Made by a program: the position numbers and the translations under genes. Below, piece by piece: positions 1-64,000 of a stretch of 64,000 nt of DNA; within the stretch, counting starts at the first letter, position 1, and every line of letters begins with the position of its first letter. This stretch comes from Emticicia sp. 21SJ11W-3. GTDB taxonomy: Bacteria; Bacteroidota; Bacteroidia; Cytophagales; Spirosomataceae. The notes below the pieces were generated by a model. The model made no database searches and was not told the origin of the DNA. It worked only from the letters and a program-made list of their open reading frames with translations. The DNA is taken from assembly GCF_024138715.1 (NCBI RefSeq), contig NZ_CP092074.1, positions 4,340,001-4,404,000 on the forward strand. Direction: 5' to 3'.

Positions 1-294
1 GAGTGGCCTTTAAAAATATTAGCTCGTAAAGGTGAGATTTTAATTAACTTGAATAGAGTTGATGAAGCAAAAAAAATTTTTCTAAAAGGAATCAAAATTT
101 CGACAGATTTACAATACAATAGGCAAAAAGTTAAGAACGAAATAGGATTAGGATTGTGTTATTCAACTATAGGTCACAATAAAACAGCACTTGAACACTT
201 AACTAATGCAGAACTTTTAGCCGATAGTATTGGGATGTATTATGAATTAGAATTAATTAAAAGAGAAAAAATAAAATTAAACAATAGGATATAG
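1..294 (+). CDS. C-terminal end of a TPR-like protein (cut by window edge)
   Basis: The frame is open from base 1 to a stop at 292-294, so this is the end of a gene that begins outside the window. The only in-frame initiator visible is a TTG at 49, which lies inside a repeat and is unlikely to be the true start. The visible 97 residues form two helix-turn-helix units with the spacing of tetratricopeptide repeats: a helix ending in N-R-V-D-E-A-K-K-I-F, then G-L-C-Y-S-T-I-G-H-N-K-T-A-L-E-H. This suggests a protein-protein interaction role; nothing more specific can be read. The stop is one base before the ATG of the next gene, so the two are probably co-transcribed. Confidence 0.7.
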   Translation, partial: EWPLKILARKGEILINLNRVDEAKKIFLKGIKISTDLQYNRQKVKNEIGLGLCYSTIGHNKTALEHLTNAELLADSIGMYYELELIKREKIKLNNRI

Positions 295-295
295 A

Positions 296-1540
296 ATGTT
301 ATTAGACGAACTCATATTGCATCCCTACAGATCAAGATATTATCTCGAAAGATATGTTAATGATGGTTCACCAAGTGGTTTCAGTACCATAAATACAACG
401 AAACCCAAAACAAGTCCGTTCGAGCTTAATTCTTGGTTTAATCTTTATATATGTTTTGCTCCAAAAATGATGTTTAGAGAATATGGAAATATTCCTGAAA
501 TGAATATAAATGAAATCAATAGTGACGAAAACTGGATATTTGTTCATCCAGATATGTTTGATAATATATTCTTTCTTAATAAGTCATTTAAAATTAAATT
601 AATTGACCAATATAAAGTTGTTCCTACTGCTAGTGGCCGTACTGTACAATTAGTAAATACTATTAATGAAGACTATATTAAATTACACTATAGTGGAATT
701 TTAGGAAGGATTAGTAGAGAGTTACCATTTTTTAAAGCCATAGCAGGCCCAGAAATCTCTAATATTCTAAAAAAAGCAGTTGATGAAAAGTTATTAAATA
801 AATCTTTTTCCTTTTTACCTGAACTAGGAGCAAGAGTTTTAATAAATCCGGATAATATGGAAGAGTGGGGCATGGTTTGGAGAGAAAACAAACCTTACGG
901 CTTGAATGAGGAATTTTCTCATTTCATGTTACCTTCTTTTTCATTGTTTTCAATGGATAGATTAAATATACACCACTTCCCTATTCTAAAGCAAATTATT
1001 GATAAATTTAATTATGAACCAGAACAATATGCTTTAGAAAAAATTATTTATCCTTTAATTGAATGCTATTTTAGTGTAGTTATAAATTTAGGATTACAGC
1101 CTGAATTAAATTCTCAAAACCTATTGCTTGGTTTCAATAAAGATTTCTCAAAATGTTCTTTTGTCATTAGAGATTTAGAATCTGTAGACAAAGATTTAAC
1201 ATTGATGAGATTAAAAGATATAAAATTTAATTTCTTATCATATCCATACAAATGTATAGAATCAACACAATTTAATTATTCTATTAAGCACAGTTTTATG
1301 TATGATTTTAAACTTGGTGAAAGTATACTGGAACCAATAATTAATCTAATAAACCAATATTATAATATAGATAAGCTAAGGTTGCAATTAAAAATAAAAG
1401 AGTATTCAAAACAATTCATTAAGCAACTGCCAAAAGACTTTTATCCAAGAAATAAGTGGTATGTATTTGACAAAGTGTTAGTTGACCAAACCAAAATTGA
1501 TAGACCATACATTGAATGTTCTACACCAAAATTCAGGTAA
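296..1540 (+). CDS. IucA/IucC-like protein (NIS siderophore synthetase-related, divergent)
   Basis: This 414-residue protein resembles the IucA/IucC family, which uses ATP to couple carboxylic acids to amines or alcohols in siderophore synthesis. The match rests on motif order. V-H-P near residue 83 is followed by P-T-A-S-G-R-T near 109, the equivalent of the family's nucleotide-binding PT-S-x-RT segment. L-G-R-I-S-R-E-L and a G-P-E-I-S follow, then a late segment L-N-S-Q-N-L-L-L-G-F and V-I-R-D-L-E-S, equivalent to the family's E-x-H-x-Q-N-x-L-L and R-D motifs. The expected histidine before QNLL is replaced, and the protein is shorter than a typical synthetase (about 580-600). No FhuF domain or siderophore transporter is nearby. 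It sits between a TPR gene and a ROK kinase on the same strand. Assignment is by motif only. Confidence 0.55.
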   Translation: MLLDELILHPYRSRYYLERYVNDGSPSGFSTINTTKPKTSPFELNSWFNLYICFAPKMMFREYGNIPEMNINEINSDENWIFVHPDMFDNIFFLNKSFKIKLIDQYKVVPTASGRTVQLVNTINEDYIKLHYSGILGRISRELPFFKAIAGPEISNILKKAVDEKLLNKSFSFLPELGARVLINPDNMEEWGMVWRENKPYGLNEEFSHFMLPSFSLFSMDRLNIHHFPILKQIIDKFNYEPEQYALEKIIYPLIECYFSVVINLGLQPELNSQNLLLGFNKDFSKCSFVIRDLESVDKDLTLMRLKDIKFNFLSYPYKCIESTQFNYSIKHSFMYDFKLGESILEPIINLINQYYNIDKLRLQLKIKEYSKQFIKQLPKDFYPRNKWYVFDKVLVDQTKIDRPYIECSTPKFR

Positions 1541-1586
1541 GATAAAAAAATACTATCTCTGACTTAGATTATAACTTTAAATAATA

Positions 1587-2537
1587 ATGGATTTATTAAT
1601 GGAGTCAATTTACACTTTCGATATAGGGGGGTCATCTGTCAAGCACTCATTAATTGTGTTTGAAAGCTTCAATAAATACCATATAAATGAATACCCAATT
1701 ATAAGTATTGAAAACTCGAATTTTAAAAATTTGGAACGCATTATTATAGAAACAATAAAAAATTTCTTAGAAATTAATAATGTAATTACTACAATCGGAA
1801 TCAGCACTGCAGGAAGTGTTGATGAAAATGGAATCGTTCTAAATTCCGGTTATATTAGCAACTACACTAATATAGATTGGTCTTCAACGATAAAAAGTTT
1901 ATTTCCAAGAATCAGAAATGTTTTAGTTATGAATGATGGCCGAGCCTCTGCTTGGGCTGAATATTCAGGAAGAAAATTAGATTTAAAAAGTTTAGTTCAT
2001 TTTGTTATTGGAACAGGAATAGGAGGTGCGACTATAATTAATGGACAATTTTTGAATGGAGAAGATGGGTTTGCAGGATGCTTTGGTCATATCAAGACTG
2101 GAGAGAATTATAATATAAAATGTTCTTGTGGGAAATTTGGCTGTTTAGAAACGACATCCTCTAGTAAATCTATGGTTGAAAGATTTAACAATATAAATAA
2201 TACAAATTTTACACTAAGTGAAATAATCTATAAAGCACAAAAATCTGATATCCGCGCAACCCAAATATTTGAAGAGGGCGGGAAAAATTTGGGGATTATA
2301 ATTGGATCAATTCTCAATGTTATTAACCCAAAAATAGTTACTATTGGTGGAGGATTAATAGAAGCTTTTATTGATTTTAATTTTGATGTTTTTTTTAAAA
2401 TCGCATTACAGAAAGCTTTAGAAAATGGGCATCACCGAGTAACTAGCAAAGTTATTATTAAATATGCCCAATACGGCAATAAAGGAGGCATGTTGGGTGT
2501 GGCATTAAAATGCCTTGAATCATTTCATTCTAAATAG
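1587..2537 (+). CDS. ROK-family sugar kinase / glucokinase-like
   Basis: A cytoplasmic sugar kinase of the ROK family, expected to phosphorylate glucose or an N-acetylated hexosamine with ATP. The phosphate-1 motif D-I-G-G-S-S-V-K is at about residues 12-19, the catalytic-region motif N-D-G-R-A-S-A-W-A-E near 115, and the adenosine loop G-T-G-I-G-G-A near 140. The ROK zinc motif H-I-K-T-G-E followed by C-S-C-G-K-F-G-C-L-E lies near 170-190, with all three cysteines present. No N-terminal DNA-binding domain is present, so it is an enzyme rather than a ROK repressor. A second in-frame ATG four codons downstream is an equally good start. It lies 46 bases after the IucA/IucC-like gene. The sugar specificity is not visible. 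Confidence 0.88.
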   Translation: MDLLMESIYTFDIGGSSVKHSLIVFESFNKYHINEYPIISIENSNFKNLERIIIETIKNFLEINNVITTIGISTAGSVDENGIVLNSGYISNYTNIDWSSTIKSLFPRIRNVLVMNDGRASAWAEYSGRKLDLKSLVHFVIGTGIGGATIINGQFLNGEDGFAGCFGHIKTGENYNIKCSCGKFGCLETTSSSKSMVERFNNINNTNFTLSEIIYKAQKSDIRATQIFEEGGKNLGIIIGSILNVINPKIVTIGGGLIEAFIDFNFDVFFKIALQKALENGHHRVTSKVIIKYAQYGNKGGMLGVALKCLESFHSK

Positions 2538-2596
2538 GTTTCTAGATTTTCTCTTTTATATTAACTTTAGCGAGTATTACATGTATTTCAAAATAT

Positions 2597-2604
2597 TTAA
2601 GAAC
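2597..2604. repeat. Left target-site duplication of IS256-family element
   Basis: TTAAGAAC directly abuts the left inverted repeat and is repeated exactly at 3941-3948. Eight bases is the duplication length expected for IS256-family insertion. Confidence 0.9.
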
Positions 2605-3940
2605 GAGACTGTAAATTAAACTGTGTCAAGGTAAAGATTTAACAAAAATGTTAATTTTACTTTAAACACAGTTTTTTTATGCAAACTACAGAAGAGTTCA
2701 ATTTTGAAGAGTTCAAAAAAGAGGCTATTAAAGGCATGTATGCAGGTAAAGCTTTAAATGGCGAAAAAGGGATATTCGCACCTTTACTTAAACATTTTTT
2801 AGAAACAGCCTTACAAGGTGAGATGGATGCTCATTTAAAGGAATCCAAATCATTAGGAGAGAATAATCGACGTAATGGAAGAACGAGCAAGCGAGTAAAG
2901 AGCTTATCTGGCGAATTTGATTTAGAAGGTTCACGTGACCGTGCTGGAACGTTTGAGCCTATGATTCTACCTAAGCGTCAGGTTATTATTACAGAGGAGT
3001 TAGAAGATAAAGTTATTGCACTCTATGGTCGTGGCGTATCTACTAGAGACATTACTGAGTACATTAAGGAGATGTACCAGATGGAGATTTCGGCTACTCA
3101 ATTATCTGCTATTACTGACAAAGTAATTCCTGCCATGAATGAATGGCGTACACGCCCCTTACAATCAGTCTACGCTTTTGTTTATTTAGATTGTATGCAT
3201 TATAAAGTCAAGGAAAGCGGACGTGTAGTTACACGTGCTATTTAAAACGTTTTAGGCATAGATATAGAGGGAAAGAAGGATTTAATAGGTATGTATATAT
3301 CTGAAACAGAGGGTTCCAAATTTTGGTTATCAGTTATTACTGACCTTAAAACCAGAGGAGTAGAAGATATTTTAATTGCTTGCATTGATGGGCTAAAAGG
3401 CTTCCCTGAAGCTATTGCTACGGTTTTCCCTTTAACTCAAATTCAGACCTGTGTAGTGCATCAAATTCGTAATTCTTTACGCTATATCGCTGAAAAAGAA
3501 AAGAAAGAATTTATCTCCGACTTAAAGCCAGTTTATCAAGCGGTTAATAAAGAACAGGGCTTTGAAAATCTGATTAAATTAGATGAAAAATGGCGTAAAA
3601 AGTATCCCATACCGATACAATCCTGGTATAATAACTGGGACACTTTATCAACTTTTTTTGACTATGACCAACACATTCGTAAAGTCATTTATACAACTAA
3701 TACAGTCGAAGGTTTCCATCGCCAAGTTCGGAAAATTACTAAAACTAAGGGCGCTTTTACTTCTGATACTGCTCTGATGAAGTTGATCTATTTAGTAGTT
3801 CAAAATATCTCTGAAAAATGGACAATGCCCTTACATAACTAGAGCTTGACACTATCTCAGTTATACATTACCTTTGGAGAAAGATTGAAACTCTATTTAA
3901 TCAATTAATCTGAAATTGACACAGTTCAATTTACACTCCC
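2605..3940 (+). mobile_element. IS256-family insertion sequence (1336 bp, inactivated)
   Basis: The element is bounded by 25-bp inverted repeats, left 2605-2629 and right 3916-3940, which match at 22 of 25 positions, and by an exact 8-bp direct repeat outside. It carries one transposase gene on the plus strand, broken by two nonsense codons. The exact duplication means it inserted here as one event and has not recombined since. The debris around it shows that this stretch has been hit repeatedly. Confidence 0.93.
2679..3908 (+). pseudogene. IS256-family (mutator-type) transposase, two in-frame stops
   Basis: Reading through, the frame gives about 409 residues, full length for IS256 transposases. 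An in-frame TAA at 3240-3242 sits after V-T-R-A-I and before N-V-L-G-I-D-I-E-G-K-K-D, where family members usually have a tyrosine codon. A TAG at 3840-3842 sits after M-P-L-H-N, where a tryptophan is conserved, and the frame then continues L-T-L-S-Q-L-Y-I-T-F-G-E-R-L to a TAA at 3906-3908. Each stop is explained by one substitution; there is no frameshift. Family hallmarks seen are the N-terminal G-E-M-D-A-H-L region, R-R-N-G, D-C-M-H-Y-K near the first catalytic Asp, C-I-D-G-L-K-G-F-P-E-A-I and the late T-T-N-T-V-E-G-F-H-R-Q-V-R-K. Translation would yield two fragments, so the gene is inactive unless read through. Confidence 0.93.
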
Positions 3941-3948
3941 TTAAGAAC
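3941..3948. repeat. Right target-site duplication of IS256-family element
   Basis: TTAAGAAC immediately follows the right inverted repeat and is an exact copy of 2597-2604. Confidence 0.9.
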
Positions 3949-4025
3949 TAGTTCTTAAAAACTACTCCTATCAATAAATGCAATTGATTATAGACTGACT
4001 TAAACTGGTGTAAGTACCCCCTTTA

Positions 4026-4133
4026 TCAGACAGCCATTTCTTTAGTTTCTTCTTTTTTCATCAGCATGTTTTTCCGCTCGATTGGAGTCATGTTTTGAAG
4101 CGCTTCATGGGGCCTATCGCAGCAGTACATCAT
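4026..4133 (-). pseudogene. C-terminal scrap of an IS3-like transposase (OrfB)
   Basis: On the minus strand about 35 codons end in a TGA at 4026-4028. They read Y-C-C-D-R-P-H-E-A-L-Q-N-M-T-P-I-E-R-K, which is the final conserved block of IS3-family OrfB (typically Y-N-x-x-R-P-H-x-A-L-x-x-x-T-P-x-E). The rest of the gene is absent: the sequence switches at about 4134 into the end of a different element. It is a non-functional remnant. Confidence 0.7.
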
Positions 4134-4236
4134 TTTTGGAGATAGATTGAAATTCATTAATTTTGAAAAAAAACTCACTTGAAGCTAACCCCAAGTGAGT
4201 TGTAAATATCCGTAACACAGTTCAGTTTACACTCCC
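4134..4236 (+). mobile_element. Right end of a second, diverged IS256-like element
   Basis: Plus-strand codons F-G-D-R-L-K-F-I-N end at a TGA near 4182 and match the last residues of the complete IS256-type transposase at 3873-3905. The terminal segment 4215-4236 matches the right inverted repeat of that element (ACACAGTTCAGTTTACACTCCC type). Between them is a hairpin with 10-bp arms at 4172-4181 and 4192-4201. No left half is present, so this is a truncated relic of a related but different copy. Confidence 0.72.
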
Positions 4237-4397
4237 ACATACCCATCAGAAACATCCAATATCATAGCAATCTACGATTGAGGTCTGTTAAGTTCTTTTC
4301 ACTTTTTCTTAACATTTTCAACGTTAGGCCATCCTTGATAATTGATTCCAAAAGAGACTACATATAGAAAATCCAGTCTGTAAAAGGTTGGATTTTT

Positions 4398-5875
4398 ATT
4401 TTAAGGAATTAAGGTCTTTGTTTTGTACAACTTTTAGGGAAGAATTTGGAGATTTTGAGGCCATCGGATTTGTTTGGACAGTTTTCTCCCATGAAACCCT
4501 TTTTTGAGAGGTTTTAAGCTGCTAACTTGAGTTCTTTCGGTATTCTTTTGGCCAGTCTGACGGCGTTGGCGGTGAAGATTCCAAAAAAAAGCCACAAATT
4601 TTGTGTTTCTGGTGAACGGGCTCTTATCCGCTTTAGCCCATAATGTTCCTTTTCCGTTCCAAATGAACCCTCCAGACGTGTACTTCTTTCCTTATTAAGA
4701 ATAGCCTTCATTGTCTTTGTATTTTTGTCTTTGAAGACTTTTCCTTTCGATACAAAATTAGTTTGAAGTTTTTTAGAACTGCAAAAACGACGATTAGCGT
4801 TGGTAGGATAGATTCTATCGGCAGCTATATGTGTGCATTCGCCAAAGATAATCTTATGTCTAAAGAAGGAAGCTTTAAGTCTTGTACTTTCATTGAAGGC
4901 ATTGTAGCTGTGATACTCAACAATGTTGATACCGTCTACTTGCATTATGTGGGCTTTAATACCGAACTCGACGGGTTTATTCTCTTTTCCTCTAACAATT
5001 GGTCTTATGTGTGGTTGAGATAAACTTACGATTCTATCCTTGACTTTTGTGGTATTGTTTTCAATCAGATAAAGTTGGTGTAAATAGACTTTCTTTACTG
5101 TCTTTAGTTTTTGTGTTATTGACGCTGAAAGGTGAATGCCTTTGGTTTGGTTTAAAAGTTTCTGATAGGCACTTATCCCTTTTTCTAATAGATACAACAG
5201 CGTTTTTCTTCTCTTTTTGGTGTCTTTAATACTAATTTTTCGTCTTTTTGAAAAAATAGATTGCTTGTTCTTATGTTCTTTGAATTTTGAGCGAGGCATT
5301 TTAATCCCTGATAGCTTGCATAATACAGGTATTTGTTGCTCCCAAAGAAAGCAGCAGGACTCCCACAGGAGTTTGACGTCAGTAGGGAAACGCATATGTA
5401 CTTCATAACACGTAGCGTCCATAAGCATTACATTGGTATTCTCCATTTTCCCCTTCCAGGCATCAATCAATACACGCTGAACTTTCTGCATATCGCATTG
5501 TCTGGACAGAAATGTACGAATACGACTCACAAAAGCATTGTCTCTGATCACTTCACCAATTTTCAAACGACATCCACAGAACATTTGATAGGCCCAGTTA
5601 GTCTGGAAGGCTGCCAGTAGTTTTTCATCGCTTAAACCCGTATAGTGCTTTAAAAACATCAAGCCAAAGAACCCCTGCCTAGGAAGGTAAGAGAGTGCTC
5701 CTGAAGGATTTTTCTTTGGTGGTAGCAGTTGTTCTAGTTCCTGCCAGGGAATTATATCGTAAATCCGGCCAAGTTCCGTGCAATTCTTGAAAAAATGATA
5801 TTCAGGAAATACTGGGCTATCAAACGAAAATAAAGTACTTTGCATCGTATTTTAGGATGTGAGATACCTTAAAAT
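4398..5875 (-). mobile_element. Insertion sequence carrying an IS5/IS1182-like transposase (boundaries tentative)
   Basis: The transposase gene at 4514-5845 is framed by short inverted repeats, ATTTTAAGG at 4398-4406 and CCTTAAAAT at 5867-5875. I could not establish a target duplication. A second palindrome (5848-5876) overlaps the right end, so the exact limits are uncertain. The ORF itself is intact. Confidence 0.5.
4514..5845 (-). CDS. DDE transposase, IS5/IS1182-like with DUF772-type N-terminus
   Basis: A 443-residue intact transposase. The N-terminal region (about 1-130, including R-Q-G-F-F-G-L-M-F-L-K and L-S-D-E-K-L-L-A-A-F) resembles the DUF772/InsH N-terminal domain. The catalytic acids fit L-M-D-A-T-C-Y-E-V-H (about 142-151) as first Asp, A-A-D-R-I-Y-P-T-N-A-N-R-R as second Asp, and R-L-E-G-S-F-G-T-E-K-E-H-Y-G-L as Glu, followed by the C-terminal A-N-A-V-R-L-A motif. 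Between them is a lysine-rich insertion of about 100 residues, as in IS1182-type enzymes. The ATG at 5845 is the only early start. The assignment to a precise IS family is inferred from motif order. Confidence 0.85.
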   Translation of the reverse strand: MQSTLFSFDSPVFPEYHFFKNCTELGRIYDIIPWQELEQLLPPKKNPSGALSYLPRQGFFGLMFLKHYTGLSDEKLLAAFQTNWAYQMFCGCRLKIGEVIRDNAFVSRIRTFLSRQCDMQKVQRVLIDAWKGKMENTNVMLMDATCYEVHMRFPTDVKLLWESCCFLWEQQIPVLCKLSGIKMPRSKFKEHKNKQSIFSKRRKISIKDTKKRRKTLLYLLEKGISAYQKLLNQTKGIHLSASITQKLKTVKKVYLHQLYLIENNTTKVKDRIVSLSQPHIRPIVRGKENKPVEFGIKAHIMQVDGINIVEYHSYNAFNESTRLKASFFRHKIIFGECTHIAADRIYPTNANRRFCSSKKLQTNFVSKGKVFKDKNTKTMKAILNKERSTRLEGSFGTEKEHYGLKRIRARSPETQNLWLFFGIFTANAVRLAKRIPKELKLAA

Positions 5876-5883
5876 ACAACAAA

Positions 5884-5929
5884 AACCCCGAAACTCCAAG
5901 AAATTGGTTGTTTTCGGGGTTCTTTTTTT
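5884..5929. terminator. Rho-independent terminator hairpin, possibly bidirectional
   Basis: Arms AACCCCGAAA (5884-5893) and its complement at 5911-5921 form a GC-rich stem with a loop of about 17 bases. A run of seven T follows on the plus strand at 5923-5929, and on the minus strand a five-T run follows. It lies between the transposase start and the XRE gene. It could stop minus-strand transcription from the XRE gene before it enters the IS. Confidence 0.7.
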
Positions 5930-6072
5930 GAGTAATATGCTGATAATTAACTATTTAGCTTTAATAAGGTTACCCAACGTTAGCAAGCTCAAAAGAAGAT
6001 TTTACCTTACTCATAATAAGCAAGATTAATTTTTACTTATACACTTTAATTCCTTAAGAATGTAATAACTGG

Positions 6073-6300
6073 TTAAACATCTATTAATTCACTGACTTTA
6101 ACTTTTAAAGAATCTGCAATCTTTTTAACCAGGCTGATTGAAGAATTATTTTCAGCTCTCTCTATTCTGCCTATTTGGCGCGTATCAAGACCCGATAGCT
6201 CAGACAGTTTTTCTTGAGATATACCTAAACCTTCTCTTAAGGTAACAATCCGCTTGCCTACCTTCTCTAAATATTTCTGATCTCTAAATTGCTTTGCCAT
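6073..6300 (-). CDS. Small XRE-family HTH regulator
   Basis: A 75-residue protein that is essentially one Cro/C1-type helix-turn-helix domain. The scan helix pair is seen in L-G-I-S-Q-E-K-L-S-E-L-S-G-L-D-T-R-Q-I-G-R-I-E-R (about 25-48), followed by I-A-D-S-L-K-V-K-V-S-E-L-I at the C-terminus. It is therefore a DNA-binding dimer of the type found in phage, toxin-antitoxin and restriction-modification control, with no effector domain. It sits alone, divergent from the structured RNA gene at about 6381. That arrangement would allow the protein to act on the shared 6300-6380 promoter region. This is an inference from position only. Confidence 0.9.
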   Translation of the reverse strand: MAKQFRDQKYLEKVGKRIVTLREGLGISQEKLSELSGLDTRQIGRIERAENNSSISLVKKIADSLKVKVSELIDV

Positions 6301-6342
6301 TAAGCAAACTTGGCTAGAATAAAGAAAAAATATTAGGACATA

Positions 6343-6374
6343 TTTGTCCTATTGTAATATTTTGTTTATATTTG
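6343..6374 (+). promoter_or_regulatory. Bacteroidota-type promoter for the 6381 RNA gene
   Basis: TTTG at 6343-6346, a 20-base spacer, then TATATTTG at 6367-6374 match the Bacteroidota housekeeping consensus (TTTG / TAnnTTTG). The predicted transcription start is about 6381. No reading frame with a start codon lies downstream for almost 400 bases, but the folded RNA described next begins there. Confidence 0.75.
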
Positions 6375-6380
6375 ATTGAA

Positions 6381-6614
6381 TTTTAGGCATTGAAATAAGG
6401 TCTCGTTAGCAAATTCCGACAATTTGATTCTCAAGCGAGGCAGTAGATTAATGCCCATGTTGTTACTTTTGCCTAACTTTGGCGATGTAGCACATGGGCT
6501 ACTGCTGTATTCGTCTTGAGAAGGCGTCGGAACCTTGCTGAGCGGTATGGCGTAGTCCTGTGCTACATTGCTTTATATAGCCTACCGAACGAGACTCGTA
6601 AAATAGATACGAGT
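6381..6614 (+). ncRNA. Candidate structured non-coding RNA, class unassigned (6S-like shape)
   Basis: The transcript expected from the 6367 promoter folds into nested perfect helices. The closing stem is 6400-6407 with 6588-6595 (8 bp). Inside it is a long arm: 6408-6412/6535-6539, 6414-6420/6526-6532 (7 bp), 6428-6435/6515-6522 (8 bp), 6440-6445/6500-6505 and 6453-6460/6492-6499 (8 bp). A second hairpin lies on the 3' side: 6543-6547/6583-6587, 6549-6551/6580-6582 and 6552-6555/6563-6566. A final hairpin, 6594-6600/6608-6614, overlaps the end and could help terminate; a T-rich stretch follows at 6624-6637. The overall form, a closed rod with an enlarged junction whose 3' strand carries a small hairpin, recalls 6S RNA, but I recognise no diagnostic sequence. 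Function is unknown. Confidence 0.72.
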
Positions 6615-6775
6615 TATGCAGCATTTTCCATTTTTTCTCAACATTTGTAAGGCTTCGTTTGACCTCAAGGCCGGCGTGTGCCCTAAGCAGCTCTTCAAAA
6701 GCATCATCAAGTCTCCGGTGTAAGGTGGTGGTAATCTCCTTGTTGCTAAATTTTTCTATCTAAACTGTTACCATC

Positions 6776-8089
6776 ATGAACGTAAAAAAATACGTAGGGG
6801 CATTGCTATGCCTTTACCTAAGCCTATCAACCCATTTTCTCCTCCCTGCCCAGGCTCTTCGTGTGGGAGATACTCTCCCACCGGAGCTCTGGCGCCTGCC
6901 GCTTCAGGTAGTCAATCATCCTGCAGGTAAGGAAACGCTCTTGCTGCATGAGTTTAAGAACCAACCCATCATTCTGGATTTCTGGGCTACCTGGTGTGCC
7001 CCTTGTATTAAGAAATTCCCGCAGATGGGAGAATGGCAAAAGCAGTTGGGTGACCGGCTCCAGTTTATTGGCGCCACGGGTGATGACAAAGAACGTATTA
7101 CTGCTTTTGTTAAACGTTACCGGGCAAGAGATAGCAGCCGCTTTGTCCCTGTCACCGCTGTGAATGCTTCTGTATTACAGCAGTACTTCCCCTACCAGTC
7201 CATTCCGCAATATGTTTGGATAAATCAACGGGGTATCATTCAGGCAATTACGCATGAAAAGGATCTCACCTTAGAAAATATCAAACGGTTTATCAGTTGT
7301 GAATCTTTTACATATACACTCAAGCAGGATCTGGTGAACTTTGATTATGCTGCCCCGCTCTTTGTAAACGGCAATGGAGGTGAACCTTCCTCTATCAGGA
7401 ATCGCTCCCTGCTGACAGGTCCCATACAAGGCCTGGGTTTAATGATTACTACGGTAAGAGGTAAGCCGGAAAAACCAGTCACCCAATTGACCTGCATTAA
7501 CTGCAGCATTGCCCAGCTTTTTTCAATTCCCTATCCTGACATAGAAAACTGGCCATCTGCCAGAGTGATTGTAGAAGTCAGAAATGATACAGCTGTTCGC
7601 TTCAAAGGACCTGAAGAGGGGTATGAAGACTGGAAAAAGCACAACACCTACTGCTATGAATTGAATCTGCTCCCTACGCCTGCGGTAAAAGCAAAGGAAT
7701 TAGCTACCGCAGACTTATTCCGGTACTTTGGGATGACAGGGCATTTCGAAGACCGGGAAATAGACTGCCGGATATTCACGGCTAATGAAAACCTCCGGCT
7801 ATCCTATACCCGCGGAGGGCCGGCTGAAAATAATATGTATGCGCCGGACAAGGAAAAGTACTTTAAAAATGCGCCTGTATCACTTGTGATGGATTACCTC
7901 AACCGAAAGCTCCCCATCTATCACATAGATGAAACCGGATATACAAGGAATCTGGATCTCAGCCTGCCAGCGGCTATTGACGATACCAGATTGTTGGATG
8001 AGCATCTATCCAAGCAAGGGATAAGGGTCTCTGTCCAAAAAAGGAAAATACAAATGTTTGTGATTACCGAAAAACGAGCTAACCCATGA
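6776..8089 (+). CDS. TlpA-like secreted thioredoxin-fold protein
   Basis: A 437-residue exported protein. An N-terminal signal peptide (K-K-Y followed by a hydrophobic core, about residues 4-27) is followed by a TlpA/ResA-type thioredoxin domain. This has L-D-F-W-A-T-W-C-A-P-C-I-K-K-F-P near 67-82 (redox pair in W-C-A-P-C) and the cis-proline segment Q-S-I-P-Q-Y-V near 140. It probably reduces or isomerises disulfides in the periplasm. The remaining 250 residues hold no motif I can name and contain further cysteines (C-I-N-C). The stop overlaps the start of the SusC gene by four bases (ATGA), so it is translationally coupled to the uptake system. TlpA-like genes commonly accompany SusCD pairs in this phylum. 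Confidence 0.88.
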   Translation: MNVKKYVGALLCLYLSLSTHFLLPAQALRVGDTLPPELWRLPLQVVNHPAGKETLLLHEFKNQPIILDFWATWCAPCIKKFPQMGEWQKQLGDRLQFIGATGDDKERITAFVKRYRARDSSRFVPVTAVNASVLQQYFPYQSIPQYVWINQRGIIQAITHEKDLTLENIKRFISCESFTYTLKQDLVNFDYAAPLFVNGNGGEPSSIRNRSLLTGPIQGLGLMITTVRGKPEKPVTQLTCINCSIAQLFSIPYPDIENWPSARVIVEVRNDTAVRFKGPEEGYEDWKKHNTYCYELNLLPTPAVKAKELATADLFRYFGMTGHFEDREIDCRIFTANENLRLSYTRGGPAENNMYAPDKEKYFKNAPVSLVMDYLNRKLPIYHIDETGYTRNLDLSLPAAIDDTRLLDEHLSKQGIRVSVQKRKIQMFVITEKRANP

Positions 8090-11000
8090 AAAAGTATTTA
8101 ACTTTCTTTTGCTTGATGGTCTGTTTAGAGCTCTCAGCTCAGACCCTGCTCAGGGGTCGTATTTCGGCCGAAGACGGAAGTGCCCTGCCCGGAGCTACTG
8201 TACGTTTGCTTGCCAGTGGTACATCGACCCTGTCAGATGCGGAAGGTCGTTTTGAGCTCCTGCTTCGGTTGGAAAAGGATACCCTTACGGTGAGCCATAT
8301 TGGCTATCTTTCTACACGAGTACCGGTCTCTGCTTCAATAGTGCTGTCTCTTGATATCCGCCTGATTCCGGCAGAGTCTTTATTGAATGAAGTGATGGTC
8401 AGTACGGGTTATCAGTCTTTACCTCAGGAAAGGGTGACCGGCAGTTTTGAGAAAATCAATGCTTCCCTGATTAACAGAAGTGTGAGTACGGATCTGTTGA
8501 GCCGGCTGGAAGGGGTCACCAGTCTGTATTTTGATAACAGAGCAGGTATCGGCGGGCGTAAACTCTCCCTCCGGGGTCGCAGTACTATCCTGGCCGGCGC
8601 CGACCCTTTGATTATCGTAGATGGCTTTCCTTATGAAAGCAGTCTGGAAACACTCAATCCCAATGATGTGGAAAGCATCACGCTTTTAAAGGATGCTGCT
8701 GCCGCTTCGATCTGGGGAGTTAGAGCTGCCAATGGGGTCATTGTGGTAGAGACGAAAAAGGGTAAGGCAGCCAAACCTGTCTTTGAGTTCAGAACCAACT
8801 ATACGATAGGTATGAAACCTGATCTCTATTATGCCCCTTCCATGGCCTCGAAGGATTTTATCGAAGTAGAGCAACTGCTCTTTGATAAGGGCTACTATAA
8901 CAGTTCTCTGACCAATAACCGTTTCCCGCTGATTTCTCCGGCGGTAGAAGTTCTTGCTGCCCAAAGGAGCGGCAAGATTACCGCACAGGAAGCATCGACC
9001 CGGCTATCAGGTTTGGCAGCTCAGGATGTACGCCGGGATATGGCTCAGTATTTCTACCGGAAGAGTTTGAATCAGCAGTATTCCGCTTCTTACAGAGGTG
9101 GTACAGACCTGTACAGTTATTATCTGTCTGCAGGCTGGGATCAGAACCTGTCCAATCGGGTAAGAGATGGCAATAGCCGTTTGAGTCTGCTATCTTCTAA
9201 TCATATCCGGCCTTTGAAAAACCTGCAGCTGCAGAGTGTTATTTCCTATACCCAGTCCCGCAGCACTGCCAATAATCCGGTAAGCAACCTGGCTCCTACT
9301 TCCAAGGCCCTTTATCCTTATGCAGCATTGGCTACAGTGGATGGGAAGGCCCTGCCTTTAGATAAGGATTACCGGCAGGCTTTTATTGATACGCTGAAAG
9401 ATAGCCGCTTACTGGACTGGAATTATCGTCCGTTAGATGAGCTAAGGCTGGCGGATAATACCAGCTTACTGCATACCTTTCGTTTCAATACCGGAGTGAA
9501 CTACCAGTTATTACCCGGATTGAGTGCCGATGTGAAATACCAGTATGAAACACAGCTGACAGATATGCGTAACTATTATGCACAGGAGACTTATACTGCC
9601 CGTAATCTGATCAACCGGTTTACGCAGATCAATGGTAATCTGGTCAATAGACCAGTGCCTCTCGGAGGGATCCTGGATTTAGCAGAGGCCCGTCTGTCAG
9701 CGCATACCGCCAGAGCGCAGGTTAATTATGCAGTCAATTGGCATGCAAAGCATGCTTTGAATGTACTGGCCGGCTCAGAAATCAGACAGACCACGGCTTT
9801 GTCAAATAATTACAGAACCTATGGGTATGATGATCAGACCCTGGTACTTGGCAGTGTAAACTATGTGGATCTACTACCCACTTACAATAATCTGAACGGA
9901 ACACAGCGGATTGTCAATCCGGCAGGTTTTAACCATACCCTGTCGCGGTTCACTTCTTTTTATGGCAATGGCTCCTATGTCCTGGATGATCGCTATTCTC
10001 TATCCTTCAGTGTTCGCAAAGATGCTTCTAACCTCTTTGGTGTAAGGGCCAATCAAAAAGGAGTACCACTCTGGTCAGCTGGTTTAAGCTGGCAGCTGAG
10101 TGAGGAATCGTTTTTCAGCAATTCAGGGATTGACCTGCTCAAATTACGCTTGACATATGGTTACAACGGGAATGTCGATAACACCGTTTCTGCCCTGACT
10201 ACCCTAGCTTACTATTCAAATGCTGCCCTCTCAGGACTGGATTATGGCATGGTTGCCAACCCGGGGAATCCTGATCTTCGCTGGGAACGCTCAGGTATGC
10301 TGAATCTGGGTCTTGATTTTGGGCTGAAAAACCGGATGTTTTCAGGCAGTATAGATTATTATGTGCGACGCGGAACGGATTTGTTGGGGGAGGCGCCAAT
10401 AGATCCGACTACTGGCGTTACCAGTCCTACCGGTTCATTTGCCTATAAGGGGAACGTGGCCGCCATGAGGGGAACCGGACTGGATGTTGCCTTACACTTT
10501 TCCAAAACCTCGGGAGCCTGGACCTGGAAAACTGACCTGATTTACGGATATGCGACTAACCGGGTAACCCGGTATCAGGCCTTGTCCACCGTGGCGGCTG
10601 CGTATGTAGGTTCAGGCAATCTGATCACGCCTGTCAAAGGCCAACCGGTATATGCCTTGTACAGTTATGCGTGGGCAGGCTTAGATCCCTTCACCGGAGA
10701 TCCTCAGGGATACCTGGAAGGACAGGTAAGTAAAAACTACACGGCCATCCGGAATGCCGCCCCTGCTACTTTAGTGTATCACGGTTCAGCGGTACCTGAG
10801 CATTTCGGTTCCATCCGCAATACCCTGTCTTATAAAAACATTAGTATTTCTGCCAATGTTGTATATAAGCTGGGTTATTATTTTCGAAGGTCTACCATTC
10901 ATTACGCCAATCTCTTCAGTACCTGGCAGCACCATGCGGACTACGCACAGCGGTGGAAAGAACCGGGTGACGAGGCATTGACGCAGGTGCCTTCACTGGT

Positions 11001-11265
11001 GTATCCCAATGTCAGTAACCGGGATGCTTTTTACAATTACGCAGCCACACTGGTTGAAAAAGGGGATCATCTTCGATTACAGGACATCAACCTGAGCTAT
11101 GACTTTCCGGCTGCCGGCAACCGTAACTCTTGGCAATGCTATCTGTATATCAACCAGGTCGGTATGTTGTGGAAAGCCAACGCATCCGGTCTTGATCCGG
11201 ATTATTATGCCAGCGGGTTTCCTGTACCCACCAGTTATGCTTTAGGATTGAAATTGAATCTTTAA
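8086..11265 (+). CDS. SusC/RagA-family TonB-dependent outer-membrane transporter
   Basis: A 1059-residue outer-membrane receptor that imports a ligand delivered by its SusD partner, using TonB energy. A signal peptide ends near residue 19. A carboxypeptidase-D regulatory-like domain follows (R-G-R-I-S-A-E-D-G-S-A-L-P-G-A-T-V, about 22-38, with L-S-D-A-E-G-R-F-E-L). The plug domain contains S-L-R-G-R-S, P-L-I-I-V-D-G-F-P and the SusC signature D-V-E-S-I-T-L-L-K-D-A-A-A-A-S-I-W-G near 195-215. The rest is a 22-strand-type barrel ending in an aromatic-rich C-terminus. The substrate cannot be told; no glycosidase or sulfatase is adjacent, and the MauE and thioredoxin neighbours fit a peptide or other non-glycan cargo as well. 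Confidence 0.95.
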   Translation: MKKYLTFFCLMVCLELSAQTLLRGRISAEDGSALPGATVRLLASGTSTLSDAEGRFELLLRLEKDTLTVSHIGYLSTRVPVSASIVLSLDIRLIPAESLLNEVMVSTGYQSLPQERVTGSFEKINASLINRSVSTDLLSRLEGVTSLYFDNRAGIGGRKLSLRGRSTILAGADPLIIVDGFPYESSLETLNPNDVESITLLKDAAAASIWGVRAANGVIVVETKKGKAAKPVFEFRTNYTIGMKPDLYYAPSMASKDFIEVEQLLFDKGYYNSSLTNNRFPLISPAVEVLAAQRSGKITAQEASTRLSGLAAQDVRRDMAQYFYRKSLNQQYSASYRGGTDLYSYYLSAGWDQNLSNRVRDGNSRLSLLSSNHIRPLKNLQLQSVISYTQSRSTANNPVSNLAPTSKALYPYAALATVDGKALPLDKDYRQAFIDTLKDSRLLDWNYRPLDELRLADNTSLLHTFRFNTGVNYQLLPGLSADVKYQYETQLTDMRNYYAQETYTARNLINRFTQINGNLVNRPVPLGGILDLAEARLSAHTARAQVNYAVNWHAKHALNVLAGSEIRQTTALSNNYRTYGYDDQTLVLGSVNYVDLLPTYNNLNGTQRIVNPAGFNHTLSRFTSFYGNGSYVLDDRYSLSFSVRKDASNLFGVRANQKGVPLWSAGLSWQLSEESFFSNSGIDLLKLRLTYGYNGNVDNTVSALTTLAYYSNAALSGLDYGMVANPGNPDLRWERSGMLNLGLDFGLKNRMFSGSIDYYVRRGTDLLGEAPIDPTTGVTSPTGSFAYKGNVAAMRGTGLDVALHFSKTSGAWTWKTDLIYGYATNRVTRYQALSTVAAAYVGSGNLITPVKGQPVYALYSYAWAGLDPFTGDPQGYLEGQVSKNYTAIRNAAPATLVYHGSAVPEHFGSIRNTLSYKNISISANVVYKLGYYFRRSTIHYANLFSTWQHHADYAQRWKEPGDEALTQVPSLVYPNVSNRDAFYNYAATLVEKGDHLRLQDINLSYDFPAAGNRNSWQCYLYINQVGMLWKANASGLDPDYYASGFPVPTSYALGLKLNL

Positions 11266-11276
11266 ACTTCCCAACT

Positions 11277-12623
11277 ATGAAAAAATATCTTTTATTACTG
11301 ATACTGGCACTCCCAGGCAGTGGCTGTCAGGAATACCTGGATGCCAAACCGGACAAGAAACTGGCAGTCATTACCAGTGTGAAAGAAGCCCAAACGCTTT
11401 TGAACAATGTGAATATCTTGAATGGGGCTTATCCGTCGGCCGGACAGGTGGCTTCAGATGAATTTTATTTATTGACTGCCGACTGGCTGGCGGTGAATAC
11501 GGCATTGGAGCGCAATGCGTATATCTGGCAGGAAGAGGTATTCAATGAGAATCCACGCAATGACTGGTCTCTTTCTTATCAGAAAGTCTATTATGCCAAT
11601 CTGCTACTGGAGGGTTTAGCGGCAGGGCGAATCAAGGGCACTTTGGAGGAGACAAATTCGATTAAAGGACAGGCCCTGTTTTTCAGGGCTTATGCCTGCT
11701 ATCATCTGTTACAGATTTTTGCGCCGGCCTGGAATCGGCAGACGGCTGCAACTGATCCGGGAATCGCGCTGCGGCTTAGCTCTGACCTGAATGCCCCTAC
11801 CCTGCGTGCCAGTGTGGAGCAAGGTTACCGGCAATTAATTGAAGATGCCCGATCTGCCTCTGAGCTTTTATCTGTCGAATCATCCGTCAAGACCCGCCCT
11901 TCCAAGGTGGCTGCCTTTGCTTTGCTGGCCAGAGTATACTTGACTATGGGCGATTATCCAATTGCGCTTGAATATGCTGAAAAAGCATTGACTTACCGCT
12001 CTGTATTGATTGATTTCAGTACTTGCAATCCTGCCGCTGCTTTTCCTTTTCCGCTGTTTAATGAGGAGGTAATCTTCCATTCGCATATGAGTACACCGGC
12101 TCTATTTTATCCGTCTGTTTTGAAGGTGGATTCCTTATTACTCAAGTCCTATCAGACGGGAGATTTAAGGCCTCAACTGTTCTTTGGTTCTAATCCGGGT
12201 GGCAGTTTTCATTTCAAAGGGAGTTATGCCGGTTCTAATAATCTCTTTAATGGCCTAACGGTCGGAGAATTAATGCTGATTAAGGCGGAGTGTCAGACCC
12301 GTTTGAATCAGGTAACTCAGGCCGCCAGTACGCTCAATGCTTTGCTGCAAAAAAGATGGAAGGCCGATTTGTTTGCACCGGTGGTTGTTTCGGATGCTCA
12401 AAAGCTGTTGGATCTGGTGCTGGAAGAAAGAAGGAAGGAGCTTGTTTTCAGAGGATTGCGCTGGATGGATTTAAGAAGGCTCAATCTGGAGCCGGAACGT
12501 GCTGTTACAATCAGGCGTCTGGTCAATAATCAAATGTATGCCCTGGCACCCAATAGTGCCCGATATGTCTTCAAAATTCCTCAGGACGTGATAGCCGCTA
12601 CGGGGACTGCGCAGAATCCATAG
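11277..12623 (+). CDS. SusD/RagB-family substrate-binding lipoprotein
   Basis: A 448-residue outer-membrane lipoprotein that acts as the lid and ligand-binding partner of the SusC transporter encoded 11 bases upstream. The lipobox L-P-G-S-G-C places the lipidated cysteine at residue 17. Helical TPR-like core segments are visible (F-F-R-A-Y-A-C-Y-H-L-L-Q-I-F-A-P near 150, and F-A-L-L-A-R-V-Y-L-T-M-G-D-Y near 215-228). The SusD C-terminal block E-E-R-R-K-E-L-V-F-R-G-L-R-W-M-D-L-R-R-L follows, ending in the usual F-K-I-P-Q segment. Length is slightly below the usual 500-600. A convergent terminator follows directly. Confidence 0.93.
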   Translation: MKKYLLLLILALPGSGCQEYLDAKPDKKLAVITSVKEAQTLLNNVNILNGAYPSAGQVASDEFYLLTADWLAVNTALERNAYIWQEEVFNENPRNDWSLSYQKVYYANLLLEGLAAGRIKGTLEETNSIKGQALFFRAYACYHLLQIFAPAWNRQTAATDPGIALRLSSDLNAPTLRASVEQGYRQLIEDARSASELLSVESSVKTRPSKVAAFALLARVYLTMGDYPIALEYAEKALTYRSVLIDFSTCNPAAAFPFPLFNEEVIFHSHMSTPALFYPSVLKVDSLLLKSYQTGDLRPQLFFGSNPGGSFHFKGSYAGSNNLFNGLTVGELMLIKAECQTRLNQVTQAASTLNALLQKRWKADLFAPVVVSDAQKLLDLVLEERRKELVFRGLRWMDLRRLNLEPERAVTIRRLVNNQMYALAPNSARYVFKIPQDVIAATGTAQNP

Positions 12624-12649
12624 AAAAGGGTGGAACACGCCACCCTTTT
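12624..12649. terminator. Bidirectional intrinsic terminator between convergent operons
   Basis: Ten-base arms AAAAGGGTGG (12624-12633) and CCACCCTTTT (12640-12649) with a six-base loop. It sits exactly between the SusD stop and the stop of the convergent small-protein gene. A/T tails on both sides let it serve both directions. Confidence 0.85.
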
Positions 12650-12655
12650 GCTGAT

Positions 12656-12961
12656 TTAAAACTTGTAATTCAGTACCTGAACCGTGCCGCTCAGGTCCGG
12701 CTTTCCGGGATCGCCTTCAGGAGCCATGATAATGCATCTGACTGAGGTACTGTTCGGACAGTCCGGAATGCTCCCTGCCGGTTCGTAATTGTCTGCTACA
12801 CTTTCTCCCCCGCTTGTGTTAGGAATAAAATGCCACCTTAAAGTAGTCGTTCCGGTGGATTTAGTCATACGCTGTTCTTCCGCTAATTGAAACGACATAG
12901 TCGCCACTGAGAGCAGCAGGGCAAATCCCCAGAGCAAGTGTTTTTTTACAAATGTTTTCAT
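12656..12961 (-). CDS. Small secreted protein, DUF6520-like
   Basis: A 101-residue protein with a clean signal peptide (K-K-H-L-L-W-G-F-A-L-L-L-S-V-A, about 6-22). The short polar mature region contains two cysteines (P-D-C-P and R-C-I-I) and no catalytic motif. Small proteins of this kind, annotated DUF6520, occur next to MauE-like genes in Sphingobacteriales, and the next gene upstream here is MauE-like; the family name is given on that basis. Its start is 46 bases after the stop of that gene, so the two probably form an operon convergent with the TlpA-SusCD operon. Function is unknown. Confidence 0.7.
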   Translation of the reverse strand: MKTFVKKHLLWGFALLLSVATMSFQLAEEQRMTKSTGTTTLRWHFIPNTSGGESVADNYEPAGSIPDCPNSTSVRCIIMAPEGDPGKPDLSGTVQVLNYKF

Positions 12962-13007
12962 GATTTAAAAAAGTAAATGGTAAAAAAATAGAAAATATAG
13001 GATGCCT

Positions 13008-13457
13008 TTAGGCCGGCAAGCCCTTGGCAGTTTTGCTTCCTGCAGCCCTGCCTCGTTGTAGTTTTACTAGATAGAACCCTGCGGCACTTACGGCTGTAAA
13101 AAATAGGTTCAAGCAAAAGTGTTGTTGCCAGCTCAGTCCGCTGATGACGGAGCCACAGCCGCAAGGTAATTGTTCCCAGACTCCGGCCAGAGCCAGACCT
13201 ATGTAAGTAGTAAAGGCCGACATCAATCCCAGTGAAAGCCATATTCCATAATATCTCATGCTTGGAATCAAAAGAAATAATACGATGAGCATTTCCAGGA
13301 TTGGCAAAGTGTAGATCAGGATATGACCCCATGTGTCGCTGAAAGGTTGACGGAGTATACCTGCTTGAAAGGCTTCAAAATCTATGAGTTTATCCAAGGT
13401 AACGGGTATCCAGAGGGTCAGTAGCAGGAGAACCAGGAGCTTTAACTTCATAGGCAT
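13008..13457 (-). CDS. MauE/DoxX-like integral membrane protein
   Basis: A 149-residue protein with four predicted membrane helices (about 5-21, 46-64, 71-93 and 113-133). The cysteine-bearing loop L-P-C-G-C-G-S-V-I-S-G-L-S-W-Q between helices 3 and 4 is characteristic of MauE-type proteins. MauE homologues are membrane electron carriers that help form disulfides in periplasmic proteins. That fits the thioredoxin-fold protein encoded at 6776-8089 at the other end of this locus. A second in-frame ATG two codons downstream (13451) is an equally good start. It is followed by the small secreted protein gene. Confidence 0.8.
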   Translation of the reverse strand: MPMKLKLLVLLLLTLWIPVTLDKLIDFEAFQAGILRQPFSDTWGHILIYTLPILEMLIVLFLLIPSMRYYGIWLSLGLMSAFTTYIGLALAGVWEQLPCGCGSVISGLSWQQHFCLNLFFTAVSAAGFYLVKLQRGRAAGSKTAKGLPA

Positions 13458-13693
13458 AATGATTTTACACTACAAAGTTCTTAAGCTCCTTTCACATACG
13501 AAACAGAAAATTGGAAGGGTTTGTGGGATAGAAAGGCCTAATTCTTTCCAATTCTTCACCTGATCTATGGATAAATACCTGTAAGCGCATTTTGAAGCAT
13601 ACGCACAGCACAAGGAAAGCCGTGCCCTGTCTGAAAGCTAATCTTTACTAGAGAAATCCGGCAGTACAATTCCCGCTAATGTTTTTTGGTAGT

Positions 13694-13978
13694 TTAGGCC
13701 ATGCGGATTATGTATTTTTTCATCTTATAACTGAAAGTACTCTCATCATTGTACCTCACCCGATAAAATATATTACTGCTGGTAGATTTTGACTTTTCAT
13801 CACTGGTAAAGCCCAGCGCAAGCTGCAAGACGTGTAGTAGTCTCGTATGGTTATATTAAATTCTGCCTTGAAATGATTCCTGAGCGTTCGCTCGATTCTT
13901 CCGAAATAGTCTGCCACATGCCTTGAATTAAGTTCAGTACGGCAGAAATACTTATCGAGATAGTTCTTTACTTTGCAT
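13694..13978 (-). pseudogene. Remnant of an AraC-family regulator (frameshifted)
   Basis: About 95 codons on the minus strand resemble the AraC C-terminal DNA-binding domain but are split between two frames. The first part reads N-Y-L-D-K-Y-F-C-R-T-E-L-N-S-R-H-V-A-D-Y-F and later F-K-A-E-F-N. After a one-base shift the second frame reads L-A-L-G-F-T-S-D-E and then D-E-S-T-F-S-Y-K-M-K-K-Y, the second helix-turn-helix, ending at TAA 13694-13696. A stop lies just upstream of the fragment, and no N-terminal domain remains. The rest of the gap 13458-14376 holds the orphan IS256 end and no other supported gene. Confidence 0.6.
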
Positions 13979-14166
13979 AAGATAATATTCAGTTACCACT
14001 CTAAGAGAACGTCACACCGTTCCAATGTCCTGTAAAGTCTCCCTAAGTGTTGGATAACGTAAGAATAAATTTAAGTTTATTTATGAGACTTTTAGAAATC
14101 CACATACTATCCTGTTTCGAATTACGTAATCGAAATATTCAAAAGAAAATTTAAAGTGATCAAGCT

Positions 14167-14247
14167 TTTGCAGAAAAAAACTGTGTTTATAGTAAAATTA
14201 ACATTTTTGTTAAATTTTTACCTTGACACAGTTTAATTTACAGTCTC
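14167..14247 (-). mobile_element. Orphan left end of the IS256-family element
   Basis: The reverse complement of 14167-14247 matches the left end of the complete element (2605-2685) over about 80 bases with only a few differences. The match includes the full inverted repeat (outer boundary GAGAC at 14247) and the poly-T run before the transposase start, where ATG has become CTG. No transposase body or right end follows. It lies about 130 bases beyond the 3' end of the defence-like island, on the side opposite the mobilization module. Confidence 0.85.
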
Positions 14248-14376
14248 CTCATAATAAAGTAGTTAAGATTGAATAATTGTCAAAACATTTTTAGAGGATT
14301 TGGAGTATTTGCCGATATATAAAAAATGCTATCTAATAATTATATAAAATTACTAACTCTATTGGTTTTTATCGTA

Positions 14377-17300
14377 TTAAGGATTGCTAACAGAATAAAT
14401 GAAAGTATCTGAAATTCCAGAAGAAAATGCATTAGATTTCCATTCTTTAGGCTTTATGTACCAACAATTATTAATTTTGTTTATTCCTGCAAAAATACTT
14501 GCGCAAACAGTTTGAATTTTAGACCCCGTTAATGCAATATCAAAATTGCACCCCTCCTGTAGGTAATATTTTTGGTAGAGACTCGTCATAGCTTTCAATA
14601 TCTCGTTTTGTTTATCTGCTTCTATATCAATAACCTCTGTTTCAAGAGATGAATATTTATCTTGAATTACTTTTGCAGATAATCTTGCCAATTGACTTCT
14701 ATAATCATTCTTATTAGGATTGATTATTAGTATTTTATCATATTGCTTATGATCCAAGAATGTCAACATTCTTTCAAATTTCGAAGAGCTAAAGCAAAGT
14801 ATTACACGTGAATTAGACTCATCTGTATCTGTTGAGTATATATTTTCAATAGTGTAAGGTTTCAACTCGCCTAATTCAATACTTTCCGTTACAGTTTTCA
14901 AAATTTCTGTTGCTTGCTCCTGATTGTTTACAATTTCCCTTAAATCCTCTTCTGATGGAGATAGGCTTTTTGCCTCTGTTTCCAAAATAACCATCTCATT
15001 TATACTTTTCTTAGCTTTAATAAGTAATCGGAATATCATAGATTTTGATAACCCAGATACGTCGATTATTGTTTTTAATGAATAGTCTATCTTATCTATT
15101 TCCTCTATGTCCAATATAGAAATTTCTTTGCTTGATTTATCTAGAGTCTGCTTTATATCATTAAACCTACCTTCTTCTAATTTATGTTTTATTGCATATA
15201 TTTTAGAAATATTAGGATTGTCAACAACCTTATTTAATGATTCATAAGTTCTATCTTCAAAACCTATACCCAAAACATATTGTTTACAACCATTAAGTAA
15301 CCTATCACTAAAAGGATATTTACTCATGACAATTTGATTCTCCGAAACAAAGAAGTTTTCAATTTCTTTGTTTTCTTGTTTAGAATTGAGAAAATCTAAA
15401 GTAGCTTGCGAACCTGTATTTCTCTTAACTTCATTAAAACCATAAGAAGTCTCATCAGAATCACCATTATCAATAATCTTATTCTTTAGCAATATACTCT
15501 CTCCTTCCTGAGGGTTTTTTAACCATGCTTCCAACTCAGAACCACTTAACTCAAATCTGTCGGATTGGGAAATACCTATAAAATTAGTTAAGCCTAATAA
15601 TTTTCTAAAAGCTAATTTGAACTGTAATAAAGGATTTGTATCATTTCCAGTGGTTCTGGGAGCTTGGGGACTTCCATCATATATGAAAATTCCTGCGTCT
15701 ACCAAACTTCTTAATTTGTCAATTTGGAATTCCTGGTCTCCTGAAGTAATTTTCACATATATAGAATTATATTGCCTAAGTCTTTCGGAGCCTTTAGATT
15801 CCATAAGTAGCTTGTATGAAGCTCTGGCAAAGGTCAGCGCAAAATCTTTTAAATCATTCTTATTTCGATCCAAATCAAATAACTTATTTGCGCTAACATT
15901 TTGATAAACTCTGTTTTGTATTTCTACCTTCAAAGGGGTATGAAGACTACTCTTATATTCCTCTAACATCAAGTTATAAATATGTATGATATCTCCGATA
16001 TCCCCTACACATACTTTAGAAAGCATTGTGACACCGTGATAAAACTGCTTCTTATTTTTCTTGTTTGCACCTGTCTTGGTTATATTAAGTGCAATTTCTT
16101 TAAGTGATGTATCTCCTAAAAGGTTTCCAGGATGGGGATAATTATTAGAATCTTTAGAAAGGAGTTTATTTCTTTTCTCCAAAATGTCGACTACGAAATT
16201 TTTATTATTTCTAATCTGTTCATTAACTAAATTTCCCAAATCAAATGTTTGTAAATCTCTTCCTATTCTTGTTTTTTCCTGATTTCCGGGAGAAAAAAGA
16301 ATAGCATTTAATGTCTGTGCCTCTGTAGTAATTTTAAAAGCACATTTAGAACTTTGGAAAATAAATGTTGAAATAATCTGTATTATATTTTCCTGATTCA
16401 GATACCTTGTAGATACATCGTCTAACAAATAATATATCTTATGATTTAACAATATCGGACTACAATTTGTAATAGCGGTAGAAAGATCCTCAAACGTTGC
16501 AGGTGCAGCAGTGGAAATTGAAATTTCATTCCCTTCATTTTTTTCTAATAAATTGATTTTCTTAATTAAAATATCCTCCACCTCTTTATCAGAATTAATT
16601 GCAGGTATGTCAATATTACTAACCTTTGAGTTTATTTCATTTGTTAAGGTTTCATAATAAAAGTCTCCAACTGAATTGTCGTCTATTTTCTTTAACGTTC
16701 TTAAAGTTCTCAACGCTTCTAAGGAAAACCTTAAATATATCCTTTCAAGTGGTTTATATATCTTTTCGTCCTTTTTACCAACAACATCTAATAACTTATT
16801 TGCATTGATATATAACCCTATAAATCGGTCATTTACAACCCTCTCAATAATTCCTAAAGAACCTTTTCTTGAATATTCATCAGAGTTGGAAGAGCTAATA
16901 CGAGAATAAAAAGTTAATCCTAATAATAATATAGTTTTCCCACAACCTCTCATTCCATAAATAATAAGAGGTCCAGGTTTTACAGATTCATTAAAGAATT
17001 TGTTGTCCGGGTCTACAAAAATAGCAGGAACATAATTTGGTTTTAATGATTGCGCATTGTATGCATAATCAAAACTTTTAAGTGTAAAAGTTTCATTCCA
17101 CGGATCTACAACATGCCGGTAAGTACTTTTTATATCATAGATAAGATCATCAAACTTTGGCAGCCTTGTACTGATAATTTTTTGACTTAACAGTTTGCCA
17201 TAATTTTCAAAATGTGAAAGTATCCGGCTTTCTTTATCTGTCAATTCTTCTTTATTATCTTCCTTTCTTGCTATAAATCGCTTAGATAAATCCTGAATAC

Positions 17301-17979
17301 TTTTCCCAATCCAATTTATATCACCCAATCTTGTTTCTGAGCTCTGTGTTCTGTCAGAAGTTGAGTTTAAGTCTATAACTATTAATCTTATTGAATTATC
17401 GATCTGATCAACTCTTTTGGTTCCTTGACTAAGATTTGAAACCAAAATATTTCCAGGATGTAAATCATTATGGCTTTTACCATTATTTTTTAATACTTCA
17501 AGGATTTCCAATAAGTCTATAACTATTTGAGTTAATCTTTCAATAGAAATATCAGATTCCATTTCTTTTTTTAACGGACTGCCTTCCACATAGTCAAGTA
17601 CACAAACATGACAAGGAATAATAGTGCCGTTAAAATCAACATCTTCATCAAAATAGTCATGAATTTCAACTATATGCTCATTTTCAAGTTGTGAATGCTG
17701 GTTACATTCATTTTCGAAATTCTTACCAAATAATTCATAAATTCCTTTTGGAATGACTTTTAGAACCCTCTTTTTGGGTATTCTTTCCTTAGAAGTTGCC
17801 ATGTATGTTGCTCCATAAAATCCTCTCGCAATAGATTTTTCTAGTTTAAATCCGTTTACTTCTGCAGGATGCAAATCAAGAGGGAACCCATAATTCATTC
17901 CACATTTTGGACACTTTTCAGACAGTTCTTTTTCGGAATAGTCTTTTTGAGGACATTTAAAACAACAGTACTTATCCAT
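14377..17979 (-). CDS. Zinc ribbon / protein kinase / P-loop NTPase fusion, last gene of conflict island
   Basis: A 1200-residue multidomain cytoplasmic protein. Residues 6-26 form a zinc ribbon (C-x2-C and C-P-K-C). A protein-kinase-like domain follows: glycine loop A-R-G-F-Y-G-A-T-Y near 50, lysine in R-V-L-K-V-I-P near 73, catalytic loop H-N-D-L-H-P-G-N at about 168-176, and I-D-L-N-S in place of DFG. A P-loop NTPase comes next, with Walker A G-M-R-G-C-G-K-T near 340 and Walker B Y-Y-L-L-D-D-V near 515, of STAND/ORC type. The last 300 residues include G-I-G-F-E-D-R near 903, then I-D-V-S-G-L-S-K-S-M and finally A-L-T-G-S-K-I-Q-T-V. The last two have the look of Rossmann-fold ligand loops of the CARF sort, a weak inference. 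It starts two bases after the thymidine-phosphorylase-like gene. It may be the sensor or effector of the system. Confidence 0.82.
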   Translation of the reverse strand: MDKYCCFKCPQKDYSEKELSEKCPKCGMNYGFPLDLHPAEVNGFKLEKSIARGFYGATYMATSKERIPKKRVLKVIPKGIYELFGKNFENECNQHSQLENEHIVEIHDYFDEDVDFNGTIIPCHVCVLDYVEGSPLKKEMESDISIERLTQIVIDLLEILEVLKNNGKSHNDLHPGNILVSNLSQGTKRVDQIDNSIRLIVIDLNSTSDRTQSSETRLGDINWIGKSIQDLSKRFIARKEDNKEELTDKESRILSHFENYGKLLSQKIISTRLPKFDDLIYDIKSTYRHVVDPWNETFTLKSFDYAYNAQSLKPNYVPAIFVDPDNKFFNESVKPGPLIIYGMRGCGKTILLLGLTFYSRISSSNSDEYSRKGSLGIIERVVNDRFIGLYINANKLLDVVGKKDEKIYKPLERIYLRFSLEALRTLRTLKKIDDNSVGDFYYETLTNEINSKVSNIDIPAINSDKEVEDILIKKINLLEKNEGNEISISTAAPATFEDLSTAITNCSPILLNHKIYYLLDDVSTRYLNQENIIQIISTFIFQSSKCAFKITTEAQTLNAILFSPGNQEKTRIGRDLQTFDLGNLVNEQIRNNKNFVVDILEKRNKLLSKDSNNYPHPGNLLGDTSLKEIALNITKTGANKKNKKQFYHGVTMLSKVCVGDIGDIIHIYNLMLEEYKSSLHTPLKVEIQNRVYQNVSANKLFDLDRNKNDLKDFALTFARASYKLLMESKGSERLRQYNSIYVKITSGDQEFQIDKLRSLVDAGIFIYDGSPQAPRTTGNDTNPLLQFKLAFRKLLGLTNFIGISQSDRFELSGSELEAWLKNPQEGESILLKNKIIDNGDSDETSYGFNEVKRNTGSQATLDFLNSKQENKEIENFFVSENQIVMSKYPFSDRLLNGCKQYVLGIGFEDRTYESLNKVVDNPNISKIYAIKHKLEEGRFNDIKQTLDKSSKEISILDIEEIDKIDYSLKTIIDVSGLSKSMIFRLLIKAKKSINEMVILETEAKSLSPSEEDLREIVNNQEQATEILKTVTESIELGELKPYTIENIYSTDTDESNSRVILCFSSSKFERMLTFLDHKQYDKILIINPNKNDYRSQLARLSAKVIQDKYSSLETEVIDIEADKQNEILKAMTSLYQKYYLQEGCNFDIALTGSKIQTVCASIFAGINKINNCWYIKPKEWKSNAFSSGISDTFIYSVSNP

Positions 17980-17981
17980 TC

Positions 17982-19145
17982 TTAATCTATTGCTATAAAA
18001 TTGTTCAATTCGTTTTTAAAGTATTCCAAATCATCTTCAAGAACTCTATAAGTCAAAACTGTTTCATTTTCTAAAATATTTTCATTTTGATTTTTAAAGA
18101 AAATTAATCCGCAAGGATCCGGGAATTCTTGATCACTGTTTATATATTTATTTTGGATCTTGACAATGGCACCTCTCATTTTCATAATATCAAATTTAAG
18201 CTTACCTGATTTTTTAGCTGAGAACTCATATATATGTGAGTTTTTTATCTTTTTCGCAATATTTTCAAAAGATGTGAAACTTCCTCCCTGAAAAACGATA
18301 TTTTCTGTAAAGTTTTTTATAATTATCCTTTTTAACTCTGATTTTTCTATCTTTTTACCAGTGAGAGTTCGAACCATTTCGTTACATTCAAGCTCAATAT
18401 GATGATTCAGCCAATTGTTCTTACTGCCCGAAAGATATTCATGAATTGCCAATAAGGATTCTCCTCGTCCTATATATGGCTGAAACAATTTAGTATTATC
18501 TGAAAAATAAAATGTGCTATTTATATCCAGTAAACTACTCAATTGTTTGAAATTATAAGAAAGATTTTTTGCTTCCTCCAAAGAACTCCCAAAGTTTCCG
18601 AAATGCGAATAGCGAATATCTAGACATAAATTTTTGATATCTACGGCAACTTTTTTAGACAATAAACTTGCAATTACTAATCCTGGAACACTCTTGAAAC
18701 CATTTTCACTTCTATATTTAAAAAGTCTACTATCTAAAGGGGCAAACTGATTGTTTGAAATAAAATGACAATATTGCGTTTTGTCAATCATCTCATAAAT
18801 TTGCTTCTTAGAAAGCTTTAAATTATATCCTTCGATTTGAGCCAAAACATCAATACCTCCTGCAGGTCTTCCAACTATTCCTAGTTTGGGAACAGAAAAA
18901 TACTCTTTAAGAATTAATGGACTAATAATAGTAGACAACGACGATGGTCCTCCAGTAGAAGGGATGTCAGCTGTGCTGTAATTAGGAAATTTTAAAGTTT
19001 CACCACTCTGAGCTAATATCTTAGTTAATTTTAAGATTTGATTTTCATCAAATTGTGATTTTTTGATAACCGAACATATTTTTTTTATTTCCAAATCGGA
19101 AATTTCATTATATTGTCGATTAAAACTTAAATCAAAAAAACTCAT
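17982..19145 (-). CDS. Thymidine/pyrimidine-nucleoside phosphorylase homologue in conflict island
   Basis: A 387-residue protein homologous to DeoA-type phosphorylases, seen as a colinear run. I-S-D-L-E-I-K-K-I (15-23) and L-A-Q-S-G-E-T-L (44-51) come first, then D-I-P-S-T-G-G (60-66) in place of D-K-H-S-T-G-G, V-G-R-P-A-G-G (91-97) in place of the longer G-R-G-L-G-H-T-G-G, and F-A-P-L-D-S-R-L. R145, S160 and K164 have the same spacing as the pyrimidine-contacting R171, S186 and K190 of the E. coli enzyme. The phosphate-binding lysine (K84 there) is isoleucine here, and the phosphate-side glycine loop is about three residues shorter. It may thus bind a pyrimidine nucleoside or nucleotide without ordinary phosphorolysis. 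It lies between the receiver-domain gene and the kinase-NTPase gene with 2-5 base gaps, so it is part of the same operon. An ordinary salvage role is unlikely in this context. Confidence 0.75.
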   Translation of the reverse strand: MSFFDLSFNRQYNEISDLEIKKICSVIKKSQFDENQILKLTKILAQSGETLKFPNYSTADIPSTGGPSSLSTIISPLILKEYFSVPKLGIVGRPAGGIDVLAQIEGYNLKLSKKQIYEMIDKTQYCHFISNNQFAPLDSRLFKYRSENGFKSVPGLVIASLLSKKVAVDIKNLCLDIRYSHFGNFGSSLEEAKNLSYNFKQLSSLLDINSTFYFSDNTKLFQPYIGRGESLLAIHEYLSGSKNNWLNHHIELECNEMVRTLTGKKIEKSELKRIIIKNFTENIVFQGGSFTSFENIAKKIKNSHIYEFSAKKSGKLKFDIMKMRGAIVKIQNKYINSDQEFPDPCGLIFFKNQNENILENETVLTYRVLEDDLEYFKNELNNFIAID

Positions 19146-19150
19146 TCCAT

Positions 19151-20782
19151 TTATATTTTAACAAAATCAACTCCAACTCTGATTGGGTAAGAAAAAGCAT
19201 GATTTGCTATTCTTTGGGTATAATTAGGTCTTATTGTTCCCAAATAAGTCAACTTTTCACTTTTCGTGATTCCTTTTTTATCTAAATAATGTACCCTTAT
19301 CTGATTGTCTCCATTAATAAGATTCTCCTCTTCGAACACTTTATACTGAATAGGTTTGATGTATATTGGGCTATATTTTTGTTGATTTTCGTCTTGAGCA
19401 ATGTCTGACCATAATATAGTCACATTATTAGATAAATAACTAATAAATGCGGTTTCTCCCAAATCAAGTGCAATATTAATCTTAACAGGTCTTCCTTCTG
19501 CAAAATAATAATTACTCTTAATCTTATCTTGAGGTCTTAAACAATCACAGAGAGCAGTTAAACATATAAGATATTTGGGCTTTTCTTTGTGGTTTTCGTT
19601 TTCTTCCATTAAAAATACATCGCCAAAATTGATTGTTTGACCAATCTTGTTTAAATAAAAAGAATTATAGAAAACATTCATCCTATGCAACGCTCCAAAA
19701 TCATTGTAATCTTTTCCAAACTTTGATTCAAATTCATCCAGTAATTGATCATCCAGTAACAATGATTTTCTATCACGAAGAGACATTGAAATCTTTTCCA
19801 ATAATATTTCGTCTATGAAATTCTTAAAAAAATGTCCAATTTCTATTTCCTTTAATTTTTTACGATGATAAATTAATGCATCTTTTGGAAAGGACATTAT
19901 TGAATCATTTGTTATTGCACTTGTTCTGAAAAGATGATTATATAATTCAATTCCTAATAATTGATTATAACTTTCTACATCATTTATAATGTGATTTTTG
20001 AAATTCTCCAAAAGTACATCAGCTTGGTTTTTATCTTTATTCAAAATAGTAATGATAGTATTATTGATTACTATTATTTTATCGTTTGGATTAATGTAGC
20101 TTGGACAATATAATTTTGTTTCCGATTTATGTGTAGGCAAAAGAGAAATCGAAGATCTTATTATAGCACAAGTGTCATCTTGTTCCCCTGTAATTTCATT
20201 TAGTTTTTTTACGATTTCTTTATCTTGTCTATATATTTCGCCTCTTAATCTTCTAACTTCTTTTAAGTTTGACCTATTAATATTAATCTGATGGAAAATG
20301 TCATTTAACTGTGAAGGATACTCTTCAAGCTCTATTTGTTCTTTTACTATTTGATAATATTCTTCAGTCTGGCTAGAGAAAAAAGAGATTAAATTATATA
20401 ATACATTGTCTATATCATTGTCCGAAGTGTAGATTGAACAAAAGTTAATATGCTTTGTATTTATTACCTTATCTAAAATTTTTAATGATAATAATTCTCC
20501 ATCCTTTCCTTCCAGCTTCCAATCTAATATTACAAAATCCCGATTATCAATAATAAAATTTAATTCATTCGGATTGCTTTCCGCACCATTTTCAAATTTA
20601 TAGACCTCTAGCGATATTCCATTTTCTTTAAAGTTTTTATATAAATTTTGAGACAGTTCTTCCTCAGTAAAATTTTCAGGAATTGAAACATCTTGATAGA
20701 AAGCTTTTGCTTTCTCATCAATATAAATGGCTGATTTTATTGAATCTTTTAAAATTATATGCGCACGTTCTTCAAAAGTCAT
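19151..20782 (-). CDS. Protein with divergent N-terminal response-regulator receiver domain
   Basis: A 543-residue protein. The first 130 residues fit a receiver domain: acidic pair D22-E23 after strand A-I-Y-I, the probable phospho-acceptor D87 in F-V-I-L-D-W-K-L, and the T/S pair after strand F-C-S-I-Y-T-S near 119-120. The loop before the third strand is longer than usual. The remaining 400 residues have no DNA-binding helix-turn-helix and no motif I recognise. They contain a helical segment (about 150-200) and a C-terminal beta-rich part. The gene follows, with a four-base gap, the one encoding a histidine-kinase-like GHKL protein, so the two probably form a two-component pair whose output is the unknown C-terminal region. 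It is not a classical transcription regulator. Confidence 0.72.
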   Translation of the reverse strand: MTFEERAHIILKDSIKSAIYIDEKAKAFYQDVSIPENFTEEELSQNLYKNFKENGISLEVYKFENGAESNPNELNFIIDNRDFVILDWKLEGKDGELLSLKILDKVINTKHINFCSIYTSDNDIDNVLYNLISFFSSQTEEYYQIVKEQIELEEYPSQLNDIFHQININRSNLKEVRRLRGEIYRQDKEIVKKLNEITGEQDDTCAIIRSSISLLPTHKSETKLYCPSYINPNDKIIVINNTIITILNKDKNQADVLLENFKNHIINDVESYNQLLGIELYNHLFRTSAITNDSIMSFPKDALIYHRKKLKEIEIGHFFKNFIDEILLEKISMSLRDRKSLLLDDQLLDEFESKFGKDYNDFGALHRMNVFYNSFYLNKIGQTINFGDVFLMEENENHKEKPKYLICLTALCDCLRPQDKIKSNYYFAEGRPVKINIALDLGETAFISYLSNNVTILWSDIAQDENQQKYSPIYIKPIQYKVFEEENLINGDNQIRVHYLDKKGITKSEKLTYLGTIRPNYTQRIANHAFSYPIRVGVDFVKI

Positions 20783-20786
20783 AATG

Positions 20787-23693
20787 TTATGAATTGGGTA
20801 TTATAACAAAGCAAGCTCCGTTTAGTATATTATAGGATTCCTCATTGGTTGCATAAATATCAAATCCAGATTCATTTAAACTTTGTTTCGCTAAATATAA
20901 TCCAATACCTCTGCCGCTACTGCGATTTGAATAAAATAGATCGAAAATTTTAGACAATCTATGTTCTTCTATTTTTTGTCCAGAATTAAGAATGATTATT
21001 TGATTTTTTGCTTTTAGATAATCAAAATGTATTTCTTTAATCTCTACATTTTTCATCCAAAAAAAAGCATTATTAACGATATTTATTATAACAGTATATA
21101 ATACAGGTTCTTTAATACGAATAATATGATTCATAAAAGAATCGCTTACAACAATATCTATTTTTTCTTCAGTTAGTTTTCTGTCAAAAAAATCCTTTAC
21201 ATACCTTATAATTTCAGAGCACTTTATATCCTTACTTATAGCAGAATTAATTCTATATAGTGGAGATAATAAATCATACTTTTCTTCAAGACTTCTAAAG
21301 GTTTTTTCCAAAAGTTGGTAATCGTAATTTTTCGCTATCCCATTTTCTTCGTCCAATTTTTGAAGTAATCGATTGATTCTAGAGTATAATATATTAAATT
21401 CGTGATCAATAATCTCAACGGCAATTCCCAATTGTGCAGTATCCTGAACTTGGTTCCACTGATTTCTCATTCTATCATATTCAGTTTTATAAGCACCCTG
21501 CAATAACTCTTCATCAATATCAAAACTCATTCTATTGATATGATTTACCAACGGAATTAATGTTTCATTTAATGTATTCTTTAATTCATCAAATTTCTTT
21601 TTGATTTCCTCAGACTGTTTTTGAATATCGTTTTTTGTAAATATTGAATCTAAAGCGACCTTCTTTACATCACCAAATTCCTTTAATGCAGATTCGGAGC
21701 GGTTATTATATTCCCTAAGTAATGTGTTTACCTTTGACTTTAAAATTTCAAAATTATCATAGATAAGGGTTTCCAACTCTCCTTTGTAAACGTCAATACT
21801 TTTTGTGAAATTTATTTTCAAATCTCTTAACTCTGCTTTTTCAGCTACTTTAACCATTAAAGCGGCACTATTCTTTTTAATATTGTTATTAAACGAATGA
21901 ATCTGATCTTCGTATTTATTTAACCTATCCAATTGTAAATCAGTTGGCTCATATCTTTTAGGAATAGAAGGAAGAAGATTTTCAAATTCAACATCTAATT
22001 TGTGCAATCTTTCCAGGATATTTTCTATTTCCGAAAAAGCAACATTAGTGTCTTCAATTTTTTGTGCCAATAGCTCTAATAAGGAAGAATATTCTTTTTC
22101 GTATTTATTAAACTTATCAGGATAAGCATTTAAAGATCTACTGAATGCTTTTTTCTCTTCTGTTTCTCGTTTTTTATCTGATTCTATAGCTTCATTTCGT
22201 TTATTCAATATTTTTTTCTGATCCAAGAAAATCGATTGTTCAGCCTTATCCGAGAAAAAATCTTTGGCTACTTGAATAAAGAATGCAATTAAATCCGATT
22301 CAAATGCTCTATATGGATCATTGGAAATCAAACCTTCACGACTGGATTTATCTTTAAGATCAGGGTTTTTACTTCTGCTTAATTCCAAATAACCGAACAT
22401 TCTACGGTAGGAGAAATAATAGGTACCAATTCTTTTATTTCTACGCTCTTCAAATTTTAAAAAATCTGCATTAGGTCGTCCGTAAGGCAATACTCTAAAC
22501 TCATCTCTAAAAATATAAAGCCCCCCGTTTTTGGTTACCTTATCGTTTATTTTTTTGAAAGCATTATCGCTAAGCATAGAGTCTTTTCTGTCACCTTGAC
22601 TATAACCTAGTTTAATAGGTATTTCTCCATAAAAATTTTTCGCAAATTTTCTCCTAGTGGTTTTATATTCATATGGAATTAATTTGTCATAAATTTTTAA
22701 ATCTCCTTTAAAATTACCGTTCCCGTCAAATTTTCCGTCAATTAAAACATCCGCAGAATTATAATCATCTGCGGTAAAAAAATTTCCTTCTCCGTTTATA
22801 ATCTCTTTGTCTTGACCTAAAACTTCGTGGATATAAAAAGAAGTATTTACAAGTCGATTGTTTTCTTTAAAAGGGTTTACAAATCCAGATAAACTGGATA
22901 TTGTAAATTCTCGTCCTTCACTGTTATCTTCTTCTTTATTTTCTTCAGCCAGTTCTAAAATTTGATCTATAGGTTCAAATATTAAAAATTTTGTACCGTG
23001 ACTTTCTTTAATATCAAGTAAATTAGTAAATAAAACATCAATTAATTCTTTTGTTAAACGAGAATTTAAAACAGATTTTAATATTTTGCTTCTCAGTTCC
23101 AGCTGTTTCTGTTCCCATATCGGATTTCCTTCACCATCCCTCTCTTTCTTAAAATTTTGGAGAAAGGAAATTTTTAATTTATAAAAAATATCTCTGATGT
23201 TGGAAATGGTTGTTAAATCTTCAACAGGAATATTTACATCATCTAAAAATAAATTAAAGTTTTCGAGTAACCTCCAATCAAAAAACAAAAGTTGAACAGG
23301 GTGTCCGATTTTTTTTGTAATCATTAGCATCGGATAGCCCAAATATGCTACGGACAATCTTCCTATACCCTTTTCCCCAGCTTTAACTCTTGCTTTTTTC
23401 CAAAGAGTTTCTTCATCCTCTAGTTGTTCTAATTCTGCTCGACTTTTTGAATCTGTTCCTAACACCAACCATTTCTCTAAAATATCCTTTTTAGACATTC
23501 CCTTTCCGTCATCAGTAATTAAAAATAATGAAGAAGGTAAATTTCTAAATTCAACTTTAAAGATTTCTGCAGTTAAATTATCAGCATATGCGTCATAACC
23601 GTTTTTCCATAATTCGGTAATGGCTGTAGGTAAATCAGCAATTTGCCCTTTACCCAGTAAATCCACAGCTCTGGCTTTTGTTCTAAACTGCAT
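20787..23693 (-). CDS. Double-GHKL ATPase: MORC/MutL-like N-terminus, histidine-kinase-like C-terminus
   Basis: A 968-residue protein with two ATP-binding modules. The N-terminal one has the N box E27-x3-N31-x2-D34, D-D-G-K-G at 61-65 and G-E-K-G-I-G-R-L at 106-113, as in MutL, MORC and Hsp90-type ATPases. A long coiled coil (about 470-740) follows. The C-terminal module looks like a sensor kinase: H box L-G-I-A-V-E-I-I-D-H-E-F-N with the possible phospho-acceptor H764, N box I-V-N-N-A with N874/N875, a degenerate G1 (L-N-S-G) and G2 S-G-R-G-I-G-L-Y near 922. There are no membrane segments, so it would sense something in the cytoplasm, such as DNA ends or modification state. It overlaps the methyltransferase gene by 11 bases and is followed by the receiver-domain gene. 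GHKL ATPases next to Dcm/Vsr are known in modification-linked conflict systems; the added kinase half is the unusual part. Confidence 0.85.
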   Translation of the reverse strand: MQFRTKARAVDLLGKGQIADLPTAITELWKNGYDAYADNLTAEIFKVEFRNLPSSLFLITDDGKGMSKKDILEKWLVLGTDSKSRAELEQLEDEETLWKKARVKAGEKGIGRLSVAYLGYPMLMITKKIGHPVQLLFFDWRLLENFNLFLDDVNIPVEDLTTISNIRDIFYKLKISFLQNFKKERDGEGNPIWEQKQLELRSKILKSVLNSRLTKELIDVLFTNLLDIKESHGTKFLIFEPIDQILELAEENKEEDNSEGREFTISSLSGFVNPFKENNRLVNTSFYIHEVLGQDKEIINGEGNFFTADDYNSADVLIDGKFDGNGNFKGDLKIYDKLIPYEYKTTRRKFAKNFYGEIPIKLGYSQGDRKDSMLSDNAFKKINDKVTKNGGLYIFRDEFRVLPYGRPNADFLKFEERRNKRIGTYYFSYRRMFGYLELSRSKNPDLKDKSSREGLISNDPYRAFESDLIAFFIQVAKDFFSDKAEQSIFLDQKKILNKRNEAIESDKKRETEEKKAFSRSLNAYPDKFNKYEKEYSSLLELLAQKIEDTNVAFSEIENILERLHKLDVEFENLLPSIPKRYEPTDLQLDRLNKYEDQIHSFNNNIKKNSAALMVKVAEKAELRDLKINFTKSIDVYKGELETLIYDNFEILKSKVNTLLREYNNRSESALKEFGDVKKVALDSIFTKNDIQKQSEEIKKKFDELKNTLNETLIPLVNHINRMSFDIDEELLQGAYKTEYDRMRNQWNQVQDTAQLGIAVEIIDHEFNILYSRINRLLQKLDEENGIAKNYDYQLLEKTFRSLEEKYDLLSPLYRINSAISKDIKCSEIIRYVKDFFDRKLTEEKIDIVVSDSFMNHIIRIKEPVLYTVIINIVNNAFFWMKNVEIKEIHFDYLKAKNQIIILNSGQKIEEHRLSKIFDLFYSNRSSGRGIGLYLAKQSLNESGFDIYATNEESYNILNGACFVIIPNS

Positions 23694-24774
23694 TATTATA
23701 GTTTTGTATTATAGCTTTTCCTAAAGCCGTTGCATACTTAGGAGGTACTGCGTTACCAATCATTCTCGCAATATTTGCAACACTTGTTCCTTTAAATTTA
23801 TAGGTTAATGGAAAGGATTGCAATGTGGCACCTTCTCTTAAAGAAAGGGCTCTGTCTTCCTCTGGATGAACAAATCTACCATTAGAAATACTAAAAAATT
23901 TTGTTGTAATTGTCGGCGAGGGTCTATTCCACCATAGCCGTCCGAATGTGTCTTTAAAAGATTCCTCATTCCCTTCAAAACACTTCAATTGTAACTCTGG
24001 ATCATTTGCAAATCCAAGTCTATTACCTCCATCCTTTTTTACCTTTTGCAGCCTTTTTTTGTTGATATCACTGATATTAGTAGCTGTATGAAGAAAATCA
24101 GTTTTATCTTTATGTCCAGGTTCTATTTTAGGGAAACCTTTATCCGTTCCTAAAACATCTTTTACAACAGCTTTTTTGCCTTCCAATTCCAAAGGCTTGA
24201 TTTCATCCTGAGAAATTCGAGTTGCGATTAAAGTAAACCTTTTACGACTTTGCGGAACACCATAATCATTTACATTATGTACTTTGAAATGTGGATTTTC
24301 ATATCCATTATTTTTCAGCCATTCAATAAAGTCATTTAAACCGCTTTCTTCTTTTCTTCTCAAAACACCAGGAACATTTTCGACAACCACATATCCTGGA
24401 CGGAAATATTTTACAAAACGTGAGAATTCTGCCAAAAGATTTTTTGACTTAGCTGACTTTGTTTTATCTGTATTAATGATGCTCCAAAACTGACACGGAC
24501 TACATCCTATCAATACAAGTTCATTATCATTCCTTTTTAAGGACAACTTTTGTTCAAGTTCTTTTTCTTTCAGATCAAATACATCAGCGTGGATAAATTC
24601 TGCTCCTTTTATATTGGCTTCATAAGTTGTTTTACAATTTTCATCAAAGTCAATTCCGGCAATAATTTGAATTCCTGCTTCCTGCATTCCAAAACTCATA
24701 CCACCACCAGAACAGAAGAAATCCACTGCCTTTAATTTGTTAGAATGATGTATATATTCGTTTTTCTTTTTCAT
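23683..24774 (-). CDS. DNA (cytosine-5-)-methyltransferase, Dcm-like
   Basis: A 363-residue C5 methyltransferase that transfers a methyl group from S-adenosylmethionine to cytosine in a specific DNA site. Motifs are in canonical order: I F-F-C-S-G-G-G-M-S-F-G (19-29), IV I-G-C-S-P-C-Q with the catalytic Cys in P-C-Q (about 93), VI V-V-E-N-V-P-G-V (about 137), VIII Q-S-R-K-R-F-T-L-I-A (about 185), IX S-L-R-E-G-A-T-L-Q-S-F-P and X I-G-N-A-V-P-P-K-Y. The target-recognition region between VIII and IX is of normal length but does not reveal the site. It lies nine bases after the Vsr gene and overlaps the GHKL gene. No restriction enzyme is inside the operon; the nearest candidate is at 25919-26458. 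Confidence 0.96.
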   Translation of the reverse strand: MKKKNEYIHHSNKLKAVDFFCSGGGMSFGMQEAGIQIIAGIDFDENCKTTYEANIKGAEFIHADVFDLKEKELEQKLSLKRNDNELVLIGCSPCQFWSIINTDKTKSAKSKNLLAEFSRFVKYFRPGYVVVENVPGVLRRKEESGLNDFIEWLKNNGYENPHFKVHNVNDYGVPQSRKRFTLIATRISQDEIKPLELEGKKAVVKDVLGTDKGFPKIEPGHKDKTDFLHTATNISDINKKRLQKVKKDGGNRLGFANDPELQLKCFEGNEESFKDTFGRLWWNRPSPTITTKFFSISNGRFVHPEEDRALSLREGATLQSFPLTYKFKGTSVANIARMIGNAVPPKYATALGKAIIQNYNNAV

Positions 24775-24783
24775 ACTTCAAAA

Positions 24784-25212
24784 TCAATTTCGAAATTGGT
24801 CTTGTATGTTTCTTAAAATATTTTGTAAAGTTTGGTCTTGGTTATTCTTTTTTAATTCACATCCATAAACTACCAGAACATTCCAGTCTTTATTTTTTAA
24901 TTTTACAATGTTCTCTTTATCTCTTTTTTTGTTTCCATCAATTTTCTCTGACCAAAACTCCTCTCTTGTTTTTGGTAATGTTGCATATTTACAACTTTCG
25001 TGCCCATGCCAAAAGCATCCGTGAATTAGAATTACTGTTTTATATTTAGGTAATATTATATCTGGCTTTCCCGGAAGTCTTTTGTCATACAATCTGTAAC
25101 GTAAACCTTTCCCAAACAAAAATTTTCTAACTAAAAGCTCAGGTTTTGTATCCTTCCCTTTTACTTGACTCATATTAAAGCTCCTAACTTCCTTTGAATG
25201 GATATCTGCCAT
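24784..25212 (-). CDS. vsr: Very-short-patch repair endonuclease (Vsr)
   Basis: A 142-residue nicking enzyme that cuts 5' of the thymine in T:G mismatches arising from deamination of methylated cytosines. The frame is open up to 25365, but the ATG at 25210-25212 is chosen because the protein then begins M-A-D-I-H-S-K-E-V-R-S-F-N-M-S, as family members do, and the extra 51 residues have no family match. Motifs present are S-Q-V-K-G-K-D-T-K-P-E, the catalytic Asp in P-G-K-P-D-I-I-L, H-G-C-F-W-H-G-H and the final F-W-S-E-K-I-D-G-N-K-K-R-D. It is the first gene of the six-gene run and partners the adjacent cytosine methyltransferase. Confidence 0.93.
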   Translation of the reverse strand: MADIHSKEVRSFNMSQVKGKDTKPELLVRKFLFGKGLRYRLYDKRLPGKPDIILPKYKTVILIHGCFWHGHESCKYATLPKTREEFWSEKIDGNKKRDKENIVKLKNKDWNVLVVYGCELKKNNQDQTLQNILRNIQDQFRN

Positions 25213-25365
25213 TATTCTTCTCTTTTCGTAGATATTAAAAACTTTCTTACATTCTACATCAGAATCAGAGTCCTCTGCTATATAATAATGTTTCAACCGA
25301 TGATTGCCTTGCATTATTACACAATTGAGAAACAGTTGCCTGATTCTTAACAAGTTTTTCTCCAA

Positions 25366-25918
25366 ACCATTTGTTCTTTTTGTTTAGCTTAGCCAAAACC
25401 ACCCTAATTTTATTTAGTTCTTTTGAAGCCACAACTCTTTATGTTATAGGCAAAAATATACAAAAATTCGCAAATAATATTGAGTATCTTTTAATAGGAT
25501 AAGTCCACATAATATACATTGACTCAATGATTTTGAAAATATACAATTAGTGATAAGAAAGAGGGATGAATAACTTCTTGGCATTCATCCCAAAAGAAAA
25601 AAAAGAAAAAAGAAAGCCTCTCTGTAAACGGATATAAGAACCTGAAGCACAATAACTCACGAATGAAGGCGGAGTCGTTATGAATCTGCATTTATCATTA
25701 TCCGTTATATTTATAATATTGAGACGATTAAAATAGAATAAATTTGTCTCGAATTATATTTGTCCATTTTTCTGACATGTTCTAAAATACGTTAACTCAA
25801 GGCAAATTTGAGATTAAAAAGACTTGTAAACAACAAAAGCATAGCCGCAAAATTACAACTCAGGCTTTAAATGAGAAGTTGTAATTTTTCGAGTTACAAT
25901 AAAATATTAAATAATTTC
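25366..25918. other. Intergenic region upstream of the conflict island
   Basis: About 550 AT-rich bases with no supported gene. CAAAAATA at 25451-25458 is, on the minus strand, a TAnnTTTG-type promoter element directed toward vsr, but its upstream partner element is poor. A hairpin with 9-bp arms (GGGATGAAT 25563-25571, ATTCATCCC 25583-25591) is followed on the plus strand by a long A-rich run. That is the wrong orientation for a minus-strand terminator, so its role is unclear. Confidence 0.45.
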
Positions 25919-26458
25919 CTATTCATTATAAATATTAATTCCTCTTGAAAAAACTATTAGGCTATATGGTTGTACTCCGTTAAACTCATTACCAGTTTTT
26001 AAATCTATGAATAATCCCCATTTATAATTTAAATCTCTCTTTGTCATTTCTATTAGCTTTAAAAAATCCCAATCACGATCTGGCTTATTTTTATTCGTTG
26101 ATTTTTTCAGTTCAACGATAAGGTAGTTTGACTGGCTACTTGCATGATTATGAAAGATAAAATCGGGTAGAATCTCCTTTTTAATATGAGTTTGTCCATT
26201 TTCCCAATTCCTAGGCCAATATTGAATTGGTAATTTTTCAATTAAAAAATCAACTTCTTTATTTATTACGCTATTTCCTAAAATTCTCTTGTTATAATTA
26301 GAATTAATGTCAAGATTTAAATCTTGAAACTCTTTTTTAAAATAATGAAGTAACTCTGATGTCAAAGCTTCTTCATGTACATCTTGTATTATCAGACTCT
26401 TGTGGTCAATTATGAATTGGTTCAAGGCATTCTTGATGTTAGTTAGTAATTCATCCAT
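25919..26458 (-). CDS. Probable PD-(D/E)XK-type nuclease, hypothetical
   Basis: A 179-residue cytoplasmic protein that I cannot place in a named family. The segment E-I-L-P-D-F-I-F-H (about 95-103) followed some 12 residues later by Y-L-I-V-E-L-K-K (about 111-118) has the spacing of a PD-x(n)-E-x-K restriction-nuclease active site. An earlier acidic position is in N-K-E-V-D-F-L-I. The N-terminal half is helical. It lies on the same strand as, and upstream of, the Dcm/Vsr island, separated by about 550 bases. It could be a restriction partner of that methyltransferase or an unrelated neighbour. AT-rich like the island. Confidence 0.6.
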   Translation of the reverse strand: MDELLTNIKNALNQFIIDHKSLIIQDVHEEALTSELLHYFKKEFQDLNLDINSNYNKRILGNSVINKEVDFLIEKLPIQYWPRNWENGQTHIKKEILPDFIFHNHASSQSNYLIVELKKSTNKNKPDRDWDFLKLIEMTKRDLNYKWGLFIDLKTGNEFNGVQPYSLIVFSRGINIYNE

Positions 26459-26633
26459 AAAAAATTTTGTTTATGTTTCAGATATTACAGACATGGAAGT
26501 CTTAGCACTATTGTTTATTTTAATTAATAATACTAAATTGTTTCAATCTATTTTCTGTAGTGCCGCGTATATGTTGTTATCCTAATTCAATATTTTTTGA
26601 GTTTCTATTATTTCTCAGTTGTTAAGAAGCGTA

Positions 26634-26837
26634 TTATTGATTAAAGGCGATTTTTAGAAAATTTAAATACGCATCTAGATTTATGAACCCGTTATTATAA
26701 GGAGCAATGTATTGGGCTTTTGTTAATTGAATGGGCAGTTGTAGATGAACAAGTGGCATAGCAGGTAAATCGTATTCTACAGTAACTACTACCTTGTCAA
26801 TTTCTGCTACAAATTTATAATGCCGAGGAATTAGTGC
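26634..26837 (-). pseudogene. Orphan coding fragment without start codon
   Basis: A 67-codon minus-strand frame, bounded by stops (upstream TAG at 26838-26840, ending TAA at 26634-26636), has no ATG near its beginning. The content is protein-like, for example V-V-V-T-V-E-Y-D-L-P-A-M-P-L-V and N-N-G-F-I-N-L-D-A-Y-L-N-F-L. It looks like the C-terminal end of a gene whose front part was lost, directly downstream of the DUF1016-type nuclease gene. I do not recognise the family. The rest of 26459-26848 shows nothing supportable. Confidence 0.35.
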
Positions 26838-26848
26838 CTACCGAACAA

Positions 26849-27859
26849 CTAAACTCTGATATCATTTTCTCTTTTTTCAATCTCTTTTTTGATTTCTTCG
26901 ATCAGTTGTTGTTCTGTTGGTAAGTACAATTTGTATTCGCTGGCAATGATGGTTTTGTTATTTTCAGGCAACGAAATCTTGACTACAGCATTGTTTTTTT
27001 CGGCACAAAGTAAGATACCTATGGTGGGGTTTTCAAACTCTTTCTTTTCATAACGGTCGTAATAATTTACGTACATCTGTAATTGTCCTATATCCTGATG
27101 TGTAAACTTTGTGGTTTTTATCTCAATGATTACAAAGCATTGTAGAAGCCTGTTGTAGAATACAAGATCTATAAAGAACTCATCGCCTTCAATGTGCAAC
27201 CGTTTTTGCCTGGCCACAAAAGCAAATCCATTGCCCAGTTCCAGTAAAAAATCATGTAAGTGTGTAATAATGGCCTGTTCCAGATCTTTTTCATAGTAGG
27301 ACGCTTCCCGATGCAATCCTAAAAATTCAAGATACATGGGGTCTTTGATGATTTCCTTCGCATCTGAGGGTTGTTTTTCATTTCGTGCTACAGCCAACAC
27401 ATTTTCCCTGTCATTACTCATTAACAGACGCTCCCATAAACTACTATGGATTTGGCGTTCTAGCTGGCGGGTAGTCCAATTATTCTTTATGGCTTCAGCA
27501 ATATAAAATTCTCTTTGATCTTGACTATCCAGGCGCATTAACATTTTATAATGTGTCCAACCCAATTGCGAACGCAGTGCGTTCGCAATTGGGAATGTGC
27601 GGTAAAATTGCCGGAAAAGCTCTATCTGACGCTTAGAAAAACCGCTTCCGTACTCCGGTTCCAATTGTTCGGCTACAAATTTGGTCAGATAGTTGCCGTA
27701 ATCTGCCCGGTCTTTCCCTTGCTGTTCTTCTTCAAAAATACGCTGTCCGATCAACCAATACATCATAGTACGTTCGTGATCCACTGAACGAATGGCTTTT
27801 TCTTGAGCATTAAGAATGATGGCCTTGATGTCTGTTATGACAGATTGACTTATAATCAT
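26849..27859 (-). CDS. PDDEXK nuclease-domain protein, YhcG/DUF1016 family
   Basis: A 336-residue protein. The N-terminal DUF1016-N domain is seen in M-Y-W-L-I-G-Q-R-I-F-E-E-E-Q, Y-G-S-G-F-S-K-R-Q-I-E-L-F-R-Q-F-Y and L-G-W-T-H-Y-K-M-L-M. The C-terminal PD-(D/E)XK nuclease domain has F-F-I-D-L-V-F-Y-N-R-L-L-Q-C-F-V-I-I-E-I-K (acidic D and E-x-K). The ATG at 27857-27859 is preferred over an upstream one at 27925 because the protein then starts M-I-I-S-Q-S, without an unmatched 22-residue leader. YhcG-type proteins are predicted DNA endonucleases often carried on mobile DNA and near restriction systems. A 33-base perfect palindrome lies inside the gene at 27561-27593 and encodes N-A-L-R-S-Q-L. 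Confidence 0.9.
   Translation of the reverse strand: MIISQSVITDIKAIILNAQEKAIRSVDHERTMMYWLIGQRIFEEEQQGKDRADYGNYLTKFVAEQLEPEYGSGFSKRQIELFRQFYRTFPIANALRSQLGWTHYKMLMRLDSQDQREFYIAEAIKNNWTTRQLERQIHSSLWERLLMSNDRENVLAVARNEKQPSDAKEIIKDPMYLEFLGLHREASYYEKDLEQAIITHLHDFLLELGNGFAFVARQKRLHIEGDEFFIDLVFYNRLLQCFVIIEIKTTKFTHQDIGQLQMYVNYYDRYEKKEFENPTIGILLCAEKNNAVVKISLPENNKTIIASEYKLYLPTEQQLIEEIKKEIEKRENDIRV
27561..27593. repeat. Perfect 33-bp palindrome inside the DUF1016 gene
   Basis: Two 16-base arms, CCCAATTGCGAACGCA and its exact complement, flank a single central G. In the gene's frame it encodes the A-N-A-L-R-S-Q-L stretch between the conserved F-P and G-W-T-H-Y. The match is too long to be accidental and could form a cruciform or serve as a binding site. 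Confidence 0.85.
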
Positions 27860-28016
27860 GTGTCCTACGTTTAATTTTCCAAAATTACAAAAAGTTATAG
27901 GGTGTCCCTTTAATAAGAATATCAATATTCCGCTTGCTCGTGAATACTGTTTGTTTCATTCATTACTTCTAGTAGCTGAATAGTCAGCTTAAACCTGACT
28001 ATTCAGCTATAAAATA

Positions 28017-28604
28017 TCATTTGGAAATGATTTGATTATTTCCTTCAGCCAGTTCTTTTTCTGAATTGATATAGGCCTTCTCCATCAGCTTTTTCACTTC
28101 TTTGCCGTTATTGTTATATAGATAGTCCCAAGACTTTTTTATTCTATCATTTTCAATCATCTGCATTTTAATTTCTTTTTGATTGTCGCTGTAATGGATA
28201 CCCCACTTATAAAGATTGGTCAGGAACAGCATAATAACCAGCCACAAAAACCAACGGCCGAAAATAACCTTGTAGAATAGTTTGGCATCCTGTTCAGGAA
28301 ATAGCAGTATCTGAAATTTTCTGACAATACTTTTCGGCTGTGTGCCGATCATCAGTTTTACATCGGTTAATCCCTTATATATCATTTGCTGAATAGGTTC
28401 AGTATCGACTGTTACCGAAACGGCTTTGGGGTTGTCCAGTTCTCTCTTAAAATCATCAAGCTTGCTGCCAATGGTGTTGACAGCAGCAATCAGATCGTTC
28501 ATGGTTTGGTTAGTGGTTTTCTGTTCCTGGGTAAATTCTTCCAGCACCAATCCCAATATTTCTTTTTCGATCGCTTCGTATTTATCTGCAGTATTCATAA
28601 TCAT
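28017..28604 (-). CDS. Mobilization-module membrane protein, hypothetical
   Basis: A 195-residue protein with a helical, partly coiled-coil N-terminal region (about 1-100) and one membrane helix at about 118-133 (W-F-L-W-L-V-I-M-L-F-L). A charged C-terminal tail follows. There is no enzymatic motif. It starts eight bases after the relaxase stop, so it belongs to the mobilization operon. Proteins with this layout commonly follow relaxase genes in Bacteroidota mobile elements, but their role is not known to me. An alternative start is the ATG two codons downstream. Confidence 0.7.
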   Translation of the reverse strand: MIMNTADKYEAIEKEILGLVLEEFTQEQKTTNQTMNDLIAAVNTIGSKLDDFKRELDNPKAVSVTVDTEPIQQMIYKGLTDVKLMIGTQPKSIVRKFQILLFPEQDAKLFYKVIFGRWFLWLVIMLFLTNLYKWGIHYSDNQKEIKMQMIENDRIKKSWDYLYNNNGKEVKKLMEKAYINSEKELAEGNNQIISK

Positions 28605-28612
28605 GCATTTTA

Positions 28613-29626
28613 CTAATTACTTATTTGTACTCTTCTCCTTCTACCTTTTTTCCTAGCTTCTTTGATAAGCTCAGGATTGATATAATCCACTCCTTCCTCT
28701 GGTTTCAGCAATTGATACAATATACTGGAAAGCTGCTTTTCAATCATTTCAAAAGATTCTTGTATCTCCCACTTATAATCTTGTGCTGGTGCCTTCGCGT
28801 AGGCGATGGATGATCTATTACCTCCCGGCTGTCTATGCTTCTTGGCTTTGTTCATTTCCAATTGTTGCCTAATTCCTAAAATCCTGTCGATTTTCGCCAT
28901 TGAAAAGCCAACCTCGCTACCTTTTATTTTTACCTTTTTATCATCAATAAAGGAAATACCCCTGCCTTTGATAACCTTATAGCCCAATGTCTGCATCTGC
29001 TTTTCAAATGCGGAATAGTAGCTTACTTTCTCTAAGGTCTGTCGGATATCTGCCTTTAATCGTTCTTTGCGTTGGTCTTGGCGTGGTAATAGTCTGTCCT
29101 TCTGTGACAGGAAAGCCCGGGGGCTTAATACTGCTTGTAGGTTATATTGCTTCTCCAAACTCCGGCAGAGGCTGGCCATACGCTTATAACTGTTACTATC
29201 GCTGGCGACCTTACCATTCAATCCTACACGGTTAGCGGCAATATGAATATGCTGCTCTTTAGTGTCCTTGTGTAGTACACAGATATATTGGTTTTCTGCC
29301 ACGCCAAATGCTACGGCGCAAGCTCTGCCCATCTCAATAAGCTGGTCTTTGGTCAGCGTTTCTCCGGGTGCCAGCCGCAGGGATAAATGCAATACCGGTT
29401 TCTCAACCCGCTTGCTTAGTTTCTGAACGTCTTTAAACTGTTGTGTCAGTTCATGTTTGTTGCCAAAGCACTTATTGTATTCCAATACCTCTGCACGTTC
29501 TCTGTGCTGCAAATGATCCTGCACGGAAAGCTCCTTTTTCTGCTGCTCGGACAGTTCCTTTTTATCTTCCAGACAATAGCTGATACAGTGATAAAAAGAT
29601 GAGCCGATTGATACATGCCCTATCAT
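28613..29626 (-). CDS. Relaxase / mobilization nuclease
   Basis: A 337-residue relaxase that would nick the transfer origin and pilot the strand into a recipient. The N-terminal nuclease domain has the catalytic-region start M-I-G-H-V-S-I-G-S-S-F-Y, the metal-binding H-x-H-x3-N motif E-Q-H-I-H-I-A-A-N-R-V (about 127-137), and S-Y-K-R-M. The C-terminal third is basic (K-K-H-R-Q-P-G-G-N and K-K-G-R-R-R-R). Its start overlaps the MobC stop by four bases (ATGA), so the two are coupled. No coupling protein or conjugation genes are in the window, so the element would have been mobilizable rather than self-transmissible. Confidence 0.92.
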   Translation of the reverse strand: MIGHVSIGSSFYHCISYCLEDKKELSEQQKKELSVQDHLQHRERAEVLEYNKCFGNKHELTQQFKDVQKLSKRVEKPVLHLSLRLAPGETLTKDQLIEMGRACAVAFGVAENQYICVLHKDTKEQHIHIAANRVGLNGKVASDSNSYKRMASLCRSLEKQYNLQAVLSPRAFLSQKDRLLPRQDQRKERLKADIRQTLEKVSYYSAFEKQMQTLGYKVIKGRGISFIDDKKVKIKGSEVGFSMAKIDRILGIRQQLEMNKAKKHRQPGGNRSSIAYAKAPAQDYKWEIQESFEMIEKQLSSILYQLLKPEEGVDYINPELIKEARKKGRRRRVQISN

Positions 29627-30006
29627 TGTAAATAGCTTTTAATCTGTACTGCGATCTCTTTTAAATACCCTGACTGCACTTTTAATTCTGCACGCTCCAA
29701 TGGGCTTAATTCATCTGATCCATTCCGCTTTTTAGCAATCTGGTTCAGGTTGGCACCCATGTGATTGAGCGCAGCAGTAAGGCTCAAAACTTCTTTTGGC
29801 AACGCTTTATTTCGTTTGTCAATTTTTCCGGTAAGCCCGATTTCCCGCAGGTATTCCGAAACGGAAAGATTAGCACTCTTGGCCTTGGCTTCAATTACTT
29901 TACGTTCGTATTGCGTGCATTTGATGGCCATAAGCTGGTCTCTTTTAACGGCTTTTTTAGGCCTGCCGCCCTTGTTTTTTGTAATTACATTCTGCTCCTC
30001 CATCAT
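29623..30006 (-). CDS. MobC-like relaxosome accessory protein
   Basis: A 127-residue protein (138 if the upstream ATG at 30039 is used). The tandem ATGs at 30001-30006 are preferred because they follow a purine-rich stretch. The R-P-K-K-A-V-K-R basic segment, the ribbon-helix-helix-like C-T-Q-Y-E-R-K-V-I-E-A-K-A-K-S-A-N-L-S-V-S-E-Y-L-R, and L-N-Q-I-A-K-K-R near the C-terminus are typical of MobC-family proteins. These bind the transfer origin and help the relaxase melt DNA. It lies just downstream of the hairpin at 30077-30112, the candidate oriT, and is coupled to the relaxase gene. Confidence 0.85.
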   Translation of the reverse strand: MMEEQNVITKNKGGRPKKAVKRDQLMAIKCTQYERKVIEAKAKSANLSVSEYLREIGLTGKIDKRNKALPKEVLSLTAALNHMGANLNQIAKKRNGSDELSPLERAELKVQSGYLKEIAVQIKSYLQ

Positions 30007-30076
30007 CTTTATCCTCTTTCTTTTTGAATGCAATAGCATGAAAAAAATCTTTCACCGAATGCGGTAGCATGAGGTG

Positions 30077-30112
30077 AGCCAGCGTTTTGGTTTTACCAAA
30101 ACATAGCTGGCT
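30077..30112. other. Candidate transfer origin hairpin
   Basis: AGCCAGC (30077-30083) and GTTTTGGT (30084-30091) pair with ACCAAAAC (30095-30102) and GCTGGCT (30106-30112). This makes a 15-bp stem interrupted only by a 3-base bulge, with a 3-base loop. It lies immediately upstream of mobC and the relaxase gene, where oriT sites of small mobilizable elements usually sit. It lacks a T run, which argues against a simple terminator. The nic site cannot be read. Confidence 0.45.
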
Positions 30113-30154
30113 ACATCGCTCCAGACATAATATATCTCTTCAGACACAAAAATT

Positions 30155-30627
30155 TCATAAAGCCTTTCCATGTTTATAAGATTGACGTATCTCGGGTTGA
30201 CTGCTTTTAAGCCAATCGTTCAAGTCCTGAAAGCCACTATAAAAATTACTGCAGTCGATAAATTTATCCCGTCTTCCATTTTCCCATTCCAGCACTTTTA
30301 GTGTCGCCTCTACCCCAGCCTTGTCACTATCCCAAAACAAGTCAATGTGTTCATGGTTGATAGTAGATAAATTTCAAGCAGTTCACTAATTGTACATCTG
30401 AAATAAGCCTTACCTAAATCAATCAGGTCACCTCCTTTTCCGGTTCCATGGTCATAGTAAACATTTAATTTCCTGTTAACTTTAAAGGAAGCTGTATGCT
30501 CTTCCCGAAGGGGTGAGCGATACCAATAATCGCTTCCATTGGTTACCTGCTGGGGCAGGTGTCCAATGGAAGCTAAGTAGTCTACCAAATCAATTTTTTT
30601 AGCTGTCGCACAGGTTAGCTTTCCCAT
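30155..30627 (-). pseudogene. CHC2/Toprim DNA primase remnant, internally deleted and frameshifted
   Basis: The first part (from ATG 30627) carries the CHC2 zinc-finger domain of element-borne primases: K-I-D-L-V-D-Y-L-A-S-I-G, D-Y-W-Y-R-S-P-L-R-E-E-H-T-A-S-F and H-G-T-G-K-G-G-D-L-I-D-L. At about 30340-30380 it jumps, in another frame, to the Toprim C-terminus: H-I-D-L-F-W-D-S-D-K-A-G followed by F-Q-D-L-N-D-W-L. Intact relatives are about 300 residues; roughly half, including the middle, is missing. Primases of this kind belong with the mobC/relaxase genes, so this shows the mobilizable element is decaying. Confidence 0.85.
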
Positions 30628-30896
30628 TTAATTATTCTATATGAAGTTTAAGAGAAAAGCGGTGACAAGCTTAGGGTTTTAAACCGCTATGCTTGCCAAC
30701 CGCTTTAAATCATCTATAAATAAGTTCGAAAATTGTACAGGTAGGACGACTTGAGCCGCTGTAAATCAGTGGCTCATTTTTTTGATAAACTTCGAAAAAA
30801 CTCAACTTTAGCAATCAATTCAAGAATATTTAGATTGTGCCTAAAACAAACATAAATTTTACTGTAAATTCAACCTTAAATCCATAAACACAACAA

Positions 30897-31658
30897 ATGG
30901 GACTATTTAACTTTTTTAAAAAGAAACCATCGGACAACAAAAAACCGGAAGTACAAGAGACATCATTAACCGATAACAACTCATACTTACTTGAAACCTT
31001 AAGCAACAGAATTAAAGCATTAGGCTTTGAGGTTAACGTCCATCCCAATTATCTGGCAATAATTGTTAATTCCGAACTTGAAATTGCTACAGTGATAATT
31101 GACAATCCTAACAATCACCCAAATGTTATGCAACTGATGATTCTGACAATTCATCACGCGTATTTCCCAGATGGAATTGAAGAAAATATTGTCGGTATCG
31201 GTACCAGTATAAAAGACAAAGCCTCTTCAGTTTTAGATAATTACATTAACACTACATTTTTACCAATTATTGCGAGCCTTTCAAACCGCCATAATCCAGA
31301 ATTTACCTTTTCGGTAATTGCTGATGAAGGTGAAGAAGTATTATGGCACACCACATTGGGAAATGTACGGTTACAAGGAGAGTGGATTGACCAAAATCAA
31401 AATGAGTCCTTTTTTGAAATTGTAAAAGACAAAATAAAAAACAGGCTAAGCTCAGACAAAATCAATTGGTTGAAGGTTTACGTTTCAAAAAGGGCAGATG
31501 GCACAATCATTGGAGAGTGCCTATTAAATAATATATCCTGGGAAGAAGGAAGGGCCGACCTTAAAAAATATGCGGAATCGTGGGAAATGAAAAGTGATTT
31601 TCAAGGCATAAAGCAATTTATTGTATTCAGAAGATGTGAGGTGCATCAAGAAAAATAG
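30897..31658 (+). CDS. DUF6348-like hypothetical protein
   Basis: A 253-residue cytoplasmic protein with a basic N-terminus (F-F-K-K-K) and no signal peptide or membrane segment. The middle and C-terminal layout is T-T-L-G-N-V-R-L-Q-G-E-W, a pair of acidic helices, then W-L-K-V-Y-V-S-K-R and I-G-E-C-L-L-N-N. This recalls the DUF6348 family of small uncharacterised proteins, some of which resemble polymorphic-toxin immunity proteins. The family call is from memory of the pattern. It stands alone, on the opposite strand to its neighbours, at the outer edge of the mobilization module. Confidence 0.6.
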   Translation: MGLFNFFKKKPSDNKKPEVQETSLTDNNSYLLETLSNRIKALGFEVNVHPNYLAIIVNSELEIATVIIDNPNNHPNVMQLMILTIHHAYFPDGIEENIVGIGTSIKDKASSVLDNYINTTFLPIIASLSNRHNPEFTFSVIADEGEEVLWHTTLGNVRLQGEWIDQNQNESFFEIVKDKIKNRLSSDKINWLKVYVSKRADGTIIGECLLNNISWEEGRADLKKYAESWEMKSDFQGIKQFIVFRRCEVHQEK

Positions 31659-31746
31659 TGCTGCAAAGCCCCTGAAAAATCTTTATTCATCTATATAATA
31701 AGCCCTGAGTTATCACTAATACGCGTGAAGGGTCACGGCTTTTTAT

Positions 31747-33207
31747 CTACTCTTTCAAAACTCCAACTGGCCTTACATTTTTGCCTTCTTTTTTCTGCAA
31801 GGCATCGCCTAAATCTTCACGTGCCACATCAGCAACCTTTAGCAACTCGGCCACAATTTCGGGGTGCTGCAATTTTACATCGTATTCCTCACCTGCATCG
31901 CGTCTCAGGTCATATAATGCCAACTGAACCGAAATGTTTCCATACTTGCCTGCAAAGCCGTTATTACCCGGCAAAACGCCCTCATAAGAACGTTCATACT
32001 GGTGTGGCAACATCAGTTTCCAGTTGTCTCGTCGTACGGCTCTTAACTCGTTATATGCATAATAATAATAGAAGTATTTGCGGGGACTTTCAGTAACGTT
32101 ACCTTTCATTAAAGATAAAATCTCAACACCATCAATTTTTTGATCCGGTAGCGCGGTGCCGCAGATTCTTGCCAGCGTAGGAAAAATGTCTAGCGTAGAA
32201 GTAAGCTGGTTACAGATTAAACCCTCAGGGATGGTGCCTTTCCAGCGCATCAGGCAGGGTACGCGCTGCCCTCCTTCAAAAACAGTACCTTTCCCTTCTC
32301 TCAATCCTCCTGTAGAGCCACCATGGTTGCCAAAGTTAATCCAGGGGCCATTGTCGCTCGTAAATATCACCAAAGTGTTTTTATCCAGACCATTTTCTTT
32401 CAGGGTTTTCATGATTTGACCCACCGACCAGTCAATTTCCATCATCACATCGCCATACATACCCTGTTTGCTTTTCCCTTTAAACCTGGCAGATACTCCT
32501 AACGGAACGTGGGTCATAGCGTGAGGCAAATACAAAAAGAAAGGCTTATTGCGGTTTTTCTTAATAAAGCCAACCGCTCTTTCGGTATACAGGGTAGTCA
32601 GTTTGTCTTGCCCGGCCAGGTCATTGATGGTTTCCTTGGTATCATTGTTTTCTATTAAAGGTAAAGCTGGGTAGGTTTGCTTTCTGTAATCGTTTTCATT
32701 AACTATAGGTTTACCGTCATAATCAACCGGCCACATATCGTTAGAATACGGAATACCCAGATACTCATCAAAACCCTGCTGCAACGGCAAAAATTGTTTA
32801 TGATGCCCCAAATGCCATTTACCGAAAATACCAGTGGCATAACCCTTTTGTTTCAGCATTTCGGCAATGGTTAATTCATCGGTATGAAGCCCGATTTTCT
32901 GGGAAGGATCCAAAGCTCCGGCTATACCTATCCTGTTCGGGTAGCAGCCTGTCAGCAATGCTGCCCTGGATGCGCTGCAAACCGCCTGCGCTGCCAGAAA
33001 ATTGGTAAAACGGATACCCTCCATTCCTAATTTATCCAGATTGGGGGTCTGGTAATCTAAGGCTCCGGTGCTGGTCAAGTCTCCATAGCCCATGTCATCC
33101 ATAAAAATCAGCACAATGTTAGGGGATGATACAGCAGCCGGTTTTTTCCATGAACTGGCTCCCAGCAAAAAGGTAAATGCCAGTAAAAGAATCAGGTTAA
33201 GTCTCAT
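31747..33207 (-). CDS. Secreted arylsulfatase-family sulfatase
   Basis: A 486-residue exported sulfatase. The ATG at 33205-33207 is chosen over one at 33267 because a signal peptide (L-N-L-I-L-L-L-A-F-T-F-L-L-G-A) then begins at the start. The formylglycine motif is C-S-A-S-R (about 71-75) followed by A-A-L-L-T-G, an S1-family pattern that needs an anaerobic or FGE-type maturase. Metal ligands are seen in M-D-D-M-G-Y-G-D near the N-terminus and T-S-D-N-G-P-W-I-N-F-G-N-H-G in the middle. It would remove sulfate from a glycan or a sulfated sugar. It is the last gene of the minus-strand run beginning at 36971, consistent with desulfation of fucose-rich polysaccharide. Confidence 0.92.
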   Translation of the reverse strand: MRLNLILLLAFTFLLGASSWKKPAAVSSPNIVLIFMDDMGYGDLTSTGALDYQTPNLDKLGMEGIRFTNFLAAQAVCSASRAALLTGCYPNRIGIAGALDPSQKIGLHTDELTIAEMLKQKGYATGIFGKWHLGHHKQFLPLQQGFDEYLGIPYSNDMWPVDYDGKPIVNENDYRKQTYPALPLIENNDTKETINDLAGQDKLTTLYTERAVGFIKKNRNKPFFLYLPHAMTHVPLGVSARFKGKSKQGMYGDVMMEIDWSVGQIMKTLKENGLDKNTLVIFTSDNGPWINFGNHGGSTGGLREGKGTVFEGGQRVPCLMRWKGTIPEGLICNQLTSTLDIFPTLARICGTALPDQKIDGVEILSLMKGNVTESPRKYFYYYYAYNELRAVRRDNWKLMLPHQYERSYEGVLPGNNGFAGKYGNISVQLALYDLRRDAGEEYDVKLQHPEIVAELLKVADVAREDLGDALQKKEGKNVRPVGVLKE

Positions 33208-33298
33208 GTTCGTAGTGTTTTTATGAAACAGCACATGCAAATAAAAAAATAACAGCCAATTTTTCAAATGGCTGTTATAGATATTATAGAGGTATAGA

Positions 33299-33637
33299 TT
33301 ACTGTTGTTTCAAGTCGAAGATTTTATCTGTAAAAATCCACTTTTCACCCGGCTTTGCAACTGGCAGTGCCTGCTGGTACTTCCACATCAGGGTTTCCCA
33401 TTCCTGCACTTTGGCGTTAGCGGCATCCATTTCGGCTTTCCGTTCAAAAGAGAAATCATCCTTTGTTTCCATAATCATAAACAGGCGGTTACTGATGCGG
33501 TAAATTTCCATGTCCATAATTCCCGCCTCTCTTATACTCGCTGCTATTTCCGGCCAAATCCGTTCATGATATACCTCATATTCGGCTATTAGCGCAGGGT
33601 CATCCTTCAAATCAAGTGCCAGGCAAAATCTTTTCAT
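33299..33637 (-). CDS. L-rhamnose/L-fucose mutarotase (RhaM type)
   Basis: A 112-residue enzyme that interconverts the anomers of a 6-deoxyhexose. The RhaM fold signature is visible: Y-x3-H-E-R-I-W-P-E-I (about 23-32, with the catalytic-region His), G-I-M-D-M-E-I-Y, F-M-I-M-E-T and W-E-T-L-M-W-K-Y-Q-Q near the C-terminus. It follows the SDR gene by one base and precedes the sulfatase, inside a deoxysugar catabolic run. L-fucose is the more likely substrate given the dehydrogenase, dehydratase and FAH-hydrolase neighbours. Confidence 0.88.
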   Translation of the reverse strand: MKRFCLALDLKDDPALIAEYEVYHERIWPEIAASIREAGIMDMEIYRISNRLFMIMETKDDFSFERKAEMDAANAKVQEWETLMWKYQQALPVAKPGEKWIFTDKIFDLKQQ

Positions 33638-33638
33638 C

Positions 33639-34412
33639 TTATATCAGGGCTCTGTCTAAATGTACATAACCCCCATCTACATGAATCAACTGACCCGTAG
33701 TATGGCTCGAGCGCTCCGATAACAGAAATACCACCATGTTGGCAATTTCCTCGGCGGTGGTCATACGATTCCCTAAAGGTATTTTCTCAGTAATTTTCTG
33801 CAAAGTCTCTTCCGGGTTTGGCAGGGTCTTTATCCACTTTTCATACAACGGTGTGTAGCATTCTGCCACAATTACCGAGTTCACCCTGATACCATATTTC
33901 AGCAACTCAACGGCCCATTCACGGGTTAGGGCGTTGCGTCCTCCATTGGCAGCCGCATAGGCAGATGTACCTCCCTGCCCGGTCTCTCCGGTTTTTGAGC
34001 CGATATTCACAATGCTACCTTTGCTTTTCTTCAACTCTGGCAGGGCATAGTGGGCAATAAGATAATAATGCACCAGATTTTTGTGTATTGATGCTATAAA
34101 GGCTTCATAGCTGCCGTTTTCCAGATTCACGCCATCGTTTACACCTGCATTATTTACCAGGCCGTCAATGCGGCCAAACTTGGCTATCACCTGTGCTACT
34201 GCATTTTTACATGCTTCGGGTTCGTTCAGTTCAGCGCCAACCTGAAAACCGTTACCGCCAATGGCATCCAAAGTTTTCTGATTATCGGCTTCATTACGGC
34301 CAATAATTACAGGTATTGCTCCTTCATTGGCCAGAACCTTCACAATGCCTTCGCCAATTCCCTTGGCGCCACCGGTTACTATGATTACTTTATCTTTTAA
34401 ATCGAGATTCAT
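33639..34412 (-). CDS. SDR oxidoreductase, probable L-fucose (or 2-keto-3-deoxyfuconate) dehydrogenase
   Basis: A 257-residue NAD(P)-dependent short-chain dehydrogenase. The cofactor loop is T-G-G-A-K-G-I-G (13-20), followed by N-N-A-G-V near 87. The catalytic Ser is in N-I-G-S-K-T-G near 137, and Y-x3-K is altered to Y-A-A-A-N (about 151-155), so the usual catalytic lysine is replaced by asparagine. That replacement is unusual for an active SDR. In the non-phosphorylative fucose pathway an SDR serves either the first oxidation or the later oxidation of 2-keto-3-deoxyfuconate; the sequence does not decide between them. It lies five bases after the FAH-family gene. Confidence 0.82.
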   Translation of the reverse strand: MNLDLKDKVIIVTGGAKGIGEGIVKVLANEGAIPVIIGRNEADNQKTLDAIGGNGFQVGAELNEPEACKNAVAQVIAKFGRIDGLVNNAGVNDGVNLENGSYEAFIASIHKNLVHYYLIAHYALPELKKSKGSIVNIGSKTGETGQGGTSAYAAANGGRNALTREWAVELLKYGIRVNSVIVAECYTPLYEKWIKTLPNPEETLQKITEKIPLGNRMTTAEEIANMVVFLLSERSSHTTGQLIHVDGGYVHLDRALI

Positions 34413-34417
34413 TTGAT

Positions 34418-35278
34418 TCAGTTTTTTGAATAGTCTACTGCTACTTGTTTTTGGGTTCCCAGTCCATCAATGCCCAGTTCAACCACGTCGCCGGCTTTCA
34501 GATAACGTGGCGGTTTAAAGCCCAGACCCACCCCGAAAGGTGTACCGGTTGAAATAACATCGCCCGGTAGTAAAGTCATGAACTGGCTCAGGTAATGAAT
34601 CAGGAACGGAATTTTAAAAATCATGTCGTCAGTGCTGGAGTTTTGTAGTTTTTCTCCGTTCACTGTCAGCCATAATGGTAAGTTGTGTGGATTTTCTATT
34701 TCATCTTTAGTAGCGAGGAAAGGCCCCAGTGGAGCAAAAGTGTCTGCACTTTTGCCTTTTACCCATTGTCCGCCTCTTTCTATCTGAAACTCTCTTTCAG
34801 AGTAATCGTTGTGCAAAGCATACCCGGCCACGTAGTCTAATGCTTCTTCTTCAGAAACGTACGAAGCCTTTTTACCAATAACAACCGCCAGTTCAACCTC
34901 CCAGTCTGTTTTTACCGAGTTTTTCGGAATAATCACATTATCGTAGGGGCCGCAAAGCGCGGTGGTAGATTTAAAGAAAATAATGGGTTCTTTCGGAATC
35001 GGTGCGTTTGTCTCTTCAGCATGCTTGGCATAGTTAAGGCCTATACAAACAATTTTTGAAGGGCGCGCAATGCAAGAGCCAATGCGCACATCAGCAGGTA
35101 CTTTCGGGCAGCTGTCTGCATTGGCTTCTACCCATGCGGCCAGACGCGCCAACCCATCGGTACCGAAAAACTTCTCGGTATAGTCTTCTTCAAACGCTGA
35201 AACATCAATCCGGGTGCCATCTACTAGCTCAACACCTGGTTTTTCCTGCTCAAACTCACCAAAACGAAATATTCTCAT
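34418..35278 (-). CDS. Fumarylacetoacetate-hydrolase-family enzyme, probable 2,4-diketo-3-deoxyfuconate hydrolase
   Basis: A 286-residue FAH-family hydrolase. The ATG at 35276-35278 is preferred to a TTG two codons upstream. The core motif is seen in K-I-V-C-I-G-L-N-Y-A-K-H-A-E-E (about 71-85), P-I-I-F-F-K-S and D-W-E-V-E-L-A-V-V-I-G-K. Metal-binding acids and the late G-D-V-I-S-T-G-T-P-F-G-V-G complete the family pattern. In sugar-acid pathways these enzymes cleave the diketo acid, giving pyruvate plus L-lactate in the fucose route. It sits between the dehydratase and SDR genes. Confidence 0.9.
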   Translation of the reverse strand: MRIFRFGEFEQEKPGVELVDGTRIDVSAFEEDYTEKFFGTDGLARLAAWVEANADSCPKVPADVRIGSCIARPSKIVCIGLNYAKHAEETNAPIPKEPIIFFKSTTALCGPYDNVIIPKNSVKTDWEVELAVVIGKKASYVSEEEALDYVAGYALHNDYSEREFQIERGGQWVKGKSADTFAPLGPFLATKDEIENPHNLPLWLTVNGEKLQNSSTDDMIFKIPFLIHYLSQFMTLLPGDVISTGTPFGVGLGFKPPRYLKAGDVVELGIDGLGTQKQVAVDYSKN

Positions 35279-35315
35279 AATCAAAATTTTTTATCTGTAT
35301 TTACAAAAATTCATA

Positions 35316-36971
35316 TTACAAATTCACCCCTCTTTTCCAGGGCATGAAATCGTCCTGACCCAGCTGCTGGGCCTTTGTCTGATAGGCACCACTGGCAAGG
35401 CCAATGCAATATTCAAGTAATGCTTCAGCGGTCTGCTCAATGGTTTTTTCACCGGTTATGATTTCGCCACAATCAAAATCAATTATATCAGACATCTTTT
35501 TTGCCAACTGGGTATTGGTTGAAACCTTTACAACCGGACAAACCGGGTTACCCGTTGGTGTACCTAAACCAGTTGTAAACAATATAATTGTAGCGCCAGA
35601 GGCCGCCTTACCTGTGGTGGCAAGTACGTCGTTACCAGGTGTACAAACCAGATGTAAGCCCGGCTCTTTAGCTAGTTCTGTATAATTCAATACATCAACA
35701 ATCGGAGCAGTTCCTCCTTTTTTGGCAGCCCCTGCCGACTTGATGGCATCGGTAATCAAGCCGTCTTTTATGTTTCCTGCCGACGGGTTCATGTCAAAAC
35801 CAGCGCCAACGGCTTCTGCTTTTGCAGCATAGTCGCGCATCAGGTATTCAAACTTCTCGGCTTTTTCTGTGGTTATGCAGCGGTTAATCAGTTCCTGCTC
35901 TACACCACACAGTTCAGGGAATTCGGCCAGATAGGTTGTACCGCCCAAAGCCACCACGAGGTCAGACAAATGACCCAGCACCGGATTGGCCGATATACCC
36001 GAGAAGCCATCAGAACCGCCACATTTTAAACCAATATTCAGTTTGGTAAGCGGGGCCGGCTCACGCGTCAGCCTATTGGCTTCAATTAAGCCTTTAAATG
36101 TCTCTTTAATTGCTGCCGACATCATGTCGAACTCCGTACCGTAAGCCTGTTGTTCAAATAACAGCACAGGTTTATCAAAATCAGGGTTACGTTTTTTGAT
36201 TTCGTCCATCAAATCGGTAAACTGGGTTTTCTGGCAGCCCAGGCTCAATACAGTTATACCGGTTACGTTAGCATTATTGGCATAAGCAGCAAAAAGTGCC
36301 GCCAGTATTTCAGAATCCTGATTGTTTTCACCACAGCCCGACTCATGTGTCAAAAACTTGATACCATCCAGATTCGGGAATAAACGGTTATCTGCTATGG
36401 AAGCCCCGTTTACGGCCTGATTATAGCTATCAACGCTGGAAGAATCACCTTTCTGATGCAGATGCACCAAATCTTCTACCTGGCGCAGATAAATATCCGG
36501 AAAAGCATAACCAAGCGCCTTGTCAAACGCTTCTTTCAGTTTTAGTATATTGCGGTTTTCGCAGAATACCAAAGGTACTACCAGCCAGTAATTGGCTGTA
36601 CCCACCTGTCCGTCTGAACGATGGTAGCCCATAAAAGTTCGGTCTTTCCACTTCGACACATCAGGAGCCTGCCAGTCTGTCTGAGGCACTCTTTTGTTTA
36701 CAGAGTACTCTTCCGACTCATGCTTCAGGTTAAAAGTAGTTATCTGTTCTCCACGTTTAATGGGCTGTGTAGCTTTCCCAACCAATACCCCATACATGGT
36801 TACGTGGTCTCCTGCATTTAAATCCTCCGTTACAAATTTGTGCTTGGCTGCTATAGAACGTGGTAATACGTAATTTTCTCCTTCAAAATCTATACACTCT
36901 CCCGCTTCCAGATTCCGAAGCGCTACTATCACATTATCAGAAGGATTTACTTTCAGAACTTTATGTTGCAT
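35316..36971 (-). CDS. UxaA-family sugar-acid dehydratase (altronate/fuconate dehydratase type)
   Basis: A 551-residue enzyme of the altronate/galactarate dehydratase family. The N-terminal SAF domain (about 1-95, with G-D-H-V-T-M-Y-G-V-L-V-G-K-A) is followed by the large catalytic part, with G-Y-H-R-S-D-G-Q-V-G-T-A-N-Y, T-H-E-S-G-C-G-E-N, L-G-C-Q-K-T-Q, K-C-G-G-S-D-G-F-S-G and G-N-D-V-L-A-T-T-G. Conserved cysteines in these blocks suit an iron-sulfur or iron-dependent dehydratase. In this locus it probably dehydrates L-fuconate to 2-keto-3-deoxyfuconate, but altronate cannot be excluded. It is the first gene of the minus-strand run and diverges from the AraC gene. Confidence 0.9.
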   Translation of the reverse strand: MQHKVLKVNPSDNVIVALRNLEAGECIDFEGENYVLPRSIAAKHKFVTEDLNAGDHVTMYGVLVGKATQPIKRGEQITTFNLKHESEEYSVNKRVPQTDWQAPDVSKWKDRTFMGYHRSDGQVGTANYWLVVPLVFCENRNILKLKEAFDKALGYAFPDIYLRQVEDLVHLHQKGDSSSVDSYNQAVNGASIADNRLFPNLDGIKFLTHESGCGENNQDSEILAALFAAYANNANVTGITVLSLGCQKTQFTDLMDEIKKRNPDFDKPVLLFEQQAYGTEFDMMSAAIKETFKGLIEANRLTREPAPLTKLNIGLKCGGSDGFSGISANPVLGHLSDLVVALGGTTYLAEFPELCGVEQELINRCITTEKAEKFEYLMRDYAAKAEAVGAGFDMNPSAGNIKDGLITDAIKSAGAAKKGGTAPIVDVLNYTELAKEPGLHLVCTPGNDVLATTGKAASGATIILFTTGLGTPTGNPVCPVVKVSTNTQLAKKMSDIIDFDCGEIITGEKTIEQTAEALLEYCIGLASGAYQTKAQQLGQDDFMPWKRGVNL

Positions 36972-37001
36972 ATACTAATTTGTGAATTAAATAATATCTT
37001 A

Positions 37002-37009
37002 CAAAAATA
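37002..37009 (-). promoter_or_regulatory. Candidate -7 element for the deoxysugar operon
   Basis: CAAAAATA on the plus strand is TATTTTTG on the minus strand, a TAnnTTTG element 31 bases before the dehydratase start codon. I see no good partner element 19-20 bases further upstream, which would fit a promoter needing an activator such as the divergent AraC protein. Confidence 0.45.
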
Positions 37010-37113
37010 CAATTCATTCTTTTGTTTTTTTTATGAAATGTTATACACTTTTGATGAAATATTATCAACTTTACAGCTTCAGGCGCATAATGTTAACATT
37101 ATATCAATAATCA

Positions 37114-37992
37114 GTGCAGGCAGTACTTCGTAAAGTTAATATTTCGGCAGATTATTCATTCGTTTCCCGTAAGGACAAACTACCTGTTCTGTACGACAAA
37201 TGGCATTTCCATCCTGAGCTTGAGCTCACCTATATTATTGAAAGTAAGGGTACCCGTTTTGTGGGCGACAGCATTGAGGAATTTGAAGAGGGCGATATGG
37301 TTTTGCTGGGTGCCTACCTACCCCATGTATGGCGAAACGATGTGGGTTACTATGCCGACAGCTCAGGCCTGAAAGCCGTGGCAATGGTGGTGCAGTTTTT
37401 ACCCGATTGTTTCGGTAAGGATTTCCTGCACCTGAAAGAAATGGAAAACATCAACCGGCTTATCGAAAAATCGAAGCGGGGCTTAAAGATTTCAGGCATC
37501 ACCAAAGCCCATGTATTGGCCTTGTTTTCTCAACTGGTTGAAAACCAGAATGGCGTGCAGCGTATCAGCCTTTTGTTGCAGATGCTTGAATTAATAGCCA
37601 ATTCTGATGAGCTCGATTTCCTGAGCAGCGAAGGCTTTGTTGAGTCTTACCATCGTTTCGGTGCCGATACCATCAACCGGATTTATGAATTTACGCTTTC
37701 ACATTTTAATCGTAAAATTCTGATTGAAGAAGCCGCCACAATTGCCAACATGTCGGTACCTAATTTTTGCCGCTATTTTAAAAACCGTACTCAAAAAACC
37801 TACATACAGTTTCTAACCGAGGTACGCATTGGCTATGCCTGCCGTATGTTGATAGAAAACAAAAAGAGCATTCAGCAGATTGCTTTCGACTGCGGCTTTC
37901 ATAATCTTTCTAATTTCAACCGTTCTTTCCGCTTGCTAAAAAAACAAAAACCTACCGATTACCGGCAGGTTTTTGGGGGGTTAAAGTCCTGA
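37114..37992 (+). CDS. AraC-family transcriptional regulator
   Basis: A 292-residue regulator with GTG as the start codon. The N-terminal cupin-like sensor domain contains W-H-F-H-P-E-L-E-L-T-Y-I and G-D-M-V-L-L-G-A-Y-L-P-H-V-W, as in sugar-responsive family members. The C-terminal domain has two helix-turn-helices: I-E-E-A-A-T-I-A-N-M-S-V-P-N-F-C-R-Y-F-K near 205-225, and I-Q-Q-I-A-F-D-C-G-F-H-N-L-S-N-F-N-R-S-F near 255-275. It is divergent from the dehydratase-to-sulfatase operon, so it probably activates that operon in response to the deoxysugar. A GC-rich inverted repeat at its 3' end (about 37947-37976) followed by T residues may terminate it. Confidence 0.93.
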   Translation: MQAVLRKVNISADYSFVSRKDKLPVLYDKWHFHPELELTYIIESKGTRFVGDSIEEFEEGDMVLLGAYLPHVWRNDVGYYADSSGLKAVAMVVQFLPDCFGKDFLHLKEMENINRLIEKSKRGLKISGITKAHVLALFSQLVENQNGVQRISLLLQMLELIANSDELDFLSSEGFVESYHRFGADTINRIYEFTLSHFNRKILIEEAATIANMSVPNFCRYFKNRTQKTYIQFLTEVRIGYACRMLIENKKSIQQIAFDCGFHNLSNFNRSFRLLKKQKPTDYRQVFGGLKS

Positions 37993-37997
37993 TTTTA

Positions 37998-39923
37998 TTA
38001 TTTCAGTGAATTTATCCAGGTAGCAATTTTTAAGGCATCCTCTTTAGGTACCTGTGGCATAGGAGGCATCTCGGTAGCGTAATCAGGCCAGTTTTTAGGA
38101 TTCGGCTTTGCAATTAAACCCACAATTTTGGTATCTGAATAATTGCGTTTGGCTACGTCTTTAAAGGCAGGGCCTACCTGGCGTTTATCTGTTTGATGAC
38201 AGGCAACGCAAGTATGTTTCTGCAATAATGGTTTTATTTCGTCATAAGTCGGCACCACTTTTTTGGCAGGGGTTTTGGCTGTTCTGTCGTCAGGTGTTAC
38301 CAGTTTTTCAGCTTTTACGCTTGTTCCGGTTACTGGCAGATTAGCAGGGCGAACCAAATGGCCTGTCAGCTTTTCACCAGCCGGAATATTATTAAGCGTA
38401 TAAAACGCAGTATTGTGCAGCAAACCTTTGCTTTCAGCATCTTTTACACCATCGGCTTTTATTTCATGTATAAAATGGTCTCTCAGGCCTTCCACCAACA
38501 ATCTTACTTTCAATCCGTCTTCCGACACTTTCAGACCTTTTACATTCAGAAACTTCTCGCCTACTGTCGGGCTGCCATATACCGGATGATACTTGTAAAT
38601 AAAACTGCGTACCTGATAATTTTTAAAATCGGCAGCGGTAGCTTTGTTTACGGGTTTGGTAAACTCAATTTCAAAACCATCAGGCATTGCTCTTACGGCT
38701 TTCATTTCAAAAGGTGTTTTGCCCGTCCAGACAAGACGTTCTACTCCGGCAGTTGTATTTCCGGCCGAACCCCATCCACGGTTGGTTTCCCCTAGAAATA
38801 ATGAGCCGTCTTTGCCCCAGGTCATACGTAAAATACCAGACTGAAAGCCCTCACGGAACATGAAAGAAGCGCCCTGGTATTCGCCGTTTACTTTTTCAAT
38901 AAACACTCTTGAGATATTACTCTTACCCTGGTCGCCAACAAAAAGCTGCCCTGCAAATGGCCCGAAGCCCCCTGCAGTTTCATCTTTCAGTATTTCAGAG
39001 GTAGAAATCCCCAGCACACCGTGCGGCAACCACACGGCAGGTGTTTTCAGTTCAGGAATATCCTTTTTCAGTTCAAAAAGATACACGCCTCTTTCATTTT
39101 CAATGTTTTCGGGCTTTATGTAATAGCCATTGGCATCTTTGTCTCTTCTTGGGTTCACTTTGGCAAACAATTGCTCTGCCGTCAACTTCACCGGCGATGC
39201 CGGGTCGCTTGTCCAGCGTAAACCTGCCGGATGCCCCATAAAATCGCCTTTGTTAACCTGAGCAATAAACCCAGAACCCATCCAGTCTCCCTGGTTGTCG
39301 CCATACCAGAACTCCCCGTCAATCATACCAATACCACACGGAGACCGCATACCAGTGGCATAAGGCTCTATTTTGCCGTCTTCGGTAATTCTTACTGCCC
39401 AGCCTCTCCAGGGTACTCTGCTTTCGCCTCTCCACCATTCTTCATCACCAAAAGCTACGTTGCCGGTAACAATCATTGAGCCATCCGGTAAAAATTTAGG
39501 GCCGTAGCTGTATTCATGATAATGGCCTGAAATCGGCAAAGTTGCTATGGTTTCATAAACATCCGCTTTGCCATCACCATTTTTGTCAATCAGTTTTGTC
39601 AATTCGCCTCTTTGTGCACAATAAAAGGCTCCGTTTCTGTAAACCAGACCCAGAATCTCGTGTAAACCACTGGCAAATTTCTTAAAATAAGGTATAGCCG
39701 TACCTGCCATTGAGGGGTTACTAACTACCCAGATATCTCCTCTGCGTGTGGCAAGAGCTATGTCTCCATTGGGCAAAGTAGTAATACCACCCACTTCAAG
39801 CAGCATGTTTTCTGGCACAGGAAGCGTAATGATGCGGTAATATTCATTTTCGGCGGTATTCTGCGCCAAAGCAGCAGACATTATAGCCACCGAAAAAAGG
39901 ATTGTTTTAAATATTTTCTTCAT
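37998..39923 (-). CDS. Secreted beta-propeller (sorbosone/glucose dehydrogenase-like) with C-terminal cytochrome c
   Basis: A 641-residue periplasmic protein with a signal peptide (1-20, ending in A-A-L-A-Q). A six-bladed propeller of the PQQ-dependent sugar dehydrogenase/NHL-like type follows: V-G-G-I-T-T-L-P-N-G-D-I-A-L-A-T-R-R-G, G-L-V-Y-R-N-G-A-F-Y, M-R-S-P-C-G-I-G and F-V-G-D-Q-G-K-S-N. The C-terminal monoheme cytochrome c domain has C-V-A-C-H near residue 566 and a later M-P-P-M-P as possible axial methionine. The pairing suggests an extracytoplasmic sugar dehydrogenase passing electrons to its own heme. The substrate is unknown. It ends six bases from the convergent AraC gene and is followed upstream by the DUF1080 gene. 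Confidence 0.85.
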   Translation of the reverse strand: MKKIFKTILFSVAIMSAALAQNTAENEYYRIITLPVPENMLLEVGGITTLPNGDIALATRRGDIWVVSNPSMAGTAIPYFKKFASGLHEILGLVYRNGAFYCAQRGELTKLIDKNGDGKADVYETIATLPISGHYHEYSYGPKFLPDGSMIVTGNVAFGDEEWWRGESRVPWRGWAVRITEDGKIEPYATGMRSPCGIGMIDGEFWYGDNQGDWMGSGFIAQVNKGDFMGHPAGLRWTSDPASPVKLTAEQLFAKVNPRRDKDANGYYIKPENIENERGVYLFELKKDIPELKTPAVWLPHGVLGISTSEILKDETAGGFGPFAGQLFVGDQGKSNISRVFIEKVNGEYQGASFMFREGFQSGILRMTWGKDGSLFLGETNRGWGSAGNTTAGVERLVWTGKTPFEMKAVRAMPDGFEIEFTKPVNKATAADFKNYQVRSFIYKYHPVYGSPTVGEKFLNVKGLKVSEDGLKVRLLVEGLRDHFIHEIKADGVKDAESKGLLHNTAFYTLNNIPAGEKLTGHLVRPANLPVTGTSVKAEKLVTPDDRTAKTPAKKVVPTYDEIKPLLQKHTCVACHQTDKRQVGPAFKDVAKRNYSDTKIVGLIAKPNPKNWPDYATEMPPMPQVPKEDALKIATWINSLK

Positions 39924-39949
39924 GCTTATAGAATTTTAAAGCCTCTGTT

Positions 39950-41791
39950 TTACCAAATAATCGAATAACTGATTTTCTCGCCCAACGGAGCCACCAACTC
40001 CTGCTTGCCACCTAGCGTTCTGATACTGGCAGTTCCTTCATTTATTTTAATCAGATAGGCGTTGTCTCCTATAATGAAAGTTCCGTCAGCTTTCTTGCTG
40101 ATAACCTCCGCACTTGCCAGTCGTGCGTACAAGTTGCTTACTGTCCCGGCAACAGAAATATCGCGTTTCAGCATTTTGCCTTCTTCTACAGGCACTATTT
40201 TGTCTGATACCTTCGCTCCGTAAATTTCATATTTAAAAGTAGGCTGTCCGTTTTCATCGAGTTCATATCCTTTGGTACGGAAAGTCGCATCAGCCAATCC
40301 CCAGGGTTTGTCTTGCGTTTCTAAAACAGCCAGCAAGGGGGCATCACCAAAAGGCATTACACTGCCCATAGGTTTCGAGCTGCCATCGCCTCTGTCAAGC
40401 CACATCGGGGTGGTGTTCAGATAATTTCCTTTCCAGGCCTGAAACAACGCACCGTTATCAAGATTATAAGTAAAGTGTACATTTTCTTTGTTACCTACCG
40501 AAATGGCATGCACAATACGCTTGTTTTTACCTCCCTCAGTAATATCCATAAACGAGCGCAGCAATACCGGTTCGGCAGCTGTACCTAACAATATAGGCGA
40601 CGACGGACTATTAACCATTGCCGAATTAGCCGAATGCAAAGGATGCTTACGCACCGTTTCTGATTCTGCATATAAACCCAACATTGGCTGTAACCAGCCG
40701 TCGGCTTTCCAGTAATATAACTCAAACGGTACTTCTCCGGCCGGCAATGTTACTGTTACGCTTCTTCCCTCCAGGTCAGATGCCCTCCACCCATTTTTAA
40801 ATGCTTTCTGGCCGTTAATGCTCATTTCTGTATTACCGCCATGCGTAGTAGTAAAAGTGTATGTTCCGGCATCAGGCACTACAATTTTACCTGCATATTT
40901 TACGGCAAATTCATTTTCAGCGTTTGATACCGCCCAGTTAAGTATATTACCGGCACCGCTGTATTCAGGTTTTATCTTTTCTATGTCGGCAATTGTTCTG
41001 AAGTTCCCTTTATACACACCATATTTCAGGTCTTTAAAGCTCAACACTTTCTGGTTATAGCTTTTGTACTTAATGTTTCTGATAGCCACATTACCGTGGT
41101 CGCCCTGAAAACGAAGAGGTCCCATGGCTACTTCGTTGTCTTCCCATGCACCTCTGGTTTGGCCGGTAAGCTCTACATTCTCATGGATTAATATTCCGTT
41201 AAGGTAGATTGACAGAATTCTTGCGTTAGCTATTTTTTTGCCAGAGGCATCAAACCTTGGCGCTTGAAAAGAAATCTTAATATTTTGCCATATACCCGGC
41301 GCTTTTGCTACATTGATGCGCGGCGCTACACCCTGATACCCTTTTGAGCCCTCTGGCTTTGAGTCGTCCCATCGTTCGTAAATTCCGCCCAGGTCGTTGT
41401 ATTTCGGTAATTTTTTACCCCAGCTGTCAAACAACTGAATTTCGTAACGGCCTTGCAGATAGATGCCAGAGTTTGACCCCTTGGCCATCATGAAATCTAA
41501 ATCAAGGTCCAGGTCTCCGTGCTCCATTTTGGTGAGCAGGTCCATTTCAATGCCATATTTTCCCTGAGGGTGCTCGCATAATAAAATGCCTGTATTTACA
41601 CCGTTTGCAGCATCTTTTTTATGTAAATCATTAGCTTTAGTGAGGTCTGCTTCCACCGCACCGACAATACTCCATTGTCCTTTGGTAGGTCTGAATGCAT
41701 CCATGTTATTCAATGGAATTACCTGCTGTGCTGAAACGGCACCGGCCAATAACCCACAGAAAACGAGATTCGTGAGGAATTTTTTATTCAT
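39950..41791 (-). CDS. DUF1080 (3-keto-disaccharide hydrolase-like) secreted protein with PA14-like domain
   Basis: A 613-residue secreted protein with a signal peptide (1-21). The first half is a concanavalin-like DUF1080 domain: N-T-G-I-L-L-C-E-H-P, S-N-S-G-I-Y-L-Q-G-R-Y-E-I-Q-L-F-D-S-W-G and W-Q-N-I-K-I-S-F-Q-A-P-R. The central D-A-G-T-Y-T-F-T-T-T-H-G-G-N and L-P-A-G-E-V-P-F-E-L-Y-Y-W-K-A match a PA14-type sugar-binding fold. The remainder is beta-rich without named motifs. DUF1080 proteins are linked to 3-keto-sugar breakdown, which fits the oxidoreductases nearby. It is probably co-transcribed with the propeller-cytochrome gene 26 bases downstream. Confidence 0.85.
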   Translation of the reverse strand: MNKKFLTNLVFCGLLAGAVSAQQVIPLNNMDAFRPTKGQWSIVGAVEADLTKANDLHKKDAANGVNTGILLCEHPQGKYGIEMDLLTKMEHGDLDLDLDFMMAKGSNSGIYLQGRYEIQLFDSWGKKLPKYNDLGGIYERWDDSKPEGSKGYQGVAPRINVAKAPGIWQNIKISFQAPRFDASGKKIANARILSIYLNGILIHENVELTGQTRGAWEDNEVAMGPLRFQGDHGNVAIRNIKYKSYNQKVLSFKDLKYGVYKGNFRTIADIEKIKPEYSGAGNILNWAVSNAENEFAVKYAGKIVVPDAGTYTFTTTHGGNTEMSINGQKAFKNGWRASDLEGRSVTVTLPAGEVPFELYYWKADGWLQPMLGLYAESETVRKHPLHSANSAMVNSPSSPILLGTAAEPVLLRSFMDITEGGKNKRIVHAISVGNKENVHFTYNLDNGALFQAWKGNYLNTTPMWLDRGDGSSKPMGSVMPFGDAPLLAVLETQDKPWGLADATFRTKGYELDENGQPTFKYEIYGAKVSDKIVPVEEGKMLKRDISVAGTVSNLYARLASAEVISKKADGTFIIGDNAYLIKINEGTASIRTLGGKQELVAPLGEKISYSIIW

Positions 41792-42006
41792 TGCTTGGTT
41801 TGATTTGAAACAACAAATGTAATAGCATTTATCATTAATTGAAAATTGCTATGGTTAGAAATGAATTTCAACGCCTTCTGCGATATATATCTGCAGCACC
41901 TCAGTGCCTGCTACTAACACTTTCTTATAAAGTCGCTCATAAATACCTGTTGTCATTCGTTTTGTTTGTAAACTTGCATCAAAAACCCTTAGCCTTTCCT
42001 TAGTAC

Positions 42007-43056
42007 ATGAAATCGAATCGTATCATTCTGCTGCTTATTTTCTTTGCCGTTGGTTTTGTTCTCTATTATAAAGACCAACCCGGGCCTCTCGGCAAAATAT
42101 GGCAAACTGCCAGCCAATACATAAAAAACAAAGATTCTGCTCAAAATCAGTTAAATCCGTATAAAGCGCCAGAACCGGCCAGCCAAGCGTCGCAAACGGG
42201 CAGGAAATCAAAAAACCATAAAAAGGAAGACAACTTTTCTGCAACCAATGAGCCAACGTATGAACCTGACCAGATAGACCTTACTTTACCTGATTACGTA
42301 TTACCTGCCATTCAGAAAAGCGATGAGGTTATCAGGCACAAAAACTACACGCTACGGTATGAAGAAAAATACGAAATACCTGCCTGGGTAGCCTATCAAC
42401 TGCGTGGAACGTTTACAAAGGGTAAAGCCGACAGAAGTGAGAACCAGTTTGTGCCAGACGGTAAAGTAAAAGAGGCGTCTGCTTTATCTGCCGATTATAC
42501 AGGCTCCGGTTATGACCGGGGCCACATGGTACCTGCCGGAGATTTTAAATGCTGCCAGGGGTTAATGAATGAAACATTTTTTATGAGCAACATCTGTCCG
42601 CAAGTGCCTGAATTGAATCGCGGAATATGGGAAAACATCGAAAGCCGTATCAGAAGCTGGGCTGTAAGAGATAAAGAATTGTTTATTGTAACAGGGCCTG
42701 TGCTGAGCAAAAACATGAAAACCATTGGTAGATATAATACGGTTTCTGTACCAAAACACTATTATAAAATTGTGTTGTATTACCCTAAAGGTAAAACACA
42801 ACAACCACGGGCCATCGGGTTTCTGATCCCCAATTCAGCCGAATTGAATAAAAAGATGAACACCTACGTAGTTTCTATTGACGAAATTGAGCAGAAAACC
42901 GGACTCGATTTTTTTACCAAACTGCCCGATACCATTGAAAATCAACTGGAAGCAGCAAGTGATTGGTCAGCCTGGACAAAAACACAAAAGTTAAGCGTTT
43001 ATAACTACAGTATTTGCATTGAAAATCCCCCTCCTTTTTCAAGGAGGGGTGGTTAA
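42007..43056 (+). CDS. DNA/RNA non-specific endonuclease (NUC family), membrane-anchored or secreted
   Basis: A 349-residue nuclease. The N-terminus (I-I-L-L-L-I-F-F-A-V-G-F-V-L-Y-Y) is a signal or anchor helix and is followed by a low-complexity linker. The catalytic motif is Y-D-R-G-H-M-V-P near residues 169-176, with the metal-binding Asn in F-F-M-S-N-I-C-P-Q-V near 196 and E-N-I-E. It would degrade extracellular nucleic acid for nutrients. The last dozen residues (E-N-P-P-P-F-S-R-R-G-G) are encoded by a C-rich palindromic repeat (43027-43049) and are unlikely to be ancestral. Confidence 0.9.
   Translation: MKSNRIILLLIFFAVGFVLYYKDQPGPLGKIWQTASQYIKNKDSAQNQLNPYKAPEPASQASQTGRKSKNHKKEDNFSATNEPTYEPDQIDLTLPDYVLPAIQKSDEVIRHKNYTLRYEEKYEIPAWVAYQLRGTFTKGKADRSENQFVPDGKVKEASALSADYTGSGYDRGHMVPAGDFKCCQGLMNETFFMSNICPQVPELNRGIWENIESRIRSWAVRDKELFIVTGPVLSKNMKTIGRYNTVSVPKHYYKIVLYYPKGKTQQPRAIGFLIPNSAELNKKMNTYVVSIDEIEQKTGLDFFTKLPDTIENQLEAASDWSAWTKTQKLSVYNYSICIENPPPFSRRGG
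43027..43050. repeat. C-rich palindromic repeat, acting as terminator and extending an ORF
   Basis: CCCCTCCTT (43028-43036) and AAGGAGGGG (43041-43049) form a 9-bp hairpin. A related C-rich palindrome occurs at 54234-54254 in this window. Short repeats of the type CCCCTCC-n-GGAGGGG are scattered in many Bacteroidota genomes. Here it overlaps the last codons of the nuclease gene. Confidence 0.6.
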
Positions 43057-43102
43057 ATTTCATAAACTATATTAGCAGCCTTTGTTCGTAGAGTTTGTCT
43101 CA

Positions 43103-44305
43103 CTACAAAACCCTTTGAATGATATTTCCGGTGGCCTTTTCTTTCAGAATTACCTTCTTGCGACCATCTGGCAAAAATTCATCCTTTATATGCCAGTGGT
43201 CTGCATCAAAATCTACAAACGGCGACGGCTCCGTTACGTCTGTTCTCCCTCGCCAGTCTATAATTTCTACCGGCTCCCACTTCTTAGTTTTAGCCGATTT
43301 GTAGCAGGCATCTATTACCGCATTAACTATGTAGCCATCATAGAAACTTTCCATTGGCGTACCTCCGTTATCCAGGCTATCAAACATATCCGTAAACATA
43401 TGGGTATAGCCCAATGAATTTACCTCATCGCCCACCGGAAACAACCAACCTGAGGCACTTTCTGCCTTTTCAGCCACGTAGCTAGACTCCTGCGCTGCCG
43501 TAAACATTTCAAAACCGGTACGCATAAAATGGTCTGTTCTGATAACCCCTTCCGTGCCTGACACTTCGTCTCTTAAATCCATGCCTCCCCTGAACGACCA
43601 GCTCACTTCAAACTGGGCAATAGCGCCACTGGCATATTTTACCAGAGCAATGGCATTATCTTCTGCTTCTATGGGCTTTACCTGTGTGGCAGCCCAGCAC
43701 ATCACCTCAACGGGTCTTATATCTTTGCCTATGTAGTTGCGGGCAATTTCAATACAATGGCAGCCCAGGTCTACAATTGCGCCTCCACCGGCTTTCTTTA
43801 GATCCCAAAACCAGCTTGAGTGAGGCCCGGGATGCGCTTCTCTGGAGCGCGCCCACGTTACCCGCCCGATTACCCCGTTTTTCACCGACTGCAGGGCATG
43901 CAGGGTTTTAGGGGTATAGGCCAGGTCTTCCAGATATCCATGAAAAATACCGGCCTTCTCAACCATTTCAAGTATTGCTCGGGCTTCATCTCCTGTACGG
44001 GCCAGAGGCTTTGTGCATAGCACCGCCTTTTTATATTTGCAACAAAGCTCAATAGCCTGAAAATGCAGGTCATTAGGTAAGCCTACAACTACCACGTTTA
44101 TGTTCTCATCTTTGATGGCGTCTTCCATGCTGGTGGTATACACGGGTATCCCCCACTCTTCGGCAAAAGATTTGCCGCGTTCTTCGCTTCTTGAATAAAC
44201 AACTTGTACACGGTCAGGTCTGCGATGCTCATGAAGAGATTTGGTATAGAACCAGCCAATAAGGCCGGTGCCCAGCATAGCAATTCTATGAGGTTTGTTA
44301 CTCAT
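43103..44305 (-). CDS. Gfo/Idh/MocA-family oxidoreductase
   Basis: A 400-residue NAD(P)-dependent oxidoreductase of sugar or inositol type. The Rossmann loop G-T-G-L-I-G lies near residues 12-17. The catalytic K is in C-T-K-P-L-A near 97-102 (the family's E-K-P motif with threonine), and the D-L-G-C-H-C-I-E-I block near 178 supplies the D-x3-H catalytic pair. There is no signal peptide. It sits alone on the minus strand between the nuclease and the respiratory operon. Together with DUF1080 and the propeller dehydrogenase it could belong to 3-keto-sugar metabolism, but the substrate is not evident. Confidence 0.9.
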
Positions 44306-44403
44306 GGTTAAAATATTTTAAGGTTGATAGATTGGGGGCGGCTTGTCTATACAAGCCCAATGCAAGATACTAAAGAATCAGGAAACCCAAGAGGTAGAAA
44401 TAA

Positions 44404-44437
44404 AAAAGAATCTGCCACACAGGTAGCAGATTCTTTT
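44404..44437 (-). terminator. Intrinsic terminator of the respiratory operon
   Basis: Arms AAAAGAATCTGC (44404-44415) and GCAGATTCTTTT (44426-44437) give a 12-bp stem with a 10-base loop, 28 bases after the last gene of the long minus-strand run. Reading on the minus strand, a T-rich run follows. Confidence 0.85.
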
Positions 44438-44464
44438 CCGGTAATATCGGTATGCACGGCAGGC

Positions 44465-44728
44465 TTAGCCGTTAAGTTTCAGACGCATTTCTTTTTTAGC
44501 GGCTCTGAACCAGATAAAAATCAGAGTAGGCACTGAAAGGTAAGTAATAACAAGCAGATACAATATTCCGTCATTAATACCTGTTCCTATTTCGCCTCTG
44601 CCTTCACTTAAATTGCTGCCAACGGTGGCACGGCACATAGCACATTGCGCCATTGAAACTGAGCAATTAAATAAAAACACAATAACCGTTACCGCAAATA
44701 ATTTTAAGGCTTTCATGTTTTTAAACAT
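44465..44728 (-). CDS. Small CxxC membrane protein, last gene of oxidase operon
   Basis: An 87-residue protein with a signal or anchor helix (about 6-27, ending in V-S-M-A-Q), a C-A-M-C motif at about 29-32, and a second membrane helix near 56-75. It overlaps the DUF420 gene by eight bases. The C-x2-C on the outer face could bind copper or heme, or act in thiol chemistry during oxidase assembly. That is an inference from position; I do not know a named family for it. Confidence 0.65.
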   Translation of the reverse strand: MFKNMKALKLFAVTVIVFLFNCSVSMAQCAMCRATVGSNLSEGRGEIGTGINDGILYLLVITYLSVPTLIFIWFRAAKKEMRLKLNG

Positions 44729-45251
44729 AATATGGTCTGATCATAATATACGCAATCACACCAGTTATTGAAACATACAACCAGATAGGAAATGCAATTC
44801 TTGCAATCTTTTTGTGTCTGCTCATCTGATTACTCCACGAAAAATAATACGTTCTTAAAACCAGTGGCAACACTATAAAAGACAAACCTATATGGCTTAT
44901 CAACACAAAGAAATAAATGTAGCGTATGGTACCTTCGCCGCCGAACTTAGTGCTCGGATTCGAAATATGATAAGCTACATAACACAAAAGGAATAATGCA
45001 CCTAATGCAAACGCACCCGTCATTACACGCTTATGCTGGTCAATCTGCCCCTGCTTAATTAAGTAGAAACCATACAATAACAATACTGCCGTTAAAGAAT
45101 TAATCACCCCTATTACATGAGGCAAAGTACTTGTCCAGGCACCAAAATCTATCTTTTGGGGAATCCCCAACAACAATGCTACTGCTACCGGTATCACAAC
45201 CGACAACAGGTTTATCCACAACATGGATTTTCTTTCTAATTGCGCTTCCAT
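44721..45251 (-). CDS. DUF420 family membrane protein (cytochrome oxidase-associated)
   Basis: A 176-residue protein with five predicted membrane helices. Conserved histidines lie in T-L-P-H-V-I-G-V-I-N-S (about 44), V-A-Y-H-I-S-N (about 93) and I-S-H-I-G-L (about 118), the DUF420 pattern. Members of this family are encoded with SCO1 and heme-copper oxidase genes and are thought to help oxidase assembly or heme handling. It lies 14 bases after the SCO1 stop. Confidence 0.85.
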   Translation of the reverse strand: MEAQLERKSMLWINLLSVVIPVAVALLLGIPQKIDFGAWTSTLPHVIGVINSLTAVLLLYGFYLIKQGQIDQHKRVMTGAFALGALFLLCYVAYHISNPSTKFGGEGTIRYIYFFVLISHIGLSFIVLPLVLRTYYFSWSNQMSRHKKIARIAFPIWLYVSITGVIAYIMIRPYYV

Positions 45252-45265
45252 CTGCTTATTTTCCT

Positions 45266-45970
45266 CTATCGAGATTTGTTTTGATCTTTATAAATTTCTT
45301 CTAAAACTTTTATTTCTGCCTGCAAACGTTCTATATCTGCATTAAAAGTTCCATCATATATTCCTCTTATGTAGCCATCTTTATCTATCAGCATTATCTT
45401 CTCTGAATGGATAAACATTTCATCTACATTTTTTATGTTCTTATCATACTCTGACGCATCTGCCACAGGTAATTTATAACCTTTAATAGCCAAATCATAA
45501 ATTGCCTTTTTTTCGCCTGTCAGAAAAAACCACTTCCCGTTTTTAGCATCAAATTTCTTTGCATATTCTTTCAGTACCTGAGGGGTATCATGGTTCGGGT
45601 CTACCGAGTGAGAAATCAACATTACATCCGGGTTATCCATAAAAACATCCTGTACCCTAAGCATGGCCGAACTCAGTTTAGGACAAATGGTGCCGCAGCG
45701 GGTAAAGAAAAAATCTGCAACGTAAATTTTACCTTTGGTTTGCTCTGAAGAAAACTTCTGCCCATTCTGATCTGTCAATTCAAACGCAGGTATCTGATGA
45801 AAAACCGTGTCGGCACCTTTCATCAAAACCATTCCCCTATCGTCCGTTTCAGGCATAAAATAGGGTAGCTTGTAATAGTTATTTCCGAACAACTTCAGAA
45901 ATATAAATATAAAAGCCGGAACTACCAGTATCACTACTAGTATTCCGGCTTTGATAGTATTTTTACTCAT
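45266..45970 (-). CDS. SCO1/SenC family copper chaperone
   Basis: A 234-residue membrane-anchored thioredoxin-fold protein that delivers copper to the CuA site of oxidase subunit II. The ATG at 45968-45970 is chosen because it overlaps the upstream stop as ATGA and starts directly at the membrane anchor (I-K-A-G-I-L-V-V-I-L-V-V-P-A-F). The longer frame to 46069 is a shadow of the subunit IV gene. The copper motif is atypical: F-T-R-C-G-T-I-C-P-K-L fits C-x3-C, and the distal His is in I-S-H-S-V-D-P. It follows coxIV. Confidence 0.9.
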   Translation of the reverse strand: MSKNTIKAGILVVILVVPAFIFIFLKLFGNNYYKLPYFMPETDDRGMVLMKGADTVFHQIPAFELTDQNGQKFSSEQTKGKIYVADFFFTRCGTICPKLSSAMLRVQDVFMDNPDVMLISHSVDPNHDTPQVLKEYAKKFDAKNGKWFFLTGEKKAIYDLAIKGYKLPVADASEYDKNIKNVDEMFIHSEKIMLIDKDGYIRGIYDGTFNADIERLQAEIKVLEEIYKDQNKSR

Positions 45971-46305
45971 TTTGGAAATATGAAACGTTCGAAACCGATA
46001 TACCCACCTTCCACAATCAACGCTATAATCAACCAAACCACAAAGATACAAGGTAAGATGATTGTCCATATCAAAGATTTCACTTCATGCTTTAAGTGCA
46101 TAAAGATACCCACAATATAATAGGCTTTGACGATAGTCAGAATCACAAAGATTCCAATCTTTGTCCATTTATAGTGGTCTGCATCAATTAAAAATGCAAT
46201 TACGAACTCAAATGAAGTAATGATTAAAAGTATCCAAAACGTTTTCCAGATCTCTTTTGTTTGCGCTGGAAGTTTTTCTCCGTGAGGTTCTGAATGATGA
46301 GCCAT
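45967..46305 (-). CDS. Cytochrome c oxidase subunit IV
   Basis: A 112-residue membrane protein with three helices (about 21-39, 47-66 and 76-96). The conserved A-Y-Y-I-V-G-I-F-M-H-L-K-H-E between helices is characteristic of bacterial heme-copper oxidase subunit IV (CtaF/CyoD type). It stabilises the oxidase and has no cofactor. It overlaps the SCO1 gene by four bases and follows a coxIII gene by 68 bases. Confidence 0.88.
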   Translation of the reverse strand: MAHHSEPHGEKLPAQTKEIWKTFWILLIITSFEFVIAFLIDADHYKWTKIGIFVILTIVKAYYIVGIFMHLKHEVKSLIWTIILPCIFVVWLIIALIVEGGYIGFERFIFPK

Positions 46306-46373
46306 TTTTTGTCTAATATTTTAAGTTTACTCAATCTATAGATTGAATTTTCTGAAATCAATATCCAAGCCAA

Positions 46374-47120
46374 CTACACAAGGTAGAAGAAAGTAAATAC
46401 AAATACCCAAACAAGGTCTACAAAGTGCCAGTATAAGCCAACTTTTTCAATCATTTCGTAGTGTCCGCGTTTTTCGTATACACCATTAGCGGTGTTATAA
46501 AAAACCAGTACATTAAGCACCACACCAGACAACACGTGAGTTCCGTGAAACCCTGTTATGAAGAAAAAGAAATCAGCAAATGCCGGAGGCCCATATTGGT
46601 TTTGAACAAGGTTGGCACCAAAAATTTTGGTTCCGTTTGCCAGGGTTAGGCCCTCTTCTGTACCATGAATAAAGTGTGACCACTCCCATGCCTGAGAACT
46701 TAAGAAAGCTATACCACCAAGGATAGTCCATAACATATATTTCTCAACATCAGCTTTATCACGACGATGACCTGCCTCAACAGCTAACACCATAGTAACC
46801 GAACTCATGATTAGAATAAAAGTCATGATACCCACAAATACAAGTGGAGCCTCTATACCATGCAAAAAAGGTACGGCTTCAAATACACGTTCTGGTATTG
46901 GCCACCAGGTAGTAGAGAATTCAAAGTTTTTTCTTAATCCTTCAAAGGTCGGAAAACTAAACCGTACCAAACCATAAGAAACCAGTAACGCTGAAAAAGT
47001 AAACGTATCTGAAAGGAGAAAAACCCACATCATCAGTTTTCCATATCCAACTTTCATAGGTTGGGTTCCACCTTTCCAAATCAAATGTTCAGCGGTTGTT
47101 GAGGTATTTGCACTTGCCAT
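46374..47120 (-). CDS. Cytochrome c oxidase subunit III (second copy)
   Basis: A 248-residue membrane protein with the subunit III fold: M-M-W-V-F-L-L-S-D-T-F-T-F-S-A-L-L, Q-A-W-E-W-S-H-F-I, F-F-F-I-T-G-F-H-G-T-H-V-L-S-G near 188-202 and Y-W-H-F-V-D-L-V-W-V-F-V-F near the end. It follows another coxIII gene by 68 bases. Two adjacent, non-identical subunit III genes are common in Bacteroidota oxidase operons; the two polypeptides may both be in the complex. Confidence 0.92.
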   Translation of the reverse strand: MASANTSTTAEHLIWKGGTQPMKVGYGKLMMWVFLLSDTFTFSALLVSYGLVRFSFPTFEGLRKNFEFSTTWWPIPERVFEAVPFLHGIEAPLVFVGIMTFILIMSSVTMVLAVEAGHRRDKADVEKYMLWTILGGIAFLSSQAWEWSHFIHGTEEGLTLANGTKIFGANLVQNQYGPPAFADFFFFITGFHGTHVLSGVVLNVLVFYNTANGVYEKRGHYEMIEKVGLYWHFVDLVWVFVFTFFYLV

Positions 47121-47188
47121 AGCTGATAGTTTCTGAATATCAAACCGGTCGGTTAGGAACCAGCCTGAATCTTGAAATTGTAAAATGT

Positions 47189-47788
47189 TTATCTAAAATA
47201 CAATAAAAATACAAATAAATACACCCATAGTAGGTCAAGGAAATGCCATGAAGTGGCGCAAACCTCTACCAGTAAAGTATTCTTCGAGTTAATCTTGGTT
47301 CTGAACGCCATAATAAAAGTGGCTATCAGAATACCCAGACCAATAACCAGGTGCGCCATGTGCAGGCCGGTGAAAATGTAAAAGAATGAACCCGAAGGAT
47401 TACCCTTTAAAAACACACCCTGCTGCTGCAGATTTTGCCAACCCAGGTACTGCATAACCAGGAACGCAATTCCAAATCCGAAGGTAAGCGCTACTGCCAA
47501 CTTTAATGTCGGTTGTTTATCAGCCTTAGCTGCCCTCAGGGCAAAATGCATAGATATACTACTGATAACTAAAACAACAGTGCTAAACCAGAATATTTGA
47601 GGAATCTCGAATTCTACCCAGTTACCTTCTGCTCTTCTTACCAGATATGCACTTGTTTGCGATGCAAACAACATAATAATGGTAATAATAAAGAGCCAAA
47701 CCATAAACTTCCACTTGTTTACCGACAAAACCACTTTGGGCTCTTCGGTAATTTTATTTGCAGGTATCTTTACTACTTTCTGACTCAT
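47189..47788 (-). CDS. Cytochrome c oxidase subunit III (first copy, shorter)
   Basis: A 199-residue membrane protein with five predicted helices. The family blocks are F-M-V-W-L-F-I-I-T-I, Y-L-G-W-Q-N-L, F-Y-I-F-T-G-L-H-M-A-H-L-V-I-G near 140-155 and S-W-H-F-L-D-L-L-W-V-Y-L at the end. The ATG at 47786-47788 is chosen over the upstream one at 47845, because the extra residues overlap the heme O synthase gene and lack family similarity. It is shorter than the second copy and probably lacks two N-terminal helices. Confidence 0.9.
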   Translation of the reverse strand: MSQKVVKIPANKITEEPKVVLSVNKWKFMVWLFIITIIMLFASQTSAYLVRRAEGNWVEFEIPQIFWFSTVVLVISSISMHFALRAAKADKQPTLKLAVALTFGFGIAFLVMQYLGWQNLQQQGVFLKGNPSGSFFYIFTGLHMAHLVIGLGILIATFIMAFRTKINSKNTLLVEVCATSWHFLDLLWVYLFVFLLYFR

Positions 47789-47810
47789 CTTTTTTCGATA
47801 TCTATAGGTC

Positions 47811-48692
47811 TTAAAGTTTATCCAGAAGGTATGCAATCTGCACAACCGGAAGATAAATAAAAGACCCGAACATTAATTGAAGTGCTGCTTTACGATCTAC
47901 CTTTCGCATTAAGTGAAAAGTCTGCGCCAGAAACAACACCCCGAAAATCATGGCCACAACGGCCGAATTGATACCCGTAATACCCATGTAATATGGTACC
48001 CAACATAAGGGCAACAAAAACAGGGTGTAAATCATAATCTGAATAGCCGAGTTTAAATTTTGTCCACCTTTAGAAGGTAGTAACTTAAACCCTGCCTTAT
48101 TATAATCTTCATCAAGCACCCAGGCAATTGCCCAGAAGTGCGGAAACTGCCAGAAAAACTGAATAGCAAATAAGATGCCTGGCTCCATTCCGAAATGGTT
48201 AGTAGCGGCTATCCAGCCAATCATCGGAGGAAAAGCCCCCGGTAATGCGCCAACCGCAACGGCAATGGGTCCCACACGTTTCAGCGGAGTATAAACAAAA
48301 CCATACAGTACCATCGATAATAAGGCTACCAGACCGGCTCTGAAATTGAACTCATAAAACAAAATATACATGGCAACCGCAGCCAATACCCAACCAAAAA
48401 AGGCCGCCTCTTTAACAGAGAGCCTGCCACTGGGTAAAGGTCTGTCTTGGGTGCGCTTCATTAATTTATCCAGATCTTTTTCAATTATCTGATTAATAAT
48501 GTTCGCCGCCGCTGTAGTTGAAAAAGCAGCTATACAGAAAAGAACTAACTTAAATGCATCAACTTTGTCGGCCCCCAAAATAAAACCAAAAGCACCAGAA
48601 AAAACAACTGTCGCCGATAACCGAAACTTAGTTATATCGTAGAGAGCTTTTAATTTTACACCAATTATATTTTGACTAACGGATTGATTCAT
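47811..48692 (-). CDS. ctaB: Protoheme IX farnesyltransferase (heme O synthase)
   Basis: A 293-residue UbiA-superfamily enzyme with about nine membrane helices that attaches a farnesyl group to heme B. The first Asp-rich motif is N-I-I-N-Q-I-I-E-K-D-L-D-K-L-M-K-R-T (about 63-80), followed by R-P-L-P-S-G. The second is W-V-L-D-E-D-Y-N-K-A-G-F-K-L-L-P near 195-210. It overlaps the heme A synthase gene by 17 bases. Together the two make heme A for the oxidase encoded next to them. Confidence 0.93.
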   Translation of the reverse strand: MNQSVSQNIIGVKLKALYDITKFRLSATVVFSGAFGFILGADKVDAFKLVLFCIAAFSTTAAANIINQIIEKDLDKLMKRTQDRPLPSGRLSVKEAAFFGWVLAAVAMYILFYEFNFRAGLVALLSMVLYGFVYTPLKRVGPIAVAVGALPGAFPPMIGWIAATNHFGMEPGILFAIQFFWQFPHFWAIAWVLDEDYNKAGFKLLPSKGGQNLNSAIQIMIYTLFLLPLCWVPYYMGITGINSAVVAMIFGVLFLAQTFHLMRKVDRKAALQLMFGSFIYLPVVQIAYLLDKL

Positions 48693-49668
48693 TACTTAAA
48701 TAAAACTCCTGAACTCCTCTAAAAACTCTTTCTTTATTTAATAAAAGATACAAAACAAATTGTATCCCCAACATCAAAATAGCTACTGTTAAATGTACAG
48801 GCTGTGCAAAATACGGGAAACCCAGATAATTTAAAAACAAACCTGATAACATTTCTACACCTAACAAGGCTATTAAAGCAATCGAAAAACGGTTAATAAT
48901 CCCTTTGCTACTACTATTTCTTTTTAATCGATAGTAAAAGAATAAATGCAAAACTGTAACTACAATTGAGAACCATCTGTGCATTTGAAACTTACCACCC
49001 AAATTAGAAATCCATTCAGACCGCATATCAGACCCCATTAGTATCGCAACCTGATCTATCGTTTCTCTTACCTGTGTACCCAAAAGAACCTGCCCAGTAG
49101 TTACCAGAATCAAGGCAGTAAGTAGAAAACTCAACGACCCTGCATCCTTTACCTCTTCAACAATTACAACTTTTGTGTAAGAACGGGCAACTGCATACAA
49201 AAGAATGAAAACAATTACAACAGAAAGCAACATGTGCAAGGTAATAATTACCGGATGCAATTCAGTTGATACAACAATTGAGCCCAGCCATCCTTCAAAA
49301 CCAACCAGAACAAACGCCAGAAAACTTAACCAGACAATTGCTCTATCCTTCGCTCTAAAGGCTAAAAACGAAGAAATAAATGTAGCAAATATTAAAAGAC
49401 CAATTGTAACGCCAACCAAACGGTTTACATACTCAACCCAGGTTTTAACGGCATTAAATTCAACTTCACCTTTAAGTTTTGCACCAAAAATCTCTTTATA
49501 ATTAGGCGGAAGCTGCGAAGCGTCAGTAGGCGGAACCCAACTTCCAAAACACTTTGGCCAATCAGGGCAACCCATTCCAGAGCCAGAAGCACGAACAATC
49601 CCCCCTACCAGAATCAACACATAAACTGCGCCGATTGTCCAAATACCCAGTCTTCTGAAAACTTGCAT
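48676..49668 (-). CDS. ctaA: Heme A synthase (COX15/CtaA)
   Basis: A 330-residue membrane enzyme that oxidises the heme O methyl group to a formyl group. It has eight predicted helices. The conserved elements are G-G-I-V-R-A-S-G-S-G-M-G-C-P-D-W-P-K-C-F-G near 22-42 (the cysteine pair), E-Y-V-N-R near 84, I-I-T-L-H-M-L near 142, Q-M-H-R-W near 228 and P-V-H-L-T near 295 as heme-ligand histidines. It lies directly upstream of heme O synthase and 68 bases after subunit I. Confidence 0.93.
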   Translation of the reverse strand: MQVFRRLGIWTIGAVYVLILVGGIVRASGSGMGCPDWPKCFGSWVPPTDASQLPPNYKEIFGAKLKGEVEFNAVKTWVEYVNRLVGVTIGLLIFATFISSFLAFRAKDRAIVWLSFLAFVLVGFEGWLGSIVVSTELHPVIITLHMLLSVVIVFILLYAVARSYTKVVIVEEVKDAGSLSFLLTALILVTTGQVLLGTQVRETIDQVAILMGSDMRSEWISNLGGKFQMHRWFSIVVTVLHLFFYYRLKRNSSSKGIINRFSIALIALLGVEMLSGLFLNYLGFPYFAQPVHLTVAILMLGIQFVLYLLLNKERVFRGVQEFYLSNESIR

Positions 49669-49736
49669 ACTTCTACGCTTTTCTTTAACCGGTAGTTCTA
49701 TTGCTAAAACTACCGGTCTATATTATAACCTGAAAA

Positions 49737-51614
49737 TCAATCAGGAATACTGTAATCATATTTGATACCTTCAATATCCTTCTCAGTTTTAATTTCTTCG
49801 TTCTCTTCTTCCAGATTTGATTCAGGAGTAGCCGAGAAAGGTATATTCTGAGGGATAAAGTCTTCAGCAGCACCGGGCTTGCTGTAATCATAAGGCCAAC
49901 GATATACGGTTGGTATTTCACCAGGCCAGTTACCATGACCAGGCTCTACAGGAGTTGTCCACTCTAAAGTGTTCGAACGCCAAGGGTTTGCAGTTGCCTT
50001 TTTACCCCAGAACATTGAATAGAAGAAGTTGAACAAGAAAATTAAGTTAGCTGCAAATACTACAATGGCAGCAATGGTACTTAACTCTGCTAAATCCTGG
50101 TACTTAGATGTAAAATCGAAACCTGTATAAGAGTAATAACGTCTTGGGAAACCAGCGATACCCAGATAATGTTGCGGGAAGAACACCACATATACTCCGG
50201 CAAATGTTATCCAGAAGTGAATATAACCCAGAGTTGAGTTCATCATTCTACCAAACATCTTAGGGAACCAGTGGTAAACACCAGCTACCATACCAAAGAA
50301 GGCAGCAGAACCCATAACAAGGTGAAAGTGAGCTACCACAAAGTAGGTATCATGCAATTGAATATCCAAAGCACTGTTACCAAGAATAATACCTGTAACA
50401 CCACCTGATACGAAGAATGAAACAAGACCAATTGAGAACATCATGGCTGGCGTAAATACTATATTTCCTCTCCACATGGTAGTAATATAGTTAAAGGCCT
50501 TAACCGCTGACGGTACCGCAATAATCAGGGTTAGCAACATGAATACCGACCCAAGGAAAGGATTCATACCTGACATAAACATATGGTGAGCCCATACAAT
50601 AAACGCCAGGAACATAATACCCAACATTGAGAAGATCATAGCACGGTAACCGAAAATCGGTTTTCTTGAGTTAGTAGCAATGATTTCAGAGGTCATACCC
50701 AAAGCAGGAAGGATTACAATGTAAACCTCTGGGTGACCCAGGAACCAGAACAAATGCTGGAACAAAATCGGGCTACCACCCTGGTTAGGCAATGCCTGCC
50801 CGTTAATATAGATATCTGACAAATAGAAACTTGTGCCAAAACTACGGTCGAAAATCAATAACAATGCTGCTGACAACAATACAGGAAACGAAAGAATACC
50901 CAATATGGCAGTAAAAGTAAATGCCCAAATTGTTAGCGGCATCTTATCAAACGTCATACCTTTAGTACGTAGGTTGATAACCGTAGTTACGTAGTTTACA
51001 CTACCCAACAAACTAGATACAATAAATATGGCCATACTTACCAACCATAGTGTCATACCGGTACCAGAACCAGGAGCAGCACCAGATAATGCACTTAAAG
51101 GTGGGTAAACAACCCATCCGCCACCAGCAGGACCATCTTGCACAAACAATGATGCAAACATAATAACACTTGAAAGGAAGAAGAACCAGTATGACAACAT
51201 GTTCATGAAACCTGATGCCATATCTCTTGCTCCAATCTGAAGTGGAATAAGGAAATTTGAGAAAGTACCACTTAAACCTGCAGTTAATACAAAGAATACC
51301 ATGATGGTTCCGTGCATTGTTACAAGCGCAATGTAATAGTTAGGGTCAAGCTTTCCGGCATCATCAAACCACCTCTCACCCAGAATCGGTTTTAACCAAC
51401 CCAGGTCAATACCAGGATAACCTAATTGAAGACGAAATACTAATGACAGAAAACCACCAATCAGCGCCCATACAATACCTGAAATCAAATATTGCTTAGC
51501 AATTACTTTATGGTCTTCAGAAAAGATATACTTTCTGATAAAACTTTGCTCGTGGTGTTCGTGAGCGTGGTCATGGTCATTGGCATGTACGTCTGCGTGT
51601 GCTACTGCTGCCAT
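49737..51614 (-). CDS. ctaD: Cytochrome c oxidase subunit I (heme-copper oxidase, A family)
   Basis: A 625-residue catalytic subunit that reduces oxygen to water and pumps protons. A histidine-rich N-terminus (H-A-N-D-H-D-H-A-H-E-H-H) precedes twelve or more helices. The Cu-B and cross-linked Tyr motif is W-F-L-G-H-P-E-V-Y-I-V-I-L-P near 287-300, with W-A-H-H-M-F near 337 supplying the other two Cu-B histidines. The heme ligands are T-M-H-G-T near 95 and H-F-H-L-V near 428. The K- and D-channel residues fit type A. It follows subunit II by 41 bases. Confidence 0.97.
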   Translation of the reverse strand: MAAVAHADVHANDHDHAHEHHEQSFIRKYIFSEDHKVIAKQYLISGIVWALIGGFLSLVFRLQLGYPGIDLGWLKPILGERWFDDAGKLDPNYYIALVTMHGTIMVFFVLTAGLSGTFSNFLIPLQIGARDMASGFMNMLSYWFFFLSSVIMFASLFVQDGPAGGGWVVYPPLSALSGAAPGSGTGMTLWLVSMAIFIVSSLLGSVNYVTTVINLRTKGMTFDKMPLTIWAFTFTAILGILSFPVLLSAALLLIFDRSFGTSFYLSDIYINGQALPNQGGSPILFQHLFWFLGHPEVYIVILPALGMTSEIIATNSRKPIFGYRAMIFSMLGIMFLAFIVWAHHMFMSGMNPFLGSVFMLLTLIIAVPSAVKAFNYITTMWRGNIVFTPAMMFSIGLVSFFVSGGVTGIILGNSALDIQLHDTYFVVAHFHLVMGSAAFFGMVAGVYHWFPKMFGRMMNSTLGYIHFWITFAGVYVVFFPQHYLGIAGFPRRYYSYTGFDFTSKYQDLAELSTIAAIVVFAANLIFLFNFFYSMFWGKKATANPWRSNTLEWTTPVEPGHGNWPGEIPTVYRWPYDYSKPGAAEDFIPQNIPFSATPESNLEEENEEIKTEKDIEGIKYDYSIPD

Positions 51615-51655
51615 AATTTATTACTATTTTAAGAATTTTCTGTTGTTATAAAGAA

Positions 51656-52780
51656 TTACATAGAAGCCGCTACTGGCTTTGCTGTTGTGGTTGAATCAGA
51701 TGCGGCCGCTTCACCACCAGTATATTTCAAGGCTTTGGCTTTCAGATTGGCCGGAACCTTGTCAATAAACTCAGGTTTAACAGACAATAATGGTTTTTGC
51801 TCTTTTTTCCATTTTTCATAATCTGCCGGCTCATCAACAATAAGATTCAGCTTCATAGCAAAGTGGCTACGACCACAAACCTCAGTACATGCAATCTCAT
51901 ATTTAAAATCAGGGTTACCTAATTCAGCACGCATATCAGCAGTACTTTTATCGGCAACAAACCAGAACTTGGTAGGCATACCCGGCACTGCATCCATCTT
52001 CACACGCATGTGAGGAATAAACACACTGTGCAACACATCTCTTGCTCTGATCTTCAACAATACAGGTTTTCCTTTTGGAATATGTAGTTCTGTATTACTT
52101 GTAAAATCATCAAATGAATGTTCGTCGGTGAAATCAACACCAAACTCATTACCTTCCGAATCGTTGATTAATTTGTAATTGTAGTTACCCAATTTCTCAT
52201 CATCCACACCACTATAACGCACCATCCATGAAAACTGTTTTCCTACAACCTCAATTACTTCTGCATCTTCAGGCGCATCAGACATGATTCTGTTCCAGGC
52301 TCTTAAGCCCGTGAAAACCAAACCTGCCATTACAATCGCAGGAATCAAAGTCCAGACAATTTCAAGTGTATTATTATGAGGATAATAATAAGCCTTTCTG
52401 TCTTTTTTATAACGATACTTTAAAGGGAAGTAAAAAAGAACAGAGTTAACCAAAAAGAAAGCCAATGTAATAACAGTGATACCAAACCAGAACCAGTAAT
52501 CAGTTTCTTTTCCATGTACAGAAGAGGCAGAAGGCATATCACCAAAAGCCATCAGGAAATCTTTCTTGGCATAGTTAAATGACCACACAACTCCGATTAC
52601 ACTAACAATCCAGAATATAAATAGACCAATGGCATTAGAATTATTTGCACCATCAACCACCGAGTCATTTTCTTCCTCCGTCTTTCCCTTTACACCTTTC
52701 AATAGAGTTTGGGTTTTGGAAATAACCAAAATGGTTAGTACCAAAAACACAACAGCTAAAATAACAATTAATGAGGTCAT
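51656..52780 (-). CDS. ctaC: Cytochrome c oxidase subunit II
   Basis: A 374-residue subunit with three possible N-terminal helices (about 4-18, 50-66 and 97-115) and a periplasmic cupredoxin domain. The dinuclear copper CuA site is seen in V-L-H-S-V-F-I-P-H and, later, C-T-E-V-C-G-R-S-H-F-A-M, the full C-x3-C-x3-H-x2-M motif. There is no C-terminal heme motif, so this is not a fused caa3 subunit II; electrons would come from a separate cytochrome or from complex III proteins. It lies between actF and subunit I. Confidence 0.95.
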   Translation of the reverse strand: MTSLIVILAVVFLVLTILVISKTQTLLKGVKGKTEEENDSVVDGANNSNAIGLFIFWIVSVIGVVWSFNYAKKDFLMAFGDMPSASSVHGKETDYWFWFGITVITLAFFLVNSVLFYFPLKYRYKKDRKAYYYPHNNTLEIVWTLIPAIVMAGLVFTGLRAWNRIMSDAPEDAEVIEVVGKQFSWMVRYSGVDDEKLGNYNYKLINDSEGNEFGVDFTDEHSFDDFTSNTELHIPKGKPVLLKIRARDVLHSVFIPHMRVKMDAVPGMPTKFWFVADKSTADMRAELGNPDFKYEIACTEVCGRSHFAMKLNLIVDEPADYEKWKKEQKPLLSVKPEFIDKVPANLKAKALKYTGGEAAASDSTTTAKPVAASM

Positions 52781-52871
52781 GTTACTAAAAATTTACAAGT
52801 TATAAGTGCCTAATCCTTGTATGTTTTAAAATTTAATCGAAAAAACCGGTACCTTAAAAAACTTTTCTGTA

Positions 52872-54215
52872 TTAGATATCGTGGTGCAAAGCTTCCTCTT
52901 TAAACGGATGTTTCTGAGGAATAAGATTGGCTTTCGACAACTGATTTGCAACAAAATAGATAAACAAAGAAGCAAAAGTAAGCGTAGTACCCCACTCAAT
53001 GATACCAATACCACCCTGGTCTTTGGCAATACCAGGCATGTGCATCTGATAAAAGTCAAACCAGTGACCAATCAAAATAGCACCACAGGCAAGTTTCAGG
53101 AAGGTAGGTCTTCTTTTAGAATCACGTGCCATCAGCACAAGAATCGGGAAGAAGAAGTTGAGAACAAAGTTAATGTGGAATGGCCACCAGTAACGTCCGT
53201 CATACCCTGTGAAACGCTCGCGGAAATAAATTGTTTCTTCAGGTAAATTGGCATAGAAAATCAAAAGATACTGCGAGAACCAAACGTAAGTCCAGAAAAT
53301 CGAGAATCCAAAGATGAACTTTCCAAGGTCATGCAAATGGCTGTCATTCACATACTTCATATAACCTTTATCTTTCAGAATCAGAACCGTAAACATAATA
53401 GCCGCTAAACCAGATACATGCCAGCTTGCAAGGTGATACCAACCAAACATAGTAGAGAACCAGTGCGTATCAATTGACATTGATAAGTCCCAGGCTGCAG
53501 TAGATGAAGTAACAGCAAAGAACAATAAGAATACTTTAGAAATATTACGGCTTTTGTAATAGTTATCCAAACCGGCTTCCTGATCTTCAAGTAAAGAGAA
53601 CTTGCGAACCTGCATCCATAGGAAGTACCACACACCAACATAGGCAATCAAACGGATGGCATAAAAAGGAGTGTTCAGATACCATGCTTTGGTTGCGATA
53701 ATCTTGTCATAATTCTCGCTTCCTTTATCCATAATTCCCTCGTGAGTCCAGTGAAGAATCATGTGGCGGGTTGAAGGAATAGCAAAAAGGATAATAAGAA
53801 TGATACCCGGAACAATAATGAATGATGGGAAGGCTTCAGCTACACGTTTGATAGAAACAGACCAACCCGCTTTAGCAACGTAATTGTAGGCAATGAAAAA
53901 CATACCTACTACTGAAATTCCAAGAAAATAGACACTATTCATCCATAGGTTTCCGATGAGACGGTTGATAAGAGTAGCACCATGATGCTCTCCACCACCA
54001 TGCTCGCCATGACCACCGCCATGGGCTGCAGCGGCTCCATGCTCGGCGCCGTGCGACTCCCAAACGCCGATTGACCAGCCTTTGTGTAAAAGAAACATTC
54101 CGAGCGCAACCAAAACCACACCTAAGGCTGCAGCAATCAACAACTTGCTTTTCAATCCGGAAGTAAACTCAAATCTTTCTTCTGTTGAAGGAATTTCGTG
54201 AGTATTATGAGCCAT
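52872..54215 (-). CDS. actF: Alternative complex III subunit ActF (quinone-binding membrane subunit)
   Basis: A 447-residue protein with about ten membrane helices, related to ActC/NrfD-type quinol subunits but lacking a heme. The N-terminal half contains a glycine/histidine-rich loop (H-G-A-E-H-G-A-A-A-A-H-G-G-G near 60-75). Later blocks are H-W-F-S-T-M-F-G-W-Y near 252, W-Y-F-L-W-M-Q-V near 207 and Y-W-W-P-F-H-I-N-F near 342. It is the last act gene and is followed after 91 bases by oxidase subunit II, an arrangement that links quinol oxidation directly to oxygen reduction. Confidence 0.9.
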   Translation of the reverse strand: MAHNTHEIPSTEERFEFTSGLKSKLLIAAALGVVLVALGMFLLHKGWSIGVWESHGAEHGAAAAHGGGHGEHGGGEHHGATLINRLIGNLWMNSVYFLGISVVGMFFIAYNYVAKAGWSVSIKRVAEAFPSFIIVPGIILIILFAIPSTRHMILHWTHEGIMDKGSENYDKIIATKAWYLNTPFYAIRLIAYVGVWYFLWMQVRKFSLLEDQEAGLDNYYKSRNISKVFLLFFAVTSSTAAWDLSMSIDTHWFSTMFGWYHLASWHVSGLAAIMFTVLILKDKGYMKYVNDSHLHDLGKFIFGFSIFWTYVWFSQYLLIFYANLPEETIYFRERFTGYDGRYWWPFHINFVLNFFFPILVLMARDSKRRPTFLKLACGAILIGHWFDFYQMHMPGIAKDQGGIGIIEWGTTLTFASLFIYFVANQLSKANLIPQKHPFKEEALHHDI

Positions 54216-54301
54216 TATTCTTGAAATTTGAACCCCTCCCCTAAAGAGGGGTAATCATATTAATATTTCTAACACGCCCCATTAGGGATGGGGGTGAGTT
54301 A

Positions 54302-54916
54302 TTAATTTCCTAATTGTAATCTGTGAACGTAGTGTACAATTTTCCAGCGTTCTTCAGGATTAACCTGAGAAGCATGAGGCCACATTCTGCCTTTTCCATA
54401 AGTAATTACATGGAAAATATGTCCGTCGTTCATATTCTTGTAAGCATCACTGGCATAATTCGGTACCCCTTTGTAAACCTTACCTACAGGGCCGTCACCT
54501 GCTCCGCCGTCGCCATGGCAGTGTGCACAGTTTCTTTCGTATAAAACCTTACCTTCTTCTTCTGCGGCTTCAGACCACGGAATAGGGTTCTTCAAGGTTA
54601 CTTCTGCAACGGCAATACTGTCTTTAGGCAGATTATAAATCATCAGGTCATTTACCTTAGTGCTATCATCCAGCATGAAAGAAGTATGATAGTTTGAGCG
54701 AGGAATAGTACCCGCCACCGGCGACCTCATGTTTTTGCCATCCACATTTATAGTATTCTCACGCCATTGTGTCAAGGGCTCGTAAGCACGAGAATTGTAC
54801 ATGTTAGGTGCAAACTCCCAACCAGTGCTGTTATTATCTTTACATGAAGATAAAACAACTGATGAGAAAGATGCAACTGCTACTGCAAGCGTGATATTTC
54901 TGACTGAAAATTTCAT
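54302..54916 (-). CDS. actE: Alternative complex III subunit ActE (monoheme cytochrome c lipoprotein)
   Basis: A 204-residue lipoprotein cytochrome. The ATG at 54914-54916 is preferred because a signal peptide with lipobox V-V-L-S-S-C then starts directly; the frame to 54997 adds residues without support. The heme site is C-A-H-C-H (about 133-137), followed by G-D-G-G-A-G-D-G-P-V-G, with a distal methionine probably in G-R-M-W-P-H. It is part of the act gene run, between actD and actF, and would carry electrons out of the complex. Confidence 0.9.
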   Translation of the reverse strand: MKFSVRNITLAVAVASFSSVVLSSCKDNNSTGWEFAPNMYNSRAYEPLTQWRENTINVDGKNMRSPVAGTIPRSNYHTSFMLDDSTKVNDLMIYNLPKDSIAVAEVTLKNPIPWSEAAEEEGKVLYERNCAHCHGDGGAGDGPVGKVYKGVPNYASDAYKNMNDGHIFHVITYGKGRMWPHASQVNPEERWKIVHYVHRLQLGN

Positions 54917-55025
54917 TTGAAAACAAATTAATGTATAACTATCTGAGCCCGTTACCGGATACCCGTCAATGTTCTGTTTGTAAATTGTATTGAACAACCC
55001 TTCGGCAGTTCATTGTTTTCTGATT

Positions 55026-55547
55026 TTATGCCTCTTTCACATTTACTTCAGCGGCACCTGACTTCTTTAAAATATCAGTTATCTCGCCTTCTGATAGTTT
55101 ATTTTTAGCTAAATCAATTGCCATCACAAACTTATCATCTGTACTTCTTACATCAAAGATGATTGGTTTGGCGGTTGGCCCCATACCCTCCATAATAAAG
55201 AAAGTAAACGACATACCAAATGAAGCTAAAAGTACGGTCAGCTCAAATATGATAGGTACGTTGGTAGGCCATGGGAAGAAGTTCTTACCACCCACGTTAA
55301 TCGGCCAGTCGATACCCATTGTCCAGAAAGTTAAAACAAGCGCGCATATTGTTCCGGTAATACCAAACAGGAATGCAGCCACACCCATTCTTGGGCGGTC
55401 ATAACCTAAAGCACGGTCAAGTCCGTGGATAGCGAAAGGAGTATACACCTCATGAATTTTAACACCGCTGTGTCTTACTGAACCCACTGCGTGTAATACC
55501 TCATCTTCGTCTTCAAAAACACCAACTAAATATTTGCTATCTGCCAT
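55026..55547 (-). CDS. actD: Alternative complex III subunit ActD (DUF3341)
   Basis: A 173-residue protein with two membrane helices (about 57-78 and 100-120) and a soluble N-terminal part (Y-L-V-G-V-F-E-D-E-D, H-E-V-Y-T-P-F-A-I-H-G-L-D-R-A). This is the typical DUF3341 layout of ActD. It binds no cofactor and is a structural subunit linking the membrane and peripheral parts. It lies 30 bases after actC. Confidence 0.9.
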   Translation of the reverse strand: MADSKYLVGVFEDEDEVLHAVGSVRHSGVKIHEVYTPFAIHGLDRALGYDRPRMGVAAFLFGITGTICALVLTFWTMGIDWPINVGGKNFFPWPTNVPIIFELTVLLASFGMSFTFFIMEGMGPTAKPIIFDVRSTDDKFVMAIDLAKNKLSEGEITDILKKSGAAEVNVKEA

Positions 55548-55577
55548 TGTCTGATAATGGTTTCTTAAATCTAATAA

Positions 55578-56957
55578 TTATGCTTGTTTCTTTACTTTTT
55601 CAGGATATTTTTCTGAAGATGACTTCAAAACTGATTTTACCTCGGCCATATTGATAACTGGTAAGAATTTGGCAAAAAGGAAGAATGCAGTAAAGAAGAA
55701 ACCGAACGAGAAAATATAATCTGAAATATCTCCCATACGTGGGGTAAAATATGTCCAGCTTGATGGAAGGTAATCTCTGTGAAGAGAAGTTACGATAATT
55801 ACAAAACGCTCAAACCACATACCGATATTTACCACAACCGCCATCACGAAAGATATAACGATATTCTTACGGATTTTCTCAAACCAGAACAACTGCGGAG
55901 AAAGAACGTTACAAGTCATCATGGCTGCGTAAGACCACCAAAGCGGCCCCGTAGCTCGGTTAATAAATGCATATTTCTCATACTCAACACCCGAGTAGGC
56001 GGCAATGAAAAACTCAGTGATATAAGCAATACCTACAACAGAACCCGTAAGGGTTATGATTTTATTCATTAACGAGATATGCTCAAGAGTAACGTAATCT
56101 TCCAGTTTATATACAACACGCGTAACCAGCATCAGGTTTTGAACCATTGCGAAACCTGAGAAAATAGCACCCGCCACAAAGTACGGAGGGAAGATGGTTG
56201 TATGCCAGCCAGGAATAACCGAAGTGGCAAAGTCGAAAGATACGATGGTGTGAACTGAAAGTACCAGAGGAGTAGAAAGACCTGCAAGAATTAACGAAAC
56301 GTCTTCATATCTGGCCCAGCTTTTAGCACCACCTGTCCAACCTATTGCCAATGCACCGTACACTTTTTTGCGAACACCGGTTGCACGGTCACGGATAGTT
56401 GCCAAATCAGGAATCATACCAATGTACCAGAATAAACATGATACTGAGAAGTAAGTAGAGATAGCGAAAACGTCCCAAACAAGAGGAGAGTTAAAGTTAA
56501 CCCATAACGAACCGAAAGTATTTGGTAATGGTAATGCAAAATAAGCTAACCAGGGGCGACCCATGTGCATTACAATGAATGAAGCCGCACAAATTACAGC
56601 AAAGATGGTCATCGCTTCTGCCGCACGGTTAATGGAGGTTCTCCACTTCTGACGGAACAATAACAATACTGCCGAAATAAGTGTACCGGCGTGACCAATA
56701 CCTACCCACCATACAAAGTTGGTGATATCCCAGGCCCAACCTACTGTTTTATTTAAACCCCACACTCCCAGACCTTCCCACCAGGTCCACAATACCCATG
56801 CAGTACCATACAATAATACCAGTACTGATATTCCGAATGCTACTTTCCACTCTTTGGTAGGGGCGCCTTCAACCTGCTTACAAATATCTTCTGTTATATC
56901 ATGGTAAGACTTACCACTCAATACCAGCTTCTCTCTTATAGGTGAAACTACGTGCAT
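55578..56957 (-). CDS. actC: Alternative complex III subunit ActC (NrfD/PsrC-like quinol-binding subunit)
   Basis: A 459-residue membrane protein with ten predicted helices of the NrfD family. The conserved features are W-W-V-G-I-G-H-A-G-T-L-I-S near 87-99, W-D-V-F-A-I-S-T-Y near 160, A-G-L-S-T-P-L-V-L-S-V-H near 224 and F-E-R-F-V-I-I near 389. It is the likely site where menaquinol is oxidised. Electrons would then pass to the iron-sulfur clusters of ActB. It lies 59 bases after actB. Confidence 0.93.
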   Translation of the reverse strand: MHVVSPIREKLVLSGKSYHDITEDICKQVEGAPTKEWKVAFGISVLVLLYGTAWVLWTWWEGLGVWGLNKTVGWAWDITNFVWWVGIGHAGTLISAVLLLFRQKWRTSINRAAEAMTIFAVICAASFIVMHMGRPWLAYFALPLPNTFGSLWVNFNSPLVWDVFAISTYFSVSCLFWYIGMIPDLATIRDRATGVRKKVYGALAIGWTGGAKSWARYEDVSLILAGLSTPLVLSVHTIVSFDFATSVIPGWHTTIFPPYFVAGAIFSGFAMVQNLMLVTRVVYKLEDYVTLEHISLMNKIITLTGSVVGIAYITEFFIAAYSGVEYEKYAFINRATGPLWWSYAAMMTCNVLSPQLFWFEKIRKNIVISFVMAVVVNIGMWFERFVIIVTSLHRDYLPSSWTYFTPRMGDISDYIFSFGFFFTAFFLFAKFLPVINMAEVKSVLKSSSEKYPEKVKKQA

Positions 56958-57016
56958 AGTTTTTTTTGTTTATTGAAAATGCTAAATTCTTAAAAAATTG
57001 ACTTTAGAAGTCTTAA

Positions 57017-60000
57017 TTATGAATGTGCTTCGTGTGCCGCTTCTTCTTTAACTCCTGCAGCTTTAACTTTATCTTTATTACGGATTTTAGTTAAATAACT
57101 GATTTGCGGTTGCGTGTTAATCTCTTCAAGTACGTGGTAAGCTCTTCCTTCTTTTTCTACAGCCAGTACTTTTGAAATTGCAGACTCGGGGTCAAGCATA
57201 TCTCCAAACACAATTGCATTAGTAGGACAAGACTGCGAACAAGCTGTTTGGATTTCTCCATCAACCGGACGACGTTTTTCTTTTTTGGCTACCAGCTTAC
57301 CTGCCTGAATACGTTGCACACACATTGAACACTTCTCGATTACACCTCTTGAACGAACAGTTACGTCTGGGTTCAATACCATACGACCCAGGTCGTTGTT
57401 CATGTTGTAATCAAAATTGTCATTTTCAAAGTATTTAAACCAGTTGAAACGACGAACTTTATACGGACAGTTGTTGGCACAATAACGAGTACCGATACAA
57501 CGGTTATAAGTCATTTGGTTTAGACCTTCAGAGCTGTGGGTTGTTGCCAATACCGGGCAAACAGTTTCACAAGGAGCATTAGAACAGTGCTGACACGTCA
57601 TCGGCTGGAATACAACCTCCGGATTATCAGAAGCAATTTCCATTGCTCTGAAACCACTTGGGCTATAACCTTCTTCATGTGGCGCATCTGAGCTATAATA
57701 GCGATCCAGACGAATCCAGTGCATTTCTCTGGCACGGGCAACTTCTGCCTTACCTACAACCGGAATGTTGTTTTCTGCCTGGCAGCTTACAAGACATGAA
57801 CCACAACCGTGGCAAAGGTTCAGGTCAATGACCATTCCCCAGCTATGGTTTTTCTTTTCATGACCATTCCAGAGGGTAATCTGGTTGGTTTTCTTGATAC
57901 CATCTGAAGTCTGCAAAGTAGGCTCAAAACGGCCTGCTTTAACATTCTTAACATATTCACTTAGAACAGACTCCTGAATTATAGACTCACGGCCCATTAC
58001 GGTGTTGTGCGTTTGTGTCTGAGCCAGGGTATATCCGCTCTTGGTTTTTTCTAATTTAACATCACCAGCCCAGTATTGACCGTTGGATACTAATGGGAAA
58101 ACATTGGCACCTACGTTACCAGCCTTACCTGCTGCTGTACGACCATAGCCTATTGCTACAGAAACGGTTCCATGCGCCTGACCCGGTTGAATCAACACAG
58201 GTAGTTCAATTGTTTTACTACCTACAGTTAATTTAGCCCAGTCTCCCTGATCAATACCTGCTTCTTTGGCTGTTTTTTGCGAAATAGCAATGGTGTTTTC
58301 CCAGGTTACTTTAGAGATTGGATCGGGCATTTCCTGTAGCCAGGGGTTATTTGCCTGATTACCCGTACCTATGGCAATAGATTCAAACGCAGAAAGCTCA
58401 ATACCAGCACCTTTTATACCAGCTATAGCAGTAGCTGCACCGGCCAGGTTACCGCCAAAAGAAGCAGCAGATGCTACAGCTCCTGCACCCGGCTCATAAA
58501 CGCCGTCATGCAATGCCTGCACCCAAGACTTACCACTTAATATATTTTTGGTCCAGTTTGATTTCAGATAAGCCTGATAATCACCTGAAGCACCAGCCCA
58601 AATCAATAAGCTTGATTCAGCCTGACGGGTATTAAATATAAGAGAGATAGTTGGCTGAATTAAAGAGTAGAAACCTTTCTTTGGTTCAGCATCACCCCAT
58701 GACTCAAGATAATGTGGAGCCGGAGCAATATATTTACATCTAGAGGCTGTTTCGTCGGCATTAGCTGCAAAAGAAACCGATGTGGCTACCTTGCTAAGCG
58801 CTTCACCTAACTCAGCACCTCTGATATGGTCATAAACAGGATTTGACAGGAACAATACTGAACTTACCTGGCCACCTTTCACTTCGTTGATGAAGGCGTT
58901 CATTTCAGTATCATTACCCTGACGGAAATAAACCGGATTGCTCAAATCAATAGTTGTTCCGTAGCTGCCAAGCAGGCTATTCAGAGCATTTACTACCGTT
59001 TGAACTGCCGGATTATTTGAACCAGACACTACCAATGCCGAACCTTTGGCAGCAACCAAATCTTTAGCACATTTGTCGAGGTTCTGAACTTCAATGGCAG
59101 CACCTGAAATGGCGGCACCACCTAAAGCAGCTGCTACTTTATTATATAATGCAATTGCTACCGCTCCTTCTTGTGAAGGTTTAATCATTGAGCGATAATC
59201 AGCAGATGCACCTGTAATCGTCATACCGGTTTCAAACTGATAATGACGCGACATATCGTTTTTACCACCCTTGCCACTAATTAAACGGCGATTTTCAGCC
59301 CATTGAGTAGCAAAAATATCTGGTGAAATCCATGTTCCCAGGAAGTCAGCATTGATACCTACCATAACCTTAGCCTTGCTGAAATCGTAGCTTGGCACAA
59401 CTGCCTGTCCGAATGATTCGGCATTGGCTTGTATCAGGCCTGATGCTGAGTTAGCATCGTAAGTTACATGCTTGGCAGTAGGGTATTTGGCAACAAAATC
59501 AGCAATTACTTTCTTGAAAGTTGGAGAAAGTATTGTATTGGAAACAATTCTGATATTACCTCCTTTTGAAAGCCCGGCAACCACTTCTTTATCCAGGTCT
59601 TCCCACGATATGTCTGAAGTGCCTTTTTTAGGGGCTTTCAGTTTTTCGTTATCATAAAGACTCAATACTGAAGCGTGTACACGTGCGCTTACTCCGCCTT
59701 TGGTAAGGCTCGACATCTTGTTACCTTCAATTTTAACAGGACGTCCCTCACGGGTTTTAACAAGAATGCTTGAGTAGTCGCCACCTTCAGCGTAAGTTGA
59801 GGCATACCAGTTAGGAATACCCGGCTCAACATCTTCAGGTTTGTTCAGATACGGAATAGCCTTACGTACCGGTGCATCACAAGCAGCCAGCGAAACCGCA
59901 GCCAATCCAAAACCTAATACTTTCAGGAAATCACGGCGGTGAGTAGGTTCAACCGTGTCAATATCGTCTAAATTAAATTCACGATTGGCGTTTTTAACGA

Positions 60001-60061
60001 ACTCAATATCGTTCTTTAATTCTTCAACCCCTTTCCAATACCTTTTATTAGTATTCTCCAT
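57017..60061 (-). CDS. actB: Alternative complex III subunit ActB (molybdopterin-oxidoreductase-like plus ferredoxin domain)
   Basis: A 1014-residue peripheral subunit. The ATG at 60059-60061 is preferred to a TTG two codons upstream. A twin-arginine signal with lipobox (R-R-D-F-L-K-V-L-G-F-G-L-A-A-V-S-L-A-A-C) directs export of the folded protein. The large middle part resembles molybdopterin oxidoreductases but, as in other ActB proteins, shows no obvious molybdenum ligand. The C-terminal part (about 745-980) is a polyferredoxin with C-H-G-C-G-S-C-L-V-S-C, C-Q-H-C-S-N-A-P-C-E-T-V-C, C-I-G-T-R-Y-C-A-N-N-C-P and C-S-M-C-V, binding four iron-sulfur clusters. It moves electrons from ActC to the hemes. 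Confidence 0.95.
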   Translation of the reverse strand: MENTNKRYWKGVEELKNDIEFVKNANREFNLDDIDTVEPTHRRDFLKVLGFGLAAVSLAACDAPVRKAIPYLNKPEDVEPGIPNWYASTYAEGGDYSSILVKTREGRPVKIEGNKMSSLTKGGVSARVHASVLSLYDNEKLKAPKKGTSDISWEDLDKEVVAGLSKGGNIRIVSNTILSPTFKKVIADFVAKYPTAKHVTYDANSASGLIQANAESFGQAVVPSYDFSKAKVMVGINADFLGTWISPDIFATQWAENRRLISGKGGKNDMSRHYQFETGMTITGASADYRSMIKPSQEGAVAIALYNKVAAALGGAAISGAAIEVQNLDKCAKDLVAAKGSALVVSGSNNPAVQTVVNALNSLLGSYGTTIDLSNPVYFRQGNDTEMNAFINEVKGGQVSSVLFLSNPVYDHIRGAELGEALSKVATSVSFAANADETASRCKYIAPAPHYLESWGDAEPKKGFYSLIQPTISLIFNTRQAESSLLIWAGASGDYQAYLKSNWTKNILSGKSWVQALHDGVYEPGAGAVASAASFGGNLAGAATAIAGIKGAGIELSAFESIAIGTGNQANNPWLQEMPDPISKVTWENTIAISQKTAKEAGIDQGDWAKLTVGSKTIELPVLIQPGQAHGTVSVAIGYGRTAAGKAGNVGANVFPLVSNGQYWAGDVKLEKTKSGYTLAQTQTHNTVMGRESIIQESVLSEYVKNVKAGRFEPTLQTSDGIKKTNQITLWNGHEKKNHSWGMVIDLNLCHGCGSCLVSCQAENNIPVVGKAEVARAREMHWIRLDRYYSSDAPHEEGYSPSGFRAMEIASDNPEVVFQPMTCQHCSNAPCETVCPVLATTHSSEGLNQMTYNRCIGTRYCANNCPYKVRRFNWFKYFENDNFDYNMNNDLGRMVLNPDVTVRSRGVIEKCSMCVQRIQAGKLVAKKEKRRPVDGEIQTACSQSCPTNAIVFGDMLDPESAISKVLAVEKEGRAYHVLEEINTQPQISYLTKIRNKDKVKAAGVKEEAAHEAHS

Positions 60062-60164
60062 GAGCAAAAATGCTGATTTAAGTATTTATATGTTAAATCC
60101 TTGTTAAAGGGACTTAATATCTTTGATTAATTTATTCTAAAACTTTACGTATTCGGTTTACAGA

Positions 60165-61412
60165 TTAATAGTGGCATCTTGCACACTCTAAACCACCGAT
60201 ATCAGAAACTTTCATTGTACCGTTACTTGCGGCATTGTGGGCTTCCATTAGCTTATCATAATAAGCGTTATCTTTACCATTTACCTCAGTTTTACGGTGA
60301 CAATCAACACACCAGCCCATTGTAAGTGTGGCACGTTGTTGCACTACTTCCATTTTAGCTATCTCACCATGACAATTGTTGCAATCAAGACCACCTACAT
60401 TTGTGTGTTGCGCGTGGTTGAAATAAGCAAGGTCTGGCAAATTATGTACACGAACCCATTCAATTGGTTTGTTGGTTTCAATTGCCGTGTAAATCTTCTG
60501 GATTTCAGGCGACTCACGTTTGATTGTGTTATGGCAGTTCATACAGATGTTAGCTGAAGGAATACCAGATTGTTTTCCTTTATAAACACCTGTGTGGCAA
60601 TAAGCACAGTTGATTTTCATTTCACCGGCATGTAGTTTGTGAGAGAAAGAAATAGGTTGTTTAGGAGCATAGCCCTGATGAACACCTATACCATACAAAC
60701 CGTCAAAGGTAGCTTTGGTGGCCAGTAATACAAACACCCAGATAATGGCTGAACGAACCGTTTTGTTAGAAACAATCTGCTTAATGCTCAATTGAATTTT
60801 CTCACCCGCTGACACCGCAGAACCTTCTGTGCCTTCTGTTGTACCGGTAAGCTTGTTTAACAACTGTAGAATACCCAACAAAGCAACCAGTACAAGACCC
60901 ATGATTACCAGCAGGGCAATCATAATTACGGTTACAAACTTGCCGCTTCCGGTATCACCGGCAGTAGCAGTAGCAGTTGTACCACCACCAGGATCTGCAG
61001 TAGGAGCCGCCGGAGCAGAAGCAACTTTAACGTAATCAAGTATGGCGCGCACCTGCTCGTCAGTAAACGACGGGAAGGCGGTCATTGGAGTTTTGTTAAA
61101 CTTTACGAAAAGCTCGTTTGCATACTTGTCGCCACTTGCAATAACACCCATTGGGTTGTTAATCCATTTTTTAAGCCAGGCAAAGTCTCTGCGGGTTTCT
61201 ACACCGGCCAGACCAGGCCCTACTACTTGCTCACTCGTCGGAGCATGACACTGCGCACAGTTTTCTTTGAATAATTTCTCTCCAAGTGCTGTGTCTCCTC
61301 CCCCTGCAGGTGCTGCTGCGGTAGCTGTTGAATCTTGTGCAAATGCGTTGCTGAAAGAAATGGTAACAACAACAGCAAGAGCTAAAAGTGATTTATAAAA
61401 ATTACGAATCAT
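60165..61412 (-). CDS. actA: Alternative complex III subunit ActA, multiheme cytochrome c with extra N-terminal heme domain
   Basis: A 415-residue cytochrome. A signal peptide (1-25) is followed by a monoheme cytochrome c domain, C-A-Q-C-H near 53-57 and a later M-T-A-F-P. An Ala/Pro-rich linker and a membrane helix (about 157-180) come next. The usual ActA pentaheme part has C-A-Y-C-H, C-M-N-C-H, C-N-N-C-H, C-V-D-C-H and C-A-R-C-H. That makes six heme motifs in total instead of five, so the first domain is a fusion that may act as a built-in electron exit. It is the first gene of the operon; a strong promoter lies 37 bases upstream. Confidence 0.95.
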   Translation of the reverse strand: MIRNFYKSLLALAVVVTISFSNAFAQDSTATAAAPAGGGDTALGEKLFKENCAQCHAPTSEQVVGPGLAGVETRRDFAWLKKWINNPMGVIASGDKYANELFVKFNKTPMTAFPSFTDEQVRAILDYVKVASAPAAPTADPGGGTTATATAGDTGSGKFVTVIMIALLVIMGLVLVALLGILQLLNKLTGTTEGTEGSAVSAGEKIQLSIKQIVSNKTVRSAIIWVFVLLATKATFDGLYGIGVHQGYAPKQPISFSHKLHAGEMKINCAYCHTGVYKGKQSGIPSANICMNCHNTIKRESPEIQKIYTAIETNKPIEWVRVHNLPDLAYFNHAQHTNVGGLDCNNCHGEIAKMEVVQQRATLTMGWCVDCHRKTEVNGKDNAYYDKLMEAHNAASNGTMKVSDIGGLECARCHY

Positions 61413-61448
61413 ATTATAAGTAAGTAGTATAACCTAATTTTCTGACTG

Positions 61449-61479
61449 CAAAACTACGCCAGTAATGTTTTCAATCAAA
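61449..61479 (-). promoter_or_regulatory. Promoter of the act-cox respiratory operon
   Basis: On the minus strand, TTTG (plus 61476-61479), a 19-base spacer and TAGTTTTG (plus 61449-61456) match the Bacteroidota consensus exactly. The start codon of actA is 37 bases downstream, so the leader would be about 30 bases. No other equally good promoter was noticed inside the act-cox run. Confidence 0.8.
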
Positions 61480-61567
61480 TAGCTTTTTTAACTTTTTTTA
61501 TTTTTTGCAGTAATTTAGAATAATTTTAAATAAAAACATAAAACACTGCAAATCAGCATTTTAACAA

Positions 61568-61618
61568 AAAATACCATTCCATGATTCACCCGTGCAGGGG
61601 TGCCTGGAATGGTATTTT
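61568..61618. terminator. Long bidirectional terminator hairpin
   Basis: Fourteen-base arms (61568-61581 and 61605-61618) enclose an inner stem CACCC/GGGTG at 61587-61591 and 61598-61602. A and T ends on the two sides suit termination in either direction. It separates the UbiA-like gene from the act promoter. The rest of 61620-61940 holds no gene that I can support. Confidence 0.75.
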
Positions 61619-61940
61619 AGCAAGATTATACGCACAAAAGAAACGTATATTCATTCTTAAATGTTAATTTTTTTCAGTTTAGGTCAGGGTATTAATGTCG
61701 TGACAAATATACGGCCAAGGGCGCTCTGTTACAATAGTTTAATCATAAATTTCTAGCATTTTAATCCTGCTCGCTGGCAGTACTCTGTCTTCAGGCATCT
61801 GCAAAAGGCTTAAAACCAGTGCGTTGTATTTTTACCTGTTATACCCAGCTCAATGCATGCTGTATTTCTTTACAACAAAATAATATGGCCTGCACTTCAA
61901 AAGTATATATACGCACAAAGCTAAAACCGGCCAATCTCTC

Positions 61941-62858
61941 TTATCTTAAGTGCGTACTATCAAAATAATAGGCTAAAATTCCGCACAAGGCTTTTAAAAA
62001 CATAAGCCCATCAATAACTGTAAGATAAAAAAAGATGGTTCTTCGCTGTTTGAGCGCATAAGCCACCAGAATCATAGCCAGAAACGGAATCAAATTAAAA
62101 AGCAAACGGGTAACAGAAAACCCATTATAAATTGCAAAAGCAAGAAAACTGGCCATGCCAGCCAATGTAAGCGGCACAATGATACTGAAAATGGTAAACC
62201 GCAGCCCTTTGGCTACTACAAAAGTTTTGATATTGTGATTGGCATCAGAAGCATAGTCTTTGATATCGAACATGATACAAAGCACTGAAACAAACATGAA
62301 GTTTTTTAGGAAAAGCCACCACCCGGTGGGGCTCATGCTTTGGTTGGTCTGATGCGAAATATGGTAAAACACCACAGGGGTAAGGGTTATTAAACCCGCC
62401 CAGGTAAAGCCTATGATAAATGGCTTCAGCCACCCTATTCTTCTAAGATTAAAACTGCCCAAAAAACTTAAACCATAATAAAGAAGCGCGGCCAGAGGCG
62501 TAAGCAGCAATGGCCATAGTTGCCCTTTGCTGATGCCCGTTAGACCAATCCTGTATTTGTACAAAAAATACAAAAGTATGATACCACTGCTTATCAGACA
62601 CAACCTCTGGCTATAAAGAACGTAAACTCTGTACTGAATAAACCAACGGGTTCTGGGGTTTCTGGACGTCTTAATTGAAGGGTCTTTTATGTACGCCAGC
62701 GTATAAAACCAGACAGTAATCGTAAATACCAGAACATAAAACAAGGGTGGGTTTAAAGAATAATTTTGCTGCAAAGAAGCCTCAATAGCCAATGCCACTG
62801 CACAAATGCCATAGAAATAGTTTCCGAAGAAAACTGCTTTGATAATAGACTGAAACAT
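61941..62858 (-). CDS. UbiA-like prenyltransferase-fold membrane protein
   Basis: A 305-residue protein with about eight membrane helices. The ATG at 62856-62858 (M-F-Q-S-I-I-K-A-V-F-F) is chosen because the frame upstream to 63068 is cysteine-rich and does not look like coding sequence. A D-x3-D-like pattern is present in C-I-M-F-D-I-K-D-Y-A-S-D-A-N-H-N-I-K-T, the second Asp motif of UbiA-superfamily enzymes. The first Asp-rich motif is not evident (D-P-S-I-K-T-S-R-N-P-R-T-R is in its place). The substrate is unknown. It stands apart from the heme O synthase gene in this window and is much more diverged. Confidence 0.7.
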   Translation of the reverse strand: MFQSIIKAVFFGNYFYGICAVALAIEASLQQNYSLNPPLFYVLVFTITVWFYTLAYIKDPSIKTSRNPRTRWFIQYRVYVLYSQRLCLISSGIILLYFLYKYRIGLTGISKGQLWPLLLTPLAALLYYGLSFLGSFNLRRIGWLKPFIIGFTWAGLITLTPVVFYHISHQTNQSMSPTGWWLFLKNFMFVSVLCIMFDIKDYASDANHNIKTFVVAKGLRFTIFSIIVPLTLAGMASFLAFAIYNGFSVTRLLFNLIPFLAMILVAYALKQRRTIFFYLTVIDGLMFLKALCGILAYYFDSTHLR

Positions 62859-63077
62859 TAGACCGGCTAAATAATAAAACAGATAACAAATGCCTGCGGT
62901 GCAATTCCGTTTCTGACCCAAACAACTGGAATACCCAGGTAAAGATAGTTGCTTTTGTAAGAAAACAAATGTCATAAACTTATAAATTGCCCATACACAT
63001 AGTTTGCTGTTGAAGCAAAACCATAAACCTATAACCCTGCTGCAACGGGTATTGCTACCGGCTAACAATAAACTAAA

Positions 63078-63104
63078 AAGAGCGCACCCGAAAGCACGCT
63101 CCTT
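63078..63104 (-). terminator. Probable terminator of the DUF4136 gene
   Basis: An imperfect hairpin built on GAGCG and CGCTC arms lies about 35 bases beyond the DUF4136 stop. Reading on the minus strand it is followed by a T-rich run. The stem contains mismatches. Confidence 0.5.
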
Positions 63105-63139
63105 AAAACCAACTAAACCCCATTGAATGCCGATACCAC

Positions 63140-63706
63140 CTAAGATACCGGATACTTCTTCATTATTTTGGCTACTCCTTTTTCAATCTGTCTGTCAAGT
63201 TTTTGGTTATTGATAGCAGACGAAATACTACCCTGCCATACCAGCTTATTGGTTTTGGCATCAATGGCATCAATTACCAGTGTACCCTCAGTGTAGGTGT
63301 ATGGCGATGAATACCCTCCACCCCAGTATCCCATGTTATAAGGTACAATGAAACGGCCAATACGGGTGTATCCTATCATTGGGAAGGCTCCGCCATAACT
63401 AAACCCACGGGTGGTTTCTTTCTCGGCATTCGTATGAAACCTCAACAACAAATCCGGTTGGCTGGTATCAATACTCAAGCCTTTGCTTAGCAAAGCCTGG
63501 TCAACATCCGTCTGAATTTTCTTGCTTACCAGTTCATTATTATATAATGGATTATTCGTCCGTATATCCGGCTCAACCCAGGCAAAAGTTCTGAACTTAC
63601 TAAAATCGGCCGAAGGGTCTTTATGTGTAATAACCTGTGCGTCGGCACCTGAGATGCCCAGCCCAATCATCCCGATCAGCAGGGCTATGTTCAATAGGCT
63701 TTTCAT
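63140..63706 (-). CDS. DUF4136-family secreted protein
   Basis: A 188-residue protein with a signal peptide (1-23, ending G-A-D-A-Q). The DUF4136 pattern follows: D-P-S-A-D-F-S-K-F-R-T-F-A-W (about 30-43), I-Q-T-D-V-D-Q-A-L-L-S-K-G, and the C-terminal G-T-L-V-I-D-A-I-D-A-K-T-N-K-L-V-W-Q-G. A glycine- and tyrosine-rich insert (G-Y-W-G-G-G-Y-S-S-P-Y-T-Y) lies between. There is no lipobox cysteine. These proteins are periplasmic or outer-membrane-associated and of unknown function. Confidence 0.88.
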   Translation of the reverse strand: MKSLLNIALLIGMIGLGISGADAQVITHKDPSADFSKFRTFAWVEPDIRTNNPLYNNELVSKKIQTDVDQALLSKGLSIDTSQPDLLLRFHTNAEKETTRGFSYGGAFPMIGYTRIGRFIVPYNMGYWGGGYSSPYTYTEGTLVIDAIDAKTNKLVWQGSISSAINNQKLDRQIEKGVAKIMKKYPVS

Positions 63707-63916
63707 CTTTTAAAAATTGTTTGTTCTGAATGATTGAAAACAACTTTTAGACAGCCCACAGTAAAAAAAGTAAATTACTACCTGCATTAAAATTTGTTAA
63801 AAAAATAAGCAGACTCAAACATAAAAAAGCAACAGATTAAACCAGTAAAATTGTTTTTACAGATACCATTTAATCAAAAATTCAGGGTGAAAGATATGAA
63901 CTCTAAGAATTTTTAT

Positions 63917-63924
63917 TATTTTTG
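63917..63924 (+). promoter_or_regulatory. Candidate -7 element for the gene leaving the window
   Basis: TATTTTTG matches TAnnTTTG and lies 27 bases before the ATG at 63951. No clear upstream partner element is seen 19-21 bases before it. Confidence 0.45.
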
Positions 63925-63950
63925 ATTACAATTGCCAAACCAGAACTTAT

Positions 63951-64000
63951 ATGATTTTTAAAATTCAAATTAGCACTGATTTTGATAATCATCTTGAAAA
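63951..64000 (+). CDS. N-terminus of an unidentified protein (cut by window edge)
   Basis: From an ATG at 63951 the frame is open to the window end and reads M-I-F-K-I-Q-I-S-T-D-F-D-N-H-L-E. A promoter element lies just upstream. Sixteen residues are too few for a family call. Confidence 0.45.
   Translation, partial: MIFKIQISTDFDNHLE

Follow-up and report, generated by a model that had tools for sequence, protein, structure and literature searches.

A probably defence-type, methylation-linked island with a phosphorelay, a divergent thymidine-phosphorylase homologue and a kinase-AAA-CARF protein in Emticicia sp. 21SJ11W-3

Six minus-strand genes at 14377-25212 of the window (the whole 64,000-nucleotide stretch analysed, from contig NZ_CP092074.1 of Emticicia sp. 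21SJ11W-3) comprise two units already described and one unusual gene, and together they probably form a methylation-linked, defence-type island with a phosphorelay. A more fitting description of the set is a four-gene module already in print, joined by a kinase-AAA-CARF protein of a described family and by a divergent phosphorylase homologue. The original prediction of a methylation-linked island carrying its own phosphorelay was retained in this form; the test it set, recurrence of the six-gene set elsewhere, failed in the material searched.

Gene content and conserved residues

All six open frames are intact in the ORF reading of the window and follow each other, in transcription order, at gaps of 9, -11, 4, 5 and 2 bases, as expected from the small gaps or overlap read earlier (Table 1). 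The AT-rich composition noted at the same time was confirmed: GC3 is 0.21-0.25 across the six genes versus 0.46-0.50 in the SusC-like, SusD-like and sulfatase genes, three genes that lie beyond the low-GC block. Codon use correlated with that of the kinase gene at 0.92-0.94 for dcm, the receiver and the phosphorylase homologue, at 0.80 for the histidine kinase (HK) gene and at 0.78 for vsr. The gene families named in the original prediction were recovered with family models, the phosphorylase homologue staying below the TIGR02644 cut-off of 409 bits. Overlooked at that stage were the CARF6-type match along the whole last protein and the correspondence of four of the six genes to a published module.

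Table 1. Features of the island and its upstream side (positions in the window).
Feature	Position	Strand	Evidence
Zn ribbon/Ser-Thr kinase/ORC-CDC6-like AAA/CARF6 protein, 1200 aa	14377..17979	-	PADLOC PDLC01925 1179 bits over 1-1198; PF24389, PF00069
Divergent thymidine/pyrimidine-nucleoside phosphorylase homologue, 387 aa	17982..19145	-	TIGR02644 115 bits; PDB 3h5q 1.9e-16; residue mapping on E. coli DeoA
Response_reg_2 receiver protein (Asp87), 543 aa	19151..20782	-	PF19192 6e-28
ParaMORC-like HATPase_c_3 + HEF_HK (His764) + HATPase_c histidine-kinase-like protein, 968 aa	20787..23693	-	PF13589, PF19191, PF02518
C5 cytosine DNA methyltransferase, 363 aa	23683..24774	-	PF00145 5e-55; TIGR00675 130.7 bits, cut-off 100.65
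vsr, very-short-patch endonuclease, 142 aa	24784..25212	-	PF03852 4e-34; TIGR00632 139.5 bits, cut-off 97.85
Short XRE-type helix-turn-helix frame, apparently cut short, just upstream of vsr	25265..25432	-	48% identity over 50 aa to frame upstream of Dcm in loci L075/L076
179-aa protein, weak PD-Lambda-3_A relative, possible neighbour outside operon	25919..26458	-	PADLOC 3.2e-12; GC3 0.24

The vsr frame can be extended to 25365 by an in-frame TTG. In the methyltransferase, the PCQ and ENV motifs are present, and its alignment has invariant columns. In an alignment of nine sequences, H764, N871, N875, G927, R928, G929 and G931 of the HK protein are invariant. The receiver protein matches Response_reg_2 with 98.6 bits (cut-off 27), and its D22 and D87 are invariant, Asp87 in nine receiver proteins. 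Conservation of the predicted phospho-sites His764 and Asp87 in nine proteins of each kind supports the internal phosphorelay proposed earlier. The C-terminal output region of the receiver protein is conserved as well (C407, C412, D413, R535 and G537; alignment A3, 12 sequences). In a structure predicted from 12 sequences this region has low confidence (mean pLDDT 50), and a PDB search with the predicted structure gave nothing at E 0.001 or better, the receiver domains 3lte and 1srr being among the weak matches.

Dcm, Vsr, the double-GHKL protein and the receiver are the HEF_HK/Response_reg_2 module as set out in the main text of Bellieny-Rabelo 2021 (PMC8011034), which reports 91.6% HK/RR linkage across 644 regions and places C5 methylases and Vsr in their surroundings. 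The terms 'phosphorylase', 'CARF', 'STK' and 'AAA' do not occur in that main text.

Following residue mapping on DeoA, R171, S186 and K190 were found retained in the phosphorylase homologue as R145, S160 and K164, whereas K84, H85, S113, R115 and T123 are all replaced or missing, with I61, P62, G89 and G97 at the K84, H85, S113 and T123 positions; the calls for S113 and R115 depend on the alignment, because their loop aligns with a gap. In DeoA, R171/S186/K190 is the pyrimidine site and K84/S113/T123 the phosphate site; H85 is considered together with the latter. Read from a single sequence without close relatives (none was found in the genomes sampled), the catalytic site seems lost, and ordinary phosphorolysis is unlikely. 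The earlier label 'nucleoside-binding' fits the base-site residues that are kept, and ordinary phosphorylase activity does not fit the loss of the phosphate-site residues and the histidine. Loss of the phosphate site also makes a thymidine salvage gene unlikely, whereas the alignment relatives L062 and L063 keep K84, H85, S113 and T123 (L062 being without R171). A structure predicted from the single sequence reached a pLDDT of only 33 and was set aside.

The last protein carries a CPKCG zinc ribbon and a GMRGCGKT P-loop, and by its sequence match (PADLOC CARF6) it belongs to the Zn ribbon-kinase-AAA-CARF-wHTH family as outlined in Makarova 2014 (PMC4012209). The G-x-R-GCGK form of the P-loop is found in 4/4 kinase-AAA-CARF proteins compared, including the window's. 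The C-terminal 321 residues, the predicted CARF part, match PDLC01925 (222.5 bits) and none of the stand-alone CARF6 models; the corresponding part of a Loktanella homologue gave weak matches to CARF_Card1 (E 0.02) and Csx1/Csm6 (E 0.0071). A two-sequence profile of the protein matches PknG over positions 8-189, and among PADLOC models the kinase domain scored 52.1 bits with PD-T4-6 kinases, 39.5 with mad6 and 22.3 with PglW.

Recurrence and genomic setting

The recurrent clusters of all six genes that the original prediction called for were not seen in the genomes searched, neither at 25 other HK loci nor at three other CARF6 loci. Dcm is present at all 25 HK loci and Vsr at seven, the phosphorylase homologue and the kinase-NTPase at none; the three CARF6 loci have neither phosphorylase homologue nor HK. 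The combination was therefore observed once, in a single genome, and the functional linkage of its parts rests on operon layout and composition there. The main texts of the literature searched yielded no description of the six-gene set, nor of a phosphorylase together with a CARF kinase.

For the HK/receiver comparison, the genome search gave 9 over the cut-off, of which 8 others were used and to which 8 more below the cut-off were not added. Four plasmid records match the HK protein and three were used, whereas the fourth covers 18% of the protein; two phage records that match the HK protein in part were left out. Searching with the kinase protein gave matches in 89 of 296 genomes. Apart from those of the own genome, G078 and G259, all were confined to positions 1-233, around the kinase domain, and were left out of the family count. 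Neither the phosphorylase homologue nor the kinase had a relative in the viral-contig scans, and the one match in a genome-contig scan with profile A1 was limited to the kinase domain; the patterns being narrow, these are weak negatives.

The place behind the receiver gene varies among HK loci. It holds HNH_2 in L053 and L056 (in L058 HNH_2 lies one gene further, on the opposite strand; 3/8 same-phylum loci), vsr in L075 and L076, and Dcm in L067 and L072, while in L065 and L066 the same-strand run ends with Dcm-HK-receiver. A DNA methyltransferase is also encoded near each of the three other CARF6-type proteins: its gene is the immediate neighbour in L059 and L060 and lies about 0.9 kb downstream in L032.

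The region around the island varies within the genus: the flanking block and the sulfatase gene are separated by about 12.5 kb in two congeners, G692 and G693, versus about 37.6 kb here; a third stretch, from G687, ends before the left block. Putative mobilization genes and an IS relic near the island were recognized from their translations. No second copy of either tRNA-Pro end was found within 84 kb. A 14-base match of the tRNA-Pro 3' flank at 14026-14039 may be due to chance. Upstream of vsr, no exact Bacteroidetes-type promoter pattern is present between 25213 and 25918, and the counterpart of the XRE-type frame in L075/L076 runs on further.

Possible function of the island

With moderate confidence, we regard the locus as a form of the published C5-methylase/Vsr/HEF_HK/Response_reg_2 module whose receiver gene is followed by genes for a putatively nucleoside-binding phosphorylase homologue and a CARF-kinase-ATPase, both driven by the methylation-linked phosphorelay. 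The tight operon, the shared low GC3, the constant presence of Dcm at HK loci and the variable place behind the receiver point to this arrangement; the absence of the last two genes from the other HK loci and the weaker codon-use correlation of vsr and the HK gene with the kinase gene count against it. From the genes, domains, retained or lost residues and operon layout observed, we infer the following steps, defence included. Dcm would mark host DNA, and Vsr would repair T:G mismatches arising from deaminated 5-methylcytosine. Judged by its family, the paraMORC-type GHKL half of the HK protein may act as an ATP-dependent DNA clamp sensing non-host DNA, upon which the HEF_HK half would autophosphorylate on His764 and hand the phosphate on to the receiver's Asp87. 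The activated receiver would engage the phosphorylase homologue, which may bind a pyrimidine nucleoside or nucleotide, probably without phosphorolysing it; the kinase-AAA-CARF protein thereby released would phosphorylate host proteins and stop growth. A more specific version is improbable, though it can be stated: nuclease-free restriction-modification, in which the GHKL clamp reads methylation and, through the phosphate relay, a phosphorylase fold turned pyrimidine-nucleoside sensor (perhaps for thymidine or 5-methyl-deoxycytidine freed from attacked DNA) sets off the CARF kinase response.

It is possible, if doubtful, that two independent systems are stacked here, a complete Dcm-Vsr-HK-receiver module and a phosphorylase homologue/kinase-AAA-CARF pair sharing only its transcript. 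The HK module without the pair (25/25), CARF6 without the module (3/3), the bare Dcm-HK-receiver loci L065 and L066 and other nuclease-like genes within the same island all argue for stacking; yet the junction gaps are just 5 and 2 bases, composition matches across them and the other CARF6 proteins are likewise methylase-linked. An ordinary modification-repair locus or selfish modification element, with the GHKL/receiver pair regulating the methylase and accessory genes lacking a defence role, is unlikely. It would agree with the known role of Vsr in repairing deaminated 5-methylcytosine and with the speculation in the main text of PMC8011034 on signalling that controls R-M systems, but the large kinase-AAA-CARF protein is intact, the families it matches are listed among known or candidate defence families, and the locus lies in the genus-variable region.

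Overlapping with the preferred variant of the published module is a metabolic reading to which we assign little probability, namely that the phosphorylase homologue acts as a functional nucleoside enzyme and, once the receiver is phosphorylated, uses up a pyrimidine nucleotide, as the PNP of Detocs depletes ATP. A histidine kinase, a receiver and a nucleoside phosphorylase homologue in one operon recall that precedent as described in PMC11249213, and the pyrimidine-base residues are kept; the DeoA residues listed above as replaced or missing, the lack of a PF01048 PNP match and a sequence family that is DeoA's speak against it.

Two described families for which no functional test was found, the R-M-linked HEF_HK phosphorelay and kinase-AAA-CARF, share one operon, and each therefore gives the other a testable partner. 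This raises the question of whether a CARF kinase is under the control of His-Asp phosphotransfer. Should the phosphorylase homologue, its phosphate site lost, prove to be a sensor, it would represent a type of component new to defence loci.

Comparison with known systems

Compared with known defence models, the six-gene set was covered in part: PADLOC models, applied at protein level and not as whole systems, match the kinase, methylase and Vsr (3/6), and the phosphorylase homologue, receiver and HK proteins match no PADLOC family at E 0.1. Detocs (PMC11249213, PMC10952713) likewise combines a phosphorelay with a nucleoside phosphorylase homologue; PMC11249213 describes it as a two-component defence system of three genes with an ATP-cleaving PNP. 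Membership was rejected because the PF01048 PNP effector of the best-described system had no match in the six proteins at E 1, and the phosphorelay here is, in contrast, linked to a DNA methylase. As to the methylase-plus-kinase systems MADS and BREX, the kinase domain resembles mad6 and PglW, but the phosphorylase homologue, receiver and HK match none of their PADLOC components; the set of mad proteins was not recovered, the kinase domain matching mad6 and Vsr only its own family, and the methylase being judged on the best 25 of its 60 matching families. With regard to Type II restriction-modification, no nuclease match other than Vsr was found in the six proteins; PD-Lambda-3_A-like and DUF1016 proteins lie nearby.

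The phosphorylase homologue is of the DeoA/TIGR02644 family along nearly its full length and keeps the three base-site residues, but differs in the lost phosphate-site and H85 positions and in a score under the curated cut-off. With the HEF_HK/Response_reg_2 module the locus shares the three-domain HK chain (HATPase_c_3-HEF_HK-HATPase_c) with its core His, the adjacent receiver with its Asp, the neighbouring C5 methylase and Vsr; it differs in that no HNH match was found in the six proteins, while HNH_2 is the best-represented nuclease around the module in the main text of PMC8011034. Finally, the likeness to the kinase-AAA-CARF family (PDLC01925; PMC4012209) extends over the full length and includes the P-loop arginine, but the window's protein is more distant (1179 bits versus 1752 for the Loktanella homologue) and sits in an operon with a phosphorelay.

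Layout and genomic setting

All six genes were intact, and the coordinates and order given in the original prediction were correct. By Pfam, the products of the first four genes and of the last matched Vsr; DNA_methylase; HATPase_c_3, HEF_HK and HATPase_c; Response_reg_2; and Pkinase with ORC-CDC6-like, respectively. The fifth was placed among the pyrimidine-nucleoside phosphorylases by NCBIfam, at 115 bits under the curated cut-off of 409. The last matched CARF6--CARF_STK_AAA of PADLOC over its whole length (1179 bits); at E 0.1, PADLOC protein models gave no match for the phosphorylase homologue, the receiver or the double-GHKL (HK) proteins.

Features of the window (positions in the 64,000-nt stretch)
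Feature	Position	Strand	Remark
Transposase-like frame, two pieces	2679-3842		by reading
Transposase-like frame	4514-5845		by reading
Stretch left of the locus	11277-13457		match in 1/11 genomes of genus
Six-gene locus	14377-25212	-	
Receiver gene	19151-20782	-	
XRE-type helix-turn-helix frame	25265-25432	-	early stop; directly upstream of vsr
179-aa protein	25919-26458	-	PD-Lambda-3_A match, 3.2e-12 (PADLOC); GC3 0.24, low like the six genes
DUF1016/YhcG PD-(D/E)xK nuclease	26849-27925	-	PADLOC PDC-S02, 471 bits
Four genes	26849-30039		GC3 0.39-0.45
Sulfatase gene	31747-33267		match in 11/11 genomes of genus

The distance from the sulfatase gene to a conserved block was ~37.6 kb in this genome versus ~12.5 kb in two genomes of the genus (G692 and G693). 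A tRNA-Pro (ggg) (14239-14313 of L091, a stretch of the same genome) borders the variable stretch on its left and is overlapped by a frame read as serine-recombinase-like (L091:14215-15840). A tRNA-Pro (ggg) was also found inside the corresponding stretch of G693, and none in that of G692.

The published module and its relatives

The four-gene module of Dcm, Vsr, HEF_HK and Response_reg_2 has already been published (PMC8011034); the main text of that paper contains no occurrence of phosphorylase, CARF, STK or AAA. Before that, PMC2292703 had associated paraMORC GHKL ATPases in R-M loci with Vsr and DNA methylases. Response_reg_2 exceeded the cut-off in 9/395 genomes of the phylum, this one included. 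Module loci were compared by tblastn in 8 other phylum loci, 3 of 4 plasmid records and 14 viral contigs. Dcm was present in 25/25, Vsr in seven (L056, L067, L068, L072, L074, L075, L076) and HNH in three (two HNH queries). Independent, complete loci number fewer than 25, because L075 nearly duplicates L076 and contigs such as L080 end close to the locus. The closest loci (L053, L054, L057, L058) shared 53-59% identity in HK, 64-79% in Dcm and 33-64% in the receiver. A frame related to the XRE-type one precedes Dcm in L075/L076.

The receiver gene is followed directly by HNH_2 in L053 and L056, by vsr in L075 and L076, and by Dcm in L067 and L072; in L058 HNH_2 lies one gene further, on the opposite strand, and L065 and L066 have no close gene behind the receiver on the same strand. 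This variable place may represent an 'effector slot'. In the receiver's output region (residues 387-537), C407, C412, D413, R535 and G537 were invariant among 12 diverse sequences; in the window protein the region had no Pfam match over cut-off.

Phosphorylase homologue and kinase-AAA-CARF protein

The homologue was mapped on the site residues of E. coli DeoA. R171, S186 and K190 are kept as R145, S160 and K164; K84, H85, S113 and T123 are replaced by I61, P62, G89 and G97, and R115 lacks a counterpart, the alignment being gapped over the S113/R115 stretch. In the same alignment, K84, H85, S113 and T123 are retained by two further members of the family. The genomes and plasmid records searched yielded no close relative: matches comprised 1/390 genomes of the order (1e-15), 3/345 of the class (1e-12; the two besides this genome 23-25% identical) and seven plasmid records (21-22% identity).

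The last protein belongs to a family described in PMC4012209 as Zn ribbon, kinase, AAA+ with P-loop arginine, then CARF and wHTH. The P-loop sequence G-x-R-GCGKT occurred in 4/4 proteins compared, the window's included, and a two-sequence profile matched PknG at positions 8-189, Zn-ribbon part included. The family was rare in the genomes and plasmid records searched: this genome only among 390 of the order (E 1e-20), this genome and G078 among 296 of the phylum (E <= 1e-30), 1/11 of the genus, and one of 72,556 plasmid records (E 1e-8; Loktanella). At E 0.001, 89/296 phylum genomes matched, nearly all via the kinase domain, as did 6/14 control genomes. The Loktanella CARF6 kinase has a metallophosphoesterase with Pua-like domain upstream (L032:15587-17020) and a C5 methylase and NaeI-type nuclease downstream. 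In L059 and L060 an N6/N4 methylase lies directly upstream, L060 having separate genes for the kinase-AAA and CARF parts. Thus, 3/3 other CARF6-type loci are methylase-linked.

One operon or two stacked units

The six genes most likely form one operon, with the published phosphorelay, itself linked to methylation, driving a response of the kinase type; the former phosphorylase would act within it as nucleoside sensor or adaptor. The genes, all on the minus strand, are spaced by 9, -11, 4, 5 and 2 bases, and GC3 was 0.21-0.25 in all six; beyond the low-GC block, the genes for the SusC-like and SusD-like proteins and the sulfatase had 0.46-0.50. Recurrence is the weak point of the one-operon reading. 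The phosphorylase homologue was found in 0/25 module loci and 0/3 other CARF6-type loci, the kinase-AAA-CARF protein in 0/25 of the former and HK in 0/3 of the latter. As the full six-gene set was seen once, the stacking of two independent units stays a serious rival. The locus resembles Detocs, which combines a phosphorelay with a nucleoside phosphorylase (PMC11249213), in plan and not in kinship.
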